Source: Hydrogenoanaerobacterium saccharovorans (GTDB taxonomy: Bacteria > Bacillota > Clostridia > Oscillospirales > Ruminococcaceae). From it: DNA of 64,000 bases. Positions within the stretch are counted from its first letter, which is position 1. Every line of letters begins with the position of its first letter. This document shows positions 1 through 64,000 of this stretch, piece after piece. The notes under the pieces were generated by a model. The model made no database searches. It worked only from the letters and a program-made list of their open reading frames with translations, and was not told the DNA's origin. The translations under genes were made by a program, and so were the position numbers. The DNA is taken from contig NZ_JACSNR010000005.1 in NCBI RefSeq assembly GCF_016901815.1, forward strand, positions 62,001-126,000. Direction: 5' to 3'.

Positions 1-198
1 GAAAATCCCCGTGACCCGGAAACAGACCCCATCACAGAGGAAGAACTTGCCCGGCGGATCAGCCTGACGAGCCTGTCCGTCACCTCCGGCGGCAGCTTCA
101 CCGCCTGGTTTGACTGCGACGAGATGTTCACCGACCATGCGGTGACGGTCTACGGCTCCTTGAAAAAGGGCCTCAAAGCTGCCAATATTGAGGGATAA
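1..198 (+). CDS. C-terminal end of a DUF2262/DUF6985-like protein (partial)
   Basis: Open from the first base in frame 1 to a TAA at 196-198, so only the last 65 residues are in the window. The visible part has the pattern 'SLSVTSGGSFTAWFDCDEMF' followed by a short beta-rich stretch and a final 'KAANIEG'. This resembles the C-terminal signature (a display of 'dGsf..wf..gdlF.GHsi.v.g' then 'A.I.G') of DUF2262/DUF6985 proteins, which occur in toxin-immunity loci. The family call is from memory and tentative. A 13-nt gap and strong RBS lead into the next gene, so it belongs to the same transcription unit. Confidence 0.5.
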   Translation, partial: ENPRDPETDPITEEELARRISLTSLSVTSGGSFTAWFDCDEMFTDHAVTVYGSLKKGLKAANIEG

Positions 199-211
199 GG
201 AGGATAACATT

Positions 212-715
212 ATGAAACTGAACTGTAAACGCATTGATTTTACATATACACCCGGTGAGGAGATCTTCAATTTTCCCGAGGAATCGGGACTGCCCTTTCT
301 CTTCGATGTAGAGGAAGAACTGACTGCTGATCCTGCTGCCATGGATGCGGTGGGAGAAATGCTGGATGAGGCGGAGAAATTGGCGGAGAAGGCCAAAGCC
401 GCTATCAAAGCGGCGCTGGCGGACGAGGACAGCCGCTACCATAGCGTTGTGACATTTTTCATGGAGTTCCACCGGGACGATGTAGGCCCGGATATTGCGG
501 CGGAACTATTTCCGGGAACCGACCCATCCAAGCTGTCCTTTGCCGAGATGGTGGACTTTTTGAAGCTCAAGCGGTTCGGCAGTCTGGTGGATGACGAGAT
601 GGATCAACAAGTTTTCATTATGGATCTGTCCTTCAACCCGGAGATCACCGACGAGCTGATGGTAATCTACTTTGACTTGAACAAGGAGATTTTCTGTATT
701 ACCCATGAAAGCTGA
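212..715 (+). CDS. DUF2004-domain immunity-type protein
   Basis: A protein of 167 residues. ATG 212 was chosen because an AAGGAGG sits 7-8 nt before it; an upstream in-frame codon at 188 overlaps the previous gene and has no RBS. The central 'FFMEFHRDD' and the terminal run 'DELMVIYFDLNKEIFCITHES' segment (ending in the ITHES motif) match the DUF2004 family, which is repeatedly found among bacterial polymorphic-toxin immunity genes. No signal peptide or membrane segment is present, so it is cytosolic. The toxin it would neutralise is unknown. Confidence 0.75.
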   Translation: MKLNCKRIDFTYTPGEEIFNFPEESGLPFLFDVEEELTADPAAMDAVGEMLDEAEKLAEKAKAAIKAALADEDSRYHSVVTFFMEFHRDDVGPDIAAELFPGTDPSKLSFAEMVDFLKLKRFGSLVDDEMDQQVFIMDLSFNPEITDELMVIYFDLNKEIFCITHES

Positions 716-731
716 TGAAAGAGAATTGCCT

Positions 732-1142
732 ATGGAAAAAGCGACTGCTGTTAATACCTGCTTAGGTGTTTTGAAGGGACGGGACTGCATCTATCTGGAC
801 CAGGTGAAACAGGATGCTCTGAACAATCTGACCTTTACGGGGGACATCAATGGCCATCTAATCTCCCAGTGCAGGGACGAAAAAGACTGGTTTCCCTACA
901 CACTCACCTTCCGGCAGGTGCTGACCTATTTTACTTGTGAATTGGACACCTATGAAAATCTGGCTGGGACGGAGTATCTGGATGGCAGTTCCTTCGATTT
1001 AATTGAGGACAGCACCTGGCTGAAGTCTCTGCCAGTGCGGGAAGACTTTGACAAAAGCATCTATCAGCACTACCGGCTGTTTACATACGATGATGTTTAC
1101 GACATCATTGCGGTTTCCTATGAGTTTGCGGCAGAGTTGTAA
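732..1142 (+). CDS. Hypothetical protein of the immunity array
   Basis: A protein of 136 residues, acidic, soluble and without signal or membrane segments. I do not recognise the family. ATG 732 has a weak AAAGAG upstream; an alternative in-frame ATG at 705 overlaps the end of the DUF2004 gene by about ten bases and would work by translational coupling. Position in an unbroken same-strand array of immunity-type genes suggests an immunity role, which is inference only. Confidence 0.6.
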   Translation: MEKATAVNTCLGVLKGRDCIYLDQVKQDALNNLTFTGDINGHLISQCRDEKDWFPYTLTFRQVLTYFTCELDTYENLAGTEYLDGSSFDLIEDSTWLKSLPVREDFDKSIYQHYRLFTYDDVYDIIAVSYEFAAEL

Positions 1143-1174
1143 ATGTCTGAAACCTGGTAATGGAGGTAACCACC

Positions 1175-1729
1175 ATGATCAAAGAACGCATCCCCATCTC
1201 CGGCGATCTGGGCAGCAAGGTCAAGCAGCTGATGGAGTACGCCGGCTGGCAGGAAGGACGAAAAGTGGACATCTCCATTGCGGAGAAGTATTACGCCGAT
1301 CATGGAGTTCCGATGATGAAGACCACCCAGCGGTTTTACCGCAAGTATTTCGGCCTGTGCTGTCAGTGGTATCTGGCGCAGAAAAAACTGAACTGGGCAG
1401 CTGACTTTCAATTCGCTTTGTTTCCTTACCTGGTCAACGGGATCAAAAACCATTTGGAAGAAGCCTATTTTCGGGATATGTCCGGCTGTGAACTGGCAGA
1501 GATCGAACAGGCTGCCGGTGAAAAATGCCAGCCTATCGGTCATATCGGCTACTACTACCCGGCGGAGGTTTGGATCTCCGAGTACGGGAAACTGTATGCG
1601 AAATATGAGTATCAGGATGAGATCGAGTGCTTTCCGGATGTGTTTGCCCTGATTGAGCGGGACCTGCGGCAGTGTAAATTTGATTCCGCTGCCATGAAAA
1701 CGGTTGAGGCATTGGATGGAAAACTATGA
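1175..1729 (+). CDS. SUKH-3 domain immunity-type protein
   Basis: A protein of 184 residues starting at ATG 1175 behind TGGAGG. N-terminal 'YAGWQEGRKVDISIAEKYY' followed by a fold ending in 'GKLYAKYEYQDEIECFPDV' and 'FALIERDL' is the SUKH-3 pattern (SUKH superfamily, named after Smi1/Knr4, Us22, DGKD and others). SUKH proteins are the commonest immunity proteins of polymorphic toxin systems, binding diverse nuclease and deaminase toxins. Its stop overlaps the start of the next gene (ATGA), so the two are translationally coupled. Confidence 0.75.
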   Translation: MIKERIPISGDLGSKVKQLMEYAGWQEGRKVDISIAEKYYADHGVPMMKTTQRFYRKYFGLCCQWYLAQKKLNWAADFQFALFPYLVNGIKNHLEEAYFRDMSGCELAEIEQAAGEKCQPIGHIGYYYPAEVWISEYGKLYAKYEYQDEIECFPDVFALIERDLRQCKFDSAAMKTVEALDGKL

Positions 1730-2730
1730 AACAGGACTTTACTATTTGGCGCAATCAAATATTGCAGAATCCCCAGAACATTTCACCGCTGAAATTTGGT
1801 ATGTCACAGGATGAGGTCATAGAAATCTTCGGGAATCCCGATGCTGTTTCCACCATGAGAAGCCACGGGAAACCTTTGATCCTCAAATATCATGACATTG
1901 AACTGCATTTCGATAGAAAGGCCCCTTATGGGCTCTACTTAGTTTATAGCGACGACGAGATTGAACTGAACATAACAGAGCATCACGAAGAACTGCTGCA
2001 ACCTATCACCAGCACAGAGCCGGTGGACAATGAGTTTTTCCTTCAAGATGGAGCCGTTTATTTCTCTGGCCTATATGAAAACGGCTTGTTGAAGGGTGTT
2101 TCGCCCAAAGACTTCTGCTGCTGGCATTACTGGGGCAAATCCTCTACGGCCTGCTTTGTCGGTGGGATTCGCCTGCGTGGAGCAGACCCAGCATCGTTTC
2201 AGGTGTTAAACTATGCCTACGCGATGGACAAAACAGCCGTCTATACCACCAGCGGGAGAATCCCAGATGTAGAGCTGGCAGCCTTCCAGGTGTTGGACAA
2301 CGGTCAGAACGATTCGGGTGCGCCCCAGGGATATGCAAAGGACAGCCGGCAGGTCTACTTCCACAACGGAGATGGCAAGGTAAAGATCATCAAAGGCGCG
2401 GAAGTTTCCTCTTTCCGCTCGTTGGGCGATACCTATTTTGCCAGGGATGAGAAGCGAATCTATGCTTACGGCAAGCAGCTTCCCAAGGCGGATCTGCCCT
2501 CATGGGAATTGCTCAGTCACTGGTATTCCCGCGATGCCAGGCGGGTGTACTACCTCAACCGGGAGATTATGGGGGCGGATCGGGACAGTTTTACGGTATG
2601 CACCCCGCCAGACGCACCACCGCTTGCCGATCATCTTGCCCGTGACAAGGAACATTTTTACCAAAACGATGAGATAATTGAAGAACCGCTGTGGCTGGAA
2701 AGGCTGCATGAGTTAAAACCAGAACAGTAG
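1726..2730 (+). CDS. DKNYY-repeat protein
   Basis: A protein of 334 residues beginning in the ATGA overlap with the SUKH-3 gene. Residues 1-95 form an N-terminal domain of unknown type ('GMSQDEVIEIFGNPD'). From about residue 105 there are five imperfect repeats of about 35-45 residues in which a 'YAxDxxxVY' element alternates with 'GADxxSFxVL' (for example 'YAKDSRQVYFHNGD', 'YFARDEKRIYAYG', 'WYSRDARRVYY', 'HLARDKEHFY'). This is the DKNYY family repeat, common in immunity loci. No signal peptide is seen, unlike some secreted DKNYY proteins. A specific target cannot be predicted. Confidence 0.75.
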   Translation: MKQDFTIWRNQILQNPQNISPLKFGMSQDEVIEIFGNPDAVSTMRSHGKPLILKYHDIELHFDRKAPYGLYLVYSDDEIELNITEHHEELLQPITSTEPVDNEFFLQDGAVYFSGLYENGLLKGVSPKDFCCWHYWGKSSTACFVGGIRLRGADPASFQVLNYAYAMDKTAVYTTSGRIPDVELAAFQVLDNGQNDSGAPQGYAKDSRQVYFHNGDGKVKIIKGAEVSSFRSLGDTYFARDEKRIYAYGKQLPKADLPSWELLSHWYSRDARRVYYLNREIMGADRDSFTVCTPPDAPPLADHLARDKEHFYQNDEIIEEPLWLERLHELKPEQ

Positions 2731-2746
2731 ACGGAGGGAAACGGCT

Positions 2747-3293
2747 ATGGATTATTTGAAAGCACTGCGTGATGACCCTGATCTGGCAGAGAAGTTTGAT
2801 TCCCTTTTTGACTTCTTTCTGCTGGATGAGTTGTCTCCGAGGGATGAGGTGGATGGTCGAGCAACCTTCACACTGCCCGGTATGGCTTTTGCCAGAGATG
2901 GCTCCGGCGGAGAATACCACCTGTTGGAAGATGGCTCCATCGGCTATTACAGCAGCGAGGGGGGAGGCAGGCCGTCTGGCTGAGAGCATGGATGACCTTT
3001 TTTCACTGATTGTGAGCTGCATCTGCTGGCACGACTGCTGTGACGCAAAGGAGTATGCGAACTCCAAAACACTGGAGGAATACGGACAGAGGCAGCGCAG
3101 CATCAACTTGGAAGATATGGATATGGACAGCTGGCGGCGGGTAGCTGATGCGCTCGGCATCCCTACCGATGAGCCGCTGGCTCCGGTTCTGGAGCGGTTC
3201 CGCAAAGCAACACAGCGCCAGCCTCTGTATCAGTGTATGTTCCATGAGGATGATGGCAGCCTGACCGAATCATACGGCCTGATGTTTGAATGA
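2747..3293 (+). pseudogene. SUKH-like immunity gene split by a frameshift in a G6 tract
   Basis: The frame opening at ATG 2747 (after ACGGAGG) codes for a normal N-terminus including 'ARDGSGGEYHLLEDGSIGYY', a hallmark stretch of a SUKH-like subfamily, but leaves the frame just after a run of six G at 2959-2964 and ends at 2983. The next frame continues the expected protein from 'EAGRLAESMDDLFSLIV' to TGA 3291-3293. Removing one G restores a single frame of about 181 residues. Either the gene is inactivated, is switched by slippage in the homopolymer, or the read contains a sequencing error. The downstream reading has no start or RBS of its own. Confidence 0.75.
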
Positions 3294-3309
3294 GAAAGGA
3301 GCAATCCCT

Positions 3310-3636
3310 ATGAAAGCATTTGACCCCAATTACAAACTGCTGGACGAGATGTATCAGGACGATTACTATCCTGCTTTTCTGGTAGACAAGGTAAAGGACG
3401 AACTTCAGAAGGTCATCGACCTGCTGGAGAGCGGCGAAACCGACATTGAAGTAGTGCAGGAGACGCTGGACGAGGCGGTCTGCGGCATCAATGATCTCCA
3501 AGAGGAGTTTGACGAGAACGACAGCGAGATCGAAACGGTGGCCCGGGATTGTATTGGTGTCACTGTGGCCTACATTCTGGAGTGGTTCGGCATTCCGATT
3601 GATATTGAGGAGGCCATCCGAGAAAGGGACTGGTAA
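3310..3636 (+). CDS. DUF5713 family protein
   Basis: A protein of 108 residues. ATG 3310 follows GAAAGGAG; an upstream in-frame ATG at 3286 lies inside the previous reading and has no RBS. The strings 'LLDEMYQDDYYPAFLVDKVK', 'INDLQEEFDENDSEIETVAR' and the terminal 'EEAIRERDW' match DUF5713, a small helical family found in immunity arrays. Function is unknown. It is acidic and cytosolic. Confidence 0.75.
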   Translation: MKAFDPNYKLLDEMYQDDYYPAFLVDKVKDELQKVIDLLESGETDIEVVQETLDEAVCGINDLQEEFDENDSEIETVARDCIGVTVAYILEWFGIPIDIEEAIRERDW

Positions 3637-3641
3637 AAACA

Positions 3642-3989
3642 ATGTCCATTGAAAATATGTTTGGCGACCTGGATAAGATCGACATTCTGGCAGAAACCAA
3701 AGCCGGAGAAGTGGTGATGGTTTTGGTCTGCAACGGCTTTATTGACGGCTCCCCGGAAACGCAGAAGGCCCTGCTGGACAAGATGGAGGGCTATCTGAAC
3801 CACACCCAGAGTGAGGAGTTTCAAAAGGAATATGGTGGCTGGCCCGTGATTTTGCGTGTGACCCTTGGCCGGGAGCCGGATGAGCACATTCTGGCCCTGC
3901 TCAGCAAGTGTCCTGCTTGGGCGGCGGACTATGGCGTAAAGCTGGAAATTGAAATTGGAGGAAACCAGGTACGCATTGTAGAGAGCTGA
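3642..3989 (+). CDS. DUF6572-like protein
   Basis: A protein of 115 residues, five bases after the DUF5713 gene and without a good RBS, so it is probably translated by coupling. The pattern 'IDILAETKAGEVVMVLVCN' followed by 'LLDKMEGYLNH' and 'VILRVTLGREP' fits the DUF6572 family by eye, although a related unnamed family is equally possible. It is soluble, with alternating beta-alpha predicted secondary structure. Function is unknown. Confidence 0.55.
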   Translation: MSIENMFGDLDKIDILAETKAGEVVMVLVCNGFIDGSPETQKALLDKMEGYLNHTQSEEFQKEYGGWPVILRVTLGREPDEHILALLSKCPAWAADYGVKLEIEIGGNQVRIVES

Positions 3990-4025
3990 CCTATGCTTAA
4001 ACCGAATCAACAGGAGGAAACTACC

Positions 4026-4757
4026 ATGCCGACTACTGAATGGCTGAACAAATACGAATCCATCAAGGACAAACTGGCATGCAAAACGGACCTGGACGCC
4101 CATTTCACAGAGAAAGTGATCGGGAATATGGGCGTGGATGTGCTGGACATTGGCACCGTCCATTTCCCCACCGGGACGATCTTCGCCTGCGATCCGCTGG
4201 TGGAGCTGGAGGATACACCGCCCTTTATACAGACAATCCCCGTCGGGACTTATCCCGTAAAGATCTGTGTGGTGCCCAGTGAGAAATATGGTGACCGCTA
4301 CGCCTGCGTCAAGGTGGAGGTCAGCCGGGAAAAGCCTGTCCGCTACGAGCTGGGCATGACCGGCAAAGAGGATCTGGACGAGGAACTGGGCGAGGACGAG
4401 TATTTTGGCTTTGGCGTAGACGCTGGAATGGGCTGTGTGGCCGATATCCAGACCCAGGCGGCCTTCCAGACATACTGGGCCAAGCGGTTGGAGGAGGACC
4501 CGGACATCGACCCCTACAACGACCTGTTCTGCGATTTGCTGGAGGAAAACGCCAAAGCCCACCCCAAATATCAGGGGGACTACGGCGACTGGCTCAACTG
4601 GACGGTACCGGACACGGACTGCAATCTGCCCATCTTTGCTTCCGGCTGGGGTGACGGCTACTATCCGGTCTACTTCGGCTATGATGCAAAGGGCGAAGTC
4701 TGCGCCGTGTATGTGCGCTTCATCGACATTGAAGCCAGCTACAAGGAGCAGGCGTAA
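4026..4757 (+). CDS. DUF4241 domain protein
   Basis: A protein of 243 residues. ATG 4026 was chosen for its AGGAGG at 4012-4017; an upstream in-frame ATG at 3993 lacks an RBS. The family-defining features are present: 'GTIFACDPLVELED' near the N-terminus, 'IPVGTYPVKICVV', and 'FGFGVDAGMGCVADIQ' in the middle, then a second half ending 'VYVRFIDIEASYKEQA'. DUF4241 proteins are often next to immunity genes; no activity is known to me. Confidence 0.8.
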   Translation: MPTTEWLNKYESIKDKLACKTDLDAHFTEKVIGNMGVDVLDIGTVHFPTGTIFACDPLVELEDTPPFIQTIPVGTYPVKICVVPSEKYGDRYACVKVEVSREKPVRYELGMTGKEDLDEELGEDEYFGFGVDAGMGCVADIQTQAAFQTYWAKRLEEDPDIDPYNDLFCDLLEENAKAHPKYQGDYGDWLNWTVPDTDCNLPIFASGWGDGYYPVYFGYDAKGEVCAVYVRFIDIEASYKEQA

Positions 4758-4823
4758 GGAGGTGAACAGCGATGGAATGGCCGAGACGGGCGCGGACAGT
4801 GGACTGGATTATGAGGGATACGT

Positions 4824-5060
4824 ATGCCTTGGGTATATGAAGCCTTTGGCCCAGACGGTCAATGTAAATTGTTCGGTGTGAACATCTTTGACTACGACTG
4901 GCAAACCACCGGCAAGCGAGTAAAAGTCAAAGACCCGATCTATCACCAAGACCATACCTTCGAGGTCTGGCAGGTGGAGATTGACGGGCAGATCCACCGC
5001 TTTGCCGCCGGGGAGTTCTCCAACTGTGTATGGGGATTCTATCTGGAAAAGAACGGATGA
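4824..5060 (+). CDS. Hypothetical small protein of the immunity array
   Basis: A protein of 78 residues from ATG 4824 with GAGGG six bases before it. It is beta-rich with aromatic residues ('FAAGEFSNCVWGFYL' at the end). I do not recognise the family. A stronger RBS (AAGGAGGTGA at 4757-4766) precedes ATG 4772, but that frame closes after 22 codons, so either a short leader peptide is made or the 5' end of this gene has been lost. Confidence 0.55.
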   Translation: MPWVYEAFGPDGQCKLFGVNIFDYDWQTTGKRVKVKDPIYHQDHTFEVWQVEIDGQIHRFAAGEFSNCVWGFYLEKNG

Positions 5061-5075
5061 GAGGAGCGTGGCGCC

Positions 5076-6557
5076 ATGAAAGCCAACGCCGGAGAGGTCT
5101 ATACAGTCTATAACCAATATCTGAAACGCTACACCGCCTGTCAGGTGGCCTATATTGCGCCGCCGGACACGGTGAGCGAAGAATCTTGGGCGGTGGTCCT
5201 CTCTCTGGATTGGGTGGGCGACGCCCCTCTGACTGCGGAGGAACTGCCCCATCTCCGCCCGCTCTACAAGGACTTCATGTACTGGTCCCGCGACCTCCAC
5301 CTGCTGCGGGTGCCGTTGGAGGTCCCGCCCCAGTACACGCTAGTGGGCACACTGCCGCCCTTCACCGACCAGCCCTGCCGCTCCTATGGCGGCTGGAGTG
5401 ACGGCTATGATACGTATCTCCAGATCCGGTGGCAGGCCATTCCGGAGGAACGGCGGCGGGCCTTCAAGGAGGCCATGGAGAGCGAAGAGAAAACGGAGAT
5501 CGGCGGTATCCCGGTGAAGGTCAGCAGCCATCGGGTGACGGACCAGTACGAACCATTCGATTCGGCGCTGGAACTAAAGGCGCTGCCTTGCCTCTCCACC
5601 CTTATCTGCGAGCGGTGGCACCCGGATCTGCTGGAGTTTTTGCGGGAAAACCCCTTTGTTGATGAAGTGACTTTGCTGAACCACGGTCAGAGGACACTTG
5701 ATCTGCGGGGCACCAGCATCAGAAAGCTGATGCTGGACATGACCGGGCTGGAGGAGCTATGGCTGTGTGAGGGAACGGAGCAGCTCCTGTTCCAGAACAA
5801 GGGGCTGGACGCCTGTACCATCCATGCCCCCGAAGATGGCAGCGGTTTGACCCTCCAATTTATCGGGGAATACCGCCCGCACACGGAACTGCCGAACCTA
5901 CGAGGGCTGCATGGCATCGAGCTGAAGGACTTTGATTTGACCGGACTTGCTGCTGTTCATCCCCACCTGAAGGAACTGAGGCTCTGGGGCGCGCCGGGAA
6001 ACCTGGGGAACTTCTCCGCCGTGGGAGGGTTCTGGGAACTGACGAACCTCTCCACCTTCGACCTGTTCGGCTTCGGCGCAGCTGACATCCCCACCCCGGA
6101 GCAGATGCCGGAGCTTCGCTGGTTCTGGATGACCAGCCTGCCGGAAGATGCGGCAAAAGCGGCAAAACAGCTCTGGAAAAGCAAGCCGGGAATGGATCTG
6201 CGCCTCACCAAGCCCCGGAAACCGGAGTGGCTGGCGCAAAACCTGGATAATCCATTCCGAGGCTGGGACGGCGCGGAGCATATTCCCACCTCCGCTGCGA
6301 AAAAGGCAGCCAATCAATACCGCAAGACCCGTTCCCAGTTGATGAAGCTGGCCGCTGAACCGGGTGAAGACGCCCAGGCCCAGGCGTTAGATGCGGTGAC
6401 AGCCTACACCCAGACCTTCAACAAGATGGGCTTTATCGAAACCGAGGAGCGGGATGAAATTTACATGGCCCTGCGGGGTATTCTGGATGCCCTGCCGGGC
6501 GATGCGCTTCAGAAAGATTCCCTGATTGAGAAGTTTGATGAGCTTCGTGATTTTTGA
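5076..6557 (+). CDS. Large leucine-rich-repeat-like protein of unknown function
   Basis: A protein of 493 residues starting at ATG 5076 after GAGGAG. Residues about 1-110 form a first domain; a central stretch (about 185-355) shows irregular leucine-rich or ladder-like repeats ('LRGTSIRKLMLDMTGLEELW', 'LPNLRGLHGIELKDFDLTGL', 'HPHLKELRLWG', 'MPELRWFWMTSLP'). The C-terminus is an alpha-helical tail with 'YTQTFNKMGFIETEERDEIY' . Similar proteins are often auto-annotated as 'gliding motility protein', for which nothing here gives support. Position suggests an immunity protein that uses repeats to grip a toxin; this is inference. Confidence 0.6.
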   Translation: MKANAGEVYTVYNQYLKRYTACQVAYIAPPDTVSEESWAVVLSLDWVGDAPLTAEELPHLRPLYKDFMYWSRDLHLLRVPLEVPPQYTLVGTLPPFTDQPCRSYGGWSDGYDTYLQIRWQAIPEERRRAFKEAMESEEKTEIGGIPVKVSSHRVTDQYEPFDSALELKALPCLSTLICERWHPDLLEFLRENPFVDEVTLLNHGQRTLDLRGTSIRKLMLDMTGLEELWLCEGTEQLLFQNKGLDACTIHAPEDGSGLTLQFIGEYRPHTELPNLRGLHGIELKDFDLTGLAAVHPHLKELRLWGAPGNLGNFSAVGGFWELTNLSTFDLFGFGAADIPTPEQMPELRWFWMTSLPEDAAKAAKQLWKSKPGMDLRLTKPRKPEWLAQNLDNPFRGWDGAEHIPTSAAKKAANQYRKTRSQLMKLAAEPGEDAQAQALDAVTAYTQTFNKMGFIETEERDEIYMALRGILDALPGDALQKDSLIEKFDELRDF

Positions 6558-6569
6558 GGAGGGGCGAGA

Positions 6570-6788
6570 ATGGACCAGACAGTAATTTACAATGGCCAAA
6601 TTCTTACCCTGACGCGCTGTTGGACGACAGGAGAGCTTTGCCTTTGGATCACCGACCTGGAGCAGATCGGGATGCCTAAAATGGAATTTGTGGGAGGCCA
6701 CCCGGACGAATACTGCATTTTCCTGAAAAATCTGACGAAATCAGAGCTGGCACAGATCACTTCTCTGAATGGCGCCCACTGGATGTAA
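6570..6788 (+). CDS. Hypothetical small protein
   Basis: A protein of 72 residues from ATG 6570 with GAGGAGGGG immediately upstream. It is beta-rich at the N-terminus ('VIYNGQILTLTRCWTTGELC') and ends 'ITSLNGAHWM'. No family recognised. The intact frame, RBS and 12-nt spacing to the previous gene support that it is translated. Confidence 0.55.
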   Translation: MDQTVIYNGQILTLTRCWTTGELCLWITDLEQIGMPKMEFVGGHPDEYCIFLKNLTKSELAQITSLNGAHWM

Positions 6789-6829
6789 AAGAAGAACTAA
6801 GCGATATCTGACAGGAAAGGACAAGCCCT

Positions 6830-7699
6830 ATGGCACTGCAAGATAAGAAAATAATGCCTCCCCCATGGCTGGCCCACCGGGAGATCGAGCGATACTCCAT
6901 TGGCTGGCGCATGGGCTATGGGGAGGATTACATAGACCGATTTGGCGATTGGCTGGACACCCTCTCACCAGAGGAGCGGACGGAATACCGCACTCTCTTT
7001 CCCGAGCCAGTGACCTGGAAGGGCTGGTGGGATGACGAGGACAGGGTTGAGGTGCTGACGCACGGTGACTTCTTGGTGGATGCGTGGCAGCCGGAGGGCC
7101 AGCCCAAGTACACCTGCCAGTGGCTCCAGCAGGAGTTTGCCGCGGGGAGAACACGAGAGCTATGCCTGTTCTGGGGCCATCAGCCTGCCAAGGATAGCCA
7201 GCTGACAAAAAGCTGCCTCAGCCAGTGGTGGATGGAGGACTTCTATACGACGGCTGACTCCTACCTCTGCATGGAGCAGTATATGATGGCTGCCAAGGCC
7301 GAGCTGTTCGGCGACAAAGAGATCCGGGACCAGATTTTGAAATGCAGCGACCAAAAGCAGATCAAGGCCCTGGGCCGCAAGGTGCGGGGCTTTGAGCAGA
7401 AGGTATGGGACAAGTTCAAGTACGCCATTGTGCTGCTTGGCAACTGGCACAAATTCAGCCAGAACCGCGAACTGCGGGAGTTTTTACTTTCCACCGGGGA
7501 CAGCGTGCTGGTGGAGGCCAGCCCCTATGATGCCATCTGGGGCATCCGCCTCGCAGCCAACTCCCCCGAGGCTCAGGACCCCATGAAGTGGCGGGGACAA
7601 AATCTGCTGGGCTTTGCGCTGATGGAGGTGCGGGACGAGCTGCGCCGGGTGACACAGAATGAAATGCTTTGCGATTGGAGTATGGTATGGCAACAATGA
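6830..7699 (+). CDS. NADAR-domain protein (N-glycosidase/ADP-ribose hydrolase family)
   Basis: A protein of 289 residues with an N-terminal module of about 105 residues carrying 'TWKGWWDDE' and a C-terminal NADAR (YbiA/RibX-like) domain from about residue 110. Diagnostic NADAR motifs are 'LCLFWGHQP', 'CLSQWWMEDFYTTAD', 'MEQYMMAAKAELFGD', 'KALGRKVRGFE', 'KFSQNRELREFLLSTGDS', 'LVEASPYDAIWGI' and 'WRGQNLLGFALMEVRDEL'. NADAR enzymes cleave N-glycosidic bonds of ADP-ribose or riboflavin intermediates, and some act as antitoxins that remove ADP-ribose from guanine in DNA. In this array an antidote role against an ADP-ribosylating toxin is the natural inference. Start ATG 6830 follows AGGAAAGG. Confidence 0.85.
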   Translation: MALQDKKIMPPPWLAHREIERYSIGWRMGYGEDYIDRFGDWLDTLSPEERTEYRTLFPEPVTWKGWWDDEDRVEVLTHGDFLVDAWQPEGQPKYTCQWLQQEFAAGRTRELCLFWGHQPAKDSQLTKSCLSQWWMEDFYTTADSYLCMEQYMMAAKAELFGDKEIRDQILKCSDQKQIKALGRKVRGFEQKVWDKFKYAIVLLGNWHKFSQNRELREFLLSTGDSVLVEASPYDAIWGIRLAANSPEAQDPMKWRGQNLLGFALMEVRDELRRVTQNEMLCDWSMVWQQ

Positions 7700-8145
7700 A
7701 ACTCTATGAACTGGTCAACCACTACCACATCGGCACGGAACTGACCTGCGCCGAGGCGATGTTTATGGCCTGCAACGAATATTACCATCTGAATTTGTCC
7801 GAGGAGACCCGGAAAATGTTCTCCGTCATGGGCCTTGGGATGCAGACCGAGCACTCCTGCTGCGGCGCCTTCACCGTGGCGGTGGGAATCATTGGGCTGA
7901 TGACCGCCAAAGAGGGCCAAACGGATGTGAGCAACATGGAAGGCTATCAGATGATTTCCGAATTGACCGACTTTATGCTGGGCTTCTATGGAACGCTCCA
8001 CTGTGTCGAGCTGCAACAGCTGGAAATCATGGGTTATGAAAACCCTTGCCACGCCATTGTGGAGGCGTTGGCCAAGAAGTTGGAGGAGTTGCTGGCGGGC
8101 CGCAGGATTTTCCAGCCGATAAATGGGGGACAGCTCAGTTCCTGA
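7687..8145 (+). CDS. C_GCAxxG_C_C-like (redox-type) family protein
   Basis: A protein of 152 residues whose start (ATG 7687, GGAG upstream) overlaps the last codons of the NADAR gene. 'LTCAEAMFMACNEYY' near the N-terminus, 'MGLGMQTEHSCCGAFTVAVG' in the middle and 'LHCVELQQLEIMGYENPCH' near the C-terminus reproduce the cysteine spacing of the C_GCAxxG_C_C family, thought to be redox or metal-binding proteins. Here the canonical GCA is replaced by CCGAF. Why such a protein sits in an immunity array is unclear; coupling to NADAR suggests joint function. Confidence 0.65.
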   Translation: MATMKLYELVNHYHIGTELTCAEAMFMACNEYYHLNLSEETRKMFSVMGLGMQTEHSCCGAFTVAVGIIGLMTAKEGQTDVSNMEGYQMISELTDFMLGFYGTLHCVELQQLEIMGYENPCHAIVEALAKKLEELLAGRRIFQPINGGQLSS

Positions 8146-8168
8146 TATGCTGGAAAGGGAGGGAAGAC

Positions 8169-8612
8169 ATGAAAGACTTTTCCCAATACGGAAACAGACC
8201 GGACGACCAGTGGGAAATGCTGCCCTGGATACCCGATCCGCGTCCGCCCTTCAAAATCTGGGTGAAGCCGGAGCAGATCGCGCCATTCTTTCTCATTCCT
8301 CACCACCCCTATGCCATCTCCCTTCTTCTGAAAATCAGCGACGGATTCCGGACGGAGGAATTCCGCAGGCTGGGACTGAGCGGCAGTTGCGGAGACTGGG
8401 AACGGCTTGTTCGGGGCGTGATCCGGGAGTTTGAGGAAAATAACAGCGGTGTGGATCTGTTTCACTTCGACTCCGACGAAGATGTGTTCTGCGTGTACTC
8501 CCAATACATCGATGATTTGATGCTACTGTCCAAAATGATCCGGGCGGCCTGTGACAATGAAAAAACGATGGGGACTTATCTGGGTATAGGTGAGGTGGAA
8601 CATGAGAAATAA
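8169..8612 (+). CDS. Imm51-like immunity protein
   Basis: A protein of 147 residues from ATG 8169 behind GGGAGGGAAG. The segment 'LSGSCGDWERLVRGVIREFE' followed by 'FHFDSDEDVFCVYSQYIDDL' fits the Imm51 pattern (a 'nGydWe.l...ll' element followed by 'fDpEagmF.ays'). The call is from memory of the family and moderate at best. The last codons overlap the next gene by 11 nt. Confidence 0.5.
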   Translation: MKDFSQYGNRPDDQWEMLPWIPDPRPPFKIWVKPEQIAPFFLIPHHPYAISLLLKISDGFRTEEFRRLGLSGSCGDWERLVRGVIREFEENNSGVDLFHFDSDEDVFCVYSQYIDDLMLLSKMIRAACDNEKTMGTYLGIGEVEHEK

Positions 8613-8931
8613 GGAGCAGGAGATTGCATGGCGAAAAGTAATAGAAGCCTGCATGGAGGATGTGAAATACCACTTCGCTGACATAGAGCAGGCCGTTGAG
8701 TTTGGCTGGTACATCCAGCCAGACAATTACTTTGTGTCCTATATCTTTGCCACCGACGCACAATTAGAAACAGCACAGCAGAGCGGCCTTACGGAACAGA
8801 TCAATTCCTATCACAGAGAGCAGCTGATAAAGCGTGATTACCCCATTGAGGGAATCAAGGACTGCACCTTTGCCTCACAGGAGGAATGTGACCGGGAATT
8901 TGGCGGGAATTGGTATTACTATTTCAAATGA
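8602..8931 (+). CDS. Hypothetical protein of the immunity array
   Basis: A protein of 109 residues. ATG 8602, with GAGGTGG seven bases upstream, overlaps the previous gene. It is aromatic-rich at the C-terminus ('EFGGNWYYYFK') and soluble. Family not recognised. Confidence 0.6.
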   Translation: MRNKEQEIAWRKVIEACMEDVKYHFADIEQAVEFGWYIQPDNYFVSYIFATDAQLETAQQSGLTEQINSYHREQLIKRDYPIEGIKDCTFASQEECDREFGGNWYYYFK

Positions 8932-8949
8932 TACGATGAGGGCATCGAT

Positions 8950-9246
8950 ATGATTGAGTACATCAAACTTTTTTGGGAGGACGCACCGGAGGGAGAACCA
9001 CTGGTCATCCTCTATGAAGTGGATACCGAAGATGAGCGGCTGGCCCTCCGCTCCATTGACATTTTTTCGGATGGCCGCACCCGCAACATCCCTGACCTTT
9101 ACGACGGCGCCATCGAGATCACGCCGATCCCCACCGTGGAGGAATTGAACGCCCATGTCTGGGGTGAGGAGTTCCACGCCTGTATCATAGAGCAGGCGGA
9201 ATTTGAGGCCATCTGGGAAAGCCGATTTTATAGCGGAGCGTTTTGA
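8950..9246 (+). CDS. DUF6881-type immunity-like protein
   Basis: A protein of 98 residues beginning 'MIEYIKLFWEDAPEGEPLVI' and ending 'EQAEFEAIWESRF'. The order 'YIK.xW' at the start, an 'evdtedERlALRSIDIFSDG' centre, a 'PIPTVEELN' element and the 'EFEaIW' end fits DUF6881, a small family common in immunity clusters. RBS GAGGG lies 9 nt before ATG 8950. Function is unknown. Confidence 0.7.
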   Translation: MIEYIKLFWEDAPEGEPLVILYEVDTEDERLALRSIDIFSDGRTRNIPDLYDGAIEITPIPTVEELNAHVWGEEFHACIIEQAEFEAIWESRFYSGAF

Positions 9247-9262
9247 AAAGCGAGGAATGACA

Positions 9263-9949
9263 ATGGTTGAAATCAATCGTGTCTGGCTCAATGTGGATAC
9301 AGACACCAACAAAATCACACTATTCAGCCGTCCCCGTGTATCCATCCATGTGGATGAGTACATTTGGAGTTTGATCGAAGAACATATCGTGAAGCCCCAT
9401 AAGCTCATGCGCAGCGAAAAGCATAAGTATCTGCTGAAAATTGCCTTAGGCCGATTTGATCCGGTGCGGCACCGATATTATCCGCTTTCCCCGTACAACG
9501 GACAGCTTCGGGAAGGCGTCAAGCCGGACAGCGCAAACGGATGGTATCCCCGTGAGGACTTTGCGGACGCTGCGGAACGCGCCACCTGGTTCTCCCCCGA
9601 TAAAATCTGGACAAACTGCGGCAACAAGGTTCTGGATGTGAATGTTGATGCCGCCAACGTGAGCGAGAGCATCACCCCCAGAGAATACGCAGACTTGCTG
9701 TTCGATGGGATTGGGGCAGCACTGGTGTTTAACTTCAAAAGGCTCAAACGCGAGGAGTTTGATGAGCTGAAACCCAAGATTGACTGGAGCATGGTGGAAA
9801 GTTTTCCCTTTCCCGCACCCTTTGAGGAGCAACAGTACATTGGAGACGAGGGCAAAATTCATGTGTATTTCTGGGATGGCCGGCAGGAAACGAACCTTGT
9901 GGGCCCCTATTCCGTACGGGAGTTGTATCTGGAGTATTTCAAAGAATAG
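9263..9949 (+). CDS. Hypothetical protein of the immunity array
   Basis: A protein of 228 residues. Two in-frame ATG codons (9257, 9263) follow CGAGGA; 9263 gives normal spacing. There is no signal peptide or membrane helix. It is rich in aromatic residues and ends in 'VYFWDGRQETNLVGPYSVRE' plus a short helix. The family is not recognised. Confidence 0.6.
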   Translation: MVEINRVWLNVDTDTNKITLFSRPRVSIHVDEYIWSLIEEHIVKPHKLMRSEKHKYLLKIALGRFDPVRHRYYPLSPYNGQLREGVKPDSANGWYPREDFADAAERATWFSPDKIWTNCGNKVLDVNVDAANVSESITPREYADLLFDGIGAALVFNFKRLKREEFDELKPKIDWSMVESFPFPAPFEEQQYIGDEGKIHVYFWDGRQETNLVGPYSVRELYLEYFKE

Positions 9950-9962
9950 CGAGGGAGATTTT

Positions 9963-10241
9963 GTGGGACAAGACTGGCTCAAGATGGATTTTGGCACGGG
10001 AAAGGTCACCTTTCTGGATGCCATGCGAAAGGAAGATATGCTGCAAGTGGAATATCCCAACAGACTCCTGCTGGACATGGGATGGTATCAGGACAGGTAC
10101 ATCATTTCTATCATTCGAGATTTTGATTGGATGCATCCAATCAAGCAATATAAAACCACAGAGGGAAATCAGCTTTCCACATTGTTGGCAGAGGCTGTTC
10201 ACCTTGTAGAAAACAAATCACAGTCTGGCAAAGCGAATTGA
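9963..10241 (+). CDS. Hypothetical small protein with GTG start
   Basis: A 92-residue protein. GTG 9963 is the likely start since GAGGGAG lies at 9951-9957; there is no in-frame ATG before residue 9. It contains 'TGKVTFLDAMRKEDMLQVEY' and 'MHPIKQYKTTEGNQLSTLL'. It is visibly more AT-rich than the genes on either side. Family unknown. Confidence 0.55.
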   Translation: MGQDWLKMDFGTGKVTFLDAMRKEDMLQVEYPNRLLLDMGWYQDRYIISIIRDFDWMHPIKQYKTTEGNQLSTLLAEAVHLVENKSQSGKAN

Positions 10242-10254
10242 AAAAGGATTTGCT

Positions 10255-11229
10255 ATGAACGAAAAACTATTTCGCACCCAATTCAATCAAATAGAAATCA
10301 CCGAGAAACAGGCGCTGATGGAAAGTCTTGCCGCTCGTTATGCTATGACTTTTCTCGGCCTGCAGCCCTTTGACCGCTGGGGTCAGAACTGTACCACCGG
10401 CATATTTAAGAAAGATGGCCGGGAGTTTGTCTTCGTTCCCGGCGATACCGTCACCCTGGGCTGGGAACGGTTCGCCATAGGGCTCAGTCAGGACAGCCGA
10501 GAGGAACTGGATTATCTGTTCCAGGAATGGGAGATGGAACAGGACCCGGAGGAGATGATCCGGGAAAGTATGGCTCCTGTTCGGCAGGCAGCTATTGGCC
10601 CTATGCTGGTGGGCCGGGAACTGGAGGAACTCTGCTGGGAGCCGGTCACAATGGCTGATCCCAGGCTGATCGCCCACCCTGACTGGCTGAAGCAGTTCCG
10701 GGAGTTTGCCTGGAGCGACCTTGACAGCTTTACTATGCACCAGTCGACCCGCATTGAGCGGACGGAAAAGGGCTTTCAGATCTGGATCTATAAGCGCACA
10801 GACTACGATGCGCTTCTTGCCGGGCTGGAAAAGCAGGGTCTTTCACTGCCTACGGCAGACGAGTGGTCCTATCTGTGCGGCGGCGGGTGCCGCACCCTGT
10901 TCCCTTGGGGAGATGGGATGGACTACTCCATGCATCTGCACTGGTTCGAGGATATGGAGGAGGACGGGGACAGGCCCTACGACATGGAGGAGCCCAACTT
11001 CTTCGGCCTGTCCATCGCCTATGACCCCTATATGCGGGAGGTCGTGAAGTCCGAGCAGTTTACCACCTGCGGCGGGGATGGCGGACGCAGCATCTGCGGT
11101 GGACTGGGGATCTTCCTCGGTTTCCTGCCCTGTTCGCCGCACTGCAAGCCGGAAGTGCAGGAGGACAAGGAGCTGAACGGCGACTATGACTTCTACCGGC
11201 CTATTATCCGGGTGGATATGGACGGTTAG
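10255..11229 (+). CDS. Protein with a SUMF1/FGE-like C-terminal domain
   Basis: A protein of 324 residues. Residues 1-175 form an unrecognised N-terminal domain. From about 180 the sequence resembles formylglycine-generating-enzyme-like (SUMF1/EgtB/PvdO) domains: 'LSLPTADEWSYLCGGGCRTLFPWGD', 'EEPNFFGLSIAYDPYMREVV', 'CGGDGGRSICGG' and 'DFYRPIIRVDMDG' in the right order (only the ends of each are quoted as key residues). The usual 'dM.GNV.EW' and 'RGGSW' motifs are changed and the C-terminal GFR is YRP, so catalysis is doubtful. It may be a binding scaffold used for immunity. Confidence 0.6.
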   Translation: MNEKLFRTQFNQIEITEKQALMESLAARYAMTFLGLQPFDRWGQNCTTGIFKKDGREFVFVPGDTVTLGWERFAIGLSQDSREELDYLFQEWEMEQDPEEMIRESMAPVRQAAIGPMLVGRELEELCWEPVTMADPRLIAHPDWLKQFREFAWSDLDSFTMHQSTRIERTEKGFQIWIYKRTDYDALLAGLEKQGLSLPTADEWSYLCGGGCRTLFPWGDGMDYSMHLHWFEDMEEDGDRPYDMEEPNFFGLSIAYDPYMREVVKSEQFTTCGGDGGRSICGGLGIFLGFLPCSPHCKPEVQEDKELNGDYDFYRPIIRVDMDG

Positions 11230-11308
11230 AAGAAAAAACTGGACACCCGGCTGTGGGGCCGGTGTGGAACCTACTACTTACAGAAAAAAGACTGAAGGAG
11301 GCGTCAAC

Positions 11309-12157
11309 ATGGATGTCGTGAAACTTCCCAAGAAAGTCCGCATGGTCTGCTATGAGATTATGGACGGCAAAGAAGAAGCCTTGGGCACGCTGGAATCCTT
11401 TGCCGATAAATATCCCCATCAGGTAGCGGCGGTCAAGGCCGAGGTCGCATATTTCAACCTGGACTATGAAAAGGCGCTGGCTTTGGATCTGGCCATCCTG
11501 CCCTGGCTGGAGGAGTGGTATTACAGCAATGTGAGCGATGAACACATGATCGCCATGACGGTGGCCGCCATCCAGCTCCACCGGGAGGAGAAGCTGATTG
11601 AGGCGCTGACGAAAGAACAGGCGCGCATCCGGGCGGAGAACGGCCTCCCCCAGCGGGATCGTTTCTGTGACATCCTGATGGATTATCTCAAGCGGGGTGT
11701 TATGCCCTTTGCGGACAACGATAAGAACTTCCCCTACCATGAACCGGAGAAACCGCAGACAAAGGAACAGCTCTGGGCAAAGCTGGTGGAACAGTATAAG
11801 AAGCTCTCGCCAGACGATCCCGATGCCAGGCGGAAGCTCTATAACCACTGCTGTATGTTCGGAACCGCCAGGGATGCCGTAGATCTCTTTGAGGAGATTC
11901 AAGGCGTGCCCATGGCTGACTCCTCCTATCGGGACGCAATCGCCCGCTATCTCTACTTGGGTGAACGGGAGAAGGCGCTCCAGACAGCGGAGCGGTTGGC
12001 AGCATCGCGGCTGTGGGCGGTTGCCGGACCGACGCAGGTGCGTCCCATGTCCTTTTTTGAGGACCCGAATCTGCGGGAGTTTTTGCTGGAGCCGGAATCC
12101 CTCCGGCGCATCCGGGAAGCTGCCTTCATTGATGACGGGAGTTTGATCCGAAAGTAA
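11309..12157 (+). CDS. Alpha-helical (TPR-like) protein of unknown function
   Basis: A protein of 282 residues from ATG 11309 after AAGGAGG. Repeated helix pairs with Ala/Leu spacing ('EVAYFNLDYEKALALDLAIL', 'YRDAIARYLYLGEREKALQT') suggest TPR-like repeats. There are no membrane or signal segments. It lies just upstream of another gene containing TPR blocks. I do not recognise the family and propose only a scaffold or immunity role. Confidence 0.6.
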   Translation: MDVVKLPKKVRMVCYEIMDGKEEALGTLESFADKYPHQVAAVKAEVAYFNLDYEKALALDLAILPWLEEWYYSNVSDEHMIAMTVAAIQLHREEKLIEALTKEQARIRAENGLPQRDRFCDILMDYLKRGVMPFADNDKNFPYHEPEKPQTKEQLWAKLVEQYKKLSPDDPDARRKLYNHCCMFGTARDAVDLFEEIQGVPMADSSYRDAIARYLYLGEREKALQTAERLAASRLWAVAGPTQVRPMSFFEDPNLREFLLEPESLRRIREAAFIDDGSLIRK

Positions 12158-12182
12158 ATTGCTTGGGAATGGAGGATCTGCT

Positions 12183-12533
12183 ATGAGCAAGGAGCTGGAA
12201 CTGTATAAAGCATTCATTGACGGCCTTGTGGAGCGGAAAGACAGCATGACAGCCCTGTGGGTCAAGGGTGATGGTTTCCCCAAGACAGAGGACAACAAGG
12301 CGAAAAATGATCTTCTCGCAACACTGACACCAGAGCAGAAAGGTGTGCTGGCCGAGATGCTTCAGGAAGAACATATTGCGGGTATCTATACTACCCTTGC
12401 TTATATCAATAAAATGATGGACTTGGATGGTTTGGAGCTTCATCAGGACGGTGAATCCTATCCCAACGACCATTTTGAGAGTTTGCATTATGACTTCATC
12501 AGCCGTTGTAACGGAGATGAGTGGCCGGAATAA
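12183..12533 (+). CDS. DUF6547-like protein
   Basis: A protein of 116 residues from ATG 12183 with GGAGG upstream. Strings 'LYKAFIDGLVERKDSMTALW', 'LLATLTPEQKGVLAEMLQEE' and the end 'HYDFISRCNGDEWPE' match what I recall of DUF6547. It is helical and acidic. Function unknown. Confidence 0.6.
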   Translation: MSKELELYKAFIDGLVERKDSMTALWVKGDGFPKTEDNKAKNDLLATLTPEQKGVLAEMLQEEHIAGIYTTLAYINKMMDLDGLELHQDGESYPNDHFESLHYDFISRCNGDEWPE

Positions 12534-12548
12534 AAGGAGGCGTGACAG

Positions 12549-15500
12549 ATGTATATCAAAAAATACTGGGGCAACTTTATCGGAGGTTCCGATGACAGCC
12601 TGAACCTTGTGGCGTTTCTGGAAGACCAGAAGAAAGAGGAAATTCCTCTCAGCGAGATTTTTGCCAAGATTGGGCTGGACAAGCAGAACTGGGACTTCCG
12701 CCAGACTGTGGAGTATCTGGAGTTCACCCACTCCAATGGCGTGGAGATGGACTTCCATTTCGCCATTGATGTGGTCACCGACCTGGCCGCCATCCTGCTG
12801 GAGTGCAGCGTCAGCGGCAGTGTGAACCTCCACGATCTGGACGAGTACAACACCCCCTCCCGCCGCATCCGCATCACCGCCACGCCAGAGGAGCACGACG
12901 CCATGAACAAGGCCCTCGCGGATTTTGCCCAGAACCCGATGGAATATGACCTCAGTGAGATGATGGACGACGAGGAAATCCACGAAATGGCTCGGGATGT
13001 GGAGGCGCTGCGGAAGGAGCTGTACGAGGCCGCTGGCCGCAACCGGGACTACCATGTGAAAGCGGAGGATGTGAAACATCTCCTTCCTGGCTGGGAGGGA
13101 GCAGATGGCTGTATCGCCACCAACCGTATCACGGTGGAGGGCTGCAAGATCGGCTACTGCTACCGGGAAAAGCCGGACGGCGACTGGGACAGTGGCTGGC
13201 GCTTCACCGCCGGTGATGAGAGTGAGGCGTATATGGACGACCCCAACAATGCCGGGATTTATAAGCTGAACACAATCTGCAACGACGATCCCGACATCAT
13301 TGTGCTGCTGCATACGCCCGCCCCTTGCGCCTTTGAGCGGGATGAGAACGGCGTGTTCCAGCAGATCAAAGACTGGAAACCGGAACAGGATGAGGAGGAC
13401 CAGGATATGGACATTTTGCAGCAGTGCCAGAAGTGGCATGAGAACAACGAGCATCAGAAGATCATTGAAACACTGGAGGGCATTGAGGAGCGCACTCCGG
13501 AAATGGACAGCCAGCTTGCAAGGGCGTACAACAACGAGGCAGATCACAGAACGCCGGAAGGCAGAGCTATGCTCAAAAAGGCCATCGCTCTCTTGAAACC
13601 TCATGAGGAATACTTTGAGGGAGACTACTACTGGAACTTTCGCATGGGCTATTCCTATTACTATCTGGATCAGGAGGGCAGGGCTCTTCGTTACTTTGAA
13701 AGGGCATTGGAGGCCCGCCCCGACGACGAGGACACCATGCAGCTGATCGACGGGTGCAAGAAGGGCATTTCTCTGCCTCAGTTCTCGGAGTGCTTCCGGG
13801 AGCGGACGGAATCTACATGGAAGGACTTTGCTCAGCAGGAAGCCCAGCTTCGCCGGATGATGGATGAGGACAAGGACCACACCCGGGGCCAGGAGCTGGT
13901 GGACCGGGTGGAAGGGATTCTGAACCAGGCGTTTGACGAAATCTCTTTCGAGATGGGCGTGGGTGGCGAGAAGTATGAGCTGATCCTCACCCCGGAGGGG
14001 GATAAGGTCAAGCTGTTTGAGCTGATTTACTTCCAGAAGCACGCCCCCAAGGAGGTGCTGGAGCACTGGAACATCCTGGTGGGCCGTCAGCCCATCCGAA
14101 ACATCGGCCTTCGCACCGACGATGGCTGGGACATCTCTGGGGATGATGTGCAGATCTGGCTGGAGGAGGAGGGCGAAAACAGTTTCACCATCTCCGCCTA
14201 CTGCGAAAAGCTGCTGCCCATGCTTCGGGAGGCGGAAGGCCGAGCCTGGTGGATGCTCACCACCCTTACCGACCAGGTGTTGGGCGAGATTTCCCACATG
14301 AGATACATAGACAGCTTTGATGTACTGGAGGCCCCCAGGGCGGAGCCGTCCATCCCCATGTCCCAGCTGCCGGACAAGCTGAAGGAAAAGGGAGTAAACC
14401 TCTCCACCGACCCGGAAGCCTATCTGAACAGCTACCTTGGCTACAAAATGGAACCCAACAAGGACCCGGGAGCCGACTGGCGATTGGATGTAATTGCCGG
14501 CTCCACCAACTGCGTGCCGCTCATCAACGGCTATCTGGATGCCGACAATGACTTCATGGACGCTCTCCATGCCGACGGCGCGGTGGCGGGCTTCTTCTGC
14601 TATCCTTTGGATACCCTGCGGGAGGAGGAAGGAACGGATAAGATCTTCGACTTCCGGGATAAGCTGGAAGAAGTGTTCACCACCGGCGACGGGCCGGAGG
14701 TACTCACCCTCACCGGCGGAGCCACCGGCCTTTTCTGCGGCTATGTGGACTTCATCGCCTGGGACATTCACTCGGCACTCCAGATGGCCAAGGAATTCTT
14801 CGAGGGCAGTGACATCCCCTGGGCCAGCTTCCACACCTTCCGCCGGGAGGCAGGCACTGTGAACCTGAAAACACCGCCCGAGGAGGAACCGGACGATGAG
14901 GATCAGGTCCCCGAGCTGGACGAAACGCTGACGGATATGGACTATATCCCTTATACACAGCAGAATGAGGAAGAATTCTTCGCACAGATCGAGCAGTGGA
15001 ACGACGAGGATGAGTACACCCGCTGCATTCAGGCGCTCAACGCCATCCCGGAGGACTGGCGAAATTACCGCATTGCCTACGCCATGGCACGGGCGCTGGA
15101 GAATTACGCTATTTTGGGAGATCATCAGGAGGGAACCCCCAACTACAAGGGGGATAAGGCTCTCCGACGGGCCATCCAGGTGCTGGAATCTGTCCGGGAG
15201 GAAGGCCAGGACAAGGCCCAGTGGAATATGCGGATGGCTTATGGATACCAGTATCTCTACCATCAGGAGGAAAAGGCCATCCCCTACGCCCAGCGGTGGG
15301 CGGAGCTGGACCCGGAGGACGAGAACGCCCCGGCGGTGATTCAGGAGTGTCAGAAGGAGATAGAAAAACGGGCCGAGGCAGAGAACGAAGACGAGAGTGA
15401 CCACACAGGTGTCTTCACCGGCTTTGTGCTGCTGTCCAAGGCAGAATGGGATAAAGGGCAGTTCATTCGGGACATGAAGGAAAAATGGGACATTCCAGTG

Positions 15501-18143
15501 GAGGAATACGACGCCAGCGAGGAGAAAGACGACGACGCACTGGTGTTTGAAGTGGGCGATATGGTTGGTGCGGTCAGCCTGAACAACTATCCCATTCCCG
15601 GCGGCGAGGCCGAGGCCAATGCGGAAAACAACTATATGTGGGAGGATGCAGTCAAGGTTGCCAAGGAACACAGCGCCCACATCATGGTTGCGGTGCTGGG
15701 CAAAGAGGAGGACCTGCTGGAAAAGGGTAAGCTGTTCGCCAAGGTGGTGGCTGCCTGCTGCCGCCAGAAATATGCCACCGGCATCTATACCAGCGGCGTG
15801 GTGTTTGAGCCCCAATTCTATGAGGGTTTTGCCGACATGATGCAGGAAGACGAGCTGCCCATCTTCAACTGGGTCTGGTTCGGCCTCTGGCAGGATGAGA
15901 ATGGCATGAATGGCTACACCTACGGCCTGGATGTGTTCGGCAAAGACGAGATGGAGGTGCTGGGCACCGATGCCAAGCCGAGCGATCTGCGGGACTTTTT
16001 GGCCAGCCTTGTGTCCTATGTGCTGGAGAATGATGTGGAACTGCACGATGGGGAGACCATCGGTTTTGATGCAGATGATAAGCACACCATCACCCGCAGC
16101 CCGGGCGTCGGCCTGCCGGAGGAGCAGATGACTCTGAAAATCTCCTGGGCGTCATCGGACGGTGACCCTGACGATGGTGACGATGACCCGGACGGCGAAG
16201 CTCCCGAGGATGAAGAAACCGGTGTTCCCGAGGTCTACACCGAGGATGAGATGGAGGCCGTCGAGGCTCACATTCAGCAGTATTTCGGCAAGTTTGAGAA
16301 TGTGTTCCACGAGCTGTCTTCGCCGGACATCCATGTGGACATCTGCGTGGTGCCGCCCTCCGAGGAGCGTGACTACTACACCCTGGTCACCATGGGCATG
16401 GGTGCCCACCGGATGAATGTGCCGGAGGAACTGGCCGAATACAAGCTGGAGCGGGCGGAGCTTGCCATCGCGTTGCCGAGGAACTGGAAACTGAAGCGTG
16501 AGGACCTGAAGAATGAGCGATGGTACTGGCCCATTCGTCTGCTGAAAGCCCTGGCCCGCCTTCCCATTGCCAGCGATACCTGGCTGGGCTTCGGCCATAC
16601 CATGGACAATGAGGAGGACTTCGCAAAAGGCACAAAGCTGTGCGCCGCCATTCTGACCGGTCCCCAGGACACCGAAGATGGCAGCGAGGTCTGCATCTTG
16701 CCCGGCGGCGAGGAGGTCAACTTCTATCAGGTGATCCCTCTCTACCGGGATGAATTGGAATACAAGCTGGCCCATGACGCGGACGCCCTGCTGGACAAAA
16801 TGAACGGCATCAGCTTTGTGGTGGAGCCTGATCGTCAGGATGCTATCACTCGTGGCACCCTTTCCAATGATGATTTTGACGGTGAAATGGACGATGCCTC
16901 CTATCATATCGAGAGCATTGAGGAGAAGGGTCTGCCCATTGACCCCATCAATGCCTACAACCATATGGCCATCTACTTGCGTTGGTGCATGGAGCATGAT
17001 TTGATGGGCGAGGAATTTCTGAAAGAATACGGCGAAGTGGCCAAACAGGTCAAAGCCGACCCTGCCAGTGTGGACCTGCGGGCATTCATCCAGAATGAGT
17101 TGGACGGCTGCTTGTTCTCTGTGCTATTCGATCAGAAAGGCCGTGCTTTTGCAGGCTATTACTATGGAGAGGGCGACAGCCCCTACTATCCTGCCGATGT
17201 TGATGACAACGCCCTCCGCTTCTTCGGCCCGGAGCGGTATCACTCCAATGAGTTCCAAGATGAAGCCTACCTGTTCATCCCCTTTGACGAGGACTACTAC
17301 CAGGCCATGGCAAAGGTGATCGAGGAACGCTTCACCAACTGGCAGGGACAGGACTTCGACGAGGACACGCTGGAGCCCTCTGAACTGGCTGAGGCGTTGA
17401 TGGAGTATCTGGACTGTGAATGCACCTATTTCCCCTCCATGAAGGACGATGATCCCATTATGTCGGCATACAGCTATGCCAAACGGGAAAGTGTCAAAGA
17501 AGGCTTTGTGCCGGTACTCATCAAGGCGGATGACGAAACGCTGCTTGAGTGTCTGGTGATGAACGCCGACCCAAAGAATGATGCGGACATTTACGAATTT
17601 GACCTCAAAACTGTAACGGAGTACCGGAAGAAGATGCTCTCCACCTCCGTCAAAGACGGAAAGGCGGTTTTGGAGGAAATGACCGGCCAGCGCAAGGAAG
17701 AAGCCGAGGATGACGATATGGACTGGGAGGAGGAAATCCTGGGCGAGATGGAAGGCGGCTATGAGAATAACCGTATCTCCTGCTACTGGGATTCCGGCAC
17801 CGATATGACCCACCCTCTCATTCTGGCGAAAATTCCGGTCAAGAACCCCTGGGAGATCTTTGCCTACCTGCCCTTCGGAAACTGGAACGACTGCCCCAAC
17901 ACGCCGGAGCTGATGGCTGCGGCCAAATACTGGTTCGAGCAGTACGGCGCGGTGCCTGCCGCCATGAGCCACGATGAGCTGGAGTTCCTGCTCCCGGCTC
18001 CCGTCCCCGAGGAGAAGGCCATGGATGCAGCGGTGGAACTGTATGGCTTCTGCCCGGATCTGGATCAGAATGAGGATGGGAGCATTGGCTCCTTGGCAGA
18101 TGCCCTGTGGCAGTCCACCGTCTGGTACTTCTGGTGGGATTGA
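12549..18143 (+). CDS. Giant poly-immunity protein (DUF2185/Imm33, TPR, DUF4261, SUFU, DUF7832-like, DUF4253)
   Basis: A protein of 1864 residues from ATG 12549 after AAAAGGAGG. Approximate modules: 1-125 unnamed N-terminal domain; 185-272 DUF2185/Imm33 ('GYCYREKPDGDWDSGWRFTA'); 288-398 TPR block; 415-595 and 605-770 two unnamed domains; 800-935 second TPR block; 950-1200 DUF4261 ('HIMVAVLGKEEDL', 'YATGIYTSGVVF', 'GYTYGLDVFGKDEMEVLG'); 1228-1425 Suppressor of fused ('HVDICVVPPSEE', 'LVTMGMGAHRMNVPEE', 'TWLGFGHTMDNEE'); 1455-1600 DUF7832-like ('NAYNHMAIYLRWCMEHDLM'); 1731-1864 DUF4253 ending 'TVWYFWWD'. Acidic linkers separate modules. Most named modules are known immunity families, so it would neutralise several unrelated toxins at once. 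It is cytosolic, with no signal peptide. Confidence 0.85.
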   Translation: MYIKKYWGNFIGGSDDSLNLVAFLEDQKKEEIPLSEIFAKIGLDKQNWDFRQTVEYLEFTHSNGVEMDFHFAIDVVTDLAAILLECSVSGSVNLHDLDEYNTPSRRIRITATPEEHDAMNKALADFAQNPMEYDLSEMMDDEEIHEMARDVEALRKELYEAAGRNRDYHVKAEDVKHLLPGWEGADGCIATNRITVEGCKIGYCYREKPDGDWDSGWRFTAGDESEAYMDDPNNAGIYKLNTICNDDPDIIVLLHTPAPCAFERDENGVFQQIKDWKPEQDEEDQDMDILQQCQKWHENNEHQKIIETLEGIEERTPEMDSQLARAYNNEADHRTPEGRAMLKKAIALLKPHEEYFEGDYYWNFRMGYSYYYLDQEGRALRYFERALEARPDDEDTMQLIDGCKKGISLPQFSECFRERTESTWKDFAQQEAQLRRMMDEDKDHTRGQELVDRVEGILNQAFDEISFEMGVGGEKYELILTPEGDKVKLFELIYFQKHAPKEVLEHWNILVGRQPIRNIGLRTDDGWDISGDDVQIWLEEEGENSFTISAYCEKLLPMLREAEGRAWWMLTTLTDQVLGEISHMRYIDSFDVLEAPRAEPSIPMSQLPDKLKEKGVNLSTDPEAYLNSYLGYKMEPNKDPGADWRLDVIAGSTNCVPLINGYLDADNDFMDALHADGAVAGFFCYPLDTLREEEGTDKIFDFRDKLEEVFTTGDGPEVLTLTGGATGLFCGYVDFIAWDIHSALQMAKEFFEGSDIPWASFHTFRREAGTVNLKTPPEEEPDDEDQVPELDETLTDMDYIPYTQQNEEEFFAQIEQWNDEDEYTRCIQALNAIPEDWRNYRIAYAMARALENYAILGDHQEGTPNYKGDKALRRAIQVLESVREEGQDKAQWNMRMAYGYQYLYHQEEKAIPYAQRWAELDPEDENAPAVIQECQKEIEKRAEAENEDESDHTGVFTGFVLLSKAEWDKGQFIRDMKEKWDIPVEEYDASEEKDDDALVFEVGDMVGAVSLNNYPIPGGEAEANAENNYMWEDAVKVAKEHSAHIMVAVLGKEEDLLEKGKLFAKVVAACCRQKYATGIYTSGVVFEPQFYEGFADMMQEDELPIFNWVWFGLWQDENGMNGYTYGLDVFGKDEMEVLGTDAKPSDLRDFLASLVSYVLENDVELHDGETIGFDADDKHTITRSPGVGLPEEQMTLKISWASSDGDPDDGDDDPDGEAPEDEETGVPEVYTEDEMEAVEAHIQQYFGKFENVFHELSSPDIHVDICVVPPSEERDYYTLVTMGMGAHRMNVPEELAEYKLERAELAIALPRNWKLKREDLKNERWYWPIRLLKALARLPIASDTWLGFGHTMDNEEDFAKGTKLCAAILTGPQDTEDGSEVCILPGGEEVNFYQVIPLYRDELEYKLAHDADALLDKMNGISFVVEPDRQDAITRGTLSNDDFDGEMDDASYHIESIEEKGLPIDPINAYNHMAIYLRWCMEHDLMGEEFLKEYGEVAKQVKADPASVDLRAFIQNELDGCLFSVLFDQKGRAFAGYYYGEGDSPYYPADVDDNALRFFGPERYHSNEFQDEAYLFIPFDEDYYQAMAKVIEERFTNWQGQDFDEDTLEPSELAEALMEYLDCECTYFPSMKDDDPIMSAYSYAKRESVKEGFVPVLIKADDETLLECLVMNADPKNDADIYEFDLKTVTEYRKKMLSTSVKDGKAVLEEMTGQRKEEAEDDDMDWEEEILGEMEGGYENNRISCYWDSGTDMTHPLILAKIPVKNPWEIFAYLPFGNWNDCPNTPELMAAAKYWFEQYGAVPAAMSHDELEFLLPAPVPEEKAMDAAVELYGFCPDLDQNEDGSIGSLADALWQSTVWYFWWD

Positions 18144-18158
18144 TGGGAGATTTTGGCC

Positions 18159-19022
18159 ATGAACGAATACCTGAAGCAATATATTGAACTCCAAAAGCAG
18201 TTTCGAGAGACAAAAGGAAATCCAGACAGTGTCCGCGCTCTCTATACCTTCAAGGAGAAACTGGAGCAGTCGGAAGACAAACAGGCCAAGGAGGTGCTGG
18301 TGGATGTGTATGATCTGCTGGACTTCAAGAAGGATGCCTACGAACTGCTCTGCCAAATCGGAAATCATTCCGATAAAAAGACACTCAAGCGGCTGGGCAC
18401 GCTGAAGGAATATGCGGAAAACTGGGGCAATCATTATGCTCTCCCCAAGCCCAAAACGCCGGAGGAAAAGCAGAAAGAGAAGGAGCGGCAGGCTCAGCTG
18501 GGCTTGCCCACCTTCCGGTATCACCCCAATCCGCTGGAAACCGGCGCTTTTGAGGAGTCCGCGGATGGCGTTGCCTGCGACTGCTGCGGCAAGACGACCC
18601 ATATTTTCTATACAGGCCCCTTTTACGCTGTGGAGGATATTGAGTATCTGTGCCCGGAGTGTATCTCCAGCGGCGAGGCGGCCCGGAAATATGATGGCAG
18701 CTTCCAGGACGATTGCTCCGTGGATGATGGCGTGGAGGACCCGGCCCGACTGGACGAGCTCATCCACCGAACTCCTGGCTACTGTGGCTGGCAGCAGGAA
18801 TACTGGCGCACCCACTGCGGCGACTACTGCGCCTATCTGGGCCATGTGGGTGCCAGAGAACTGCGGGCGCTGGGTGTGCTGGAGGATGTGCTGGACGATC
18901 CCATGTGGGATGACGAACAGAAGGAAATGATTCAGGAATCCGTCAATGGCGGGCATCTGCAATGCTATCTGTTCCAGTGCCTCCACTGCGGAAAACACCT
19001 GGTCTGGATGGATTTTGATTGA
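18159..19022 (+). CDS. CbrC family protein (colicin-tolerance type)
   Basis: A protein of 287 residues. ATG 18159 follows GGGAGA. Residues 1-110 are a helical charged N-terminal extension; from about 113 the CbrC/UPF0167 domain begins: 'LPTFRYHPNPLETGAFE', 'CDCCGKTTHIFYTGPFY', 'LCPECISSGEAARKYDGSF', 'RTPGYCGWQQEYWRTHCGDY' and a terminal 'YLFQCLHCGKHLVWMDFD'. Paired CxxC motifs suggest zinc binding. E. coli CbrC gives tolerance to colicin E2, so the family fits a toxin-immunity array. The helical extension is absent from classical members. Confidence 0.85.
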   Translation: MNEYLKQYIELQKQFRETKGNPDSVRALYTFKEKLEQSEDKQAKEVLVDVYDLLDFKKDAYELLCQIGNHSDKKTLKRLGTLKEYAENWGNHYALPKPKTPEEKQKEKERQAQLGLPTFRYHPNPLETGAFEESADGVACDCCGKTTHIFYTGPFYAVEDIEYLCPECISSGEAARKYDGSFQDDCSVDDGVEDPARLDELIHRTPGYCGWQQEYWRTHCGDYCAYLGHVGARELRALGVLEDVLDDPMWDDEQKEMIQESVNGGHLQCYLFQCLHCGKHLVWMDFD

Positions 19023-19041
19023 TAAGGAGGTGCCTGCACCA

Positions 19042-20151
19042 ATGGAAAAAACCTTCCTCAACCCCGCCACAAATAAGCAGTGGCGGATTGAAATTGATGG
19101 ACATACCATCCGAACCTGCCTCCATGGCGGGAAGGTTAAAGAGATCCTGTGCGACTCCGCCTTCCAGGTCAAGAGTAAGGCGGCCAGCGCTATGATGGGC
19201 CAGATGCGGAAAGGATTTGTCTATCAGAATCCGGATGCCGCTGTTGGACAGGCGCGGTGCCATCGGTTTGTCGGCAAGGACAGCAACGGCTTTATGCCCT
19301 TGGCTGCCGCCCTCACACGGGACGACTTCTTCCTGACGAGAGTGGTCGGAGATTTTGAGGACGAGACCCTCTATCACTTCGATGGCAGCGGGGAGATCCT
19401 CGAAACAGTTTCCCTGGGCGCAAAGAGAATGACCTATGAGCAGGTCCTCTGCCCCAATGACACCCTTCTTCTGAACAACAGCTATCTTCTCCAGCAGTTC
19501 TCACTCCGCACCCATGAAATCACGCCCTTTGCCAACAAGAAAAACAGCATGAAGGCCATGCTGGATGCCAGCGGCGACTTGGCCCTCTGGTACACAGGCG
19601 AGGAGATTGTCGTCTTTGACTTTGGCAGCAACACGGAGGTGTGGCGGGAAACGGTAAAATGCAAGAAGTCAAAAGACCCGAATTTTGCCTATTACTGCTT
19701 TGGGATGCTCTCTCCCCGGCAGAGCAAAGCGGCCTACCGCGTCACCGAGGGTGAGTATGTGCTGGTCGATCTGAAGTCCGCCCAAAAAGTAGTGATTCCC
19801 AATGAGGGCTGGCATCCCTTCTTCTCTCCAGATGACCAGTGTTTCTCAGTGGGCGGCAGGTTCTATCTGACCCAGACCGGAGAGGAGATAGCCAATCCTT
19901 TCCCATTTTCTGTCCGGCAGGGACTGAGTTTTTCAGACACCTGCGCGGTGAAGACAAGGGGCAGCCTGATGGCTGTTCAGCAGGATCGTGGCAGCTCCCC
20001 CATAGAAGTATGGGATATCGGCAACGGCCAGCTGCTGGCCACCATTGATGATCCCTTTGTGGTGCGCCAGGTGAATTTTGCCTTTACCAAGAGTGGACTG
20101 GTCCTGCACACCGATTACGGGGCTATGAGCATCTATTCCTGCAACCTCTGA
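19042..20151 (+). CDS. WGR-like domain plus beta-propeller protein
   Basis: A protein of 369 residues from ATG 19042 after AAGGAGG. Residues 1-60 resemble a WGR domain ('NKQWRIEIDGHTIRTCLHGG' then a helix ending 'MRKGFVYQNP'), a nucleic-acid-binding module. The rest is a run of beta blades ('ASGDLALWYTGEEIVVFDFG', 'VLVDLKSAQKVVIPNEGWHP', 'PIEVWDIGNGQLLATIDD') typical of WD40-like propellers. No signal peptide. In this context it may be an immunity protein or sensor; nothing more can be said from sequence. Confidence 0.65.
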   Translation: MEKTFLNPATNKQWRIEIDGHTIRTCLHGGKVKEILCDSAFQVKSKAASAMMGQMRKGFVYQNPDAAVGQARCHRFVGKDSNGFMPLAAALTRDDFFLTRVVGDFEDETLYHFDGSGEILETVSLGAKRMTYEQVLCPNDTLLLNNSYLLQQFSLRTHEITPFANKKNSMKAMLDASGDLALWYTGEEIVVFDFGSNTEVWRETVKCKKSKDPNFAYYCFGMLSPRQSKAAYRVTEGEYVLVDLKSAQKVVIPNEGWHPFFSPDDQCFSVGGRFYLTQTGEEIANPFPFSVRQGLSFSDTCAVKTRGSLMAVQQDRGSSPIEVWDIGNGQLLATIDDPFVVRQVNFAFTKSGLVLHTDYGAMSIYSCNL

Positions 20152-20167
20152 AACGGAGGCGGAGGAA

Positions 20168-20497
20168 ATGGCGTATGCTGATTTGAAGAATAAACTTGAT
20201 GAGTATAACTGGGATGACGGGTTCGAAGTCCCAAGAACAATCCTCGCTGACCCGGACTGCGATTTGGCATTGGCGTTGGAGATTTTCTATTTGGCCGGCG
20301 GGTACGAATACTTGGAAAAATCAGCGAAAAGAACTAAGCTGCAAAAGTGGAATCCATTTATTACCGTCCTATATGAAGACATCTTAGACAACAGATTTCC
20401 TAAGACAGATGCATCGTTTGAAATTCCATTGAGCAAGGTGCAGAAGTATAAACTGCGGAAAAAGGGAGCTGCGGAAATCTTTCTTACGGATTTATAG
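20168..20497 (+). CDS. DUF4274 domain protein
   Basis: A protein of 109 residues. 'DEYNWDDGFEVPRTILADPD' followed by 'CDLALALEIFYLAGGYEYL' and 'FEIPLSKVQKYKLRKKG' is the DUF4274 signature. ATG 20168 has GGAGGCGGAGG in front. More AT-rich than flanking genes. DUF4274 genes are common in immunity clusters; function is unknown. Confidence 0.8.
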   Translation: MAYADLKNKLDEYNWDDGFEVPRTILADPDCDLALALEIFYLAGGYEYLEKSAKRTKLQKWNPFITVLYEDILDNRFPKTDASFEIPLSKVQKYKLRKKGAAEIFLTDL

Positions 20498-20526
20498 TTT
20501 TTCATTTATCAGGGAGAATCGCACCT

Positions 20527-21276
20527 ATGAACAAAGAATCATTGACTGAAAAACTCCTGGACTTGGTCGAGGGGCGGGAAACTCCCGAAACCTGGAGGAG
20601 CTGGTGGGACGAACATGAGACGGAGTTGGAAGCCCTGCTGAGTCGGGGCGAGTTTCTGAAGCTAAAGCCCTGCCGGCATGGCTTCCAGTGGGTCCCGGTG
20701 TTTGGCAGCCAAAAGGGAGCCATCGCCATTCTGGAAAAGAGCGGCTTAGCATTTGAAGCCAGCAATCTCTACCAGGAGCGGTATCTGGCCGAACTGGACG
20801 CTTTCTGCAAGGAGCAGGAGCGAGTGCAGCGGGAAAAGCAAAAGGAATTCAAGGCCAGCCACCCGGAGCTGTTTGGCCGATACCCCAAGTTCTCCAAGGC
20901 GCTGGCAAAGGTGCTGGACACCTCTGATGAGATCAAGCCTGCCGCCACGGAGGAGCAGATTGGGAATCAAGAAAGCGTGCTGGACTTCACGCTCCCGTCC
21001 CAGGTGAGGGAGTTTTTCCTGCTGACCGCAGGCATCCAGGCATCCACAGGCGTGATCCTTTCCCTTTCCGGGATGTTTGATCTGACCATCCATGGAGAGA
21101 GGTATTGTGTGCTGGGCGAGTTCTGGAAAGAAGCGGACGGCGACCAGCTCCTGCTCCGCCCCGGAGAGGAAACCATCTGGTACTACGCCCATGAGCAGGA
21201 CAAGGTAAAGCGCCTCTGCAATGGTATGACAGAACTGCTGGAGAAGAAATTGGCGAGGTATCTCAATGAGCAATAA
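20527..21276 (+). CDS. SUKH-1 (SMI1/KNR4) protein with an N-terminal WW-containing module
   Basis: A protein of 249 residues. Residues 1-75 include 'TWRSWWDEHETELEALLSRG' and a following 'FLKLKPCRHGFQWVPVFGSQ', closely resembling the N-terminal module of the NADAR protein at 6830. Residues about 110-245 look like SMI1/KNR4: 'QESVLDFTLPSQVREFFLLT', 'FDLTIHGERYCVLGEFWKEA', 'GDQLLLRPGEETIWYYAHEQ' and a final helix. SUKH-1 proteins bind and neutralise many toxin types. RBS GGGAG is 10 nt before ATG 20527. Confidence 0.75.
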   Translation: MNKESLTEKLLDLVEGRETPETWRSWWDEHETELEALLSRGEFLKLKPCRHGFQWVPVFGSQKGAIAILEKSGLAFEASNLYQERYLAELDAFCKEQERVQREKQKEFKASHPELFGRYPKFSKALAKVLDTSDEIKPAATEEQIGNQESVLDFTLPSQVREFFLLTAGIQASTGVILSLSGMFDLTIHGERYCVLGEFWKEADGDQLLLRPGEETIWYYAHEQDKVKRLCNGMTELLEKKLARYLNEQ

Positions 21277-21330
21277 AAATAACGCGGCGGTTGAGAGCTG
21301 AACTGTAAATGGATGAAGGAAAAATGAACA

Positions 21331-21681
21331 ATGACATTAGAAGAAATGTTCTGTGATCTGTACGATAAATATGGTAAGGATTTTAACTGGTATCTGCTTC
21401 CCCTCACACAGGCGGACGGAGCATTTGTCGTTGAACTAAACAAAGAAATAGGACAAGGCCACTTCTTATCCGGCAAAAAAATCCGGGCGGTTGCGAAGTG
21501 TGATTCCAATGATGATGTGCTATATGTTGTCAGAAGCGGAATAGGAAGGGACATCTACTATATGTTCCATTTGACTTACTCAGCACATAATGCGGACGGA
21601 TTTCCCCGGTATGTGGAGTTTACAGATCTATTTGCAGTAAAAGAATTTATAGAACGATCATATATCGAGGATTGTATGTAA
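21331..21681 (+). CDS. Hypothetical protein, AT-rich
   Basis: A protein of 116 residues from ATG 21331 with AAGGA about ten bases upstream. It has an alpha-beta pattern with 'IYYMFHLTYSAHNADGFPRY' in the second half. Lower GC than its neighbours points to a separate origin. Family unknown, immunity role inferred only from position. Confidence 0.6.
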   Translation: MTLEEMFCDLYDKYGKDFNWYLLPLTQADGAFVVELNKEIGQGHFLSGKKIRAVAKCDSNDDVLYVVRSGIGRDIYYMFHLTYSAHNADGFPRYVEFTDLFAVKEFIERSYIEDCM

Positions 21682-21748
21682 TCTTTAAATTTTAATCAAT
21701 TGGGAAGTTTACCTTACCCGCAGCCACAGCCGAAAGGAGGCGGTCGCT

Positions 21749-22261
21749 ATGCCAACTTGGAGCGGAATCCGAAACAAGCTGGAAAATGATTACCTGTGCC
21801 CGGCGCTCCGGGGGCACATCCAGTATTTTGTCACCCGTTACAGCAAAAGCGCTGACCATGAGGGCCGGGCAGCCATTCGCATGGACGGCGTGGAAGTGCT
21901 GCGGAGCAACCATTACACCTATTTTGAGAATGTGTGGACGAAATTTCATCATTTGAGGTCCACAACGCTGAAGGATCACGACTCCGCAAAAGGGGCCATC
22001 AACCAGGCTCATGCCTTTGCGCTGGAGCAGGGCACCTTTGACCAAAAGGTGTTCTATGAGGCGTTTGGGATCTTTGACAACCAGAGCATTGAGAAAAGCC
22101 TTGTCAGCGAGAATCCTCTTGTCCGCATCTTTGCCCTCCTGGACCGCAGGCTGGGAAAGCGCCGTCTGCTGGCCTTGGAGGAATCCATGGAACAGGAGCT
22201 GGACTGGGTGCGGGCCTTCTATGTGATCCGGATGCAGGTAGAAGGGCTGATGGAGGATTAA
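21749..22261 (+). CDS. SF0329-type family protein
   Basis: A protein of 170 residues from ATG 21749 after AAAGGAGG. The start 'MPTWSGIRNKLENDYLCPAL' plus 'GHIQYFVTRYSKSADHEGRA' and 'IRMDGVEVLRSN' matches the SF0329 family (a conserved protein beginning 'm..Wskl...L...l.p.L'), often seen in immunity loci. Second half is helical ('ALLDRRLGKRRLLALEESME'). Function unknown. Confidence 0.65.
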   Translation: MPTWSGIRNKLENDYLCPALRGHIQYFVTRYSKSADHEGRAAIRMDGVEVLRSNHYTYFENVWTKFHHLRSTTLKDHDSAKGAINQAHAFALEQGTFDQKVFYEAFGIFDNQSIEKSLVSENPLVRIFALLDRRLGKRRLLALEESMEQELDWVRAFYVIRMQVEGLMED

Positions 22262-22274
22262 GGAGGGATTTATC

Positions 22275-22853
22275 TTGTCAAAAGCTCTCACTGAATGCGC
22301 AATCTTAAGTATTCAATTGGAAGAAACAGCATGGACAATCGGTCAACTTTGCTGCCGTTTTGAGTTGGAAGGGCAAAAATACAAACAATATACAATGGCA
22401 TTCTTTGATGTGCTGTTTTCAAGTGAGGAAGAATTGGTAGAGAATCTTGACAGCTTGGATTTAACAAAGCCAATCATCATTACAACACTGAATAGACACC
22501 CGCAAAGAGGATATGGATTACATCTTATAGGGAATAAAACTATTTCATACACAAATGTTCCAAACTATAAAAGTGATATATCCCCAACGCTTGGTTTATA
22601 TAAAAACAAATCAACGGACTTCGACCATTTGCTAAATGCGTGGTTTGGTTTTTTGCCATGGGACGGATTTTGTAGAGAAGATTATGTTGATGCATTCCTT
22701 ACTCCAGGGACAAAAAAGAAAAGTGATATCAGATTTATGAAAGATTTTACAGTGGAAGAATTGAAGGAGATTATGCCCGCAGGAAGTATTGCTTTAATTC
22801 AACACTTACAAAAAGATAATGTAAAAAACAGTGTTCCACCTAATGTGGGGTGA
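22275..22853 (+). CDS. AT-rich hypothetical protein with TTG start, Imm26-like at best
   Basis: A 192-residue protein. TTG 22275 is the start: AAGGAGGG lies 7 nt before it and no other in-frame start is near. The gene is strikingly AT-rich compared with neighbours and uses different codons (AAA, ATT, TTA), the clearest recent transfer in the array. The central part 'YTMAFFDVLFSSEEELVENL' with 'PIIITTLNRHPQRGYGLHLI' recalls Imm26-type proteins, but I would not insist. Confidence 0.6.
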   Translation: MSKALTECAILSIQLEETAWTIGQLCCRFELEGQKYKQYTMAFFDVLFSSEEELVENLDSLDLTKPIIITTLNRHPQRGYGLHLIGNKTISYTNVPNYKSDISPTLGLYKNKSTDFDHLLNAWFGFLPWDGFCREDYVDAFLTPGTKKKSDIRFMKDFTVEELKEIMPAGSIALIQHLQKDNVKNSVPPNVG

Positions 22854-22873
22854 AATAGAAAAGAGGAATCTCT

Positions 22874-23233
22874 ATGTCACAGATCGCATCCTTTTATCTT
22901 CTCAAAGACGGCCGGCGGCAGGAACTGTCCAACGGCGACTGCTCCGGCGCGGTCTATATGGCCATCTGGGACTGGTGTGAGAGCGAGCTGGATCTGGATG
23001 TCCGTTTTCCTGCTCCCCAGACGGAGGACACCCTGGACTGCGCTTTGCTGGAGGGAGCGCTGGCGTCTAATGTGCTGGCAGCTCTGCGGGAGCAGGACCT
23101 CCCGGAACTGGCCGCTGAAATTGCCCCAGACTGGGATCTGCCCACCGAGGCGGTGCAAAGCGGGCTTGAAACGCTGCGCTCCCATCTGGAACTGGTGCAG
23201 GGCGACGCTGCCCTGCTGTATGAAATGACTTGA
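22874..23233 (+). CDS. Hypothetical protein of the immunity array
   Basis: A protein of 119 residues from ATG 22874 after AGAGGAA. Beta-rich N-terminus ('IASFYLLKDGRRQELSNGDC'), helical C-terminus ('LETLRSHLELVQGDAALLYE'), acidic and soluble. Returns abruptly to the high GC of the array after the AT-rich gene upstream. Family unknown. Confidence 0.6.
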   Translation: MSQIASFYLLKDGRRQELSNGDCSGAVYMAIWDWCESELDLDVRFPAPQTEDTLDCALLEGALASNVLAALREQDLPELAAEIAPDWDLPTEAVQSGLETLRSHLELVQGDAALLYEMT

Positions 23234-23284
23234 CGGGACTATGCCCATGATAAGGATATAGGTTAAGAAATGGAGAGGAATACC

Positions 23285-23638
23285 ATGGTGAGAGATGGGC
23301 TTGTGTTCAAAGATGAGGATGGTCAGGTCATATTCAACCAGTACAGCTTCTGTGAACTGGTGAAGCACCTGCTGGTAGAGTTGGTGGGGATCTCCTATGA
23401 GGAAGCCTCCCAGACAGTGGAACGCTCACCGCTGGCAGAGCCAGTGGCTGATGCCATGGGAGTGGCGATATTCAGCCATGAGCTGCCTTATTACTGGGCT
23501 ATGTTTTTCTACCATGGGAACGGTTATTGGTGGGAAAAGGGCATTCCAGCGCAGCCAGAGGATATGGATGCCTATGAAACCTTGGAAAATAGGATCATGG
23601 AGAAATACCACTTAAAGGAGCCGTTTATATGGACATGA
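23285..23638 (+). CDS. Hypothetical protein of the immunity array
   Basis: A protein of 117 residues. ATG 23285 is preferred to the in-frame ATG 23270 since GGAGAGG lies at 23272-23278. It contains 'EASQTVERSPLAEPVADAMG' and an aromatic 'PYYWAMFFYHGNGYWW'. Family unknown. Overlaps the start of the barstar-like gene by 10 nt, so the pair is coupled. Confidence 0.6.
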   Translation: MVRDGLVFKDEDGQVIFNQYSFCELVKHLLVELVGISYEEASQTVERSPLAEPVADAMGVAIFSHELPYYWAMFFYHGNGYWWEKGIPAQPEDMDAYETLENRIMEKYHLKEPFIWT

Positions 23639-23934
23639 GAGAGGTGTTCACCATTGACGGCCGGCGCTTTTCCAATATGGCCGGTTTTTATGACGAGGTG
23701 GAGCGGGTGTTTACATTTGGTTTGGACCGGAAGATCGGTCGGAACCTGAATGCTTTCAACGATATTCTCCGGGGCGGTTTTGGGCGGCATGCGTATGGAC
23801 AGCCCATCCACATCAAGTGGCTGGCCTATGAAAAAAGCGTCCGCAATCTCGGAAAAGAGACAATGGACACCATTGTGGAAATCATTTTGGATACAGACCA
23901 TTCCGGGCACGACTGTACCCTGGAACGGCTTTGA
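23629..23934 (+). CDS. Barstar family ribonuclease inhibitor-like protein
   Basis: A protein of 101 residues from ATG 23629 behind AAAGGAG. 'FTIDGRRFSNMAGFYDEVER' , 'KIGRNLNAFNDILRGGFG', 'QPIHIKWLAYEKSVRNLG' and 'TMDTIVEIILD' follow the barstar fold layout (beta strand, helix, Asn-Leu-Asp-type loop, helix, W-containing strand). Barstar inhibits barnase-type RNases by occluding the active site. The gene therefore predicts a barnase-like toxin as the target. It is coupled to the upstream small gene. Confidence 0.8.
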   Translation: MDMREVFTIDGRRFSNMAGFYDEVERVFTFGLDRKIGRNLNAFNDILRGGFGRHAYGQPIHIKWLAYEKSVRNLGKETMDTIVEIILDTDHSGHDCTLERL

Positions 23935-23958
23935 CCAAGCAAAAAAGGAGGCATCACT

Positions 23959-24738
23959 ATGGGACTTGACATCTACGCCGGAACATTGACCCGATACTAT
24001 TCGCACAACTGGAAGACTGTTGTGCAGCAGTGGGCAGAGCAAAACGGCTACACCTTCAACCGGATCACACCGAATGGAGAACCTGCTGACAACGAGGAAG
24101 AAATGTCCCCGGCTGAGGTCCAGGCGGCGGTAGAGAACTGGCGGGATCAAATCTTGAGCGCCATTTCTCAGCCGGGCCAGCCCCCCTATACTCCCTGGCC
24201 GGAGGATAATGAGAAGCCTTATTACACCGACAAGCCAGATTGGGATGCCTTCGGCGCTATGCTGCTGGTGGCTGCCTACCGTACATACGATGAGCCGGTG
24301 CCCCCTACTGTGGAAAAGGACTGGAACTTCGGCGAACATCCCCTGATCGCCCGTCTTGGAGCGGACAAGGAACGGGTGTGGTCGTTGTTTTATGGAGCGA
24401 CCTGGTGGCTGCCTCTGGAGGATGCCTTCTTTTTCCAGGCACCTTTGCCCACCGACGATCAGGCGATAATTGCCACCCTGGGCGGACTTCGGAAGGAGCT
24501 GGAGAAGCTGAACCAGCTGGCATGGCAGGCCGATGAGGAAACCATTCTGAGCTGGAGTGAAACGGAAGGCTATCCGACAGACGGCATTATTCCCGCGCAT
24601 GGGAAAATCAGCAGGGCAGATATTCAGGAGCATACCCAGTTTGATACCCAATCCCTGGCCAAGTTTGCCTTCTCCATGTTCTGGCAGGCTATGCGGTTTG
24701 CAGAGGAACAGCAGGTGCCCATCCTGCTGGATTACTAA
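23959..24738 (+). CDS. Hypothetical protein ('MGLDIYAGTLTRYY' family)
   Basis: A protein of 259 residues beginning 'MGLDIYAGTLTRYYSHNW'. I recall similarly starting proteins in other clostridial immunity clusters but no family name. It contains 'WSLFYGATWWLPLEDAFFFQ' and a helical C-terminus. Start ATG 23959 follows AAAGGAGG. No signal peptide. Immunity function is inferred from context. Confidence 0.65.
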   Translation: MGLDIYAGTLTRYYSHNWKTVVQQWAEQNGYTFNRITPNGEPADNEEEMSPAEVQAAVENWRDQILSAISQPGQPPYTPWPEDNEKPYYTDKPDWDAFGAMLLVAAYRTYDEPVPPTVEKDWNFGEHPLIARLGADKERVWSLFYGATWWLPLEDAFFFQAPLPTDDQAIIATLGGLRKELEKLNQLAWQADEETILSWSETEGYPTDGIIPAHGKISRADIQEHTQFDTQSLAKFAFSMFWQAMRFAEEQQVPILLDY

Positions 24739-24750
24739 GGAGGTTTTTTT

Positions 24751-25464
24751 ATGGGATACGATGTGAGTTTTCACCCGATTTCACCAGAGGAAATGCGGGA
24801 ATGGTATTTTACTCCCTTAACCTGGATACAGCAGGGACAGGAGGAAAAGGTGCTGGCACTCGCCGCACAGTATGGAATAGAGAATTTCTATGCAGAAAAA
24901 TATCTGGATACCCTGCGGGTTGGGGCTGGAACAGAATCCGACGAGCTGTTTGACAAAAGCCATGGCTTCTATATTGCAGTGATCCAGGGCTTTTTCCGGG
25001 ATTACTATTACACCAGAGGCAGTGCCTTTTCTTTCCTGGTGGAAGAAAAGCCGGAATATGAGCGGTACTTCACCTCGTGGGATCAAGTGACTCCTGTTTC
25101 CTTTCCAAACCCCATGCAGAACCGAATCATCGAAAACTATTGCTCCGGTGTATATCTGTCTCCAGATCAAGTTATGCTGCTTCTCAAAGACATGGAGCAG
25201 GACCCCAAAGTGCTTGAAGATCTGGAGGAGCTTTGGAGCAATGGACAGATTGCTGTGCTGAAAAAGGCACTTTCTGCCGCTGCAGAGCTGGGCGCCGGCC
25301 TGCTGGAGGCCACTGAAGTGGTAGAACCAAACCCCATCAGTCCGAATGAGAGTACAAGTTATTCCAACCTGTACCACTGCGACAGGGACGGGGTGTATCT
25401 CTACATAGATACTGTCAGTGCTCAATTAGCGGATGTGATTGGAAAAAGTGAGGAACAAGCATAA
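24751..25464 (+). CDS. Hypothetical protein ('MGYDVSFHPIS' family), last complete gene of the array
   Basis: A protein of 237 residues from ATG 24751 after AAGGAGG. It starts 'MGYDVSFHPISPEEMREWYF', a start I have seen in related immunity loci, without an assigned function. It has a helical C-terminal half ('LSPDQVMLLLKDMEQDPKVL', 'LKKALSAAAELGAGLLEATE') and ends in a beta stretch. It begins like the upstream gene (MG-DI/V), suggesting the two are distantly related. Confidence 0.65.
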   Translation: MGYDVSFHPISPEEMREWYFTPLTWIQQGQEEKVLALAAQYGIENFYAEKYLDTLRVGAGTESDELFDKSHGFYIAVIQGFFRDYYYTRGSAFSFLVEEKPEYERYFTSWDQVTPVSFPNPMQNRIIENYCSGVYLSPDQVMLLLKDMEQDPKVLEDLEELWSNGQIAVLKKALSAAAELGAGLLEATEVVEPNPISPNESTSYSNLYHCDRDGVYLYIDTVSAQLADVIGKSEEQA

Positions 25465-25481
25465 GCGGTTGGGAGGGTTTT

Positions 25482-25532
25482 ATGGAACAAAAACGCCCGG
25501 CAGAAAATATCTCCATGGTTACCTATTTATGA
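25482..25532 (+). other. 16-codon reading-frame remnant at the end of the array
   Basis: A good RBS (GGGAGGG) precedes ATG 25482, but the frame stops after 16 codons (MEQKRPAENISMVTYL). This is probably the decayed 5' end of a further immunity gene; it could also be a chance ORF. Confidence 0.35.
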
Positions 25533-25652
25533 TCAGATTACTGTCATGGCAGGGAGGGATCGTTTCGCACGGGTATGCATGACGCAAATGCGATAGGACA
25601 TAAATAGGCAAGGCCAGACAGGAGATCTAAAGTGTTCCCACCTGCCACAGAC

Positions 25653-25690
25653 TGAGTCTGGACGCAATTCGCGTTCCAGGCTCATTTTCT
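25653..25690 (+). terminator. Hairpin terminator closing the immunity array
   Basis: TGAGTCTGGACGC pairs with GCGTTCCAGGCTCA around a short AATT loop (one bulge, one G-U pair), followed by TTTTCTTT. It is the first terminator-like hairpin found downstream of position 1, consistent with one very long transcription unit. Confidence 0.6.
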
Positions 25691-25823
25691 TTGCCAGAAT
25701 TTTGCACACGCGGCAGAGAGATCTGAAGCATTTATGTGTTTTAGATTAGATTATAGGCTTGGCTTTGGTATTGCGTTTCGCTCAGCATAGTAACAAGATG
25801 CCCTTTGCCTCTCCATTTTGTGC

Positions 25824-25829
25824 TATAAT
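25824..25829 (+). promoter_or_regulatory. Extended -10 promoter of the 25928 gene
   Basis: TGCTATAAT (TG at 25821-25822, TATAAT at 25824-25829); no clear -35 at standard spacing, as is usual for extended -10 promoters. It leaves a leader of about 90 nt. Confidence 0.5.
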
Positions 25830-25927
25830 ATAAATAGCATCGCAAGCTATCGTTCCTGTGATGAAAGGGACAGCGAGATTGTCCCAGTAGGGGTGTCCTG
25901 TATAAAATCCGGATTGGAGGTATGAGA

Positions 25928-26434
25928 ATGAAACAGCTTCTTTTGATACTGCTCCTGATTTTTACACTTCAGAGGAGATACATTGCTTCTGAGGAGCTTG
26001 CTTCTGCAGTGCCTTCCGCAGAACAGGATCAAGCCTTGGAGCAATGGGTGGCAGATCTTGAGCCTGTCTGTGAATTTGAAGTAACTGAAGAATATCCTGG
26101 CGTTATTTTGGAACTATTCGATCAGCTGACAGAGCAAAGAAATCAGCTGTCTGATAGTCAGCAAATTCTGAATACCAACCTGCAGTCTGTAACCGTTTAC
26201 GGAACGCAGCAGGAATTTTGCGCCATCTATACTTTCAGCAGCGAACAGGAGTATCTCACAGAATCCGGAAGTACCAGACAGGAGCCATTCGGTGAAATGA
26301 CCATGCGGGTCCGGATGCGCCAGAAGAACAAAACAACCTATGAATTAGTAGCGCAGGGAGGCGGCCCCATTGCCTATGGTTTAGAGAAAACCGACCTGAC
26401 GTTAGAGAGCATTCAGCAGAATCCTACTCGTTAA
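25928..26434 (+). CDS. Small putative secreted protein
   Basis: A protein of 168 residues. ATG 25928 gives an 8-nt spacing from GGAGG; ATG 25922 is too close. The N-terminus 'MKQLLLILLLIFTLQRR' is hydrophobic and may be a signal peptide or anchor, though the Arg-Arg directly after is atypical. The rest is Gln/Glu-rich and ends in a beta domain ('EMTMRVRMRQKNKTTYELVA'). Family unknown. It has its own promoter and terminator, so it is monocistronic. Confidence 0.6.
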   Translation: MKQLLLILLLIFTLQRRYIASEELASAVPSAEQDQALEQWVADLEPVCEFEVTEEYPGVILELFDQLTEQRNQLSDSQQILNTNLQSVTVYGTQQEFCAIYTFSSEQEYLTESGSTRQEPFGEMTMRVRMRQKNKTTYELVAQGGGPIAYGLEKTDLTLESIQQNPTR

Positions 26435-26437
26435 TGG

Positions 26438-26477
26438 AAAGCCCCGGTACCAGAACAGCTCGTACCGGGGCTTTTTT
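26438..26477 (+). terminator. Rho-independent terminator
   Basis: AGCCCCGGTAC and GTACCGGGGCT form an 11-bp stem followed by TTTTTT, immediately after the stop of the secreted-protein gene. Confidence 0.9.
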
Positions 26478-26701
26478 GTCATTATCGGATCGTTCTGACA
26501 CAGGAAGCTGCAGATAGGTCAAATCCGATACGATCGATGATCTGATTCCCAATAAAGCCGGGAATCTCTTGGCCCGTGTGACCAGACGCAGGGCGAAAGG
26601 AATGCTGCATATTCCGGGGTTTTGATTTACCAGGTGAAACAGTTATCAAAATCGTAGAGGGGAATGTATCGAATTTTATGGGAAATTTTTCTGAAAAATG
26701 G

Positions 26702-26707
26702 TATACT
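26702..26707 (+). promoter_or_regulatory. Extended -10 of the lipoprotein gene
   Basis: TGGTATACT (TATACT at 26702-26707) lies 23 nt before ATG 26730. No convincing -35. The upstream 220 bases (26478-26700) show no gene. Confidence 0.45.
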
Positions 26708-26729
26708 GAAATCAAAAGGGGGCGTTTTT

Positions 26730-27488
26730 ATGGAGAAGAGGACCATAACTCTGATACTGGCATTGGGTCTGATGTTTGGGTCTGTACTGACTGGCTGCAG
26801 CGCAAATACAGAGAACAGTAGCCCGGACCGTTCCTCTCAGCCAACTGAGCAGGAGCAGACATCTGTATCCGGAGAACCTGTATCGGAGGACAGTTCAGAC
26901 GGTGAGACAGCTGACGATTCTGCTGTTTCGTCAGATTCTGGAAATTCCCAGTTGGCTCCTGAAGCGCCAGATTCCGTCGTACTGGAAAACCCGGATACCG
27001 ATCCGGATATGACAGCGGAAGAACTGGCTGAAATAGAACGCCTCCGGACTGCCTGGGCTCTCCGGGAATATCTGGAGGAGACAGTCTCTGCTGAAAGCTA
27101 TGCCTATCTGAATCCGGGAGACGGAATTCTCACCATCGGTGCCATTGACGAGGAAGCACTTCGGGCGGCAGTGGAGGCCTACACAGGCACACCCTGCCGG
27201 GAGGTGATCTATCAGCCGGCTGAATGCTCTCAGGCACAGGTTGCAGCCCTCACTGAAGCGCTCACGGATTTGGAATGCCCTTATCGAACTGCTGCCAGTG
27301 CGGTCCGGATTGATGGCGGTGCGGGGGAAGGTATTCTGGTATTCCTGGAAGCAGATGAGGACAGCGATGCTGACAGGATCAAATCCGAAGTGCTGCGCCT
27401 TGCAGAGGAGATGAATTTCCCCACAGAGTACATTACCTTTGAACGCCATGGCAGTTTGCCGCCGCCTGGTACCAATCCTGATACCTGA
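26730..27488 (+). CDS. Lipoprotein with Ser/Glu-rich linker, unknown function
   Basis: A protein of 252 residues. 'MEKRTITLILALGLMFGSVLTGC' contains an LTGC lipobox, so the mature protein is lipid-anchored at Cys22 or nearby on the outer face of the membrane. Residues 25-85 are a low-complexity Ser/Glu/Asp linker. The C-terminal domain (about 100-250) is an alpha-beta unit with 'VSAESYAYLNPGDGILTIGA' and 'RIDGGAGEGILVFLEADEDS'. Family unknown. Confidence 0.7.
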   Translation: MEKRTITLILALGLMFGSVLTGCSANTENSSPDRSSQPTEQEQTSVSGEPVSEDSSDGETADDSAVSSDSGNSQLAPEAPDSVVLENPDTDPDMTAEELAEIERLRTAWALREYLEETVSAESYAYLNPGDGILTIGAIDEEALRAAVEAYTGTPCREVIYQPAECSQAQVAALTEALTDLECPYRTAASAVRIDGGAGEGILVFLEADEDSDADRIKSEVLRLAEEMNFPTEYITFERHGSLPPPGTNPDT

Positions 27489-27534
27489 GTGCTTTCAGCA
27501 GAAGTTCCTCCCCATAAAGGTGAGGTATATTCCA

Positions 27535-27654
27535 ATGAAGAAAAGAGTTATGATTATAGTGCTAGCAGCCATCATGATTTTTGGCATCATTCCTGCAGGC
27601 TGCAGCACACAGGAGTTCTATTTGAGAAGCTGCAAACCGGGGTGCAGCCGCTGA
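27535..27654 (+). pseudogene. Truncated lipoprotein fragment
   Basis: A 39-residue frame that starts with a lipoprotein signal ('MKKRVMIIVLAAIMIFGIIPAGC') and then stops sixteen residues later. The lipobox AGC is intact but no body remains. It probably is the decayed start of a paralogue of the upstream lipoprotein gene; a free lipopeptide is a less likely alternative. Confidence 0.5.
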
Positions 27655-27692
27655 AATCCCTGCCAATCACTGTCCCCGGGAATATTCATAAT

Positions 27693-27740
27693 AAAAAGCA
27701 TCCGTCTGTTGCTTCGAAGCCAACAGGCGGATGCTTTTTT
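27693..27740. terminator. Bidirectional terminator between convergent units
   Basis: AAAAAGCATCCGTCTGTTG and CAACAGGCGGATGCTTTTTT form a 19-bp stem with one G-U pair. A-tract and T-tract allow it to work on both strands, ending the lipoprotein region and the minus-strand HxlR gene. Confidence 0.9.
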
Positions 27741-27772
27741 GTGCGGATGAAAACAGCTCCGTTGGAAGAGCA

Positions 27773-28147
27773 TCATTCATTCTCCGGTGAGGAGTCGTTG
27801 TCATTGCATTGTGGGTTTGTCATAATGAACCGGTCGTCAATGTTTTTTTCTCCCCATTCGCACATGAGTTCCAGAATGTGCTCCAGCGACCGTCCTTTTT
27901 CAGTGATGGAATATTCTACTCTGGGCGGTACTTCCGCATATACGGTGCGCTGGATCAGTCCATCAACCTCCAGTTCCCGCAGCTGATTGGTCAGTGTCCT
28001 TTGGGATACCTGTGTGATGGCACGCATCAGTTCACCAAAACGCTGGGTGCCATTGCGGATCAGGCTTTCCAGGATCAAAGGCTTGTATTTGCCGCCGATC
28101 ATTTTCAAAGTTACTTCCATTTCCGATGTCACTATAATCTTTTCCAT
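27773..28147 (-). CDS. HxlR family transcriptional regulator
   Basis: A 124-residue protein on the minus strand. '[20 protein letters not shown]' , '[20 protein letters not shown]' and '[20 protein letters not shown]' are the winged-helix signature of the HxlR family; '[20 protein letters not shown]' closes it. The classical N-terminal effector cysteine is lacking. Divergent from a MATE pump followed by two oxidoreductases, it likely controls that operon. Confidence 0.9.
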
Positions 28148-28291
28148 CGCTTTCGTCCTCCAATAGTGAACATTTTTTCACACTATGCAAATAATGTGCG
28201 TACTTGTGGCCTTAATTTTGAAACTATATAATACCAGTATAGTCTATTTTTGCAATAATGCAACTCCATGTTGTGATGGGAGAGGTATTTC
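28148..28291. promoter_or_regulatory. Divergent hxlR/MATE control region
   Basis: Plus-strand promoter TTGTGG (28204-28209), 17 nt, TATAAT (28227-28232) for the MATE gene. Close to the hxlR start is an interrupted inverted repeat ATAGTG...CACTAT (about 28163-28187) that could be the HxlR operator. Confidence 0.55.
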
Positions 28292-29626
28292 ATGGAAAAG
28301 GTCATTGAACCTATGACCAGTGGTTCGATCGGTAAACGGATGATGTTCTTTGCTCTTCCGCTTTTACTGGGCAATCTGTTTCAGCAGCTCTACAATACAG
28401 TCGATTCCCTGATTGTAGGAAATTTCCTGGGCAGCAGCGCTCTGGCGGCTGTCAGCTCTTCGGGCAGCCTTATTTTTATGCTGATTGGATTCCTGAGCGG
28501 CATCTCCGCGGGAGCCGGTGTGGTTATTTCCCAGTATTTCAGGGCGGAAGATGTCCCCAACATCCAGCGTGCTGTGCATACCACTGTTGCCTTTGGCATA
28601 GCGGCAGGACTTCTGATGACCATCGTGGGAATTCTGCTTTCGCCGCAGATCCTGGCCTGGATGGGAACTCCTGAAAGTGTAATGCCTGAATCCATTTCCT
28701 ATCTGCAGATTTACTTCTCCGGGTCTTTGGGATTTGTTCTGTACAATGTATTTGTGGGCATTCTGCAGGCAGTCGGCGACAGCCAGCATCCGCTGTATTA
28801 CCTGATGGCTTCATCGGTCATCAATCTGGTGCTGGATATTCTGTTCATCGGATTTTTCCATACCGGGGTTAGCGGTGCGGCACTGGCTACGGTGATCTCA
28901 CAGGTGTTCAGCGCCATCCTCTGTTTTGTGCAGCTGCTCAGAACCAAAGAGAGCTATCAGCTGCGCCTTTCCAGCATCCGCTTTGACCTGCCGATGCTGG
29001 GGAGGATTATCCGGATCGGACTTCCCTCGGGTATTCAGAATTCGATTATTGCGTTTGCCAATGTGGTGGTACAGTCCTATATCAACGCCTTTGGCGAAAT
29101 GGCTATGGCGGGATACGGCGCCTATACCAAGATTGAAGGCTTTGCGTTCCTGCCCATCAACAGCTTTACCATGGCGATGACAACATTCGTGGGACAGAAT
29201 CTCGGCGCCGGACAGACCGAGCGCACCCGGAAAGGAGCCCGGTTTGGCATTCTGGTAACCGTTGTCATGGCGGAACTGATCGGAGTGATCGTGATGCTGT
29301 TTGCACCCCAGCTGATCGCGGCATTTGATTCCACTCCGGCTGTTGTACAGTTCGGCGTGGAAAAGGCACGGACCGCAGCGCTGTTTTACTGCCTCCTGGC
29401 GTATTCCCATTCGGTTGCCTCTGTGATCCGGGGAGCCGGCAAAGCTGTGGTTTCCATGCTGATTATGATGACCTTCTGGTGTGTGGTCCGGGTTGCTTTC
29501 CTTGCAGTCAGCATCCCGTTCACTCATAGTGTTCTGATGGTGTATGCGGTCTATCCGCTGACATGGGCACTCAGTTCAGTGGCATTCTTCTTCTATTACA
29601 GACGGGCCAACTGGCTGAATCAATAA
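28292..29626 (+). CDS. MATE family multidrug efflux pump
   Basis: A protein of 444 residues with about twelve hydrophobic segments. 'GSIGKRMMFFALPLLLGNLF' and 'QQLYNTVDSLIVGNFLGSSA' at the start and the repeat 'YGAYTKIEGFAFLPINSFTM' in the second half are typical MATE (NorM/DinF-like) motifs. Such pumps export cationic drugs by Na+ or H+ antiport. It is the first gene of a unit with an FMN reductase and an SDR enzyme, probably under HxlR control. Substrate unknown. Confidence 0.9.
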   Translation: MEKVIEPMTSGSIGKRMMFFALPLLLGNLFQQLYNTVDSLIVGNFLGSSALAAVSSSGSLIFMLIGFLSGISAGAGVVISQYFRAEDVPNIQRAVHTTVAFGIAAGLLMTIVGILLSPQILAWMGTPESVMPESISYLQIYFSGSLGFVLYNVFVGILQAVGDSQHPLYYLMASSVINLVLDILFIGFFHTGVSGAALATVISQVFSAILCFVQLLRTKESYQLRLSSIRFDLPMLGRIIRIGLPSGIQNSIIAFANVVVQSYINAFGEMAMAGYGAYTKIEGFAFLPINSFTMAMTTFVGQNLGAGQTERTRKGARFGILVTVVMAELIGVIVMLFAPQLIAAFDSTPAVVQFGVEKARTAALFYCLLAYSHSVASVIRGAGKAVVSMLIMMTFWCVVRVAFLAVSIPFTHSVLMVYAVYPLTWALSSVAFFFYYRRANWLNQ

Positions 29627-29653
29627 CAAACTGACAGAAAGGAAGAACTGAAA

Positions 29654-30196
29654 ATGAAAATTCTGATTCTGAACGGAAGTCCCAGACTTCATGGAAACAC
29701 CAGCAAGGTGGTCCGTACACTGGATTCCATGCTGGCTCAGGAGCATACAGTGGAGCTTCTGGATATCTGCTCCATGCAGCTGAGCGGATGTGTGGCATGC
29801 GATGCCTGTAAGGCAAATGGCGGACATTGTGTGCGTCCGGATGAGTCGGATGCTGTGATCCGCAAGATCGCGGAAGCGGATGCGGTGATCTTCGGCACAC
29901 CTGTTTACTGGTGGGGCATGTCGGCTCAGCTGAAAATGGTGGTGGATAAGTTCTATTCCCAGGATTCCCAGTTCAAGACCATGAAGAAAAAGATCGGCGT
30001 GGTTGTTACAGGGGCAAACGGCCTGGACAATCCCCAGTATCGTCTGATTGATGAGCAGTTCCGGTGTATTGCCGAGTATCTGCACTGGGATATGGCTTTC
30101 TCGCTGGCATTTGCGGCATACGAGCACGGCGAAGTGATGCAGCAGGAAGGAATTCTGGCTCAGCTCCAGGACGCCTGTGAGAAGATTGCGCGATAA
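29654..30196 (+). CDS. NADPH-dependent FMN reductase / flavodoxin-like oxidoreductase
   Basis: A protein of 180 residues. 'MKILILNGSPRLHGNTSKVV' has the phosphate loop for FMN; 'LSGCVACDACKANGGHCVRP' is the cysteine-rich stretch of this iron-sulfur-flavoprotein-like subgroup; 'VIFGTPVYWWGMSAQLKMVV' lines the flavin site. It reduces quinones or other electrophiles at the expense of NAD(P)H. Located 27 nt after the MATE gene. Confidence 0.88.
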   Translation: MKILILNGSPRLHGNTSKVVRTLDSMLAQEHTVELLDICSMQLSGCVACDACKANGGHCVRPDESDAVIRKIAEADAVIFGTPVYWWGMSAQLKMVVDKFYSQDSQFKTMKKKIGVVVTGANGLDNPQYRLIDEQFRCIAEYLHWDMAFSLAFAAYEHGEVMQQEGILAQLQDACEKIAR

Positions 30197-30213
30197 GAGA
30201 GGAGAGATTTGCA

Positions 30214-30933
30214 GTGAAAAAACTGGTAGTTATAACAGGTGCCAGCTCGGGAATCGGAATGGAACTTGCCAGACGGTTTTCGGCGGAGGGACATCCGGTT
30301 CTGATGCTGGCCCGGAGAAGGGAAGTGATGGAGGAACTGAACCTTCCCAACAGTCTCTGCCGCAGTGTGGATGTTACCGATCTGGAAGCCATGCAGTCTG
30401 CGGTTCGAGAGGCTGAGGAACTCTATGGAAAGACCGATCTGCTGATTAACTGCGCCGGTCTGATGCTGCTGGGATACCCCGCAGAACAGGACTTTGACGA
30501 GTGGAGCCGGATGATCGATGTCAATGTCAAGGGTGTGCTGACCGGCACCAAGGCAGTGCTGTCGGATATGATTGCGCGCAATGAGGGCACCATCATCAAT
30601 ATCGGCTCCATTGCGGGCAGAAAGACATTTGATAACCACTCGGTATACTGCGGAACCAAATATGCCGTGCATGCCATGACCGAAAGTATGCGCCGGGAGG
30701 TTTCCGGCAGCAATGTGCGGATGATCGTCATTGCTCCGGGTGTTGTGGAAACCCCGCTCCTTTCGCATACCTCCAACCAGGAGATCAAGGATAACTACAA
30801 CCTCTGGAAGCAGGAGATCGATGGAGGTCTGGAGCCTTCCCAGATTGCGGACTGTGCCTGGTTTGCCTACCAGATGCCGCAGGAGGTCTGTGTGCGTGAG
30901 ATCGTCATTGCCAAGACAAAGCAGGCAGACTGA
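30214..30933 (+). CDS. Short-chain dehydrogenase/reductase (SDR)
   Basis: A protein of 239 residues starting at GTG 30214 behind GAGGAGAG. 'VVITGASSGIGMELARRF' is the TGxxxGxG NAD(P)-binding motif; 'NCAG' at about residue 85; the catalytic Ser ('IINIGSIAGRKTF') and 'YCGTKYAVHAMTE' (Tyr and Lys of YxxxK) are intact. It is a classical SDR of the YdfG-like type. Substrate is not predictable. Last gene of the putative HxlR regulon. Confidence 0.9.
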   Translation: MKKLVVITGASSGIGMELARRFSAEGHPVLMLARRREVMEELNLPNSLCRSVDVTDLEAMQSAVREAEELYGKTDLLINCAGLMLLGYPAEQDFDEWSRMIDVNVKGVLTGTKAVLSDMIARNEGTIINIGSIAGRKTFDNHSVYCGTKYAVHAMTESMRREVSGSNVRMIVIAPGVVETPLLSHTSNQEIKDNYNLWKQEIDGGLEPSQIADCAWFAYQMPQEVCVREIVIAKTKQAD

Positions 30934-30991
30934 TTGGAAAGCAAGGCTTTCCCCGGCTCCTCCGCCGGCAGAGAGTATTCATACAGCATAG

Positions 30992-31035
30992 CAAAAAAGA
31001 CCGGATGCGCCTGAGAGCGTGTCCGGCCTTTTTGC
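30992..31035 (+). terminator. Terminator after the SDR gene
   Basis: AAAAAGACCGGA-TGCGC pairs with GCGTG-TCCGGCCTTTTT around CTGAGA; the T5 run and hairpin end the MATE operon. The A-run on the other side may serve the minus-strand gene at 31187. Confidence 0.8.
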
Positions 31036-31186
31036 AATTTGAGGTCCGATGAAATTTTGGCTTTGCGGCTTTCAGGTATCTGGCAGTTCGGAAAATGATC
31101 CGGGGTTTCTGCCAGACCGGCATGCGGCGCTCTTTCCCTGCCGGCGCTGTCTGCTGTTCAGGGTGCGGTCGGAGAGAGAAGATGTA

Positions 31187-31438
31187 TTACAGACCCAGGA
31201 GTGCCAGACAGATTCCGCCGAACAGGGCTGAGGCGGCACATACCGCAAGCAGGATCGCTATGGGAACTCCGATCAGAATCAGCAGACGCAGTTCCAGAGG
31301 ATGGTCCAGCAGCTGTGCGGTGGGGACTGGGGCGGAGTCGGGGGACTGGCTGTTTTCAGGCAGACGGTCGGGATCACCCCAGGTCGGGTCCACATATACA
31401 TCAGGCTTGGCTGCAAAGCGGAATATGCGTTTCATCAT
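31187..31438 (-). CDS. Small single-span membrane protein
   Basis: A protein of 83 residues on the minus strand, ATG 31438, with AAAGGA seven bases upstream. Residues 1-50 are soluble and polar; the C-terminal third 'LRLLILIGVPIAILLAVCAA' plus following residues forms one long hydrophobic segment. Divergent from kdpD and about 200 nt from it. Family unknown; a link to the Kdp system is only suggested by position. Confidence 0.6.
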   Translation of the reverse strand: MMKRIFRFAAKPDVYVDPTWGDPDRLPENSQSPDSAPVPTAQLLDHPLELRLLILIGVPIAILLAVCAASALFGGICLALLGL

Positions 31439-31541
31439 CAAACATCCTTTCCGATTGATCTGCCATCAGTATAGCCCTTTTTCCAAAAAGAGGGTGTTAG
31501 GGCTTTTCTCCGGAAATTAAGACCTGATAAATGACGGATAA

Positions 31542-31608
31542 ATCTTAATGCGATCTTAATACCGGGAAGAGCATTTTAATATCCCGGCAAGTAAAAATTT
31601 GTTATAAT
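31542..31608 (+). promoter_or_regulatory. Putative KdpE-type operator and kdpD promoter
   Basis: ATCTTAAT occurs twice at exactly 11-bp spacing (31542-31549, 31553-31560) with a third copy, ATTTTAAT, at 31573-31580. An 11-bp periodic direct repeat is what OmpR/PhoB-family dimers bind. A perfect TATAAT lies at 31603-31608, but the -35 position overlaps the third repeat and is non-consensus, as in activator-dependent promoters. An inverted CCGGGA/TCCCGG (31562-31587) is also present. KdpE is the nearest OmpR-type regulator. Confidence 0.5.
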
Positions 31609-31640
31609 GGAGTCAGTGTGGAATGAGAGGGGTGACTGAT

Positions 31641-34298
31641 ATGTACGATGCACAAGCACAGCAGAAAGGCAGGCAGGGCCGGCTGAAGATCTTCTTTGGA
31701 TATGCGGCGGGAGTCGGCAAGACATATGCCATGCTGGAAGCTGCCCATCTGGCACAGAAGCAGGGCGTGGATGTGGTGGTGGGATACATCGAGCGGCATA
31801 CCCGTCCGGATACGCTGGCACTGCTGGATGGACTGGAACAGCTGCCCACCCGCACCGTGGAGTACCGGGGCATTGAGCTGCGGGAATTTGATATTGATGC
31901 GGCACTGGAGCGCCGTCCTCAGCTGATTCTGGTGGATGAGCTGGCGCACAGCAATGCTGCCGGCAGCCGGCATCTCAAACGGTATCAGGATGTGGAAGAG
32001 CTGCTCCATGCAGGCATCGATGTCTATACCACAGTCAATGTGCAGCATCTGGAGTCACTGCATGATCTGGTCGCTTCGATTACGCAGATTTCGGTAAACG
32101 AGCGGATTCCCGATTCGGTATTTGACTCAGCAGATCAGGTGGAGCTGGTGGATATTGAACCGGATGACCTGATTGCCCGGCTTCAGTCCGGCAAGGTCTA
32201 TCAGAAGCATCAGGCTTCCCGGGCGCTGGATCACTTCTTTGTCCGGGATAATCTGGCGGCACTGCGGGAGATCGCGCTGCGCCGGACAGCAGACCGGCTG
32301 AGCAGGAATGCCCAGAAGCGGGGCAGTGAAACAGCTGCCAAGGCAGGGGAACATATTCTGGTGTGCCTGTCCAGTTCGCCTTCCAATCCCAAGGTGCTGC
32401 GCACAGCTGCCCGGATGGCAGAGGCGTTCCACAGCGGTTTTACAGCCCTGTTTGTGGAAACGCCCGAAACCCGGGAGCTCACCGGCGAAAATCTCCGGCG
32501 GCTGCGGGATAATCTGCGGCTGGCAGAACAGCTGGGTGCGCAGATTGCCACTGTATATGGCGATGACCCGGCTGCACAGATTGCGGAATATGCCCGGGTC
32601 AGCGGCATCACCAAGATTGTGATCGGCCGCACCAATCACAAGGCATCTCCGCTGCTCAAAAGCCGTACCCTGGTGGATCAGCTCACCCGTCTGGCGGGGG
32701 ATATTGATGTCTATATTATCCCGGATAATCAGCCCATTTACCACAGAAAGTGGATGCACAAGCCCCGTCAAACCCAGCCGGTCCATCTACTGGACATCCT
32801 CAAGGTGCTGCTGATTACCAGTGCGGCATCGCTGATCAATCTGGGGTTTTACAATCTCGGGCTCCGGGAAGCCAATATTATCACCGTCTATCTGCTTGGC
32901 GTGCTGATCGCCGCTGTCTGGACACCCGGTCACTTCTATGGGGCGCTGGCCTCGCTGCTCAGTGTGATCGAATTCAACTTCCTCTTCACAGTGCCGCGGT
33001 TTACCCTGGCAGCCGATGACCCCGATTACCCGGTTACTTTCTTTATTATGCTGCTTGTCAGCATGCTTTCGAGCAGTCTGGCGACCCGTGTGAAAAAACA
33101 GGCCAGGCAGTCGGCACAGAAGGCTTATTATATGGAGCTGCTCATGAACTGCAACCAGAAACTGCAGCAGGGGCGGGACGAATGGGAGATCATCCGGGTT
33201 GCCGCAGAGCAGATCCAGTCGCTGCTGGACCGCCCGGTGCTGTATGCGCTGGCAGTTCCGGATCAGGAGCCGGAATTCCGTGTGACCCCGGCGGAGGAAG
33301 CGGGAATGCTCGCTTCCCTGACCCTGGAAGAAAAGGGCGTGGCGAACTGGGTTATCAGAAACAACAAGCGGGCTGGTGCCGGCACTGATACACTCCGGCA
33401 GGCCCAGAACCTCTATCTGTCGGTGCGCGGAAATCTGGGCGTCATGGGGATTGTGGCGATCCCGGTCCGGAACTGGCCTCCGCTGGAAGTCTTTGAGAAG
33501 AATGTCCTCATCGCCATTCTGAATGAATGCGGTCTGATATTGGAGCGGCGCAAGCTCCAGAAGGAAAAGCAGGCCATTGAACTGGAGACCCGTCAGGAGC
33601 GGCTGCGTTCGAATCTGCTCCGGGCCATCTCCCATGACCTGCGCACCCCGCTCACCAGCATCAGCGGCAATGCAGGCGTGCTGATGGAAAAGAGCATCCA
33701 GCTCAGCGAGGAGAAGAAACAGCAGATCTACGCCTCGATCTATGACGATGCCATGTGGCTGATCAATCTCACCGAAAACCTGCTTTCGATCACCCGGATC
33801 GAGAACGGAACAGTCCATCTGCAGATGGAGGCGGAACTGCTCGACGATGTATTCCATGAGGCGCTGGCCCATATTGATCGCCAGTCGAGTGAGCACCAGA
33901 TCCATATGGAACTGGAAGATGATCTCCTGATGGCCCGGATGGATGCCCGTCTGATTGTGCAGGTGATTATCAATCTCATCAATAATGCTGTAAAATATAC
34001 ACAGAAAGGTTCCAATATCACCCTGTCCGGGCGGCGGGAAGAGAATATGGCAGTGATCTCGGTTGCGGATGACGGCCCGGGTATTTCAGACGAGGCCAAG
34101 GAGCATCTGTTTGATCTGTTCTATACTGCCGAACATGGCAAGGCCGACAGCCGCCGGGGTCTGGGACTGGGACTCAATCTCTGCCGTTCCATAGTCAATG
34201 CCCATGGAGGAAGCATCACGGTTTCGGATAACCGTCCCCAGGGATCGATATTCACCTTTACATTGCCGTTGGAGGAAGTGAAGATTCAACATGTATAA
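31641..34298 (+). CDS. kdpD: Sensor histidine kinase KdpD
   Basis: A protein of 885 residues. ATG 31641 is preferred over 31623 because GAGGGGTG lies 8 nt before it. Residues 14-220 are the KdpD domain with Walker A 'GYAAGVGKTY' (20-29) and 'LILVDELAHSNAAG'; 237-365 a USP domain; 383-477 four transmembrane segments; about 500-640 a GAF domain; H-box 'RAISHDLRTPLTS' near residue 665; then the HATPase domain with 'DDGPGISDEAKEHLFDLFY' and 'GLGLGLNLC'. It senses K+ limitation or osmotic shift and phosphorylates KdpE. Overlaps kdpE by 8 nt. Confidence 0.97.
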   Translation: MYDAQAQQKGRQGRLKIFFGYAAGVGKTYAMLEAAHLAQKQGVDVVVGYIERHTRPDTLALLDGLEQLPTRTVEYRGIELREFDIDAALERRPQLILVDELAHSNAAGSRHLKRYQDVEELLHAGIDVYTTVNVQHLESLHDLVASITQISVNERIPDSVFDSADQVELVDIEPDDLIARLQSGKVYQKHQASRALDHFFVRDNLAALREIALRRTADRLSRNAQKRGSETAAKAGEHILVCLSSSPSNPKVLRTAARMAEAFHSGFTALFVETPETRELTGENLRRLRDNLRLAEQLGAQIATVYGDDPAAQIAEYARVSGITKIVIGRTNHKASPLLKSRTLVDQLTRLAGDIDVYIIPDNQPIYHRKWMHKPRQTQPVHLLDILKVLLITSAASLINLGFYNLGLREANIITVYLLGVLIAAVWTPGHFYGALASLLSVIEFNFLFTVPRFTLAADDPDYPVTFFIMLLVSMLSSSLATRVKKQARQSAQKAYYMELLMNCNQKLQQGRDEWEIIRVAAEQIQSLLDRPVLYALAVPDQEPEFRVTPAEEAGMLASLTLEEKGVANWVIRNNKRAGAGTDTLRQAQNLYLSVRGNLGVMGIVAIPVRNWPPLEVFEKNVLIAILNECGLILERRKLQKEKQAIELETRQERLRSNLLRAISHDLRTPLTSISGNAGVLMEKSIQLSEEKKQQIYASIYDDAMWLINLTENLLSITRIENGTVHLQMEAELLDDVFHEALAHIDRQSSEHQIHMELEDDLLMARMDARLIVQVIINLINNAVKYTQKGSNITLSGRREENMAVISVADDGPGISDEAKEHLFDLFYTAEHGKADSRRGLGLGLNLCRSIVNAHGGSITVSDNRPQGSIFTFTLPLEEVKIQHV

Positions 34299-34989
34299 AC
34301 CGAAAATTCTGGTGGTGGAAGATGATCCTGCCATCACCAATCTGATGCGCACTACCCTGGATACACAGGAATATCAGTACCATACAGCCCGAACCGGGTC
34401 CGGAGCCCTGCTGGATGCCGTCTCCTACAATCCGGATGTCATTATACTGGACCTGGGGCTTCCGGATATGGACGGCGTGGATATTATCCGCAAGATCCGT
34501 GGATGGAGCGAGATGCCGATCATCGTCGTCAGCGCCCGGAGTGAGGATCAGGATAAGGTGGAGGCACTGGATGCCGGTGCCGATGATTATCTGACCAAGC
34601 CATTCAGCATTGATGAGCTGCTGGCCCGCCTGCGTGCTGCCCTCAGACGGAGCCGTGCGGATTATGGCACAGCCCAGCAGAATACGGCAGTCTATCACAA
34701 CGGCAGCCTGACCATTGACTATGCAGCCGGCTGTGTATATCTGGATGGGGAGGAAATCCACCTGACCCCCATCGAGTATAAACTGCTCTGTGTGCTGGCC
34801 CGGAATACCGGCAAAGTGCTCACCCACAACTATATTCTCAAGGAAGTCTGGGGCAGTGCCCTGGCTTCCGATACCCCTTCGCTGCGGGTCTTTATGGCTA
34901 CGCTGCGCAAGAAAATTGAAAAGGACCCCTCTGCTCCCCGCTATATCCAGACCCATATCGGAGTGGGGTATCGCATGATCCGTCAGTAG
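34291..34989 (+). CDS. kdpE: Response regulator KdpE
   Basis: A protein of 232 residues of the OmpR/PhoB class: receiver 'ILVVEDDPAITNLM' with phospho-acceptor Asp54 ('VIILDLGLPDMDG') and 'YLTKPFSIDELLARLRAALR'; winged helix from about 125 with 'LTPIEYKLLCVLARNTGKVL' and the end 'YIQTHIGVGYRM'. It is translated by overlap with kdpD. It would activate kdpFABC and, judging from upstream repeats, its own operon. Confidence 0.96.
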   Translation: MYKPKILVVEDDPAITNLMRTTLDTQEYQYHTARTGSGALLDAVSYNPDVIILDLGLPDMDGVDIIRKIRGWSEMPIIVVSARSEDQDKVEALDAGADDYLTKPFSIDELLARLRAALRRSRADYGTAQQNTAVYHNGSLTIDYAAGCVYLDGEEIHLTPIEYKLLCVLARNTGKVLTHNYILKEVWGSALASDTPSLRVFMATLRKKIEKDPSAPRYIQTHIGVGYRMIRQ

Positions 34990-35009
34990 GGTCAGAATCC
35001 TGTTTCATT

Positions 35010-35041
35010 CAGCCGTCCTGTATTTGCAGGGCGGCTTTTTT
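35010..35041 (+). terminator. Terminator between kdpDE and kdpFABC
   Basis: AGCCGTCCTG and CAGGGCGGCT form a stem with one G-U pair, followed by TTTTTT. It separates the regulatory genes from the structural genes, which therefore have their own promoter. Confidence 0.85.
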
Positions 35042-35109
35042 CTATGGATTTTCCTTTATACGGTTTTAACATCCTGCCTGAAACGCTAAGACCGGCTTCA
35101 CGGCAAACC

Positions 35110-35118
35110 TGCTACAAT
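35110..35118 (+). promoter_or_regulatory. kdpFABC promoter (extended -10)
   Basis: TGCTACAAT (TACAAT at 35113-35118). No -35 at 17 nt. The stretch 35050-35090 contains TTTATACGGTTTTAAC, AT-rich and suitable for an activator such as KdpE, but this is inference. Confidence 0.45.
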
Positions 35119-35148
35119 GGTTGCATGGAAATAAAGGAGGAGATCGCT

Positions 35149-35247
35149 ATGATGGATCTGTTAATGGCTGGATTGCTGGCTGGCTGTGCCGGACTGGTAC
35201 TGGTTCTGCTGAACTGGTGTCACCGGCAGGTCAGCCGGACCGAATAG
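35149..35247 (+). CDS. Small membrane peptide of the kdp operon
   Basis: A 32-residue peptide (MMDLLMAGLLAGCAGLVLVL...) with one transmembrane helix followed by 'NWCHRQVSRTE'. ATG 35149 has a strong AAAGGAGGAG. Peptides of this size and form (one helix, then 'xWCxxxV' or similar) occur just upstream of kdpF in several bacteria and are rarely annotated. It may stabilise or tune the KdpFABC complex; no function is established to my knowledge. Confidence 0.7.
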   Translation: MMDLLMAGLLAGCAGLVLVLLNWCHRQVSRTE

Positions 35248-35260
35248 GGAGGAACATGGA

Positions 35261-35338
35261 ATGATCGTACTTGGAATAATTGTACTGCTCCTGGGGGGAT
35301 ACCTGTTTTATGCACTGGTACACCCGGAGAATTTCTGA
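35261..35338 (+). CDS. kdpF: KdpF, small subunit of the K+-transporting ATPase
   Basis: A 25-residue single-helix peptide (MIVLGIIVLLLGGYLFYALV then HPENF). Length, hydrophobicity and the terminal 'L..PE.F' match KdpF, which stabilises KdpA within the complex. ATG 35261 follows AGGGAGGAA. It is too short for most gene callers. Confidence 0.88.
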   Translation: MIVLGIIVLLLGGYLFYALVHPENF

Positions 35339-35359
35339 ATCCGGAAGGGGGAAGCCTTT

Positions 35360-37111
35360 GTGCTTCAGATTGTTCTGACACTGATTCTTTATCTTTTGCC
35401 GCTGATTCCGGTGGGAAACTATGTCTACCGGATCGCGGCAGGGAAGCATACCTTTGCCGATCCGGTTATGGACCGGGTGGATCACGCGATCTATAAGCTC
35501 TGCGGTGTAAACCCCGAGCGCTCCATGGACTGGAAACGCTATGCCGGTACCCTGGTGGGCACCAACCTTGTGATGATCCTGCTGGGATACCTGATCCTGC
35601 GCCTCCAGAGCCTGCTGTTTCTCAATCCCAATGGGATCGGAAGCATGGACCCATCGCTCTCATTCAATACAATCATCAGCTTTATGACCAATACAAACCT
35701 GCAGCATTACGCCGGTGAAACGGGGCTTTCCTATCTCTCGCAGATGCTGGTTATCATCTTTATGATGTTTGTATCGGCAGCCAGCGGCTATGCGGCCTGT
35801 ATCGCCTTTATCCGGGGCCTGGCTGGCAGGACCTCCGATCAGGTGGGCAACTTTTACAGCGATCTGGTGCGTATTATCACCCGGGTGCTGCTGCCCTTCT
35901 CCATTCTCACAGGACTGCTGCTGGTATGGCAGGGCGTTCCCCAGAATTTCTCCGGGAATATCGTGGTGGATACAGTGGAGGGCGCACGCCAGATCATTGC
36001 CACCGGTCCGGTAGCGGCGCTGGAGAGCATCAAGCACCTCGGCACCAATGGCGGCGGCTTCCTGGGAGCCAACTCTTCTACCCCCATCGAAAACCCCACC
36101 ATTCTCACCAATCTCATCGAGCTCTGGTCGATGATGCTCCTGCCCGGCGCCTGCGTTGTCACCTTCGGCAGAATGGTGCATGACCGCCGCACAGAGCCCG
36201 GCACCGGCAGCACAGTTCCCCAGCCGGTGCGCCAGAGCCTGACTGCCCGGTTCTTCGGAAAAGAGGGCCGCAGCATCTTTGCCGCCATGGGGATTCTGTT
36301 CCTCATCGGCCTGGCGGTCTGCTTCTGGGCGGAAAGCCAGGGCAACCCTCTGCTGTCCGATCTGGGACTGAGCCAGTCCATGGGCAGTATGGAGGGCAAG
36401 GAGGTACGGTTCGGCACCGCGCAGTCTTCGCTGTTCACAGCTGTGACAGCTTCCTTTACCACAGGTACCGTCAACAATATGCATGATACCCTCACCCCGC
36501 TGGGCGGCATGGTTCCGCTGCTGCACATGATGCTCAATGTGGTATTCGGCGGCAAGGGCGTGGGTCTGATGAACATGATCATGTATGCCATTCTGGCTGT
36601 GTTCATCTGCGGCCTGATGATCGGACGGACCCCGGAATATCTCGGCAAGAAGGTTGAGGGGCGTGAGATGAAGCTGGTAGCCCTGTGCATCATCATTCAT
36701 CCGCTGCTGATCCTGTCCTTTACCGCACTGGCAGTAACTGTCCCGGCTGGCCTGGCAGGGATCACCAATCCCGGATACCATGGCCTGACCCAGGTGCTGT
36801 ATGAATATGCTTCTTCGGCAGCCAATAACGGTTCCGGCTTTGAGGGCCTGGCTGATAACAGCTTCTTCTGGAATATCACAACAGGCGCTGTCATGTTCCT
36901 GGGGCGGTATCTGCCCATGGTGCTTCAGCTGGCAGTAGCGGGCTCCCTGATGAAGAAGCGGTTTGTCAATGAAACAACCGGCACACTGCATACCGACGGA
37001 ATCGGATTTGCTGTGATCCTGGTATTTGTGGTTTATATCTTTGCGGCGCTGACCTTTTTCCCGGTGCTGGCGCTGGGGCCCATCGCAGAACAGCTTACTC
37101 TGTGGGCCTGA
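35360..37111 (+). CDS. kdpA: KdpA, K+-binding and translocating subunit
   Basis: A protein of 583 residues from GTG 35360 (GGAAGGGGGA upstream). 'FNTIISFMTNTNLQHYAGET' , 'GTNGGGFLGANSSTPIENPT' and 'SSAANNGSGFEGL' carry the selectivity-filter glycines of the K+-channel-like fold; about ten membrane segments. Slightly longer than the E. coli protein (557). It receives K+ from outside and passes it to KdpB. Confidence 0.97.
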   Translation: MLQIVLTLILYLLPLIPVGNYVYRIAAGKHTFADPVMDRVDHAIYKLCGVNPERSMDWKRYAGTLVGTNLVMILLGYLILRLQSLLFLNPNGIGSMDPSLSFNTIISFMTNTNLQHYAGETGLSYLSQMLVIIFMMFVSAASGYAACIAFIRGLAGRTSDQVGNFYSDLVRIITRVLLPFSILTGLLLVWQGVPQNFSGNIVVDTVEGARQIIATGPVAALESIKHLGTNGGGFLGANSSTPIENPTILTNLIELWSMMLLPGACVVTFGRMVHDRRTEPGTGSTVPQPVRQSLTARFFGKEGRSIFAAMGILFLIGLAVCFWAESQGNPLLSDLGLSQSMGSMEGKEVRFGTAQSSLFTAVTASFTTGTVNNMHDTLTPLGGMVPLLHMMLNVVFGGKGVGLMNMIMYAILAVFICGLMIGRTPEYLGKKVEGREMKLVALCIIIHPLLILSFTALAVTVPAGLAGITNPGYHGLTQVLYEYASSAANNGSGFEGLADNSFFWNITTGAVMFLGRYLPMVLQLAVAGSLMKKRFVNETTGTLHTDGIGFAVILVFVVYIFAALTFFPVLALGPIAEQLTLWA

Positions 37112-37126
37112 GGAGGAGTAGTTATC

Positions 37127-39181
37127 ATGAGCAGAAAAAATCAGAAACAGATGACTCCCGGGATGCTCCGGCAGGCAGTCATCGGTTCCTTTATAAAACT
37201 CAATCCGCTGTATATGACGAAAAACCCGGTCATGTTTGTAGTCGAGATCGGCTTCTTCATCACACTGATCCTCTCGGTGTTCCCGGGACTGTTTGGAGAT
37301 ACCGGAGCCAGCCTGCGTACATATAACGCAATCGTTTCGGCGGTTCTGTTTGTCACCGTGCTGTTTGCCAATTTTGCCGAGTCGATTGCCGAAGGACGGG
37401 GCAAGGCGCAGGCAGCCAGTCTGAAAAAGACCCAGAAGGATACCAAAGCCCGCCGCCTGGCAGAGGACGGCAGTGAAACCGTGATTCTCTCCAGTGAGCT
37501 GAAGAAGGACGATATTGTCCTGGTTTCCGCCGGTGAGATTATCCCCGGTGACGGCGAGGTCATTGAGGGCATCGCCTCGGTGGATGAGTCCGCCATCACA
37601 GGTGAATCCGCTCCGGTTGTCCGGGAGTCGGGCGGAGATTTCTGCTCGGTCACCGGCGGCACCACCGTTGTATCCGACTGGCTCAAGATCCGCATCACCT
37701 CCGATCCCGGCAACAGCTTCCTTGACCGCATGATCGCTCTGGTGGAAGGCGCCTCCAGAAAAAAGTCCCCCAATGAGATCGCTCTGAATACCCTGCTGCT
37801 CTCGCTCACCATCATCTTCCTGATTGTGATCGTCACACTGTATCCCATTGCCGCCTATGTGGGCGTACAGCTGCGCATCTCCACCCTGATTGCGCTGACA
37901 GTCTGCCTGATCCCTACCACCATCGGCGGTCTGCTGTCCGCTATCGGCATTGCGGGTATGGACCGTGTTACACGCTTCAATGTCATTGCCATGTCCGGCA
38001 AGGCAGTGGAAGCCTGCGGTGATGTGGACACCATGATTCTGGATAAGACCGGAACCATCACCTTCGGCAATCGTCTGGCGGCGGATTTCATGCCGGTATC
38101 CGGGGCCAGCCGTTCTGAACTGATCCGCTGTGCCGCTCTGACCAGCCTGCGTGACGAAACCCCCGAGGGCAAATCCACCCTGGAACTGGCACGCCGGCTC
38201 GGCGACCAGACCACCGCTCCGGATCAGGTCCAGTTCCATGAGTTTACAGCGCAGACCCGTATGAGCGGTCTGGATCTGCCCGATGGAACCCGGGTGCGCA
38301 AGGGCGCCTCGGAGGCCATTGAACAGTATGTCACAGCCCAGGGAGGCAAGATCCCCTCCGACCTGCATGAGCTGGTCAATCAGGTTGCCGGTATGGGCGG
38401 TACACCGCTGGTTGTCTGTGAAAACGATCAGATTCTGGGTGTCATCTACCTGAAGGATACTGTCAAGCCGGGAATGCAGGAGCGCTTTGAGCGGCTGCGT
38501 GCCATCGGTATCAAGACAATCATGTGCACCGGTGATAATCCGCTTACCGCTGCGACCATTGCCCGGGAAGCCGGCGTGGATGGCTTTGTGGCGGAATGCA
38601 AGCCTGAGGATAAGATCGCTGTCATCAAGAAGGAACAGGCTGAGGGCAAGATCGTTGCCATGACCGGTGACGGCACCAACGACGCTCCGGCACTGGCCCA
38701 GGCCAATGTGGGCCTGGCAATGAACAGCGGCACCACCGCAGCCAAGGAAGCTGCCAATATGGTGGATCTGGATTCCGACCCCACCAAGATCCTGGAAGTG
38801 GTGGAGATCGGCAAGCAGCTGCTCATCACACGCGGCAGCCTGACCACCTTCTCCATTGCCAATGATATTGCCAAGTACTTTGCCATTATCCCGGCGATCT
38901 TCATGGCGGCAATCCCCCAGCTGGGAGTGCTGAATATCATGGGACTGTCCTCTCCGGACAGCGCAGTGCTTTCGGCTCTGGTGTTCAATGCCATTATCAT
39001 TCCCTGCCTGATCCCGCTGGCAATGAAGGGCGTCAAATACCGCCCCATGTCCTCGGGACGGCTGCTGGCCCGGAATATGCTCATCTATGGTCTGGGCGGC
39101 GTGATCACTCCCTTTGTGGGAATCAAACTCATCGATACCCTGCTTCACCCGGTGCTTCTTGCCCTGGGCCTGGGGCTGTAA
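37127..39181 (+). CDS. kdpB: KdpB, catalytic P-type ATPase subunit
   Basis: A protein of 684 residues. The phosphorylated Asp is Asp306 in '[12 protein letters not shown]'; the TGES actuator motif is '[13 protein letters not shown]'; hinge motif '[20 protein letters not shown]' is complete; '[15 protein letters not shown]' is the KdpB stretch with the Ser that is phosphorylated for inhibition in E. coli (within TGES: Ser of 'TGES'). About seven membrane segments. RBS GAGGAG 11 nt before ATG 37127. Confidence 0.97.
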
Positions 39182-39199
39182 GAAAGGTGCGGATTTTTC

Positions 39200-39853
39200 A
39201 TGCGTGATACAGTAAGAGATTTTCTCAGATCGGCCCGGCAGTCGGTATCAGTTGCCCTGGTACTGATGCTGATCTGTGGTTTTGCTTATCCCTGCCTGCT
39301 TACAGGGCTGTCGGGGGTGCTGTTCCCCTGGCAGGCAAATGGCAGCCTGCTCACAGTCAACGGTCAGACCCTCGGCTCTGAACATGTGGGGCAGGAGTTT
39401 GTCAGCGACTGCTATCTCTGGAGCCGTCCCTCGGCTTATCACTACAATGTCTATACAGAAGATGAGAATGGCAGCCGGTTCTATCTGGACGGCAGTGAAT
39501 TTGCCGGTCTTGCTTCCGGCTCCGAGAACTATGCGCCCACCAATCCGGCTCTGACCGAGCGGGTGGAGCAGGATCTCGCCGATTTCCTGGAGAAGAACCC
39601 GACTGTGAAGGCAGAGAATATTCCCACCGATCTGCTGACCGCTTCCGGTTCCGGACTGGACCCGCATATCTCCCCGGCTGCCGCTGAGGTACAGGTGCCC
39701 CGGATTGCAGCGGCTTCCGGCCTGAGTGAGGAAAAGGTGCGGGAGATCATCGGAAACAACACCGAAGGCAAGCTCCTGGGGATCTTTGGCGAGGAGACGG
39801 TCAATGTGCTTCGGGTCAATCTGGAGCTGGCGCAGGAAATGGGCGTTTGCTGA
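39200..39853 (+). CDS. kdpC: KdpC subunit
   Basis: A protein of 217 residues with one N-terminal membrane segment ('SVSVALVLMLICGFAYPCLL') and an extracellular domain. 'QEFVSDCYLWSRPSAYHYNV' , 'SGLDPHISPAAAEVQVPRIA' and 'VNVLRVNLELAQ' are standard KdpC motifs. It acts as the accessory subunit raising K+ affinity. A short insertion of about 15 residues follows 'HYNV' (EDENGSRFYLDG). Confidence 0.95.
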   Translation: MRDTVRDFLRSARQSVSVALVLMLICGFAYPCLLTGLSGVLFPWQANGSLLTVNGQTLGSEHVGQEFVSDCYLWSRPSAYHYNVYTEDENGSRFYLDGSEFAGLASGSENYAPTNPALTERVEQDLADFLEKNPTVKAENIPTDLLTASGSGLDPHISPAAAEVQVPRIAAASGLSEEKVREIIGNNTEGKLLGIFGEETVNVLRVNLELAQEMGVC

Positions 39854-39876
39854 ACCGCTGAAAGGAGAGAAGTGCG

Positions 39877-40767
39877 ATGAAAGAGCTGCATGTCTATCAG
39901 CCTGCAAACTGCATCCAACTGGATAGTCCGGCGGTGAACCCCACGGTGCGCATGCTGCTGACCGTGCTGTATGAGCTGCAGCACTGGCTGAAGGCAGCTC
40001 CCATCGTCAGCCGGGATACGGAGAGTGGAAGCACAGTCTGCCTGCTTTTCCGGGACTGCGCCTGCACAGGGGAGGACCTCTGCCAGATGTTCGGCAGCGC
40101 CCTGGCAGATCTCTCGCCGCGCTGGAAGGCGGATCTGTATGGGACAGAGCCCTGTTCTCAGGAAACTGTCTGGTACCGGTTTGCCCGGGAAGAGGCACAG
40201 TGCTGGATAAGGGAATCGACCCTGTCCGGACGGCAGGCTGAAACGATCCAGTCGCTTTGCCTGTGCCTGACCTGCGGCAGTTCCCATGAAGCGGAGGCAG
40301 TGCAGCAGCTGCTGCAGGCCATGGACTGGAAACGGGGACTGGCGGTAGTAGAATGGAAATGCGGGGACAGTCTGGGCGGGGAGAGCGGCAGGGAACTGCC
40401 GGAACCGGGACTGTACTGTTATGAGAGCGTTTTCAAATGCCCCGAAGCCGAAGCATGTCTGGCGGCGCTGAGCCTGGAACAGAAGGTGCGTCTGTGGATG
40501 GCGTTTTTGGCAGAGGACCGGGAGTGCGTGGAATTCCAGTGGCTGTATGATGCCATTGCCCGCCGGATTCTGGAAAACCGGATCGAATGGGAGCTGTCCC
40601 TGTACGAAGCGATGAAGCGGCTGGGATATTCCATTCAGGCGGATCAGCGGAGGTTCATGCTCTGTGATGGTCAGGGACGCCGGCGCTATTTCGGTGCGGA
40701 CAGTGTCAGGAATTCGGAACGGGCCCTGATGAAAATCCTGTTCCCGCTGAATTTGCAGGAACTCTAA
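39877..40767 (+). CDS. Uncharacterised protein following kdpC
   Basis: A protein of 296 residues, 23 nt after kdpC with AAAGGAGAG upstream and no terminator between, so co-transcribed. It is cytosolic, cysteine-rich ('CLCLTCGSSHEAEAVQQLLQ', 'CYESVFKCPEAEACLA'), with a helical C-terminus ('LYEAMKRLGYSIQADQRRFM'). I recognise no family. Possible roles in K+ homeostasis follow only from context. Confidence 0.7.
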   Translation: MKELHVYQPANCIQLDSPAVNPTVRMLLTVLYELQHWLKAAPIVSRDTESGSTVCLLFRDCACTGEDLCQMFGSALADLSPRWKADLYGTEPCSQETVWYRFAREEAQCWIRESTLSGRQAETIQSLCLCLTCGSSHEAEAVQQLLQAMDWKRGLAVVEWKCGDSLGGESGRELPEPGLYCYESVFKCPEAEACLAALSLEQKVRLWMAFLAEDRECVEFQWLYDAIARRILENRIEWELSLYEAMKRLGYSIQADQRRFMLCDGQGRRRYFGADSVRNSERALMKILFPLNLQEL

Positions 40768-40864
40768 AGTTGGGCAAATCAGATTGTTTTTCTAAAAATT
40801 AGATAAAATACTGTTAAAAATACAGATATATTTTGTGATTTTTGCGTACAGAATCGGAAAATTC

Positions 40865-40928
40865 TGGTATAATGTAGGGGAAGGGAACCTCCGGATGCAG
40901 TTCACAGAAAACCGGGACTGCATCTGGA
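40865..40928 (+). promoter_or_regulatory. Promoter and leader hairpin of the osmolyte transporter operon
   Basis: Extended -10 TGGTATAAT (TATAAT at 40868-40873) with a poor -35. The transcribed leader contains CCGGATGCAGT (40891-40901) pairing with ACTGCATCTGG (40917-40927; one G-U pair) around a 15-nt loop, directly before the RBS AAGGAGG of the ATP-binding gene. No T-run, so not a terminator; it may affect stability or translation. Confidence 0.45.
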
Positions 40929-40955
40929 AAACATCTTTCAAGGAGGAACGGACAG

Positions 40956-42095
40956 ATGATTGAATTTCGGAATGTTTCCCAGAGCTACAAGGACCACAAA
41001 GTCCTCACCGACATCAATATGACCATCCAGTCCGGCGAGTTTGTCGTGCTGATCGGCTCCTCCGGCTGCGGCAAGACAACTCTGCTCAAAACCATCAACA
41101 AGCTCACATCCCTGGCTGGAGGGGACCTTCTCATCGATGGGGTTTCCATCCGGGATATCCCGGATATTGCCCTGCGCCGCCGGATCGGTTATGTGATCCA
41201 GGACGGCGGCCTTTTCCCGCACCTGACTGTGGAGGAGAATATCAGTCTGCTGCTGGAAACAGTGGGTATGCCGTCCGAAAAGATTCCGGCCCGGGTGGAT
41301 GAAGTGCTGGAGATGGTAAACCTGGACCCGGATACCTTCCGCAACAGTTTTCCGGCACAGCTCTCCGGCGGACAGAAACAGCGTGTGGGAGTTGCCCGTG
41401 CCTTTTCTGCCAATCCGGATATTATCCTCATGGACGAACCCTTTTCCGCCCTGGACCCGGTGACCCGGGGAGAACTGCAGAATGAAGTTGTCAAGCTGCA
41501 GAAGCGTTTTCATAAGACCATCGTGTTTGTCACCCATGATATGGACGAAGCCATCAAGATGGCGGACCGCATCTGTATTATCCAGAATGGACAGATCGCC
41601 CAGTTTGACCGTCCGGAAGAGATCCTCAAGCGTCCGGCCAATGCGTATGTGGAGGAGTTTGTGGGCAAGAACCGGCTGTGGGGCAATCCGGCCTATATCC
41701 ATGCAGAGGACATCATGAAAAAGGCAGTGATCCATATTTCCAAGAACCGCACTGTTCTGCAGGCACTGCAGATCATGCGGCACAATACGGTGGATTCACT
41801 GCTGGTGACCAGCGGACGGGAACACCGTCTGGAGGGCATTATCTGGCTGAAGAACCTGCAGGAGGTAAAGGACTATTCTGCATCGCTGGAGGAATATATC
41901 ACACAGGATTATATCTCGGTCTACGCGGACACCTCCCTGCAGGAGATCATCGATACAGTGGATTATGATGCCAGTGGCATTATCCCGGTAGTCAACCATG
42001 AAAATGAACTGCTGGGCGGTCTGACCAAGAGCGGTCTGCTGGCTACTCTGAGCAAGCGGTACCGCCGTGACAGCACCGAAGGTGTGGAGGAGTAA
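40956..42095 (+). CDS. ABC transporter ATP-binding protein, OpuCA/OpuBA type
   Basis: A protein of 379 residues. Walker A 'GSSGCGKTT' (about 34-42), signature 'LSGGQKQRVGVARAF' (136), Walker B 'ILMDEPFSALDP', then two CBS domains from about residue 252 ('VLQALQIMRHNTVDSLLVTS', 'DTSLQEIIDTVDYDASGIIP'). CBS domains in this family sense ionic strength or nucleotides. It energises uptake of quaternary amines such as glycine betaine, choline or carnitine, or possibly ergothioneine. Five bases before the partner gene. Confidence 0.92.
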   Translation: MIEFRNVSQSYKDHKVLTDINMTIQSGEFVVLIGSSGCGKTTLLKTINKLTSLAGGDLLIDGVSIRDIPDIALRRRIGYVIQDGGLFPHLTVEENISLLLETVGMPSEKIPARVDEVLEMVNLDPDTFRNSFPAQLSGGQKQRVGVARAFSANPDIILMDEPFSALDPVTRGELQNEVVKLQKRFHKTIVFVTHDMDEAIKMADRICIIQNGQIAQFDRPEEILKRPANAYVEEFVGKNRLWGNPAYIHAEDIMKKAVIHISKNRTVLQALQIMRHNTVDSLLVTSGREHRLEGIIWLKNLQEVKDYSASLEEYITQDYISVYADTSLQEIIDTVDYDASGIIPVVNHENELLGGLTKSGLLATLSKRYRRDSTEGVEE

Positions 42096-42099
42096 AGCT

Positions 42100-43674
42100 A
42101 TGAGTGAATTTCTTACCCAATTCATGGAACGCCGGGGAGAACTGCTGGAACTGACCATCGAACACATGGAAATGACCTCACTGGCAGTGCTGGCCTCCCT
42201 GATTGTCGGCGGTCTCATCGGTATCGCCATTACAAAGAATGACAAGGCTGCTGCCATTGTCATCGGCATTGCCAACCTCATGCAGTCCATTCCCAGCATC
42301 GGTCTGCTGGCCTTTATGGTACCCTTTGTGGGCATCGGTCAGAAGCCTGCCATTATCATGGTAGTGATCTATGCCCTGCTGCCCATCATCAAGAATACCT
42401 ATACCGGCATCACCGGCATTGACCCCAAACTGCTGGAGGCTGCCAGCGGCATCGGCCTTTCCAAAACCCAGCAGCTGCTGCGCATCCAGCTCCCGCTGGC
42501 TCTGCCGTTTATTATGGCTGGTATCCGCATTTCAGCAGTTACCGCGGTGGGTACCGTTACCATCGCTGCCTTTGCCGGCGCAGGAGGCCTGGGCTGGATG
42601 ATCAATATGGGTCTCAACGCCAACGACGCCAACCTGGTGCTGCTGGGCGCAATCCCGGCCTGTCTGCTGGCGCTGGCTGTGGATTTTGTGCTGGGCAAGG
42701 TGGAAAAAGCCATCACCCCCGAAGGACTCAAGCCCGCGGATAAGATCGTCTATATGCCCCGGCGCAAGCGTCTGGTCCGTCAGGCTGTGGCATTGGCCCT
42801 GTGTGCTGTGCTGCTGATCGTTCCATCGGTCAGCTCGCTGGTCCGCAGCCTTTCCAAGGATGAGAACCGGCTGCTGGTCGGCGCTCAGAACTTTACCGAG
42901 GGCATGATCCTCGGGGACATCTATGTGGAGCTCATCGAGACCAGGACCGATATCCCGGTGGAGCGGGTATACAACCTCAACGGCCTGATGATCACCATGC
43001 CGGCGCTGGAAAATGGCTCCATTGATATGGTGACCGACTATACCGGCATGCTGGCGCCGCAGGTGCTGCATCTGCCCATGGATACCAATCCGGAACGGGT
43101 CTATGAGAATGTCCGGACCGGCATGAAGGAGCAGTTCGGCTTTGAGGTATCGGAGCCGCTGGGATTCAGCAACACCTATGTGCTGGCTGTGACCGAGGAG
43201 ACAGCCCGGACCTATGGCCTCACCACTCTGTCCCAGCTGGTGCAGCAGGCGCCGTCGCTGCGGCTGGGCGCCACAACTTCCTTCCTGATCCGGGAGGATC
43301 TGCTGCCCAAGCTCAAGGCAGAACATGGCGTTCAGTTCAAGGAGGAGCGGGGTCTGGATGGCAATGTGCGGTATCAGGCAATCCTTTCGGGCGAAGTGGA
43401 AGTGACCGATGCCTATGAAACCGATGCGCTGCTGATGAAATCCGGGCTGCACTGCCTGGAGGACGACATGGAATTCTTCCCGCCGTATCAGTGCGTCAAT
43501 GTGATCCGGGGCGATGTCTATGAGCGGTATCCGGAACTGCGGGAGGTTCTGCCGCTGCTGGACAATGCCATCTCCACCGAGGAGATGCGGGAGATGAACT
43601 ACAAGGTGGATGTGGAGGGCATGACCACCCAGGAAGTGGCACATGAATTCCTGGTGGAAAAGGGTCTGGTCTGA
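42100..43674 (+). CDS. ABC transporter permease fused to substrate-binding domain
   Basis: A protein of 524 residues from ATG 42100 (GGAGGAGTAAAGCT upstream). Residues 1-215 are an OpuCB-type permease with the EAA loop 'LLEAASGIGLSKTQQLLRIQ' and 'PFIMAGIRISAVTAVGTVTI'; a further membrane helix near 230-250; residues 257-524 form an OpuCC/EgtU-type extracellular binding domain ('LLVGAQNFTEGMILGDIYVE', 'DMVTDYTGMLAPQVL', 'VTDAYETDALL'). Fusion of permease and receptor is known for choline, betaine and ergothioneine (EgtU-like) uptake. Ligand not settled by sequence. Confidence 0.9.
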   Translation: MSEFLTQFMERRGELLELTIEHMEMTSLAVLASLIVGGLIGIAITKNDKAAAIVIGIANLMQSIPSIGLLAFMVPFVGIGQKPAIIMVVIYALLPIIKNTYTGITGIDPKLLEAASGIGLSKTQQLLRIQLPLALPFIMAGIRISAVTAVGTVTIAAFAGAGGLGWMINMGLNANDANLVLLGAIPACLLALAVDFVLGKVEKAITPEGLKPADKIVYMPRRKRLVRQAVALALCAVLLIVPSVSSLVRSLSKDENRLLVGAQNFTEGMILGDIYVELIETRTDIPVERVYNLNGLMITMPALENGSIDMVTDYTGMLAPQVLHLPMDTNPERVYENVRTGMKEQFGFEVSEPLGFSNTYVLAVTEETARTYGLTTLSQLVQQAPSLRLGATTSFLIREDLLPKLKAEHGVQFKEERGLDGNVRYQAILSGEVEVTDAYETDALLMKSGLHCLEDDMEFFPPYQCVNVIRGDVYERYPELREVLPLLDNAISTEEMREMNYKVDVEGMTTQEVAHEFLVEKGLV

Positions 43675-43685
43675 ACATCTGTTGT

Positions 43686-43717
43686 CAAAGAGAGGGGAGA
43701 GATCCCCTCTCTTTTTG
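43686..43717 (+). terminator. Terminator of the osmolyte transporter operon
   Basis: AAAGAGAGGGG and CCCCTCTCTTTTT form a perfect stem with loop AGAGAT followed by T5. Confidence 0.92.
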
Positions 43718-44028
43718 TGCGAAAAGAGAAAGGGCAGAGAAGCGTTCTGCCGAGCCTTGCAAGAGTGCCATCTCAGCTCAGGAAGCCGTGGCACGATGGG
43801 AAACATGTTTTTTCGCCGGACTATCCGGTGATGCTTCATAGTTTTATAACAGTGGGCGTTGTATTACCCCAAATAAAGCGGCTTTGCAGGGCGCTTGGGG
43901 TATGGTCTATCCATCGCCGGGGAAATATACCAGCGGAGTGCAGCATCTGTGGGAGAAGCCCGGGGCTTTTGCCGGGACCAGTGGTTGTGTTATAATAAAA
44001 AATAAAGAAAATGAGGTGATTTACCGCT
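43718..44028. promoter_or_regulatory. Intergenic stretch with phosphatase promoter
   Basis: No gene seen in these 311 bases. Near the end, TTTGCC (43968-43973), 17 nt and TATAAT (43991-43996) form a good sigmaA promoter for the phosphatase gene; an RBS GAGGTG lies at 44013-44018. A small CCCGG/CCGGG hairpin precedes the promoter. Confidence 0.6.
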
Positions 44029-44484
44029 GTGATTCGGGTATTATTTGTGTGCCACGGCAATATATGCCGCAGTCCGATGGCTGAGTTTATAATGAAAGAC
44101 CTGGTGCTGAAGGCTGGACTTTCCAGCCAGTTCGAAATAGCATCCGCCGCAACCAGTACTGAGGAGATCGGGAACCCGGTCTATCCGCCGGCACGGCGCA
44201 AGCTGGCAGAGCATGGGATCGGCTGTTCCGGCAAAACAGCCCGGCAGCTGCGATGGGAGGATTACAGACGCTGGGATCTGCTCATCGGCATGGATCGGGC
44301 AAACCTGCGCCGGATGCAGCAGATCTGCGGCGGCGACCCCGACGGCAAAATCCACCTGCTCATGGATTATACCGGCCGTCCGGGAGAGGTTGCCGACCCC
44401 TGGTACTCGGGGGATTTCGATACAGCCTGGACGGATATTCTCGAGGGCTGCGAGGGGCTGCTCCGCACACTGACAGCTGACTGA
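44029..44484 (+). CDS. Low-molecular-weight protein tyrosine phosphatase
   Basis: A protein of 151 residues from GTG 44029. The P-loop 'CHGNICRS' (Cys8 to Ser15) and the general-acid loop 'DPWYSGDFDTAW' near residue 123 are intact, so it should be active. In Firmicutes these enzymes dephosphorylate protein tyrosine (or arginine) residues. Forty bases upstream of the polymerase gene, so possibly co-transcribed with it. Confidence 0.93.
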   Translation: MIRVLFVCHGNICRSPMAEFIMKDLVLKAGLSSQFEIASAATSTEEIGNPVYPPARRKLAEHGIGCSGKTARQLRWEDYRRWDLLIGMDRANLRRMQQICGGDPDGKIHLLMDYTGRPGEVADPWYSGDFDTAWTDILEGCEGLLRTLTAD

Positions 44485-44525
44485 CCGCAGCCATAACCCC
44501 AATCGTGAAAGGAGGCCGGGGCATA

Positions 44526-46046
44526 ATGGAAAAGTGCTATATCTGCTGTGATCTCAAGAGCTTCTATGCCTCGGTGGAGTGTGTGGAGCGGGGACTCGAC
44601 CCCATGACGACCAATCTGGTGGTGGCAGACCAGCGCCGGACAGAAAAGACCATCTGTCTGGCAGTTTCGCCATCCCTGAAAGCCTATGGCATCTCAGGGC
44701 GGGCCCGGCTGTTTGAGGTGGTGGAGAAGGTCCGGGAAGTGAATACCCAGCGGAAATGGCAGGCTCCCGGACACCAGCTCACCGGTTCCTCCTGGCATGA
44801 CCCGGATCTCCGGCAGTCTCCGGAACTGGCGCTGGATTACATTGTCGCACCGCCCCGGATGGCCCACTACATCGAGTGGAGCACCCGGATCTATCAGGTC
44901 TATCTCAAATACGCGGCTCCGGAGGACATCCATGTCTATTCCATTGATGAGGTGTTCATTGACGCCACCAGTTATCTGGAAGCCTTTCAAATGACCGGGC
45001 GGCAGCTGGCCCGGACCATCATTCTGGATATTCTCAAAACCACCGGCATCACTGCGGCAGCGGGGATCGGAACCAATCTCTATCTCGCCAAGATCGCCAT
45101 GGACATCGAAGCCAAGCATGTCCCGGCAGATGAATACGGGGTGCGGATTGCCGAGCTGGATGAAATGAGCTATCGCCGTCTGCTCTGGGACCACCGTCCT
45201 TTGACCGATTTCTGGCGGGTGGGACGGGGCTATGCCTCCAAGCTGGAAGCCCATGGGCTTTTTACCATGGGGGATATTGCCCGGTGCTCGCTGGGCGGAG
45301 CCGGAGACTATTATAATGAGGAACTGCTCTATAAGCTGTTCGGCGTCAATGCGGAGCTGCTCATCGACCATGCCTGGGGCTGGGAGCCCTGTACCATAGC
45401 GGATGTCAAAGCCTATAAGCCGGAAAACAAGAGTGTGGTTTCGGGGCAGGTGCTGCAGAATCCCTACACCTTTGAGCAGGCCCGGCTGGTGGTACGGGAG
45501 ATGGCAGATTCCCTGGCGCTGGATCTGGTGGACAAGGGGCTGCTCACCGATCAGCTGGTGCTCACCGTGGGGTATGACATTGAAAACCTCACCGATCCGG
45601 AGCGCCGGAAGCACTATACCGGCCCGGTGACCACCGACCACTACGGACGCAGGATTCCCAAGCATGCCCATGGCACTGCCAATCTGGGACAGTATTCCTC
45701 CTCGGCCCATGATCTGATGGAGGCGGTGAGTGCGCTCTATGACCGGATCATGGACCCGGCTCTGCTGGTCCGGCGGCTGAGCATCAGCGCCAACCATCTG
45801 GTGGACGAAGTCACAGCCCGGCAGCGTCAGCAGCCGGAACAGCTGGATCTGTTCACCGACTATGCGGCCCAGGAGAGGCAGCGGGCTGAACAGGACGCTG
45901 CCCACGCCCGGGAGAAAAAACTCCAGGAGGCCATGCTGGGCATCAAGAAGAAATATGGGAAGAATGCCATCCTGAAGGCCATGAATCTGGAGGAGGGCGC
46001 CACCGCCAAAGAGCGGAACCAGCAGATCGGAGGGCATCAGCAGTGA
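44526..46046 (+). CDS. Y-family DNA polymerase (UmuC/UvrX-like)
   Basis: A protein of 506 residues. ATG 44526 follows AAAGGAGG. Catalytic carboxylates are in 'CCDLKSFYASVECVERGLDP' (Asp9) and 'YSIDEVFIDAT' (Asp141, Glu142). The fingers motif and 'LDILKTTGITAAAGIGTNLY' are typical. It belongs to the long Gram-positive group (YqjW/UvrX) rather than DinB proper. It performs error-prone translesion synthesis. The stop overlaps the start of a YolD-like gene, the usual partner. Confidence 0.92.
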   Translation: MEKCYICCDLKSFYASVECVERGLDPMTTNLVVADQRRTEKTICLAVSPSLKAYGISGRARLFEVVEKVREVNTQRKWQAPGHQLTGSSWHDPDLRQSPELALDYIVAPPRMAHYIEWSTRIYQVYLKYAAPEDIHVYSIDEVFIDATSYLEAFQMTGRQLARTIILDILKTTGITAAAGIGTNLYLAKIAMDIEAKHVPADEYGVRIAELDEMSYRRLLWDHRPLTDFWRVGRGYASKLEAHGLFTMGDIARCSLGGAGDYYNEELLYKLFGVNAELLIDHAWGWEPCTIADVKAYKPENKSVVSGQVLQNPYTFEQARLVVREMADSLALDLVDKGLLTDQLVLTVGYDIENLTDPERRKHYTGPVTTDHYGRRIPKHAHGTANLGQYSSSAHDLMEAVSALYDRIMDPALLVRRLSISANHLVDEVTARQRQQPEQLDLFTDYAAQERQRAEQDAAHAREKKLQEAMLGIKKKYGKNAILKAMNLEEGATAKERNQQIGGHQQ

Positions 46047-46468
46047 ACGGAAAATACGATGATATGATCCATCTGCCGCACCACACTTCATCCAGGCATC
46101 CGCGGATGTCCATGGCAGACCGGGCGGCGCAGTTCTCTCCCTTTGCGGCGCTCACCGGGCATGGAGCAGCCATCTCCGAAACCGCCCGCCTGACCGACCG
46201 GCAGATCGAGCTGAGCGAGGACGCCAAAGCCCTGCTGGATCAGAAGCAAAGCCTGCTGACCGAGCGCCTGGCAGAGCATCCGGAGGTTGCCGTCACCTGG
46301 TTTCGGGCCGACAGCCAGAAGGAGGGCGGACGGTATGAGGTGGCACAGGGACGGCTCCGGCAGATCGATACCTATGCCCGCTGTCTGGTGCTGGAGGACG
46401 GCAGCCGGATCGCCCTGGATACAGTTCTGGAGCTCGAGATCCTTGCGCCGGAGGAGCCAGGGGAGTGA
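46043..46468 (+). CDS. YolD-like protein
   Basis: A protein of 141 residues from GTG 46043, overlapping the polymerase stop (GTGA) with GGAGGG upstream. 'HHTSSRHPRMSMADRAAQFS' followed by 'PFAALTGHGAAISETARLTD' is the characteristic N-terminus of clostridial YolD-like proteins; the C-terminal half has the YolD beta domain ('YEVAQGRLRQIDTYARCLVL'). YolD proteins pair with Y-family polymerases of the UvrX type. Confidence 0.88.
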   Translation: MNGKYDDMIHLPHHTSSRHPRMSMADRAAQFSPFAALTGHGAAISETARLTDRQIELSEDAKALLDQKQSLLTERLAEHPEVAVTWFRADSQKEGGRYEVAQGRLRQIDTYARCLVLEDGSRIALDTVLELEILAPEEPGE

Positions 46469-46797
46469 TCCCGGGAATACAGGCGGAATGCCGGGCTGCA
46501 GGCTGTTTTGCGGCTTCCGGGCCCGGCGGCGGGAGGAATTTGCATAAAGCCTGAATTTTGTAGAAGTCAATAGATTTGCGGCCTGCTGTATGTGAGTTTT
46601 TACACATGCGGCAGGTCATTTTTATAGGTCCGGAGCGAAAATATTGTGGAAAATTCCCATAAAATGGGACGGATTTACCTGAGATTCCCAGGGTGGAATT
46701 GAGGCTTCCCGGTTGTAGTTTTTATCGATTTAGTGTATGAAATATATAAAGACCTATTTGGAATCCATGGACACAGATAAATGGGAGGAAGATTTGT
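46469..46797. promoter_or_regulatory. Intergenic stretch with terminator and lipoprotein promoter
   Basis: No gene seen. A long hairpin (GCCTGCTGTATGTG with CACATGCGGCAGG, 46582-46615) followed by T-rich sequence ends the polymerase unit at about 46625. Downstream, TTGTAG (46713-46718), 17 nt, TATGAA (46736-46741) is a plausible promoter for the lipoprotein gene. Confidence 0.55.
46581..46625 (+). terminator. Terminator after the polymerase/YolD unit
   Basis: A 13-bp stem with one mismatch closed by a TTTT-containing loop and followed by TCATTTTTAT. Confidence 0.7.
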
Positions 46798-47481
46798 ATG
46801 AATAAGAGAATTATGGCATTGGTGCTGGTTTCCGTTCTGGTGTTCAGCGCCGCATTCACAGGATGCAGTTCACAGACCGAAGAGGAGAATCCACAGAACT
46901 CCTCCCAGTCCAGTCAGGCGGAGGAGCCGGAGTCCTCGTCCGAGACGGAAGAGCCCGCCTCTGAGGATGGATCTTCGGAGGGCGATGCCGCCTCTGCCGG
47001 GGATCTGCCGTCCTCCAGTGTGCCCGATGCCGCTTCGCAGGCACCGTCCGCCAGCGAACCGGCGGCAGAGGGGATCACCGGGGCCGTTGTGATGAATGAC
47101 GGCAGCATCTTTGGAACCGGCACCGAAGTGCTGGGAACCGAGGCGGACCTGGAAGCCTGGAATCAGGCCATCGCGGACCGGGATTCCATTGCCCGGGTAC
47201 TGGTTTCCACAATGAATACCGAGCGGGATCTGACCGAAGAGGAGGTCAATACTGTCCTCGATACACTGGAGGGGCTTTCTCCTGCCGTGATGGCGGAGCT
47301 GGGAAATCCTGCCACAGGCGGAGCCACCAATGTGGCGGCATTCGACCAGAGCGGCAGCCGGTTGTGGAGTGTTACGCTGAACAGCAACTGGCTGATTGTG
47401 CAGATCGGCGGGGAGAGTGAGCGGCATATTCTGGAGATCGATGAAACCAGCGGGATGCCCATCCAGAATATTGCGGGTTAA
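46798..47481 (+). CDS. Lipoprotein of unknown function
   Basis: A protein of 227 residues. 'MNKRIMALVLVSVLVFSAAFTGC' holds an FTGC lipobox (Cys23). Residues 25-85 are a Ser/Glu/Pro/Ala linker and the C-terminal domain has 'GGATNVAAFDQSGSRLWSVT' and ends 'DETSGMPIQNIAG'. Good RBS GGGAGGAAG. Family not recognised. First of three same-strand genes for envelope proteins. Confidence 0.75.
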   Translation: MNKRIMALVLVSVLVFSAAFTGCSSQTEEENPQNSSQSSQAEEPESSSETEEPASEDGSSEGDAASAGDLPSSSVPDAASQAPSASEPAAEGITGAVVMNDGSIFGTGTEVLGTEADLEAWNQAIADRDSIARVLVSTMNTERDLTEEEVNTVLDTLEGLSPAVMAELGNPATGGATNVAAFDQSGSRLWSVTLNSNWLIVQIGGESERHILEIDETSGMPIQNIAG

Positions 47482-47520
47482 CATATCGCAGCCTTATATC
47501 AGTGAGGAGAGGAAGATCCA

Positions 47521-48396
47521 ATGAAACGATGGATTGCAGGGATTCTGTGCGTCAGCTGCCTGCTGATGATGACCGCCTGTTCCCAGAACGGGGAGGAGGT
47601 GTCCGGCTCCCAGGAGGAGAGCTCCCAGACGATGGAGTCCTCTTCAGATAGCGTGGAGCAGCCCTCCGAAGATTCCCAGCCGGAGGAAACGGCTGAGCCG
47701 GAGGAGCCTGTTTCCAGTCAGCCCCGGACGGTGAGCATCCGGCCTGTCACATCGGCGGAAGCTGAACCGGTGCAGGTCAATGTAACGGCCCGGAATGCCA
47801 TTGCGGCCGAAATGGTTGTCGTCTCCGACGGGCAGAAGGCGGCGGAATTTGCGGCAGAGCTGCAGAGCGTGGTTCCCAGTGATCAGGCCATTCCCAGCGA
47901 TGCCCAGCCGGTGGAGATCCTGCTGGTGTACAGCATGGACGGCGGTGAACACCGCTACCAGCTCTACCGGGAAAGCGATGCGGATTACATTGCCAAGGAC
48001 GGGGTTCTGTACCAGGGCGGCGCCGGACTGAGCACATGGGCGGACGCAGTGATTCCTGCGCTGCCGGCTGTACCGGAAGGGGCAGATGCGGCGCAGACCT
48101 CGGGCACAGAACAGATTGTGCTGAAAAAGTCCAGCCTGTACCGTGCCAGCGAGCGGGTGGTCTGGGATACAGCGCTCCAGGAGCAGATCCGGGGCTGGAT
48201 TGCGGATGCCCGTCCGCTGGAGGGCGAGTTCACCCCGGATACGGGAGGCGAAACCATCGAAGTGAGCTTCGGGGAAGGCGATTCCTATATATTCAGCAGC
48301 CAGACACAGGATGGAGCCGGACTGATGAAGCATGACTCCGCTTGGTATCTGGTGGAGAAAGAGGCATTCAGCACGCTGTCCGGGGTATTCTCATAA
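47521..48396 (+). CDS. Lipoprotein of unknown function
   Basis: A protein of 291 residues with 'MKRWIAGILCVSCLLMMTAC' ending in a TAC lipobox (Cys20), a Ser/Glu-rich linker to about residue 75 and a C-terminal part containing two similar halves (about 90-175 and 195-285, each ending in a 'Y.....DA.Y.....F..L' type strand: 'YRESDADYIAKDGVLY', 'LMKHDSAWYLVEKEAFSTLS'). Unknown family. Follows the previous lipoprotein by 39 nt and is probably co-transcribed. Confidence 0.75.
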   Translation: MKRWIAGILCVSCLLMMTACSQNGEEVSGSQEESSQTMESSSDSVEQPSEDSQPEETAEPEEPVSSQPRTVSIRPVTSAEAEPVQVNVTARNAIAAEMVVVSDGQKAAEFAAELQSVVPSDQAIPSDAQPVEILLVYSMDGGEHRYQLYRESDADYIAKDGVLYQGGAGLSTWADAVIPALPAVPEGADAAQTSGTEQIVLKKSSLYRASERVVWDTALQEQIRGWIADARPLEGEFTPDTGGETIEVSFGEGDSYIFSSQTQDGAGLMKHDSAWYLVEKEAFSTLSGVFS

Positions 48397-48443
48397 ACCC
48401 GGGCAGGCGGCGGTAAGGATGCCGGACGACAGGAGGGAGCACT

Positions 48444-48932
48444 ATGAGAGAGAATCTTCAGAATGGGCTGATGGTTCTGCGCCGGAAGCTCGGCCCGATG
48501 AAGGCGCTGATTCTGATGGAGCTGTTTGCGGCACTGGCACTGGTGCTCTATATAAACGGTGTGTTTTCCTCCGGCTCCAAAGCAGAGGTGGGAGGCATGC
48601 TCCTGATGGGGTTTGTCCTCACCTTCCTGCAGCCCAAAACCCAGTTTGGCTTGGTCTGGACCTGGCAGGATAAGATCCAGGAACTGAGCACCGCTCCGCC
48701 GGAAGATATGGGCGAGGGGATCGAGGATCTCCGGGTCCAGCGCCAGGATGGGCTGGATCAGCTCCGGACTTTTGCGATGGTTTCCCCGGTATTTTTGCTG
48801 CTGGAGCTGGGCATATCCGGGACAGCTTCCTATTGGCCCAGTGTTCTGTTCGGGGTGCTGTCCTATCTGATCTTCGAGGTCTGGCAGCGTGGATACCGGG
48901 CCGAACTGGATCATCTGCTTTGTGAGGCGTGA
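48444..48932 (+). CDS. Integral membrane protein of unknown function
   Basis: A protein of 162 residues from ATG 48444 after CAGGAGGG. Four hydrophobic segments: 'ALILMELFAALALVLYINGV', 'GGMLLMGFVLTFLQ', 'FAMVSPVFLLLELGIS' and 'SVLFGVLSYLIFEVWQRG', with a polar cytoplasmic loop between the second and third. Reminiscent of DUF6773-like four-helix proteins, but unsure. Confidence 0.65.
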   Translation: MRENLQNGLMVLRRKLGPMKALILMELFAALALVLYINGVFSSGSKAEVGGMLLMGFVLTFLQPKTQFGLVWTWQDKIQELSTAPPEDMGEGIEDLRVQRQDGLDQLRTFAMVSPVFLLLELGISGTASYWPSVLFGVLSYLIFEVWQRGYRAELDHLLCEA

Positions 48933-48957
48933 AGCGCCATAGACGGAAATCTGCAGG

Positions 48958-48983
48958 AAGAGCTGCCGGAAGGCGGCTCTTTC
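48958..48983 (+). terminator. Terminator after the membrane protein gene
   Basis: AAGAGCTGCC and GGCGGCTCTTT pair (one G-U) around GGAA; short T-run. Moderate strength. Confidence 0.55.
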
Positions 48984-49040
48984 TGTATGCCGCCGGACAG
49001 GAAGACAGAAGAAAACATCGCATCCAGCGAATATTTTCCG

Positions 49041-49069
49041 TTGACTTTCTCACTTTACCGTGCTACAAT
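49041..49069 (+). promoter_or_regulatory. sigmaA promoter of the M20 amidohydrolase gene
   Basis: TTGACT (49041-49046), 17-nt spacer, TACAAT (49064-49069) with TG at the extended -10 position. The best-matching promoter of the window. Confidence 0.8.
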
Positions 49070-49141
49070 AAATGCAATATTTTTACAAGGAAACAGCAGA
49101 TACCTGTTTTCCGCAGCCAACAAGACCAGGGAGGGTTTGAT

Positions 49142-50302
49142 ATGGATTTTAGAGCAATGGCAGAGGCTGTACAGCCGGAAGTAGTGGCATTTCGCCGGGA
49201 TCTTCACGAGCATCCGGAGGCGAGCTTCCAGGAGTTCCGCACCACAGAGCAGATCGCCAAGGAAATGGACAAACTGGGGATTCCCTATCGCCGGTTCGAG
49301 CCGACCGGACTGATTGCGGAGATCAAGGGCGGCAAGCCGGGCAAGACCATTGCGCTGCGTGCGGATATTGACGCGCTGAGCATCACGGAAAAGACCGGGC
49401 TTCCCTTTGCCTCCAAGAATGACGGATTCATGCATGCCTGCGGACATGATACCCATGCCGCCATGCTGGTGGGCGCTGCCAAGGTGCTGATGCAGGTCAA
49501 GGATCAGCTGTGCGGTACCGTCAAGCTGCTGTTCCAGCCTGCGGAGGAGATCGGCAGAGGCGCCAAGGCTGTAATCCAGCAGCACGGTCTGGACGGCGTG
49601 GACTTCATCTTCGGCATCCATATCGGTTCCCAGATGGATGTGGGCAGCGTTGCCATGATGGCAGGCGCCAGTGCGGCTGCCGCTGACCGCTTCACCATCA
49701 AGGTGACCGGCAAGGCCAGCCATGGCGCCCGTCCGGAAGCCGGTATTGACGCCACTGTTGCGGCTGCGGCTCTGGTCATGAACCTGCAGCCCATTGTCAG
49801 CCGGGAAGTTGCAGCTGCTACCCAGCTGGTTGTAACAGTGGGCAGCCTGCATTCGGGCAGCCGCTTCAACATCGTGTCCGGTGAGGCTGTGCTGGAAGGC
49901 ACCATCCGCAGCTACGATGTGGATCTGCATCATCAGCTGCCCGGCATTGTGGAGCGTGTTGCCAAGAACACCGCCGCTGCCTACCGCTGTGAGGCAGAGG
50001 TGGAATATGATATGCTCACCGAAGTGCTGGTCAATGACCCCGATGCCATCGATCTGGTGCGCAAGGCTGCCGGTAAGGTTGTCAGCGACCCGGCTCAGGT
50101 TCTGCAGGCTCAGCCCGGCATGGGCGGCGAGGACTTCTCCGAGTACACGGTCCTGGCAAAGGCTGCCTTTGCCCGTCTGGGTGCCGGCGGAGAATATCCC
50201 AACCACAGCGACTATGTAGTCTTTGACGAGGACAGCTTCCCCACCGGCGTAGCTCTGCACTGCCAGGTGGCCTGGGACTTCCTCAACGGCGAAAACAACT
50301 GA
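49142..50302 (+). CDS. M20 family amidohydrolase/peptidase (M20D)
   Basis: A protein of 386 residues from ATG 49142 (AGGGAGGG upstream). 'FRRDLHEHPEASFQEFRTTE' at the N-terminus, metal site 'HACGHDTHAAML' (about 98-109), catalytic 'FQPAEEIGRGAKA' (about 129-141) and the dimerisation domain 'KASHGARPEAGIDATVAAAA' are those of hippurate hydrolase/N-acyl-amino-acid amidohydrolases. Dinuclear metal enzyme, cytosolic. Substrate probably N-acyl amino acid; not determined. Monocistronic. Confidence 0.93.
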   Translation: MDFRAMAEAVQPEVVAFRRDLHEHPEASFQEFRTTEQIAKEMDKLGIPYRRFEPTGLIAEIKGGKPGKTIALRADIDALSITEKTGLPFASKNDGFMHACGHDTHAAMLVGAAKVLMQVKDQLCGTVKLLFQPAEEIGRGAKAVIQQHGLDGVDFIFGIHIGSQMDVGSVAMMAGASAAAADRFTIKVTGKASHGARPEAGIDATVAAAALVMNLQPIVSREVAAATQLVVTVGSLHSGSRFNIVSGEAVLEGTIRSYDVDLHHQLPGIVERVAKNTAAAYRCEAEVEYDMLTEVLVNDPDAIDLVRKAAGKVVSDPAQVLQAQPGMGGEDFSEYTVLAKAAFARLGAGGEYPNHSDYVVFDEDSFPTGVALHCQVAWDFLNGENN

Positions 50303-50324
50303 GTTTCCCGGTCAGAATCATCAG

Positions 50325-50354
50325 AAGGGGGCGGACAGCTGTCCGCCCCTTTTC
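50325..50354 (+). terminator. Terminator of the amidohydrolase gene
   Basis: AAGGGGGCGGACAGCTGTCCGCCCCTTTT is a near-perfect palindrome with T4. Confidence 0.88.
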
Positions 50355-50487
50355 GTTTTATTCGGAAGTTCTGCCCGGACAGCAGAGCCCGAACGGTTGC
50401 TTTTTCGCAGTGAAAGCATTAAACTGAAACTGACAGAAATTTCCCGGCAGAGGCCGGAACATCGGAACGGAAAGAGGGAATTCGACC

Positions 50488-51378
50488 ATGAGCACCGCAG
50501 TTTTCCTGGCAATCTGTTTGCTGTTTGGTTCTGCATTTTCAGAGCCCCAGTCCCCGGAGGCCCAAGCACCGGTACCGGAAGAGCCAGCCCGGACGGCGGA
50601 AAGCGAAACCGGCAAGGTTGCGCCGGATGTGGGAATCGGTTCTGAGGAGCCGGAATACCGGCTGGAATTCCACGACCCGGAGCATACCGCTGCAGAATAT
50701 CAGAGCCGGTACCCGGAGGGGATCATTCGCTTTGAGGTGGTGGATTCCAACGGCAGTCCGGTGCAGAATGCCCGTCTGGGCTTTACCACCGAGGAGGAGT
50801 ACCGCTGGAATGCCCGGCAGAATGCCGAAAATGGAACCGATTACAGCCCCAGTGAATACTTTGCGGTGCGGATTGATGGGACAGGGACGGCCCGGGCCGG
50901 CCTGATTGCTTTGGATGGGTCAGGGGCTCAGGTGGTGGAAGGTCTGCCCCGGAAGCTGGAAGTCCGGGTGACCCAGCGGGCATCAGACGGAACCCAGACC
51001 GATTCCACCCAGTGGGTCACCCTCACATGGGAGAACACAGTCCCGGCCTTTAAGCTGCAGATCGACCAGCCCAACCTCTATGCCGGCTACGCGGAAACCG
51101 AGGGCAGGGTGTGCCTGCGACTGACCCGGAACGGGGAGCCAGCCGCCAATATGTTTGTGGAGCTTCAGAACGCAGACCAGAAGAACTTTGATGTCTACGG
51201 AGGACTCTCCCTGGATTCCTACACCGGTTTTACCGATGCGTCCGGTGTGCTGTACCTGACCCAGGTCCCGGCGGGGACTTACTGGGTGAATGCCGGGACC
51301 ATCGCAAAACAGAGCCGGGTGGCCTCCATTGAAGTCACCGGGGAAAGCTGCGGCTTTGATCTGGAACTGGAGGGGTGA
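50488..51378 (+). CDS. Secreted protein with beta-sandwich/CarboxypepD-reg-like domains
   Basis: A protein of 296 residues. 'MSTAVFLAICLLFGSAFS' is a signal-peptide-like N-terminus, followed by a Pro/Glu-rich linker to about residue 55. Two beta-sandwich units follow: residues 70-180 ('FEVVDSNGSPVQNARLGFTT') and 185-295 ('GRVCLRLTRNGEPAANMFVE', 'DASGVLYLTQVPAGTYWVNA'). Each has the 'dsnG.pv.nA.v' and 'tda.G.y.l..vp.GtY.v' pattern of carboxypeptidase-regulatory-like domains. Function unknown; probably extracellular. Confidence 0.7.
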   Translation: MSTAVFLAICLLFGSAFSEPQSPEAQAPVPEEPARTAESETGKVAPDVGIGSEEPEYRLEFHDPEHTAAEYQSRYPEGIIRFEVVDSNGSPVQNARLGFTTEEEYRWNARQNAENGTDYSPSEYFAVRIDGTGTARAGLIALDGSGAQVVEGLPRKLEVRVTQRASDGTQTDSTQWVTLTWENTVPAFKLQIDQPNLYAGYAETEGRVCLRLTRNGEPAANMFVELQNADQKNFDVYGGLSLDSYTGFTDASGVLYLTQVPAGTYWVNAGTIAKQSRVASIEVTGESCGFDLELEG

Positions 51379-51407
51379 GCCGGTTCAACCCGGTATGTCA
51401 GCCCATG

Positions 51408-51447
51408 AAAAAAGCCCGTGCTGTCTTTTGTGACAGTACGGGCTTTT
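51408..51447. terminator. Bidirectional terminator between convergent genes
   Basis: AAAAAAGCCCGTGCTGTC pairs with GACAGTACGGGCTTTT (one G-U) with loop TTTTGT; A- and T-tracts on both sides. It ends the secreted-protein gene and the minus-strand gene at 51494. Confidence 0.88.
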
Positions 51448-51493
51448 GCGTTTTTGGAAAAATGTCCGGAACCCATGGCTCCGGGAAAGAGGG

Positions 51494-52042
51494 TTATCCC
51501 ACCGGGCAGCAGCGCATGAGCAGGCCCGTGGCTTCAACAATGAAGCGGGTATCCCGGCTGAGGTCGGAATTCCGGCTCTCCAGATACTGCCGGTGCAGGG
51601 CTTCCAGTGCCGGGATCAGATCCAGCTGCTCCGCAGAACAGTCCGGGAAGGCATACTCCCGCAGATGCTCCGCCAGATAGATGCGCAGCTGGGTTTCATA
51701 GACATGATGGGAAGCCAGACTGTCCGGCCAGTGTTCGTTGTGCGGGAATGTGAAGGCATCTGCCACATAGTGGGTCAGTTTGCCCAGCGTATAGTAGTTC
51801 CACAGATTCCAGCGGTCTTTCTGTTCCAGCCGCTGCAGCCGGGTCAGAACATAGGGACGGGAATTGGTAAAGTTGTGTCCGCCCAGCAGTCGGGCACGGA
51901 TGGACCCTTTCAGATAGGTAAGGGGGTTACAGTCCGGCTGGAAGGAACCCAGCAGGAATGCAAGCTCATAGCGTCTGGACTGAAATCCCTGTACATTGGC
52001 AAGCAGGGCGGAAGCCAGGAGCTTATGACTGCGTTTTTGCAC
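51494..52042 (-). CDS. Zinc-dependent phospholipase C-like protein
   Basis: A protein of 182 residues on the minus strand. GTG 52042 was chosen since AAAGGAGAG lies just before it and longer extensions run antisense through rtcB. 'YELAFLLGSFQPDCNPLTYL' , 'GGHNFTNSRPYVLTRL' and 'YYTLGKLTHYVADAFTFPHN' follow the zinc-dependent phospholipase C (S1-P1 nuclease fold) pattern with conserved His and Asp. Without signal peptide, so cytosolic; it might act on nucleic acids or lipids. Often annotated as ZnDPC family. Confidence 0.8.
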   Translation of the reverse strand: MQKRSHKLLASALLANVQGFQSRRYELAFLLGSFQPDCNPLTYLKGSIRARLLGGHNFTNSRPYVLTRLQRLEQKDRWNLWNYYTLGKLTHYVADAFTFPHNEHWPDSLASHHVYETQLRIYLAEHLREYAFPDCSAEQLDLIPALEALHRQYLESRNSDLSRDTRFIVEATGLLMRCCPVG

Positions 52043-52138
52043 CGGAAACTCTCTCCTTTGTGGCTTGAATGACCTCAGTATAGCACGGCTTGTAGGGAAA
52101 AACAAGGAGTTTTTCTGTGGAAAGTTCTGTACTTTGGA

Positions 52139-52167
52139 TTGCGGTATGCACAGTTTTGCTTTATGAT
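52139..52167 (+). promoter_or_regulatory. Promoter upstream of rtcB
   Basis: TTGCGG (52139-52144), 17 nt, TATGAT (52162-52167). It gives a transcript with a leader of about 275 nt before rtcB. Confidence 0.5.
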
Positions 52168-52447
52168 AGAAGGGAATGGGGTCTGTCTCAGTCCGGGCCC
52201 CATTGGAGGCTGTACGGGACCGTGTACCCGAAAAGCAGCCCGGACCGGAGGCATCCGGGGAGAACAGCATGCAGCACAGGGACAGGGTCGGCTGTGGAAC
52301 GAAGAATCCCTCCCGCGGCGGTGCCGGGCTCCGAACCGCGTTTTCCACTCTGTTACTGTTGTTCAGGCATGTGTGGGACAATCCAGTCCCATGGCATGCG
52401 ATGACCCGACAGGGCTTTGCCCTGCGAAACCAGCAAAGAGGTACAAT
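52168..52447 (+). other. Long GC-rich structured leader of rtcB
   Basis: No convincing coding frame: the rtcB frame is open upward to 52139 but has unlikely composition (Cys, Gly and Pro rich). Contains a nested hairpin in which TCCGGGC (about 52191-52197) pairs with GCCCGGA (about 52239-52245) enclosing CGGG...CCCG. Could be a 5' regulatory RNA; it matches no riboswitch class I know. Confidence 0.4.
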
Positions 52448-53656
52448 ATGATTGAGATTCAAGGAAAATACAATGGGGCGAAGATCTTCACCGATGTGGT
52501 GGACAGCGCCTCCATCGCACAGGTACAGGAACTGTGCAATCAGGAATTTACAGCAGGCAGCCGCATCCGCATGATGCCGGACATCCATGCCGGAGCGGGC
52601 TGCACCATCGGAACCACCATGACCATCACCGATAAGGTGGTGCCCAATCTGGTGGGAGTGGATATCGGCTGCGGCATGGAAACAGTGCGCATCCGGGAAA
52701 CCCATCTGGAACTGCAGAAGCTGGATAAGCTGATCTATGAAAAGATCCCTTCGGGCTTTTCGATCCGTACCAAGGCGCATCGCTCCTTCAGCCGGATTGA
52801 TCTGAGCCAGCTCTGCTGCGCAAAGCAGGTGGATCTCATCCGGGCCGAAAAGAGCATCGGCACTCTGGGCGGCGGCAACCACTTCATCGAGGTGGACCGG
52901 GACGACGAGGGAAATCTGTATATCGTAGTCCATTCGGGAAGCCGTCACCTGGGCGTGGAAGTGGCCCGCTATTATCAGGAGGCGGGCTATAAGGTCCTCA
53001 ATGGAACCGATGATGCCACCGTTGCCGGGATTATTGCCCGGATGCGGGCAGAGGGCCGGGAGAAGGAGATCCAGAAGGAGCTGAAAAAGCTCAAAAACAT
53101 CAAGCAGACCAGCATTCCCAAGGCACTGGCGTATGTATCGGGGGAGCTGTTTGAGCAGTATATCCACGATATGAAGATCGTCCAGCAGTTTGCGGCGCTC
53201 AACCGGCAGGCCATGATGGACGAGATCGTCGGGGGCATGAAGCTCCATGTGGAGGAGCAGTTCACCACCATCCACAACTACATCGACACCGATGCCATGA
53301 TCCTGCGCAAAGGCGCTGTGTCCGCCAAGGCCGGAGAACAGCTGCTTATTCCCATCAATATGCGGGACGGAAGCCTGATCTGTGTGGGCAAGGGCAATGA
53401 GGACTGGAACTGTTCGGCTCCCCATGGCGCCGGACGGCTCATGAGCCGGGCCGATGCCAAGCAGTCCTTCACTGTATCCGAGTTCAAGAAGCAGATGGCG
53501 GATGTGTTCACCACCTCGGTGAACAAGTCCACCCTGGACGAATGCCCCATGGCCTACAAGGGCATGCAGGATATTCTGGACAACATCGGCCCCACAGCGG
53601 AGGTAGTCAAGATCATCCGCCCCATCTATAACTTCAAGGCCGGCGATGAGGACTGA
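52448..53656 (+). CDS. rtcB: RtcB family RNA-splicing ligase
   Basis: A protein of 402 residues from ATG 52448. Metal-binding 'VGVDIGCGMETVRIRE' (about 73-88), 'GTLGGGNHFIEV' and 'HSGSRHLG' carry the manganese ligands; the guanylylated histidine is His326 in 'NCSAPHGAGRLMSR'. RtcB ligates RNA ends with 2',3'-cyclic phosphate or 3'-phosphate to 5'-OH, as after tRNA or rRNA cleavage by ribonuclease toxins. Of the RtcB2-like short type. It fits a genome exposed to RNase toxins. Confidence 0.95.
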   Translation: MIEIQGKYNGAKIFTDVVDSASIAQVQELCNQEFTAGSRIRMMPDIHAGAGCTIGTTMTITDKVVPNLVGVDIGCGMETVRIRETHLELQKLDKLIYEKIPSGFSIRTKAHRSFSRIDLSQLCCAKQVDLIRAEKSIGTLGGGNHFIEVDRDDEGNLYIVVHSGSRHLGVEVARYYQEAGYKVLNGTDDATVAGIIARMRAEGREKEIQKELKKLKNIKQTSIPKALAYVSGELFEQYIHDMKIVQQFAALNRQAMMDEIVGGMKLHVEEQFTTIHNYIDTDAMILRKGAVSAKAGEQLLIPINMRDGSLICVGKGNEDWNCSAPHGAGRLMSRADAKQSFTVSEFKKQMADVFTTSVNKSTLDECPMAYKGMQDILDNIGPTAEVVKIIRPIYNFKAGDED

Positions 53657-53851
53657 CACCTTCGTCTGAACCATGGGAGAAACGGCTCCGGACGGCAGGG
53701 GAGCAGTCAGCCTGCCCGGCTCGGACAGCTGTCCCATGATAAACGCATGTGCAATCAAAACAGCCCGGCAGCAGATCGCTGAGGCGATTGCCCGGGCTGA
53801 AAACCGGCAATAGCCGCAGATACAGGATCATACAGAAGGAGGAACAGCAAG

Positions 53852-54913
53852 ATGAACGATGAGATCACACGGGAACAGGACGAAACCACACTGGAACAGG
53901 GCGGATTTGACGCGATTTCCGAGAAGCTCCATGCGCTCTATCCCGGTCAGGAGGGGCGATTCTATGGAACGGTGATTCCCTACTTCCTGGGCGGGAATGA
54001 CCCGCTGGACGGGGTGGAGGTCTGGAAGAGCGAAGAGGGAATCCCTCACTGGCACTATGTGACCTATGGCTTTACCGAGCTGTACCAGAAGGAGTGCGAG
54101 GACCCGGAGGTGAGCGGATTTGGCTTTGAGCTGACCTTCCGCCTCAAGCGGGAAGGGGAGGAGGAACCGCCGGTCTGGCCCATGAATCTGCTGCAGAATC
54201 TGGCCCGCTATGTCTTTTCCAGCGGCAATCCGTTCGGCCCCGGACACCATCTGGACTGCAACAGCCCCATTGCTCTGGAATCGGATACCCGTCTCACAGC
54301 CCTTGCGTTCCAGATTGACCCGGAGCTGGGGGAGATGGATACTCCCAACGGTCACATGATCTTCCTGCAGGCTGTGGGGATTACCGCCGATGAGCTGGAA
54401 GCAGTCATGTGCTGGAACACCGGAAAGTTCCTGGCAGAGCTGGAGAAGACCTGCCCGATGGGCATTGTGGATCTCTCCCGTGCCTCCCGCATGGATGACC
54501 CCGCATTCCGGGCCGTCTGGAAGCAGGGCATGGAGCAGGATGGCTCCTCCACCGGGTTCTTCTATCTGGAACAGGTGGGCGTCAGCCTGCAGGACGGTCA
54601 TGCCCGTCTGACACTGGGCGCCGGTCACATCGAAACGCTGGCGAATATGCTGCGTGCCCGTCTGGGAAAGGGGCGTCCCCTGTTCCTGCAGGGCGGGGAA
54701 GCGGCAGTACAGTTCCTGAGCGGCAAGCCGGAACTCTGGGAAGAGGATGGCGTGCTGACGATGTCCATGCCGGGAGAGACGGTGGAGGAGCTCTGCGGGC
54801 TTCTGCGTCCCCATGCCGGGGAGTATCCCCTCACCAGCTATCCGCTGACCGTGGAGCTGATCCCCACCCAGATCCGGGATGCCCAGGGAAATATCCTGCG
54901 GGAGATCGGGTGA
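53852..54913 (+). CDS. Suppressor of fused (SUFU) domain protein
   Basis: A protein of 353 residues after AGAAGGAGG. 'WHYVTYGFTELYQKE' , 'VSGFGFELTFRLKREGEEEP' , 'WPMNLLQNLARYVFSSGNPF' and 'GHHLDCNSPIALESDTRL' are the prokaryotic SUFU signature (residues 30-200). The second half (200-350) is a further alpha-beta domain. Bacterial SUFU proteins are often immunity proteins. It has a different sequence subtype from the SUFU module of the giant protein at 12549, and is outside the array. Confidence 0.88.
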   Translation: MNDEITREQDETTLEQGGFDAISEKLHALYPGQEGRFYGTVIPYFLGGNDPLDGVEVWKSEEGIPHWHYVTYGFTELYQKECEDPEVSGFGFELTFRLKREGEEEPPVWPMNLLQNLARYVFSSGNPFGPGHHLDCNSPIALESDTRLTALAFQIDPELGEMDTPNGHMIFLQAVGITADELEAVMCWNTGKFLAELEKTCPMGIVDLSRASRMDDPAFRAVWKQGMEQDGSSTGFFYLEQVGVSLQDGHARLTLGAGHIETLANMLRARLGKGRPLFLQGGEAAVQFLSGKPELWEEDGVLTMSMPGETVEELCGLLRPHAGEYPLTSYPLTVELIPTQIRDAQGNILREIG

Positions 54914-55139
54914 TCCCTGCCGGTCTTGTCGGAAATCCATGGAACAAATGGAAAATATTGCTTTACAGCTTTTCTTTTCTCCCCGCCGGGCGAACATATA
55001 GATTGAAAAGGTTCTGAAGCGTCCCGTTTCAGAGCCGGGAAAATGGCTGCCGCAGTCTGCCGGGAGAGCCCGGCGCGGACAGATGGTCTGCTGCGGATGG
55101 CAGCCCGGAATCAGCGTAAGCGGAAAGGAAGGCTGTACG
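54914..55139. other. Intergenic stretch
   Basis: Nothing recognisable except the RBS AAAGGAAGG for the next gene; a weak TATAGATTG-containing AT-rich patch at about 54990-55010 could be a promoter. Confidence 0.3.
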
Positions 55140-55745
55140 ATGAATATTACAAGAATCGGCTATACTGCACATCAGAATACAGCGGTGCGTTCGGAGAAGG
55201 CATCGGAAAAGAAGGAGCCTGACACCACCGGCGCCACAACGGAGAACCAGGCGGCTGTTCAGAACCGGGATACCTTTGTGCAGACCGGTGCGGAGAAGCC
55301 GGTCACCTACTCCAGGAAGCTGACCGATGCCCAGGTGCAGCAGCTGAAGGACGAACAGGCCCAGCGCATGGAGAGCTTTATCCAGATGCTCCAGTCGATG
55401 GTGGTCAAGCAGGGACAGCGGAGCAATCTCACCCTGTTCGGCATGGATCTGTATGTCACACCGGAGCAGAGCCGTCAGGCGGCGGAGTCCATTGCCGAGG
55501 GCGGTGAATACTCGGTGGATGCCGTAGCGGGCCGGATCATGGATATGGCAAAGGCTCTTTCGGGCGGTGACCCATCCAAGATCGATACCCTCCGTACTGC
55601 GGTGCAGAAGGGCTTCCAGGCTGCCGGTGTGGAACTGGGCGGAGAACTGCCGTCCATCTGCGGTCAGACCTATGATGAGGTCATGAAGCGCTTTGATGAA
55701 TGGGAGCAGGGAGCACAGGGCACTCCTGCCGGTGCAGCGGAATAA
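55140..55745 (+). CDS. Conserved clostridial protein of unknown function
   Basis: A protein of 201 residues. Residues 1-75 are polar and likely disordered; 76-190 form a helical domain with 'LTDAQVQQLKDEQAQRMESF' , 'ALSGGDPSKIDTLRTAVQKG' and 'LGGELPSICGQTYDEVMKRF'. The 'GGDPSKIDTLR.AV..GF' string occurs in many clostridial proteins with no assigned role. No signal peptide. Possible relation to the gene at 57474 (similar type of cytosolic helical protein). Confidence 0.75.
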   Translation: MNITRIGYTAHQNTAVRSEKASEKKEPDTTGATTENQAAVQNRDTFVQTGAEKPVTYSRKLTDAQVQQLKDEQAQRMESFIQMLQSMVVKQGQRSNLTLFGMDLYVTPEQSRQAAESIAEGGEYSVDAVAGRIMDMAKALSGGDPSKIDTLRTAVQKGFQAAGVELGGELPSICGQTYDEVMKRFDEWEQGAQGTPAGAAE

Positions 55746-55774
55746 CAGAATATCATTCTGTGCTGAAACAAAAG

Positions 55775-55803
55775 AGGACTGCCGGGTCATGGCAGTCCTT
55801 TTT
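55775..55803 (+). terminator. Terminator of the 55140 gene
   Basis: AGGACTGCC and GGCAGTCCT with loop GGGTCAT followed by T5. Confidence 0.88.
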
Positions 55804-55807
55804 CATG

Positions 55808-55840
55808 AAAATTCCCCGGTCAGACCGACCGGGGAATTTT
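55808..55840 (-). terminator. Terminator of the minus-strand Sel1 gene
   Basis: AAAATTCCCCGGTC and GACCGGGGAATTTT form a 14-bp perfect stem; it works on the minus strand just after the Sel1 gene and backs onto the plus-strand terminator at 55775. Confidence 0.88.
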
Positions 55841-55853
55841 GTGTTTAAGGGGA

Positions 55854-57107
55854 TTACCGGCGCTTCCAGCCGCCGAACAGTCCCTTCTTGTACTTTTTCA
55901 GTTCCTCCTGTGCCTCGGGGTGATGATCGCTGATCTGGCGCAGGAATTCTACACCCTTGCCGATGTCCTCGGGTTTGCCCAGACCATCGCAGTAGATGCG
56001 TCCCAGTACATAGCAGCTCTCGGTGCCGTTCGACCAGCTGCTGGACTTGGAAGCCATCACATAGGCTTCGGTATAGTCCACCGGAGTGCCCCAGCCCTCC
56101 AGATAGCAGCGGGCCATGATGGGCCGGTTGTAGGTGCTGCCAAGGTCCATTGCCTTCTGACAGTAACGGAATGCTCTGGCAGGATCTTTGGGGAATCCGT
56201 TGAGGCCATAGAAATAGTATTCCGCCAGCACATTGAGACCGCCGGTTTCATTGCTCTCTGCCGACTGCTTGTAGCAGTAAACAGCCTCTGCCATATCGAC
56301 CGGGCCGCCGATTCCCTTCTCATACCAGGCCGCCACCTGATACCATGCGTTCGGATAGCCGTTTTCCGCGGCCCTGCGGTACCATTTCCGGGATTCTTCC
56401 ATCTGACCGGCCTGCTCGGCATTCTGAGCGCAGATGATCTGATGAACCGGGTATCCCATCTCGGCGCCGATCTGGTAGATGTCCTTGGCCTTGTCCGGCT
56501 GGGGCGCTACAATGTCCTCATCGCCGTTGAGATAGTAGTTGTAGAGGTTATTGCCTGCCAGATAGATGCCGCCCCGGAATGCCTTCCAGAACCAGTCCTC
56601 ACACTGGGTGATATTCTCCTTCAGATAGGCCTTGAAAGCCTCCCGGGAGGGGAAATCCTCAGCGGACTTCTGCTGGATGCGCAGGAAATCCCACCAGAAA
56701 TAGCTGTTGCCGATCACATACTGGCTGAAGGCATCGCCGCCGGCTGCGTTTTTCAGGACCCGGTCAAAGGCTTCCTGCAGGGTGATGGGCGCCTTGCGCT
56801 CCAGACCCATGCTCAGTACGCCGCTGCGGATGGCGACCAGCATTCCGATGGCACTGCCCTGTTCCACTGCCAGACGGTAGAGGGCTTCCACCTTTTCATC
56901 CGACTCCTCAGGGAAGCCGAAGCCCTTCCAGACATACTGCGGGCCGGACAGGCACCGTGCCAGAATACAGGTGGCATCGCCGTCCCCGGCAGCCGAAGCA
57001 TCGGTCAGCAGCTGGAATCCCTCCTGACCATGACGGGCATAGCCCTTGTTTTCATAATAGATATACTGGAGCGCTTTCTCCACATTGTCACTGAAAAACT
57101 GTCCCAT
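55854..57107 (-). CDS. Sel1-like repeat protein
   Basis: A protein of 417 residues on the minus strand, ATG 57107 with GAGGAGGAG. From about residue 20 it is a string of 36-44-residue alpha-alpha repeats with 'A.....G...A...LG..Y..G' spacing ('AAGDGDATCILARCLSG', 'SAIGMLVAIRSGVLSMGLER', 'YPNAWYQVAAWYEKGIGGPV', 'GGLNVLAEYYFYGLNGFPKD'). Sel1 proteins mediate protein-protein interaction. No signal peptide. Partner unknown. Confidence 0.85.
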   Translation of the reverse strand: MGQFFSDNVEKALQYIYYENKGYARHGQEGFQLLTDASAAGDGDATCILARCLSGPQYVWKGFGFPEESDEKVEALYRLAVEQGSAIGMLVAIRSGVLSMGLERKAPITLQEAFDRVLKNAAGGDAFSQYVIGNSYFWWDFLRIQQKSAEDFPSREAFKAYLKENITQCEDWFWKAFRGGIYLAGNNLYNYYLNGDEDIVAPQPDKAKDIYQIGAEMGYPVHQIICAQNAEQAGQMEESRKWYRRAAENGYPNAWYQVAAWYEKGIGGPVDMAEAVYCYKQSAESNETGGLNVLAEYYFYGLNGFPKDPARAFRYCQKAMDLGSTYNRPIMARCYLEGWGTPVDYTEAYVMASKSSSWSNGTESCYVLGRIYCDGLGKPEDIGKGVEFLRQISDHHPEAQEELKKYKKGLFGGWKRR

Positions 57108-57473
57108 TTCTGAACTCCTCCTCGATTGATACCTGTATGTTCACTGATGTGAGGTCAAAGGATGGCCTGTGTGCGGTAAATTGAGCGGATTTCCGGCATT
57201 TTCTTCCAGATGCCTGCTGTTTTTATTATACCGGATCGGGTCGTGGATGTACAGGACGGGCTGGGGAACTTCGGGGAATTTATATGGAATTTGTCAAAAG
57301 TGCGGAACTGCCGGCAGAGAAATTATGCAGTTCCGGCAATCCCACAGGAAAAGAAATACATAATAAAATAATGTGATTATAAATTTTAGACATAATATTC
57401 CTTGAATTTCTGCGCCGAGTGGTGTATTCTGAAATTGGAAATTACAGGGGCTTTCATGGAGAAAGGAGGGGCT
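57108..57473. promoter_or_regulatory. Divergent region between the Sel1 gene and the 57474 gene
   Basis: No gene seen. Minus-strand promoter for the Sel1 gene: TGTACA (57253-57248), 17 nt, TATAAT (57230-57225). Plus side is AT-rich at 57355-57405 (for example ACATAATATTCC), probably containing the promoter of the next gene. Confidence 0.55.
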
Positions 57474-58223
57474 ATGGACTTTACAACCATCAACAGCCTG
57501 AATTCCTATATCAGCGGGCTGAAAATGCAGGGAATGTGGCACCTGCGCCAGCAGAACGGTGCCAGCCATCAGGACGAGATCACAGTGGATGGCGTGACCT
57601 TTCGCCGCCGGGACGAGACCCTGGCCTCCATCCGGGCCAAGCTGGAGGCAGGCGGCAGCCTGACCGAGGAGGAACGGGCCTATCTCCGGCAGCACGATCC
57701 CCAGGCCTATCAGGAGCTGCTCCAGGAAGAACAGGAGCAGGCGGCCTATGAGAGGGCGCTGCGTTCCTGCAAGACCAAGGAGGAAGCGGACCGCCTGCAG
57801 ATGAACCGCATCGGGCAGTCGCTGAGCCGCATCCAGACGGTGGAGCACGATCCTGCCATTCCGCTCCATGCCAAGCTGAAGGTTGCCATGCGGGAAAAGC
57901 GCCTGGTGGACGCGGCAGCGGATTCCATGCGGGAATTTGTCGCCAGCGGGGACTATGACCGGCTTCCGTCCGAATGGGAGGAAGCAAAGAAAAAGCCGGA
58001 TACCCCGGTACAGCCGCCGGAGGAATCCCGGGACCCGCAGCCGGAGGAAATTCCGGAACAGTCCGGGAAACCGGAGCAGCCGGAACAGGGGACAGAAGCT
58101 GCCGCCGGATCTCCGGTGCAGGGAAAGACGGAGCGGGAACAGGTACACAGTGCCTATCGTTCTCAGAGCACAGCGGCACAGCCTGCGGCGTCCCGGCATT
58201 CCGGCATGAACAAGCGGGCATAA
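57474..58223 (+). CDS. Conserved clostridial protein of unknown function
   Basis: A protein of 249 residues from ATG 57474 after AAAGGAGG. Residues 1-170 are helical: 'LEAGGSLTEEERAYLRQHDP' , 'YERALRSCKTKEEADRLQMN' and 'RIQTVEHDPAIPLHAKLKVA' recall a common clostridial family of unknown role. Residues 175-249 are a low-complexity Pro/Glu/Gln/Ser tail. Cytosolic, no membrane segment. Confidence 0.7.
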   Translation: MDFTTINSLNSYISGLKMQGMWHLRQQNGASHQDEITVDGVTFRRRDETLASIRAKLEAGGSLTEEERAYLRQHDPQAYQELLQEEQEQAAYERALRSCKTKEEADRLQMNRIGQSLSRIQTVEHDPAIPLHAKLKVAMREKRLVDAAADSMREFVASGDYDRLPSEWEEAKKKPDTPVQPPEESRDPQPEEIPEQSGKPEQPEQGTEAAAGSPVQGKTEREQVHSAYRSQSTAAQPAASRHSGMNKRA

Positions 58224-58320
58224 ATCACAAAAAACAGACAGCCGGGCCGTCCTGGGATGGTCCGGCTGCTGCTTTGCCTGCAAAACCCGGAAAAAAGTAT
58301 GGATTTCTGTCAATCCCTGT

Positions 58321-58350
58321 TTTACAAAGCAAACCTGTGTGTGTTATACT
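58321..58350 (+). promoter_or_regulatory. Promoter of the CoA-disulfide reductase gene
   Basis: TTTACA (58321-58326), 18 nt, TATACT (58345-58350). Confidence 0.65.
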
Positions 58351-58392
58351 GATAATATCGACAAAAGGCTTTAATAAAAAGGAGGCTTTTCC

Positions 58393-60075
58393 ATGAAAGT
58401 TGTAATTGTAGGCGGTGTAGCCGGCGGTGCTTCCGCAGCAGCAAGACTGCGCCGTCTGGATGAATCCGCTGAGATCATTATGTTTGAGCGCGGCGAGTAC
58501 ATCTCGTTTGCCAACTGTGGTCTGCCCTATTATATCGGTGGTGAAATCACTAAGAAATCGGCTCTGACCCTCCAGACTCCCCAGAGCTTCAATGCCCGGT
58601 TCAATGTGGATGTCCGGGTCAACAGCGAAGTGACCTCCATTGATCCCAAGGCCAAGACTGTCACAGTCCGCAGCAAGGACCGTGGTGAGTACACCGAAAG
58701 CTATGACAAGCTCATTCTTTCTCCTGGTGCTGCTCCCATCCGTCCTCCTATGGAAGGCGCAGACAATGCCCGTGTATTCACTCTGCGCAATATTCCCGAT
58801 ACCATCAAGATCCGTGAGTATGTGGAAGAGGAGTTCCCGGAGAGCGCTGTGGTTGTAGGCGGCGGCTATATCGGCGTGGAAATGGCTGAGAACCTCAAGA
58901 ATGCCGGTGTGGCTGTAACCATCGTGGAGCTGGCTGACCATGTCATCGCTCCGCTGGATTACGATATGGCCTGCGATGTGCACCGCTACCTCAAGGAGAA
59001 GGGCGTGGGCCTGATCCTCAAGAACGGCGTACAGGCCATCAAGGAAGAGGGCGGCAAGCTCAAGCTCACCCTGTCCGATGGCGAGATCGAAACCGATATG
59101 GTTATCATGGCAGTGGGTGTCCGTCCGGATACCGCCCTGGCTAAGGATGCCGGTCTGGAACTCAACAAGCGCGGCGCAATCGTTGTCAACGAGCACATGC
59201 TCACCAGCGATCCGGATATCTATGCCGTAGGCGACGCTGTGGAAGTAACCGACTTTGTCACCGGCGAAAAGGCTTATATCCCGCTGGCTGGTCCCGCCAA
59301 CAAGCAGGGCCGTATTGCCGCCGACAACATCTGCGGCATTCCCACTACCTATAAGAATACCCTGGGTTCCGCTGTTCTGAAGATCTTCGACATGACTGTG
59401 GCTACCACCGGTGTCAACGAGCGTGCTGCCAAGGCTGCCGGCCTGGACTATGACAAGGTCTACACCTATTCCAACAGCCATGCTTCCTACTATCCGGGCA
59501 GCACCGGCATGTCCATCAAGACCCTGTATGAGAAGGGCACCGGCAAGATCCTGGGTGCTCAGATCGTGGGCTTTGACGGTGTGGACAAGCGCTGTGATGT
59601 ACTGGCAACTGCCATCCGTGCCGGTATGACCGCCAAGGATCTCACCGAGCTGGAACTGTGCTATGCACCGCCCTTCGGCTCTGCCAAGGACCCGGTAAAC
59701 TTCGTGGGCTATGTCATCGAGAACACCCTGGCTGGCCGTGTGAAGAACTTCTTCTGGGACGATGTGGCAAAGCTGCCCAGAGACGGCAGTGTGACCCTGC
59801 TGGATGTCCGCACCGATCTGGAGCGGGAGAACGGTCAGTATATCGAAGGCTTTATCCATATTCCCGTGGACGAGCTGCGTGCCCGTGCCGGTGAACTGGA
59901 TAAGTCCAAGCCCGTTTACATCCACTGCCGCACCGGTCTGCGCAGCTATGTAGCCTGCTGCATGCTGGCTGGCATGGGCTTCGACTGCTACAACCTGTCG
60001 GGCGGCTGGCGTCTGTATGAGTCCATCCTCAGCGAGACCAAGTCTCCTGAGCATGGCTGCTACGACCCCAACTGA
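58393..60075 (+). CDS. CoA-disulfide reductase / NADH oxidase with C-terminal rhodanese
   Basis: A protein of 560 residues after AAAAAGGAGG. FAD motif 'VIVGGVAGGASAAARLRRLD' , active-site Cys42 in 'FANCGLPYYIGG', NAD motif 'VVVGGGYIGVEMAENLKNAG' and second FAD motif 'IYAVGDAVEV'. Residues about 465-555 are a rhodanese domain with catalytic Cys512 in 'HCRTGLRSY'. Such CoADR-Rhd fusions reduce CoA disulfide or persulfides and handle sulfane sulfur. It is highly codon-optimised, indicating strong expression. It has its own promoter and terminator. Confidence 0.95.
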   Translation: MKVVIVGGVAGGASAAARLRRLDESAEIIMFERGEYISFANCGLPYYIGGEITKKSALTLQTPQSFNARFNVDVRVNSEVTSIDPKAKTVTVRSKDRGEYTESYDKLILSPGAAPIRPPMEGADNARVFTLRNIPDTIKIREYVEEEFPESAVVVGGGYIGVEMAENLKNAGVAVTIVELADHVIAPLDYDMACDVHRYLKEKGVGLILKNGVQAIKEEGGKLKLTLSDGEIETDMVIMAVGVRPDTALAKDAGLELNKRGAIVVNEHMLTSDPDIYAVGDAVEVTDFVTGEKAYIPLAGPANKQGRIAADNICGIPTTYKNTLGSAVLKIFDMTVATTGVNERAAKAAGLDYDKVYTYSNSHASYYPGSTGMSIKTLYEKGTGKILGAQIVGFDGVDKRCDVLATAIRAGMTAKDLTELELCYAPPFGSAKDPVNFVGYVIENTLAGRVKNFFWDDVAKLPRDGSVTLLDVRTDLERENGQYIEGFIHIPVDELRARAGELDKSKPVYIHCRTGLRSYVACCMLAGMGFDCYNLSGGWRLYESILSETKSPEHGCYDPN

Positions 60076-60115
60076 GTTCTGGCTATAAGCCGCAGATAGC
60101 TGCGGTGCCATACAA

Positions 60116-60159
60116 GAAAATCCCTGTGTTCCGAATCCATGGGACACAGGGATTTTTTC
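60116..60159 (+). terminator. Terminator of the CoA-disulfide reductase gene
   Basis: AAAATCCCTGTGT and ACACAGGGATTTTTT form a 13-bp stem with T6. Confidence 0.92.
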
Positions 60160-60213
60160 TGTCTTTGGGAGAGAACCGCCATGGACTGTGCAGGCAGGAC
60201 ATGGGGTTCGGGC

Positions 60214-60261
60214 GAAAAAAACAGCCAGGGAGCTGCGAGAAGGCAGTTCCCTGGCTGTTTT
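60214..60261. terminator. Second, bidirectional terminator
   Basis: AAAACAGCCAGGGA-GCTGC pairs with GGCAG-TTCCCTGGCTGTTTT; A- and T-runs flank it. It lies downstream of the minus-strand EFR1 gene and is probably its terminator. Confidence 0.8.
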
Positions 60262-60319
60262 GGGAAAGGGTGCCGGTTCTCCGAAGAGAATGAACCGGTT
60301 GACCTGGTTGGGGATGAAA

Positions 60320-61093
60320 TTACTTTTCGGAGATGTACAGCTTGTTATGCCGCTCTCTGGCAAAGTGCGGCGCCATTTTTTCCTGTGTGGCTTTCACAAG
60401 TGCGGGATTAAAATCTCTTGCGTGGGTCGGGCAGACCGAAACACACCGCATGCAGGTGATGCATTTGCTGCCATCTGTTCTGGAGAAGTCCGGTGCGGCG
60501 ATAGCTCCTGTGGGGCAGACGCCGGCACAGATTCCGCACTGGACACAGTTCTCATTTCCTTCGGGATGGATCTTGATGCCGCCCATTTCGATATACGGAC
60601 GGTTTCCGGGAACCGAAACGCAGTCAGCCAGCTTTCCCGCTTCATACAATGTCTGGATTTTTCCGGCATACTGGTGCAGATCCGCTGTATCCTGGGCATC
60701 GGGGCGGTTCTGGGCATAGATGTGCAGGATCGAGTGCTCAGCAACAGCTTCGATGGCTGCGCCGCAGCGGAATCCGGTTTCGGTCAGCACATCGGTGAGT
60801 TCCAGAAGGGCATCATCCACGGCGCGTCCGCCGTAAACCGCAACGGCTACGGCCTGGGCCCCATTGGAAACCAGGGTTTTCAGCCGGGAAACCACCAGCT
60901 TGGGTACACGTCCTTCAAAGACGGGAATTCCCACGAAGCACAGGTCGTCCTGCTGGAATGTATAACCCTCTGGTTCAGCAGTGGAGAGATCCATCAGCTT
61001 TCGTTCATTTTCCCAGGTATCGGTCAGGATATCCGTTACCTTCTTTGTTCCCCCGGTGGGGCTGAAATACAGTTCATATACCGCCATAATCAC
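60320..61093 (-). CDS. EFR1-family ferredoxin (flavodoxin-like plus 2x[4Fe-4S])
   Basis: A protein of about 257 residues on the minus strand; GTG 61093 has AAGGAG at good distance, ATG 61087 is the alternative. N-terminal flavodoxin-like part 'LYFSPTGGTKKVTDIL' binds FMN; C-terminal clusters 'CVQCGICAGVCP' and 'CITCMRCVSVCP' hold two [4Fe-4S]. The EFR1 family is an electron carrier of anaerobes. It is divergent from a MarR-type regulator whose operators lie between them. Confidence 0.92.
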   Translation of the reverse strand: MIMAVYELYFSPTGGTKKVTDILTDTWENERKLMDLSTAEPEGYTFQQDDLCFVGIPVFEGRVPKLVVSRLKTLVSNGAQAVAVAVYGGRAVDDALLELTDVLTETGFRCGAAIEAVAEHSILHIYAQNRPDAQDTADLHQYAGKIQTLYEAGKLADCVSVPGNRPYIEMGGIKIHPEGNENCVQCGICAGVCPTGAIAAPDFSRTDGSKCITCMRCVSVCPTHARDFNPALVKATQEKMAPHFARERHNKLYISEK

Positions 61094-61158
61094 TGATTCT
61101 CCTTATCGTTTTCTGTGTATGCCGTCCGGCCGCTCCATCAGACAGACCGGGCAATAGA

Positions 61159-61186
61159 TAAGTACTTAAATTGTTAAGCTACTTAA
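61159..61186. promoter_or_regulatory. Paired palindromes, putative MarR operator
   Basis: TAAGTACTTA (61159-61168) is a perfect 10-bp palindrome and TTAAGCTACTTAA (61174-61186) a perfect 5-bp-arm inverted repeat; the two share CTTAA half-sites. They lie in an AT-rich divergent region between the EFR1 and MarR genes (61094-61331), where otherwise nothing is seen. Confidence 0.55.
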
Positions 61187-61331
61187 CTATATGACTTAAT
61201 ATAATACAAAACCGCCTGTGTGTCAACTGTTATGTGAAACAATGGCTTCCGGACAGACCGGGCGGCAGCTTGACAACCGGAAACAGGCTGTGCTTTAATG
61301 GGGATGACCGTAACAGAAGATGGAGAGTTTT

Positions 61332-61820
61332 ATGAAACAGCAAGATTCTGCGCGCTTTCTTACCAATTATGAGATTTCTGATATTCTGCAGCATATTGCC
61401 GCTGTTGTGAATTCCAATCCCCAGAAGAATGACTATCTGAACAACGGCGAAACCTATACGGCTGTGGAAGGGCATACAATCGGTTTTATCAAGGACCATC
61501 CGGGATGCACTGCCACCGAGATCGCCTGTGAATGGGGCAAAACCACCAGTGCTGTATCACAGCTGCTGAAAAAACTGCGGCATCGGGGAGTGGTCTACGC
61601 TCTGCGGGACGAAAAAGATGCCAAACGCTATGCGCTGTATCTGACTGAAAAAGGAGAGGCGGTGGATGCGGCGCACCGGGCTTATGACAGTGAAAAGTAT
61701 CAGACCATAATTGATCTCCTGCTGGAGCATTACAGCCGGGAAGAGATGGACGCAACTTTCCGCATCATGCGGGACTGGTACCGGCTGAGCATGGAAGACA
61801 AGATGAATCACCGGGACTGA
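61332..61820 (+). CDS. MarR family transcriptional regulator
   Basis: A protein of 162 residues. ATG 61332 follows TGGAGAG. Winged-helix strings 'HPGCTATEIACEWGKTTSAV' , 'SQLLKKLRHRGVVYALRDEK' and 'DAKRYALYLTEKGEAV' are typical MarR. It probably represses itself and the divergent EFR1 ferredoxin gene by the palindromes at 61159-61186. Effector unknown. Confidence 0.93.
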   Translation: MKQQDSARFLTNYEISDILQHIAAVVNSNPQKNDYLNNGETYTAVEGHTIGFIKDHPGCTATEIACEWGKTTSAVSQLLKKLRHRGVVYALRDEKDAKRYALYLTEKGEAVDAAHRAYDSEKYQTIIDLLLEHYSREEMDATFRIMRDWYRLSMEDKMNHRD

Positions 61821-61864
61821 CTTTGCCCATCGGCACATGCCAGAGGGCTGATGCCGGTGAGCCG

Positions 61865-62752
61865 TTACCGGTTCCGTTCCGCCTCCTCTGAGAGCAGCTG
61901 GAAAAACGTCTGAATGGGTTCGGAGAGGAACTTGTTCCGGTGATAGACCAGATTGAATGTACGGGAGAGCTCCGCATCCTGGATTGGCAGGATGCGGAGT
62001 TTTTTTATGGGAAGGGCCTGTTCTGCCAGACGGCGGGAGATCACCGAAAGCCCCTGTCCCCGGGCCACGGCTTCCAGAATCGAATCGGCACTGTGGCAGA
62101 CCCATTTGGCACGGACATGGATGCCCCGGTGCTCCAGTTCCGCTCCGAACTGTTCCCGGGTGCCGCTGCCCGGTTCCCGCAGCACAAAGGGCTCGCCTTC
62201 CAGGTCTGCCATGGTGATCCGAGTCCGGCTGCAGAACGGATGCCCCTCGGCACAGATCAGCACCAGTTCGTCCCGGAGCACCGGGCGGGAGAGAAGATCC
62301 GGCTCGGTCACATCGCCTTCCACCAGGCCGAAGTCCAGCTCACTGGAGAGGATCTTTTCCTCGATAACCCGGGTGTTGTCCACCAACACTTCCACGGTGT
62401 CCGATGGGTTCTCCGCCTCGAACCGGGCTACCAGCGCAGGCAGTATGCAGCTGCCCACGGTGATGGTGGCGCCCACCCGGAGGGTCCGGTTCCGGGAGGC
62501 ATAGTGCAGGTCCCGTTCCATCTCCTCAAATAAAGCGGTGATATGCCGGGCATAATCCAGAAGCTGGCGTCCTTCCCGGGTGATGTAGAGCCGTCGGGAA
62601 AGCCGCTCAAACAGCCGGATGCCATACTCATTTTCGATTTCGGCGATCACCTGGCTCACAGTGGGCTGGGCAATGTACAGCTCCCGGGCAGCGGCACTCA
62701 TGCTGCCGGCCTGGGCAACGGCAATGAAGATTTTCAGATGGCGGAAGGTCAT
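61865..62752 (-). CDS. LysR family regulator (CysL/YeiE-like)
   Basis: A protein of 295 residues on the minus strand. Helix-turn-helix 'FIAVAQAGSMSAAARELYIA' and 'QPTVSQVIAEIENEYGIRLF', then a LysR effector domain ('LRVGATITVGSCILPALVAR', 'LDFGLVEGDVTEPDLL'). Related to CysL/YeiE-type activators. Divergent from the sulfite-reductase gene, so it is expected to activate it in response to a sulfur signal. A plus-strand terminator is embedded in its 3' coding end. Confidence 0.92.
   Translation of the reverse strand: MTFRHLKIFIAVAQAGSMSAAARELYIAQPTVSQVIAEIENEYGIRLFERLSRRLYITREGRQLLDYARHITALFEEMERDLHYASRNRTLRVGATITVGSCILPALVARFEAENPSDTVEVLVDNTRVIEEKILSSELDFGLVEGDVTEPDLLSRPVLRDELVLICAEGHPFCSRTRITMADLEGEPFVLREPGSGTREQFGAELEHRGIHVRAKWVCHSADSILEAVARGQGLSVISRRLAEQALPIKKLRILPIQDAELSRTFNLVYHRNKFLSEPIQTFFQLLSEEAERNR
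61970..62006 (+). terminator. Plus-strand terminator inside the lysR coding region
   Basis: CTCCGCATCCTG (61970-61981) and CAGGATGCGGAG (61988-61999) form a perfect 12-bp stem followed by TTTTTTT on the plus strand, 150 nt after the MarR stop, within the convergent lysR gene. Confidence 0.85.
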
Positions 62753-62886
62753 GGCAGAACGCTCCTTTGCGATATATAGGCAAAATACTATCGATATAAT
62801 CCAATATTACTATTTTACCAATAGAACCGCAAGAAGTATAATAGCATTGTTATGGAAAAAACAAAGATAAAAAAGGGGTATTGAAT
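62753..62886. promoter_or_regulatory. Divergent lysR / sulfite reductase control region
   Basis: TATAAT at 62837-62842 is the -10 of the reductase. Upstream, ATAGGCAAAATACTAT (about 62775-62790) and further ATA/TAT repeats in an AT-rich block are candidates for LysR boxes (T-N11-A type), but not resolved. Confidence 0.5.
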
Positions 62887-63822
62887 ATGGCACTTCAGGA
62901 ACAGGATATTAAGCGTGTAAAAGGACAGGGCTTCCTGCTCAACCGGGGAACTGAGGAATTCTCCGGACGCATCATCACAGAAAACGGCGTGCTCACAGCG
63001 GCACAGATGCGCTGCCTGAGCGAAGCAGCGGAAAAGTACGGCAACGGCAAGATCACTTTCACTTCCCGTCTGACCGTGGAGCTGCCCGGCATCGCCTATG
63101 AGAATATCACTCCGTTCATCGAGTTTGTGGGCCAGGAGGGTATGGTTACCGGCGGTACCGGTTCCAAGGTGCGTCCGGTGGTATCCTGCAAGGGTACAAC
63201 CTGTGTCTTTGGTCTGTATGACACCCAGGAGCTGGCCCGGGAGATCCACGAGCGGTTCTATGTGGCTTATCACGATGTAACCCTGCCGCACAAGTTCAAG
63301 ATCGCTGTGGGCGGCTGTCCCAACAACTGTGTCAAGCCGGACCTCAACGACCTGGGTATTGTGGGTCAGCGGGTACCTTCTCTCTCGGCTGACAAGTGCC
63401 GTGGCTGCGGCAAGTGCGGCGTACAGGAGGCCTGCCCCATGGCAGCCACTGTCCGGGCAGACGGCAAGGTGAGCATTGATCCCACGATCTGCAACAACTG
63501 CGGACGCTGTGCCGGCAAGTGCCCCTTCGGCGCTCTGGAAACCGGCGAGACCCTCTACAAGGTCTATGTAGGCGGACGCTGGGGCAAGAAGGTACGCATG
63601 GGCAGTCCGCTCCAGAAGCTGTTCACCCGGGAAGAGGTACTGAATGTGGTAGAAAAGGCCATTCTGCTCTTCAAGAGTAAGGGTGAGAGCGGCGAGCGTT
63701 TCGGTCAGACTGTGGACCGTCTGGGCGTGGAGAAGGTAGAGAAGATGCTCATTGCGGACAACCTGCTCAAGCGCAAGGAAGAGATTCTGGAGATGGAGAC
63801 CATCGGAGGCGCAAAATGCTGA
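62887..63822 (+). CDS. Sulfite/nitrite reductase-like protein with siroheme and two [4Fe-4S] ferredoxin motifs (AsrC-like)
   Basis: A protein of 311 residues; ATG 62887 after AAAAGGGG. Ferredoxin-like half domain (1-95), then siroheme/[4Fe-4S] Cys: 'CKGTTC' (101-106) and 'GGCPNNC' (144, 148); inserted ferredoxin with 'CRGCGKCGVQEACP' and 'CNNCGRCAGKCP'. It resembles the anaerobic sulfite reductase subunit C and related clostridial enzymes, which reduce sulfite to sulfide. No AsrAB is visible in the window, so the electron donor is unknown (the EFR1 ferredoxin is a candidate). Overlaps the next gene. Confidence 0.92.
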   Translation: MALQEQDIKRVKGQGFLLNRGTEEFSGRIITENGVLTAAQMRCLSEAAEKYGNGKITFTSRLTVELPGIAYENITPFIEFVGQEGMVTGGTGSKVRPVVSCKGTTCVFGLYDTQELAREIHERFYVAYHDVTLPHKFKIAVGGCPNNCVKPDLNDLGIVGQRVPSLSADKCRGCGKCGVQEACPMAATVRADGKVSIDPTICNNCGRCAGKCPFGALETGETLYKVYVGGRWGKKVRMGSPLQKLFTREEVLNVVEKAILLFKSKGESGERFGQTVDRLGVEKVEKMLIADNLLKRKEEILEMETIGGAKC

Positions 63823-64000
63823 CAAAACGCATCCTGGCTCTGCTGGCAGCGGGTGTGATGGCCTGTACTGTACTGGCAGGCTGTACTTCCGCCCCGCAGA
63901 ACGGCACAGAATCCTCCTCCCAGACCGCACAGACTGAGGCCTATTACACCTTCACCGACGCTCTGGGCAAAGAGGTCGTGCTGGAAGCACAGCCCGAGCG
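63816..64000 (+). CDS. Lipoprotein, FepB-type ABC substrate-binding protein (partial)
   Basis: Starts at ATG 63816 in the overlap with the reductase stop, RBS GGAGG. 'MLTKRILALLAAGVMACTVL' then AGC is a lipoprotein signal; after a short Ser/Gln linker, 'YTFTDALGKEVVLEAQPER' is the N-terminus of periplasmic-binding-protein family 2 (cobalamin, siderophore, molybdate or sulfur-related ligands). Cut at the window end, so only 61 residues are seen. Coupling to a sulfite reductase hints at iron or siroheme-related supply. Confidence 0.8.
   Translation, partial: MLTKRILALLAAGVMACTVLAGCTSAPQNGTESSSQTAQTEAYYTFTDALGKEVVLEAQPE

What the first reader, a model, noticed from the sequence alone, without database searches (positions are those of the whole stretch)
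12549..18143. 1864-residue poly-immunity protein combining at least five immunity-type domains
One uninterrupted frame joins DUF2185/Imm33, DUF4261, SUFU, a DUF7832-like module and DUF4253, with two TPR blocks and three domains I cannot name. Poly-immunity fusions are known, but this size and the repeated TPR spacer plan are unusual. The unnamed parts (1-125, 415-595, 605-770) may be new immunity domains.
Basis: partly seen in the sequence, partly recalled or inferred. Interest (0 to 1): 0.85.

Follow-up and report, generated by a model that had tools for sequence, protein, structure and literature searches.

The report
Shuffled multi-toxin immunity fusion protein
One gut-bacterial gene strings at least six, probably eight, different toxin-antidote modules into a single 1,864-residue protein; the same chain, with modules swapped, added or lost, is passed between many unrelated gut Clostridia, so it looks like a shared multi-toxin shield rather than protection from the cell's own toxins.

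Summary
The frame is real: 12549-18143 is one 1,864-aa gene; a Gemmiger isolate has a colinear 89-90% identical 1,868-aa copy and 16 further loci share the ten-module order (two incomplete). Modules: Imm68, Imm33, TPR, A, B, TPR, DUF4261, SUFU, DUF7832, DUF4253. A+B (405-790) match no Pfam family and, despite a confident AlphaFold model, no solved or viral fold. Polyimmunity proteins with up to ten domains and TPRs were described in 2012, so this is a new member of a known kind; relatives reach about 2,230 aa. New here: (1) it lies in a roughly 34.5-kb array of immunity-type genes shared across gut Clostridia at identities above RpoB, in a genome without LXG, WXG100 or RHS matches; (2) modules are gained, lost and swapped as units (synonymous divergence uneven in 14 of 16 comparisons); (3) the Imm33-TPR1 linker is a former ribosome-binding site and start codon, and a stop/sense pair is seen at that joint in relatives. 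Best reading: a horizontally spread orphan polyimmunity protein. Its toxins are unknown; immunity is inferred from families and context.

The parts
12549..18143 (+). 1,864-aa polyimmunity gene
12549..13034 (+). Imm68 module (res 1-162)
   Evidence: Pfam PF15583 5e-43
13035..13388 (+). Imm33/DUF2185 module (res 163-280)
   Evidence: Pfam PF09951 5e-35
13389..13760 (+). TPR block 1 (res 281-404)
   Evidence: weak TPR hits; paralogous to TPR block 2; helical hairpins in the model
13393..13409 (+). Shine-Dalgarno AGGAGG (13393-13398), 8-nt spacer and internal ATG (13407-13409, Met287): former start of a separate gene, now read as acidic linker
   Evidence: 43 of 44 fused copies keep it versus 4.2% of other internal Met; free-standing relatives start here with the same kind of RBS
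13761..14360 (+). Module A (res 405-604), no known family
   Evidence: no Pfam/PDB match; confident fold; no fold match
14361..14918 (+). Module B (res 605-790), no known family, practically always behind A
14946..15383 (+). TPR block 2 (res 800-945)
15384..16157 (+). Full DUF4261-type module (res 946-1203; Pfam covers 1123-1198)
   Evidence: Pfam PF14080 2e-21; free-standing homologues
16215..16868 (+). SUFU module (res 1223-1440)
   Evidence: Pfam PF05076 2e-47
16869..17258 (+). DUF7832 module (res 1441-1570)
   Evidence: Pfam PF25191 9e-33
17271..18140 (+). DUF4253-type module (res 1575-1864; Pfam covers 1759-1864)
   Evidence: Pfam PF14062 8e-29
188..25464 (+). Window part of the same-strand immunity-gene island: SUKH-3 (1160), DUF4241 (3993), NADAR (6830), Imm51 (8046), DUF6547 (12159), UPF0167/CbrC-like (18153), DUF4274 (20168), SUKH-1 (20527), SF0329 (21749) and unnamed genes
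   Evidence: shared with other genomes
25624..25641 (-). Right-hand copy of an 18-bp inverted pair; the left copy lies 34.5 kb away at contig C34:53110, directly after tRNA-Gln
   Evidence: only two copies in the genome; same pair and end of identity in Merdimmobilis

Best explanation
An orphan, horizontally spread polyimmunity protein. Each module is a separate toxin-binding (or toxin-countering) domain, probably held on flexible acidic linkers and two TPR blocks, so that one polypeptide can neutralise several unrelated antibacterial toxins delivered by neighbours. It was built from neighbouring genes of a mobile immunity array by loss of stop codons: where a downstream gene's ribosome-binding site (GAGGAGGA..ATG) is in frame, losing the upstream stop turns the site into a Glu/Asp-rich linker and leaves the old start as an internal Met. 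Modules are then gained, lost and exchanged between bacteria by recombination. Shown: gene, module order, module gain/loss/swap, purifying selection, transfer across genera and families, RBS-derived linker at Met287, absence of LXG/WXG100/RHS matches in the host genome. Inferred: that each module neutralises a toxin, the identity of the toxins, TPRs as spacers or docking parts, and whether Met287 still makes a second, shorter protein.
For: Six known immunity-type families in one frame; immunity-type neighbours including SUKH, Imm51, CbrC-like and DUF6547 genes; no LXG, WXG100 or RHS match in the host genome; protein identity in other genera exceeds RpoB identity in every whole-protein comparison (e.g. 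Oscillibacter 90 v 73, Lachnoclostridium 89 v 69, Hungatella 83 v 70) and for A+B in Holdemania 82 v 64; dN/dS 0.11-0.17; synonymous divergence differs between modules within a pair of genomes (14 of 16 pairs p<0.02; Gemmiger v window 0/44 four-fold sites in DUF7832, 12/25 in TPR1); clean module presence/absence; RBS-to-linker pattern and a stop/sense pair at the joint, L109 TAA v L123 CAA; precedent that orphan SUKH immunity proteins of gut arrays bind and neutralise effectors (PMC12247911).
Against: No toxin is identified for any module; for most modules immunity is a family-level label from genome context (Zhang 2012); I found no functional test of DUF4261, DUF4253 or DUF7832; A and B have no known relatives. 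Absence of three toxin-related families does not exclude other toxins in the host. The stop/sense pair was seen at one joint and with a different upstream gene from the window's Imm33.
Confidence: 0.75

Rival explanations
1. Self-protection: the modules are cognate immunity domains for the host's own secreted toxins.
For: The families are normally found beside toxins (PMC3482391).
Against: No LXG, WXG100 or RHS match in the host genome; no toxin-family hit among the island genes scanned; Zhang 2012 also finds that polyimmunity operons usually lack toxin genes.
Confidence: 0.06
2. Not immunity: a large TPR scaffold of another cellular or anti-phage function, whose domains carry 'Imm' labels only by context.
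For: Most modules were never assayed; A/B are unknown; Foldseek of the TPR-A-B-TPR model returns only general TPR scaffolds.
Against: SUFU, Imm33, Imm68, and SUKH in sister copies, occur together with many small immunity-type genes in one array; the gain/loss/swap pattern and wide transfer fit an arms race better than a housekeeping scaffold.
Confidence: 0.14
3. Decaying accretion or assembly/binning artefact.
For: The genome is a 65-contig draft; some relatives are MAGs; some copies are visibly broken (e.g. L098, L111, L143).
Against: Intact copies in many cultured isolates and dN/dS 0.11-0.17 in whole-gene comparisons.
Confidence: 0.02

Closest known systems
Polyimmunity proteins (Zhang, Aravind et al. 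2012, PMC3482391), e.g. gi 160893617 of Clostridium sp. L2-50
   Same: Several immunity domains (SUFU, Imm33, Imm68, SUKH, Imm66/67/69) plus TPR in one Firmicute protein; encoded without toxins.
   Different: Here A/B have no Pfam, solved-structure or viral-fold match; module-level exchange and an RBS-derived linker are measured; the gene sits in a long immunity array, whereas the 2012 survey saw polyimmunity proteins mainly in small loci.
Acquired interbacterial defence systems (AID/rAID) of gut Bacteroidales (PMC12247911; PMC10470768)
   Same: Arrays of orphan immunity genes, horizontally spread, in gut bacteria.
   Different: rAID is recombinase-associated, holds single-domain genes and acts against T6SS; here no recombinase was recognised, genes are fused, and the hosts are Clostridia, not Bacteroidales.
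Polyimmunity loci (tandem immunity genes; PMC3482391)
   Same: Same-strand array of diverse immunity genes with single-gene gain and loss.
   Different: In the window's gene former neighbouring genes have become one protein.

Membership tests
Polyimmunity protein (Zhang 2012) | Two or more unrelated immunity domains in one polypeptide | tested here: met
   Imm68, Imm33, SUFU (named immunity families) plus DUF4261, DUF7832, DUF4253 by Pfam
Polyimmunity protein (Zhang 2012) | Encoded in an operon without toxin genes | tested here: met
   No toxin family among the neighbouring genes scanned
Polyimmunity protein (Zhang 2012) | Neutralises more than one toxin | not testable with these tools
   Needs expression and toxicity assays
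Polyimmunity protein (Zhang 2012) | Segments A/B equal Imm66, Imm67, Imm69 or SuFu-family 2 (not required for membership) | tested here: inconclusive
   No Pfam hit and no SUFU fold hit; the paper's alignments were not readable here
AID/rAID system | Orphan immunity array without cognate toxins in the same genome | tested here: inconclusive
   LXG, WXG100 and RHS absent; other toxin types not searched
AID/rAID system | Horizontally transferred | tested here: met
AID/rAID system | Associated recombinase (rAID) | tested here: not met
   None recognised among the island genes scanned by Pfam; several genes remain unnamed; not filed as rAID
AID/rAID system | Bacteroidales host | tested here: not met
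   Host's family includes Faecalibacterium, Gemmiger and Merdimmobilis

The most novel reading that the evidence does not exclude
A mobile immunity island of gut Clostridia that builds its own multi-antidote proteins: genes are spaced so that losing a stop codon fuses neighbours in frame and turns the ribosome-binding site into a linker, while the retained internal start still makes a second product; recombination then trades single modules, including a new immunity fold (A-B), between species.
Probability: 0.3. Interest if true: 0.75.

Novelty: new member of a known kind. Interest (0 to 1): 0.55.

Why it matters
I found no described counterpart of the Bacteroidales acquired-defence arrays for gut Clostridia in the papers searched. 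This locus offers one with a record of how it is built: the same protein in many genera with single modules present, absent or replaced. That makes two questions testable: what each unassigned module (A-B, DUF4261, DUF7832, DUF4253) neutralises, and whether ribosome-binding sites become inter-domain linkers in general.

Tried and rejected
A/B as SUFU- or SUKH-like: no Foldseek hit at E<=0.001 in PDB or BFVD, no hhalign link to the other modules. A split gene in Merdimmobilis (two overlapping frames): rejected, the stretch between reads N. A sharp right island border from blastn coverage alone: rejected as partly an artefact of 9-kb flanks; replaced by the colinear comparison with Merdimmobilis. 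The inverted 18-mer as a proven mobile-element end: weakened, since the left-end block also follows tRNA-Gln in Angelakisella without the island, a right-end-like motif lies near tRNA-Gln in another genome without it, and Gemmiger's colinear island lacks it. Weak PARP, TipAS and similar hits of A+B: below any threshold. Foldseek of the TPR-A-B-TPR model adds only generic TPR scaffolds.

Full report
CHECK. The frame 12549-18143 is a single uninterrupted 1,864-aa ORF. Pfam finds Imm68, Imm33, DUF4261, SUFU, DUF7832 and DUF4253 far above their cut-offs. NCBIfam names none of them; it matches the neighbour at 18153 to the colicin E2 tolerance protein CbrC, below its curated cut-off. Two TPR blocks (281-404, 800-945) are paralogues of each other; no other pair of modules is related by profile comparison.

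REAL GENE. Among 60 relatives a full-length copy (1,868 aa, 89-90%) lies in another genus. A scan of 84,980 species genomes with the A+B alignment gave 235 relatives; of the 80 loci kept, 17 (16 assemblies) hold the same ten-module order, one truncated by a contig end (L084) and one with a shortened Imm33 (L097): Faecalibacterium An122 (two copies), F. gallinarum, Flavonifractor, Pseudoflavonifractor, Oscillibacter, Angelakisella, Lachnoclostridium, Gemmiger, Anaerotignum and others. Whole-gene dN/dS is 0.11-0.17 where dS is not saturated, and low in each module. An assembly join or decay is excluded for practical purposes.

A AND B. Residues 405-790 match no Pfam family as single members and nothing convincing by sequence in the PDB (best E 0.09). 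AlphaFold2 with 20 sequences gives a confident model (pLDDT 89.7, pTM 0.88) that has no Foldseek match at E<=0.001 in PDB or BFVD. A and B travel together, nearly always behind TPR block 1, including free-standing genes of 486-505 aa. No AlphaFold DB of cellular proteins was available, so 'no fold match' is limited to solved and viral structures. They may be, in part, Zhang's Imm66/67/69 or SuFu-family 2; I could not test this. A joint model of TPR-A-B-TPR has pTM 0.47, so relative orientation is undefined.

MODULARITY. Sister copies differ by whole modules at fixed joints: SUKH added between TPR2 and DUF4261 (Pfam-checked in three copies; inferred from a same-size, alignable insert in others), DUF4259 added at the N terminus, SUFU absent (L120, L128, L129, L133), Imm33 absent (L146), Imm68+Imm33 absent, DUF4261+TPR2 absent. 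The largest intact relatives are about 2,220-2,232 aa. Joints fall in acidic linkers. Within one pair of genomes, synonymous divergence differs strongly between modules: window v Gemmiger DUF7832 0 of 44 four-fold sites, TPR1 12 of 25; window v Lachnoclostridium TPR1 0 of 34, DUF7832 17 of 30; 14 of 16 comparisons reject homogeneity at p<0.02 by permutation. The simplest cause is recombination exchanging modules. The comparisons all share the window sequence and are not independent.

HOW THE FUSION AROSE. Met287 in the fusion is the start codon in free-standing relatives. The codons before it (GAT GAG GAG GAC CAG GAT) contain AGGAGG eight bases upstream: 43 of 44 fused copies keep such a site against 4.2% of 2,441 other internal Met codons (copies are related, so these are not 44 independent cases). 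Different upstream genes are joined at this same Met: Imm33 (most), a gene like the window's 10255-11229 (L100), and a third gene (L123, L136). In L109 that third gene still ends in TAA before the site (GATTTAAAATAATCCGAGGAGGAACAAAGT-ATG), where L123 reads CAA (GATTTGGAACAATCCGATGAGGAACAAGAT-ATG). Direction of change is not proven by two sequences; loss of the stop is the likelier direction because free-standing genes use the site as an RBS.

ISLAND. The own contig and the first Merdimmobilis copy are colinear, at mostly 90-96% DNA identity with some stretches lower or absent, from tRNA-Gln to window 25647. The 18-mer GTGGGAACACTTTAGATC occurs only twice in the host genome, inverted, at these two ends; the same holds in Merdimmobilis with one substitution, plus a third left-type copy after a second tRNA cluster. 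Because left-end blocks or right-end-like motifs also occur without the island elsewhere and Gemmiger lacks them, I treat this as a tRNA-adjacent hot spot with a suggestive but unexplained inverted pair, not as a proven transposon. Island genes seen in other genera are often 90-98% identical.

TRANSFER. Identity of the protein v RpoB: Merdimmobilis about 92 v 84, Angelakisella 88 v 81, Gemmiger 90 v 76, F. gallinarum 85 v 74, Flavonifractor 87 v 74, Oscillibacter 90 v 73, Lachnoclostridium 89 v 69, Hungatella 83 v 70, Lachnospiraceae GAM79 82 v 69, Anaerotignum 76 v 68; A+B only: Holdemania 82 v 64, Atopobium 66 v 62. Immunity proteins are expected to evolve faster than RpoB (general knowledge), so higher identity points to transfer.

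ORPHAN. The host genome has no match to LXG, WXG100 or RHS repeats, all of which ring in control genomes. Other toxin types were not searched.

MECHANISM. Best explanation and rivals are given in their sections. Steps shown: gene, modules, exchange, selection, transfer, RBS-derived linker. Steps inferred: toxin neutralisation, toxin identity, role of TPRs, use of Met287. PMC12247911 shows that orphan SUKH proteins of gut arrays bind and neutralise effectors with nanomolar affinity; that is an analogy, not evidence on this protein.

NOVELTY. The kind is known (polyimmunity proteins, 2012). What I did not find described in the papers searched is the module-wise exchange measured here, the RBS-to-linker origin of the joint, and the A-B pair; the paper library covers open-licence papers only.

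Noticed in passing
window 25624-25641 and L013 9111-9128: Exact 18-bp inverted pair, unique in the genome, flanking a 34.5-kb island; left copy directly after tRNA-Gln. The same pair (one substitution) flanks the Merdimmobilis island. No recombinase recognised.
   Followed up: partly
L182 18567-18948 and L164 1771-2152 (Merdimmobilis): The tRNA Gly-Arg-His-Gln cluster together with the island's left end is present twice, about 2.7 kb apart.
   Followed up: partly
L179 about 19140 (Angelakisella), L175 1501: Left-end block after tRNA-Gln without island, and a right-end-like motif about 200 bp after tRNA-Gln in another genome: possible scars of a lost element.
   Followed up: partly
window 6830-7699: NADAR-domain gene inside the immunity array; could be an enzymatic antidote to ADP-ribosylation.
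   Followed up: no
L013 12759-13601 and 17360-18199: Two paralogous DUF7021-DUF2262 genes inside the same island, mostly left of the window.
   Followed up: no
L009 12894-17351 and 7955-9073: Second polyimmunity locus in the same genome: 1,485-aa gene (TPR-A-B-...-SUFU-DUF7832-DUF4253) with the DUF4261 module in a separate gene.
   Followed up: partly
window 17271-18140 (DUF4253 module): DUF4253 is reported as a family with both knotted (3_1) and unknotted predicted members (PMC11184937); topology of this copy not examined.
   Followed up: no
L141, L151: Polyimmunity copies in archaeal MAGs (Methanomassiliicoccaceae, Methanocorpusculum); may be mis-binned contigs.
   Followed up: no
L034 6575-9242, L035 5217-7705: Runs of N in both Merdimmobilis copies, starting soon after the Met287-equivalent and followed by a repeat of the same joint: these copies may hold an extra module set.
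   Followed up: no

Follow-up and report, generated by a model that had tools for sequence, protein, structure and literature searches.

Does the KdpFABC pump, a textbook complex whose structure is known from E. coli, possess a further small component in other bacteria? The question is raised by a 32-aa open reading frame (ORF) on the forward strand of the window, i.e., the whole 64,000-nt stretch of Hydrogenoanaerobacterium saccharovorans DNA analysed here (ATG at 35149, TAG at 35245-35247; alternative start at 35152; product MMDLLMAGLLAGCAGLVLVLLNWCHRQVSRTE). With fewer than 45 codons, such a gene is easily overlooked, and a further helix conserved across many other bacteria would alter the picture of "the" Kdp complex. 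A preliminary description, made from the letters of the window, had placed this ORF between kdpE and kdpF, credited it with a strong ribosome-binding site (RBS) and a clean transmembrane peptide, and saw a hint of a sixth component of the pump in similar unannotated peptides that occupy this place in other kdp operons.

The position and the basic features of the gene were confirmed. Upstream on the same strand lie the genes for the sensor kinase KdpD (31623..34298) and the response regulator KdpE (34291..34989), for each of which the namesake model is the best, with a score under the curated cut-off. Downstream, after a gap of 13 nt, follow kdpF (35261..35338; 25 aa, C-terminus HPENF, above the TIGR02115 and PF09604 cut-offs), kdpA (35360..37111), kdpB (37127..39181), which served as query, and kdpC (39200..39853), all on the forward strand. 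The RBS of the peptide gene, AAGGAGGAG (35134..35142), is separated from the ATG by 6 nt, and that of kdpF, GGGAGG (35247..35252), abuts the peptide stop codon. AlphaFold, given a 26-sequence alignment, returned a single helix spanning residues 2-30 (mean pLDDT 94).

Between kdpE and the ORF, a terminator-like hairpin (35011..35036; 11-pair stem, then a T run) lies 3' of kdpE and 5' of the putative peptide-kdpFABC transcript. It is followed by a block common to close relatives (35053..35118), which we read as a promoter, holding a T-rich, KdpE-operator-like direct repeat (about 35053-35070), AAACGCTAAGACC (35081-35093), TTCAC (35097-35101), and an extended -10 element, TGcTACAAT (35110-35118). 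In a comparison of 14 upstream regions, this block was clear in loci L009, L011, L013, L017, L019, and L034, and weaker or absent in others (e.g., L008 and L032); a consensus promoter scan left the extended -10-like box unflagged and marked a site at 35126-35153 instead. Since the -10-like box ends the block, the peptide ORF would precede all others on the kdp transcript, behind a leader of roughly 25 nt. The kdpF frame of L034 is intact, with ATA at the position of its relatives' ATG start.

Membrane ORFs at this place are the rule in the loci surveyed. One of 24-45 aa, counted if its end fell between -140 and +14 nt of kdpF, precedes kdpF in 109 of 131 kdp loci, versus 5.8% in shuffled upstream DNA (20 dinucleotide shuffles of the upstream stretch per locus), with at least two loci in the 131 double-counted (L018/L079 and L021/L076) and three of the 109 (L002, L042, and L058) having membrane ORFs unlike the family that were removed for profile work. 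The kdpA loci came from genomes of the window's family, order, and phylum, from an 80-genome set, and from plasmids; two spurious KdpA matches (L044 and L045) were excluded ahead of the resulting set of 152, of which the 131 are those with a confident kdpF score and at least 250 nt upstream. Starts of the form M-x-D were favoured, which alters the chosen start and not the ORF count. In 20 loci the peptide ORF overlaps kdpF by 1-4 nt. Further small membrane ORFs were seen at some loci: one of 42-44 aa (M[AQ][ED]YMLLR...) lies 5' of the peptide in L006, L018, L031, and L079, ending 117-120 nt before kdpF, and the Bacteroidota loci L106, L128, and L152 have additional ones close to kdpF besides the peptide.

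The peptide ORF codes for protein and is under purifying selection. In 40 distinct sequences, mostly from Bacillota, dN/dS was 0.18 over the 47 pairs whose nucleotide identity reached 68% or more, and it was 0.20 over 26 pairs from the rhizobia Rhizobium, Sinorhizobium, and Mesorhizobium (10 distinct sequences), values for which pN is somewhat lowered because both sets were picked by motif (44 mostly Bacillota loci, 40 of them distinct; 10 of 14 rhizobial loci passing). Entropy in the Bacillota-dominated set peaks at third codon positions, a difference reached in none of 10,000 permutations, and stops interrupt 0/40, 36/40, and 17/40 of its sequences in frames 0, 1, and 2, respectively, the corresponding rhizobial counts being 0/10, 5/10, and 1/10. 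The window peptide itself differs from the others at 45-94% of synonymous sites, too distant for a dN/dS ratio. The synonymous-level analysis, which the preliminary description had named as the point on which its proposal could fail, thus does not refute it.

That similar peptides occupy this place in other kdp operons, as the preliminary description had supposed, is confirmed, and the family reaches well beyond close relatives. A Clostridia-like profile (26 sequences) matched the Bacilli peptides at 98.1% probability, those of the Alphaproteobacteria at 93.9%, those of a mixed group (Chloroflexota, Acidobacteriota, Myxococcota, and others) at 93.3%, and those of the Bacteroidota at 80.7%, versus at most 2.0% for reversed profiles and 4.3% for KdpF profiles. 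These comparisons exclude L064, which sits in two groups in an earlier all-group comparison where one reversed control reached 8.2%. Group names were assigned by likeness, such that "Bacilli" includes L070 and L094 (Caldanaerobacter) and the Clostridia-like group includes L083 (Holdemania). Compared directly, the Bacteroidota and Alphaproteobacteria profiles gave 14.2%, i.e., no match. Given such weak direct matches and the scores of the Bacteroidota peptides against KdpF groups (see below), they are counted as members for their position, for their matches to the Clostridia, Bacilli, and mixed groups, and for the C-terminal motif F-[DE]-[KRNTQ]-[IM]. Other conserved residues are a D near the N-terminus, a W-C close to the C-terminal end of Clostridia-like peptides, and, for many Alphaproteobacteria peptides, C-[DE]-R-[LI]. 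A packed helix is expected to show periodic conservation; helical periodicity was found in one group (p 0.02, uncorrected) and in none of three others.

Among the best 80 of 587 confirmed matches, a choice of genomes that skews the figure towards the query, 75 have the peptide: 31/33 Bacillota, 20/20 Pseudomonadota, 18/20 Bacteroidota, and one each from Chloroflexota, Acidobacteriota, Myxococcota, Vulcanimicrobiota, Melainabacteria, and an unplaced record; the one cyanobacterium in this set does not. Candidate peptides at the same place, judged by eye, were also found on plasmids of Deinococcus, Caballeronia, Rhodococcus, and Arthrobacter. No peptide ORF was seen at the kdp loci of E. coli K-12, Pluralibacter, Lactiplantibacillus, Trichormus, or Halobacterium.

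Within the window's family and order, strong matches to the peptide profile occur only beside kdp. When whole genomes were searched with a profile built from 26 peptides (A2), strong matches numbered 10 for the family (148 genomes; E 8e-15 or better) and 7 for the order (295 genomes; E 4e-14 or better). They fall in 15 distinct genomes, each match lying just upstream of that genome's kdpA. Except in G470, these are the profile's own sequences or identical copies, so the informative part is the absence of strong matches elsewhere. Weaker matches fell at 21 places in family genomes without a KdpA match (E 0.0016-0.1), 18 of them inside frames of more than 200 aa and 3 in short frames; a genome of the same genus (G002), likewise without a kdpA match, has such a weak match alone (E 0.0095, in a 391-aa frame).

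Presence of the peptide also follows the lineage of the pump. On a KdpA tree of 114 rows with the peptide, 45 without, and 1 unscored (plasmid and hand-read loci added; near-copies L014, L021, L025, L075, L076, and L079 excluded), the peptide label changes 11 times, versus a shuffled mean of 39. Where KdpF ends in P-[EDT]-x-[FY], the peptide is present in 109 of 114 loci, versus 4 of 37 with other tails, a count that omits 8 rows with unclassified KdpF, includes 25 tails entered by hand, and reflects few lineage changes, with only 2-4 phylogenetically independent pairs and hence a powerless test. Lineages with RGDK- or AEEL-type KdpF tails mostly lack the peptide, as do the two Enterobacteriaceae examined.

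The loci with RGDK/GE- or AEEL-type tails and no peptide (L002-L005, L023, L026-L028, L030, L035, L036, L038, L039, and L046-L063 except L051 and L054) represent other Kdp lineages within the window's family, order, and phylum. Five loci have the usual type of KdpF tail and no peptide (L040, L078, L131, L143, and L163), in the first four of which an intact peptide gene is absent before the usual kdpF; some pumps therefore do without it. The genome of L040 (G442; 87% complete) is absent from the order-level profile matches, if it was in that draw. In L143, a Bacteroidota-type DFFEKI tail stands before kdpF with the frame broken upstream, as would result from decay of the peptide gene or from a sequencing error.

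How, then, is the gene best explained? Short hydrophobic ORFs are readily found by eye, and a chance or nonfunctional ORF is the simplest alternative; the 109 of 131 loci versus 5.8%, the dN/dS values of 0.18 and 0.20, the profile matches across phyla, and the restriction of strong matches to kdp refute it, and its probability is negligible. A tandem duplicate of KdpF would account for adjacent genes of similar size, each encoding a single helix, and KdpF (PF09604, TIGR02115) is indeed a single-helix peptide of 25-30 aa encoded next door in the same operon. Two scores lean the same way: Bacteroidota peptides reach 25.7% and 37.2% against two KdpF groups, and one Alphaproteobacterial member, among nine diverse family members tested against family models, aligns over residues 2-14 with a KdpF model at 15.8 bits (cut-off 57). 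However, a search of Pfam and NCBIfam, KdpF models included, gave no family match for the window peptide, whereas the neighbouring KdpF scores 35.2 (cut-off 21.2) on PF09604 and 34.1 (26.85) on TIGR02115; the remaining 23 of 25 peptide-KdpF profile comparisons stay below 6%, versus 97-99% among KdpF groups themselves; and the conserved residues of KdpF are not those of the peptide. Duplication is thus disfavoured by the profiles, and we give it very little credence. The nine members yielded only sub-cut-off matches to any model, including one at 15.5 bits on the MetS-type NF033493 (cut-off 25).

Two further alternatives concern regulation. The ORF could be a leader whose translation, rather than its product, controls kdpF through translational coupling or attenuation: it is the first ORF ahead of kdpF, the kdpF RBS abuts its stop codon, the two frames overlap in the 20 loci mentioned above, and the window RNA folds better than its shuffles (z -2.5; equalled by 2 of 200). 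Against this, conservation acts on amino acids and not on codons, with matches across phyla, an attenuator would not fit into the 13-nt gap, and the fold is not shared by relatives, the consensus over 12 sequences amounting to -0.7 kcal/mol with no conserved structure or terminator before kdpF; a leader role is accordingly improbable, if a little less so than duplication. A search of Rfam returned one chance lncRNA match, below the gathering score. Alternatively, the peptide may regulate KdpD signalling or pump turnover rather than form a stable pump part. MgrB, which acts on PhoQ, and MgtR, which acts with FtsH, are models for such regulators, small single-helix peptides often work in this way, and the gene heads the pump genes downstream of kdpE. 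For KdpD as the partner, this was weighed in 20 fetched regions around peptide-positive pumps (about 8 kb either side of the pump) and 20 others, comprising 17 without the peptide, two with it (L183 and L185), and one unscored (L177). The KdpD kinase part and KdpE both occur in 15 of the 20 peptide-positive regions, whereas neither occurs in the other five: L201 has no KdpD or KdpE match, and L206-L209, from the window's phylum, have the KdpD N-terminal part only. Conversely, most regions without the peptide have both regulators (kinase part in 14/17, with at least 480 aa matched; KdpE in 13/17). As the peptide occurs without the kinase part and vice versa, it does not depend on the KdpD kinase; the gene is linked to the pump genes and independent of the regulator. 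L201 and L206-L209 in particular weaken the KdpD-partner model. These counts weigh against KdpD as partner, not against a role in pump turnover, and we consider a regulatory peptide of either kind unlikely overall, though clearly ahead of the other alternatives.

The reading that we prefer, at a probability of roughly 60%, makes the peptide a small accessory protein of KdpFABC with a single helix, serving either as a subunit or as a factor dedicated to the assembly or stability of the complex. With relatives before kdpF in many bacteria and none in E. coli, the peptide is probably a small part of the Kdp pump that has been missed. The pump component suggested by the preliminary description is the reading that kdp linkage, pump lineage, and independence from the regulator best support, and its proposal would thus hold in part; its "sixth" was a miscount, as the pump consists of KdpF, A, B, and C and the peptide would be the fifth. 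As an accessory pump protein, the peptide would be expressed from the kdp promoter in step with the pump, with its stop codon likely coupled to kdpF translation. It would insert as one helix, perhaps with the acidic N-terminus outside and the Cys/basic C-terminus inside, although this orientation is a guess. The helix would then pack on the membrane domain of KdpFABC, perhaps next to KdpF, such that physical association with the complex would allow the peptide to stabilise it or tune its activity as KdpF does. KdpF itself is said to stabilise the complex (PMC5401905, citing Gassel 1999).

Tiny helices in large membrane complexes have precedents. CydX, AcrZ, and MetS are small single-helix transporter subunits or modulators, and FXYD, sarcolipin, and phospholamban sit on other P-type ATPases; the peptide would work like them and belongs to none of them by sequence. 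Somewhat short of even odds, we entertain the broader reading that most bacterial Kdp pumps are five-subunit Z-F-A-B-C complexes, the extra helix having been present early and later lost in Enterobacteriaceae and some other lineages. If so, the E. coli KdpFABC structures depict a reduced pump. A PDB search turned up three distinct KdpA sequences, all full-length matches to E. coli KdpA at about 1200 bits, an attribution made by score and with one alignment seen, which was identical; the peptide profile had no match in the PDB. Outside enterobacteria, the peptide would be a ready partner for studies of pump stability or regulation.

Part of this family probably already has a name. Clostridium acetobutylicum produces a single kdpZYABCXDE transcript under K+ limitation, according to PMC5401905 (after Treuner-Lange 1997), and its kdpZ stands ahead of kdpY (presumably kdpF) and kdpA, the same place as that of the window peptide. 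By operon position, kdpZ is thus probably a member of the peptide family, and a Clostridium sp. locus (L084), as a genus-level stand-in, has a family member there. Treuner-Lange and colleagues are said to have described, in 1997, the first two genes, orfZ and orfY, as encoding putative hydrophobic peptides, orfZ reportedly being a small hydrophobic ORF without known relatives. Among the literature matches listed, in which subscription journals are mostly uncovered and articles appear in part, a widespread peptide family before kdpF is undescribed. A gene at this place had thus been named before, and what is new is the breadth of the family, the selection on it, its kdp-specific linkage, and its separation from KdpF and KdpDE. 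"Unannotated", as the preliminary description had it, holds for plasmids, where 13 of 14 annotated records with the peptide give it no feature of its own (a rough guide, since PLSDB lists genes incompletely and even kdpF or kdpA is missing from its table for some of these records), and does not hold for C. acetobutylicum, where PMC5401905 names kdpZ at this place. An Arthrobacter plasmid record lists a 66-aa hypothetical protein that shares the peptide's stop. For annotators, the family offers a position-plus-profile rule for this gene.

Reported 5' untranslated regions (UTRs) may bear on the same point. kdpF is reported to be preceded by a 5' UTR of about 100 nt in Caulobacter (PMC8552747), of 120 nt in M. 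smegmatis (PMC5401905), and of 370 nt with a c-di-AMP riboswitch in B. thuringiensis (PMC6488665). Each of the three may in part be the peptide gene.

Two other genes flank the cluster in the window. Directly 3' of kdpC lies a 296-aa ORF (39877-40764, forward strand) with no Pfam or NCBIfam match. On the reverse strand, divergent from kdpD, an 84-aa small membrane protein (31187-31441) has a core resembling H-[PKQ]...[IV]-G-x-P; judged by sequence likeness, it is a second small membrane protein family close to kdp clusters, with relatives in 14 other kdp loci (E 3e-13 or better, one iteration), e.g., L020, L026, L030, L035, L190, and L203.
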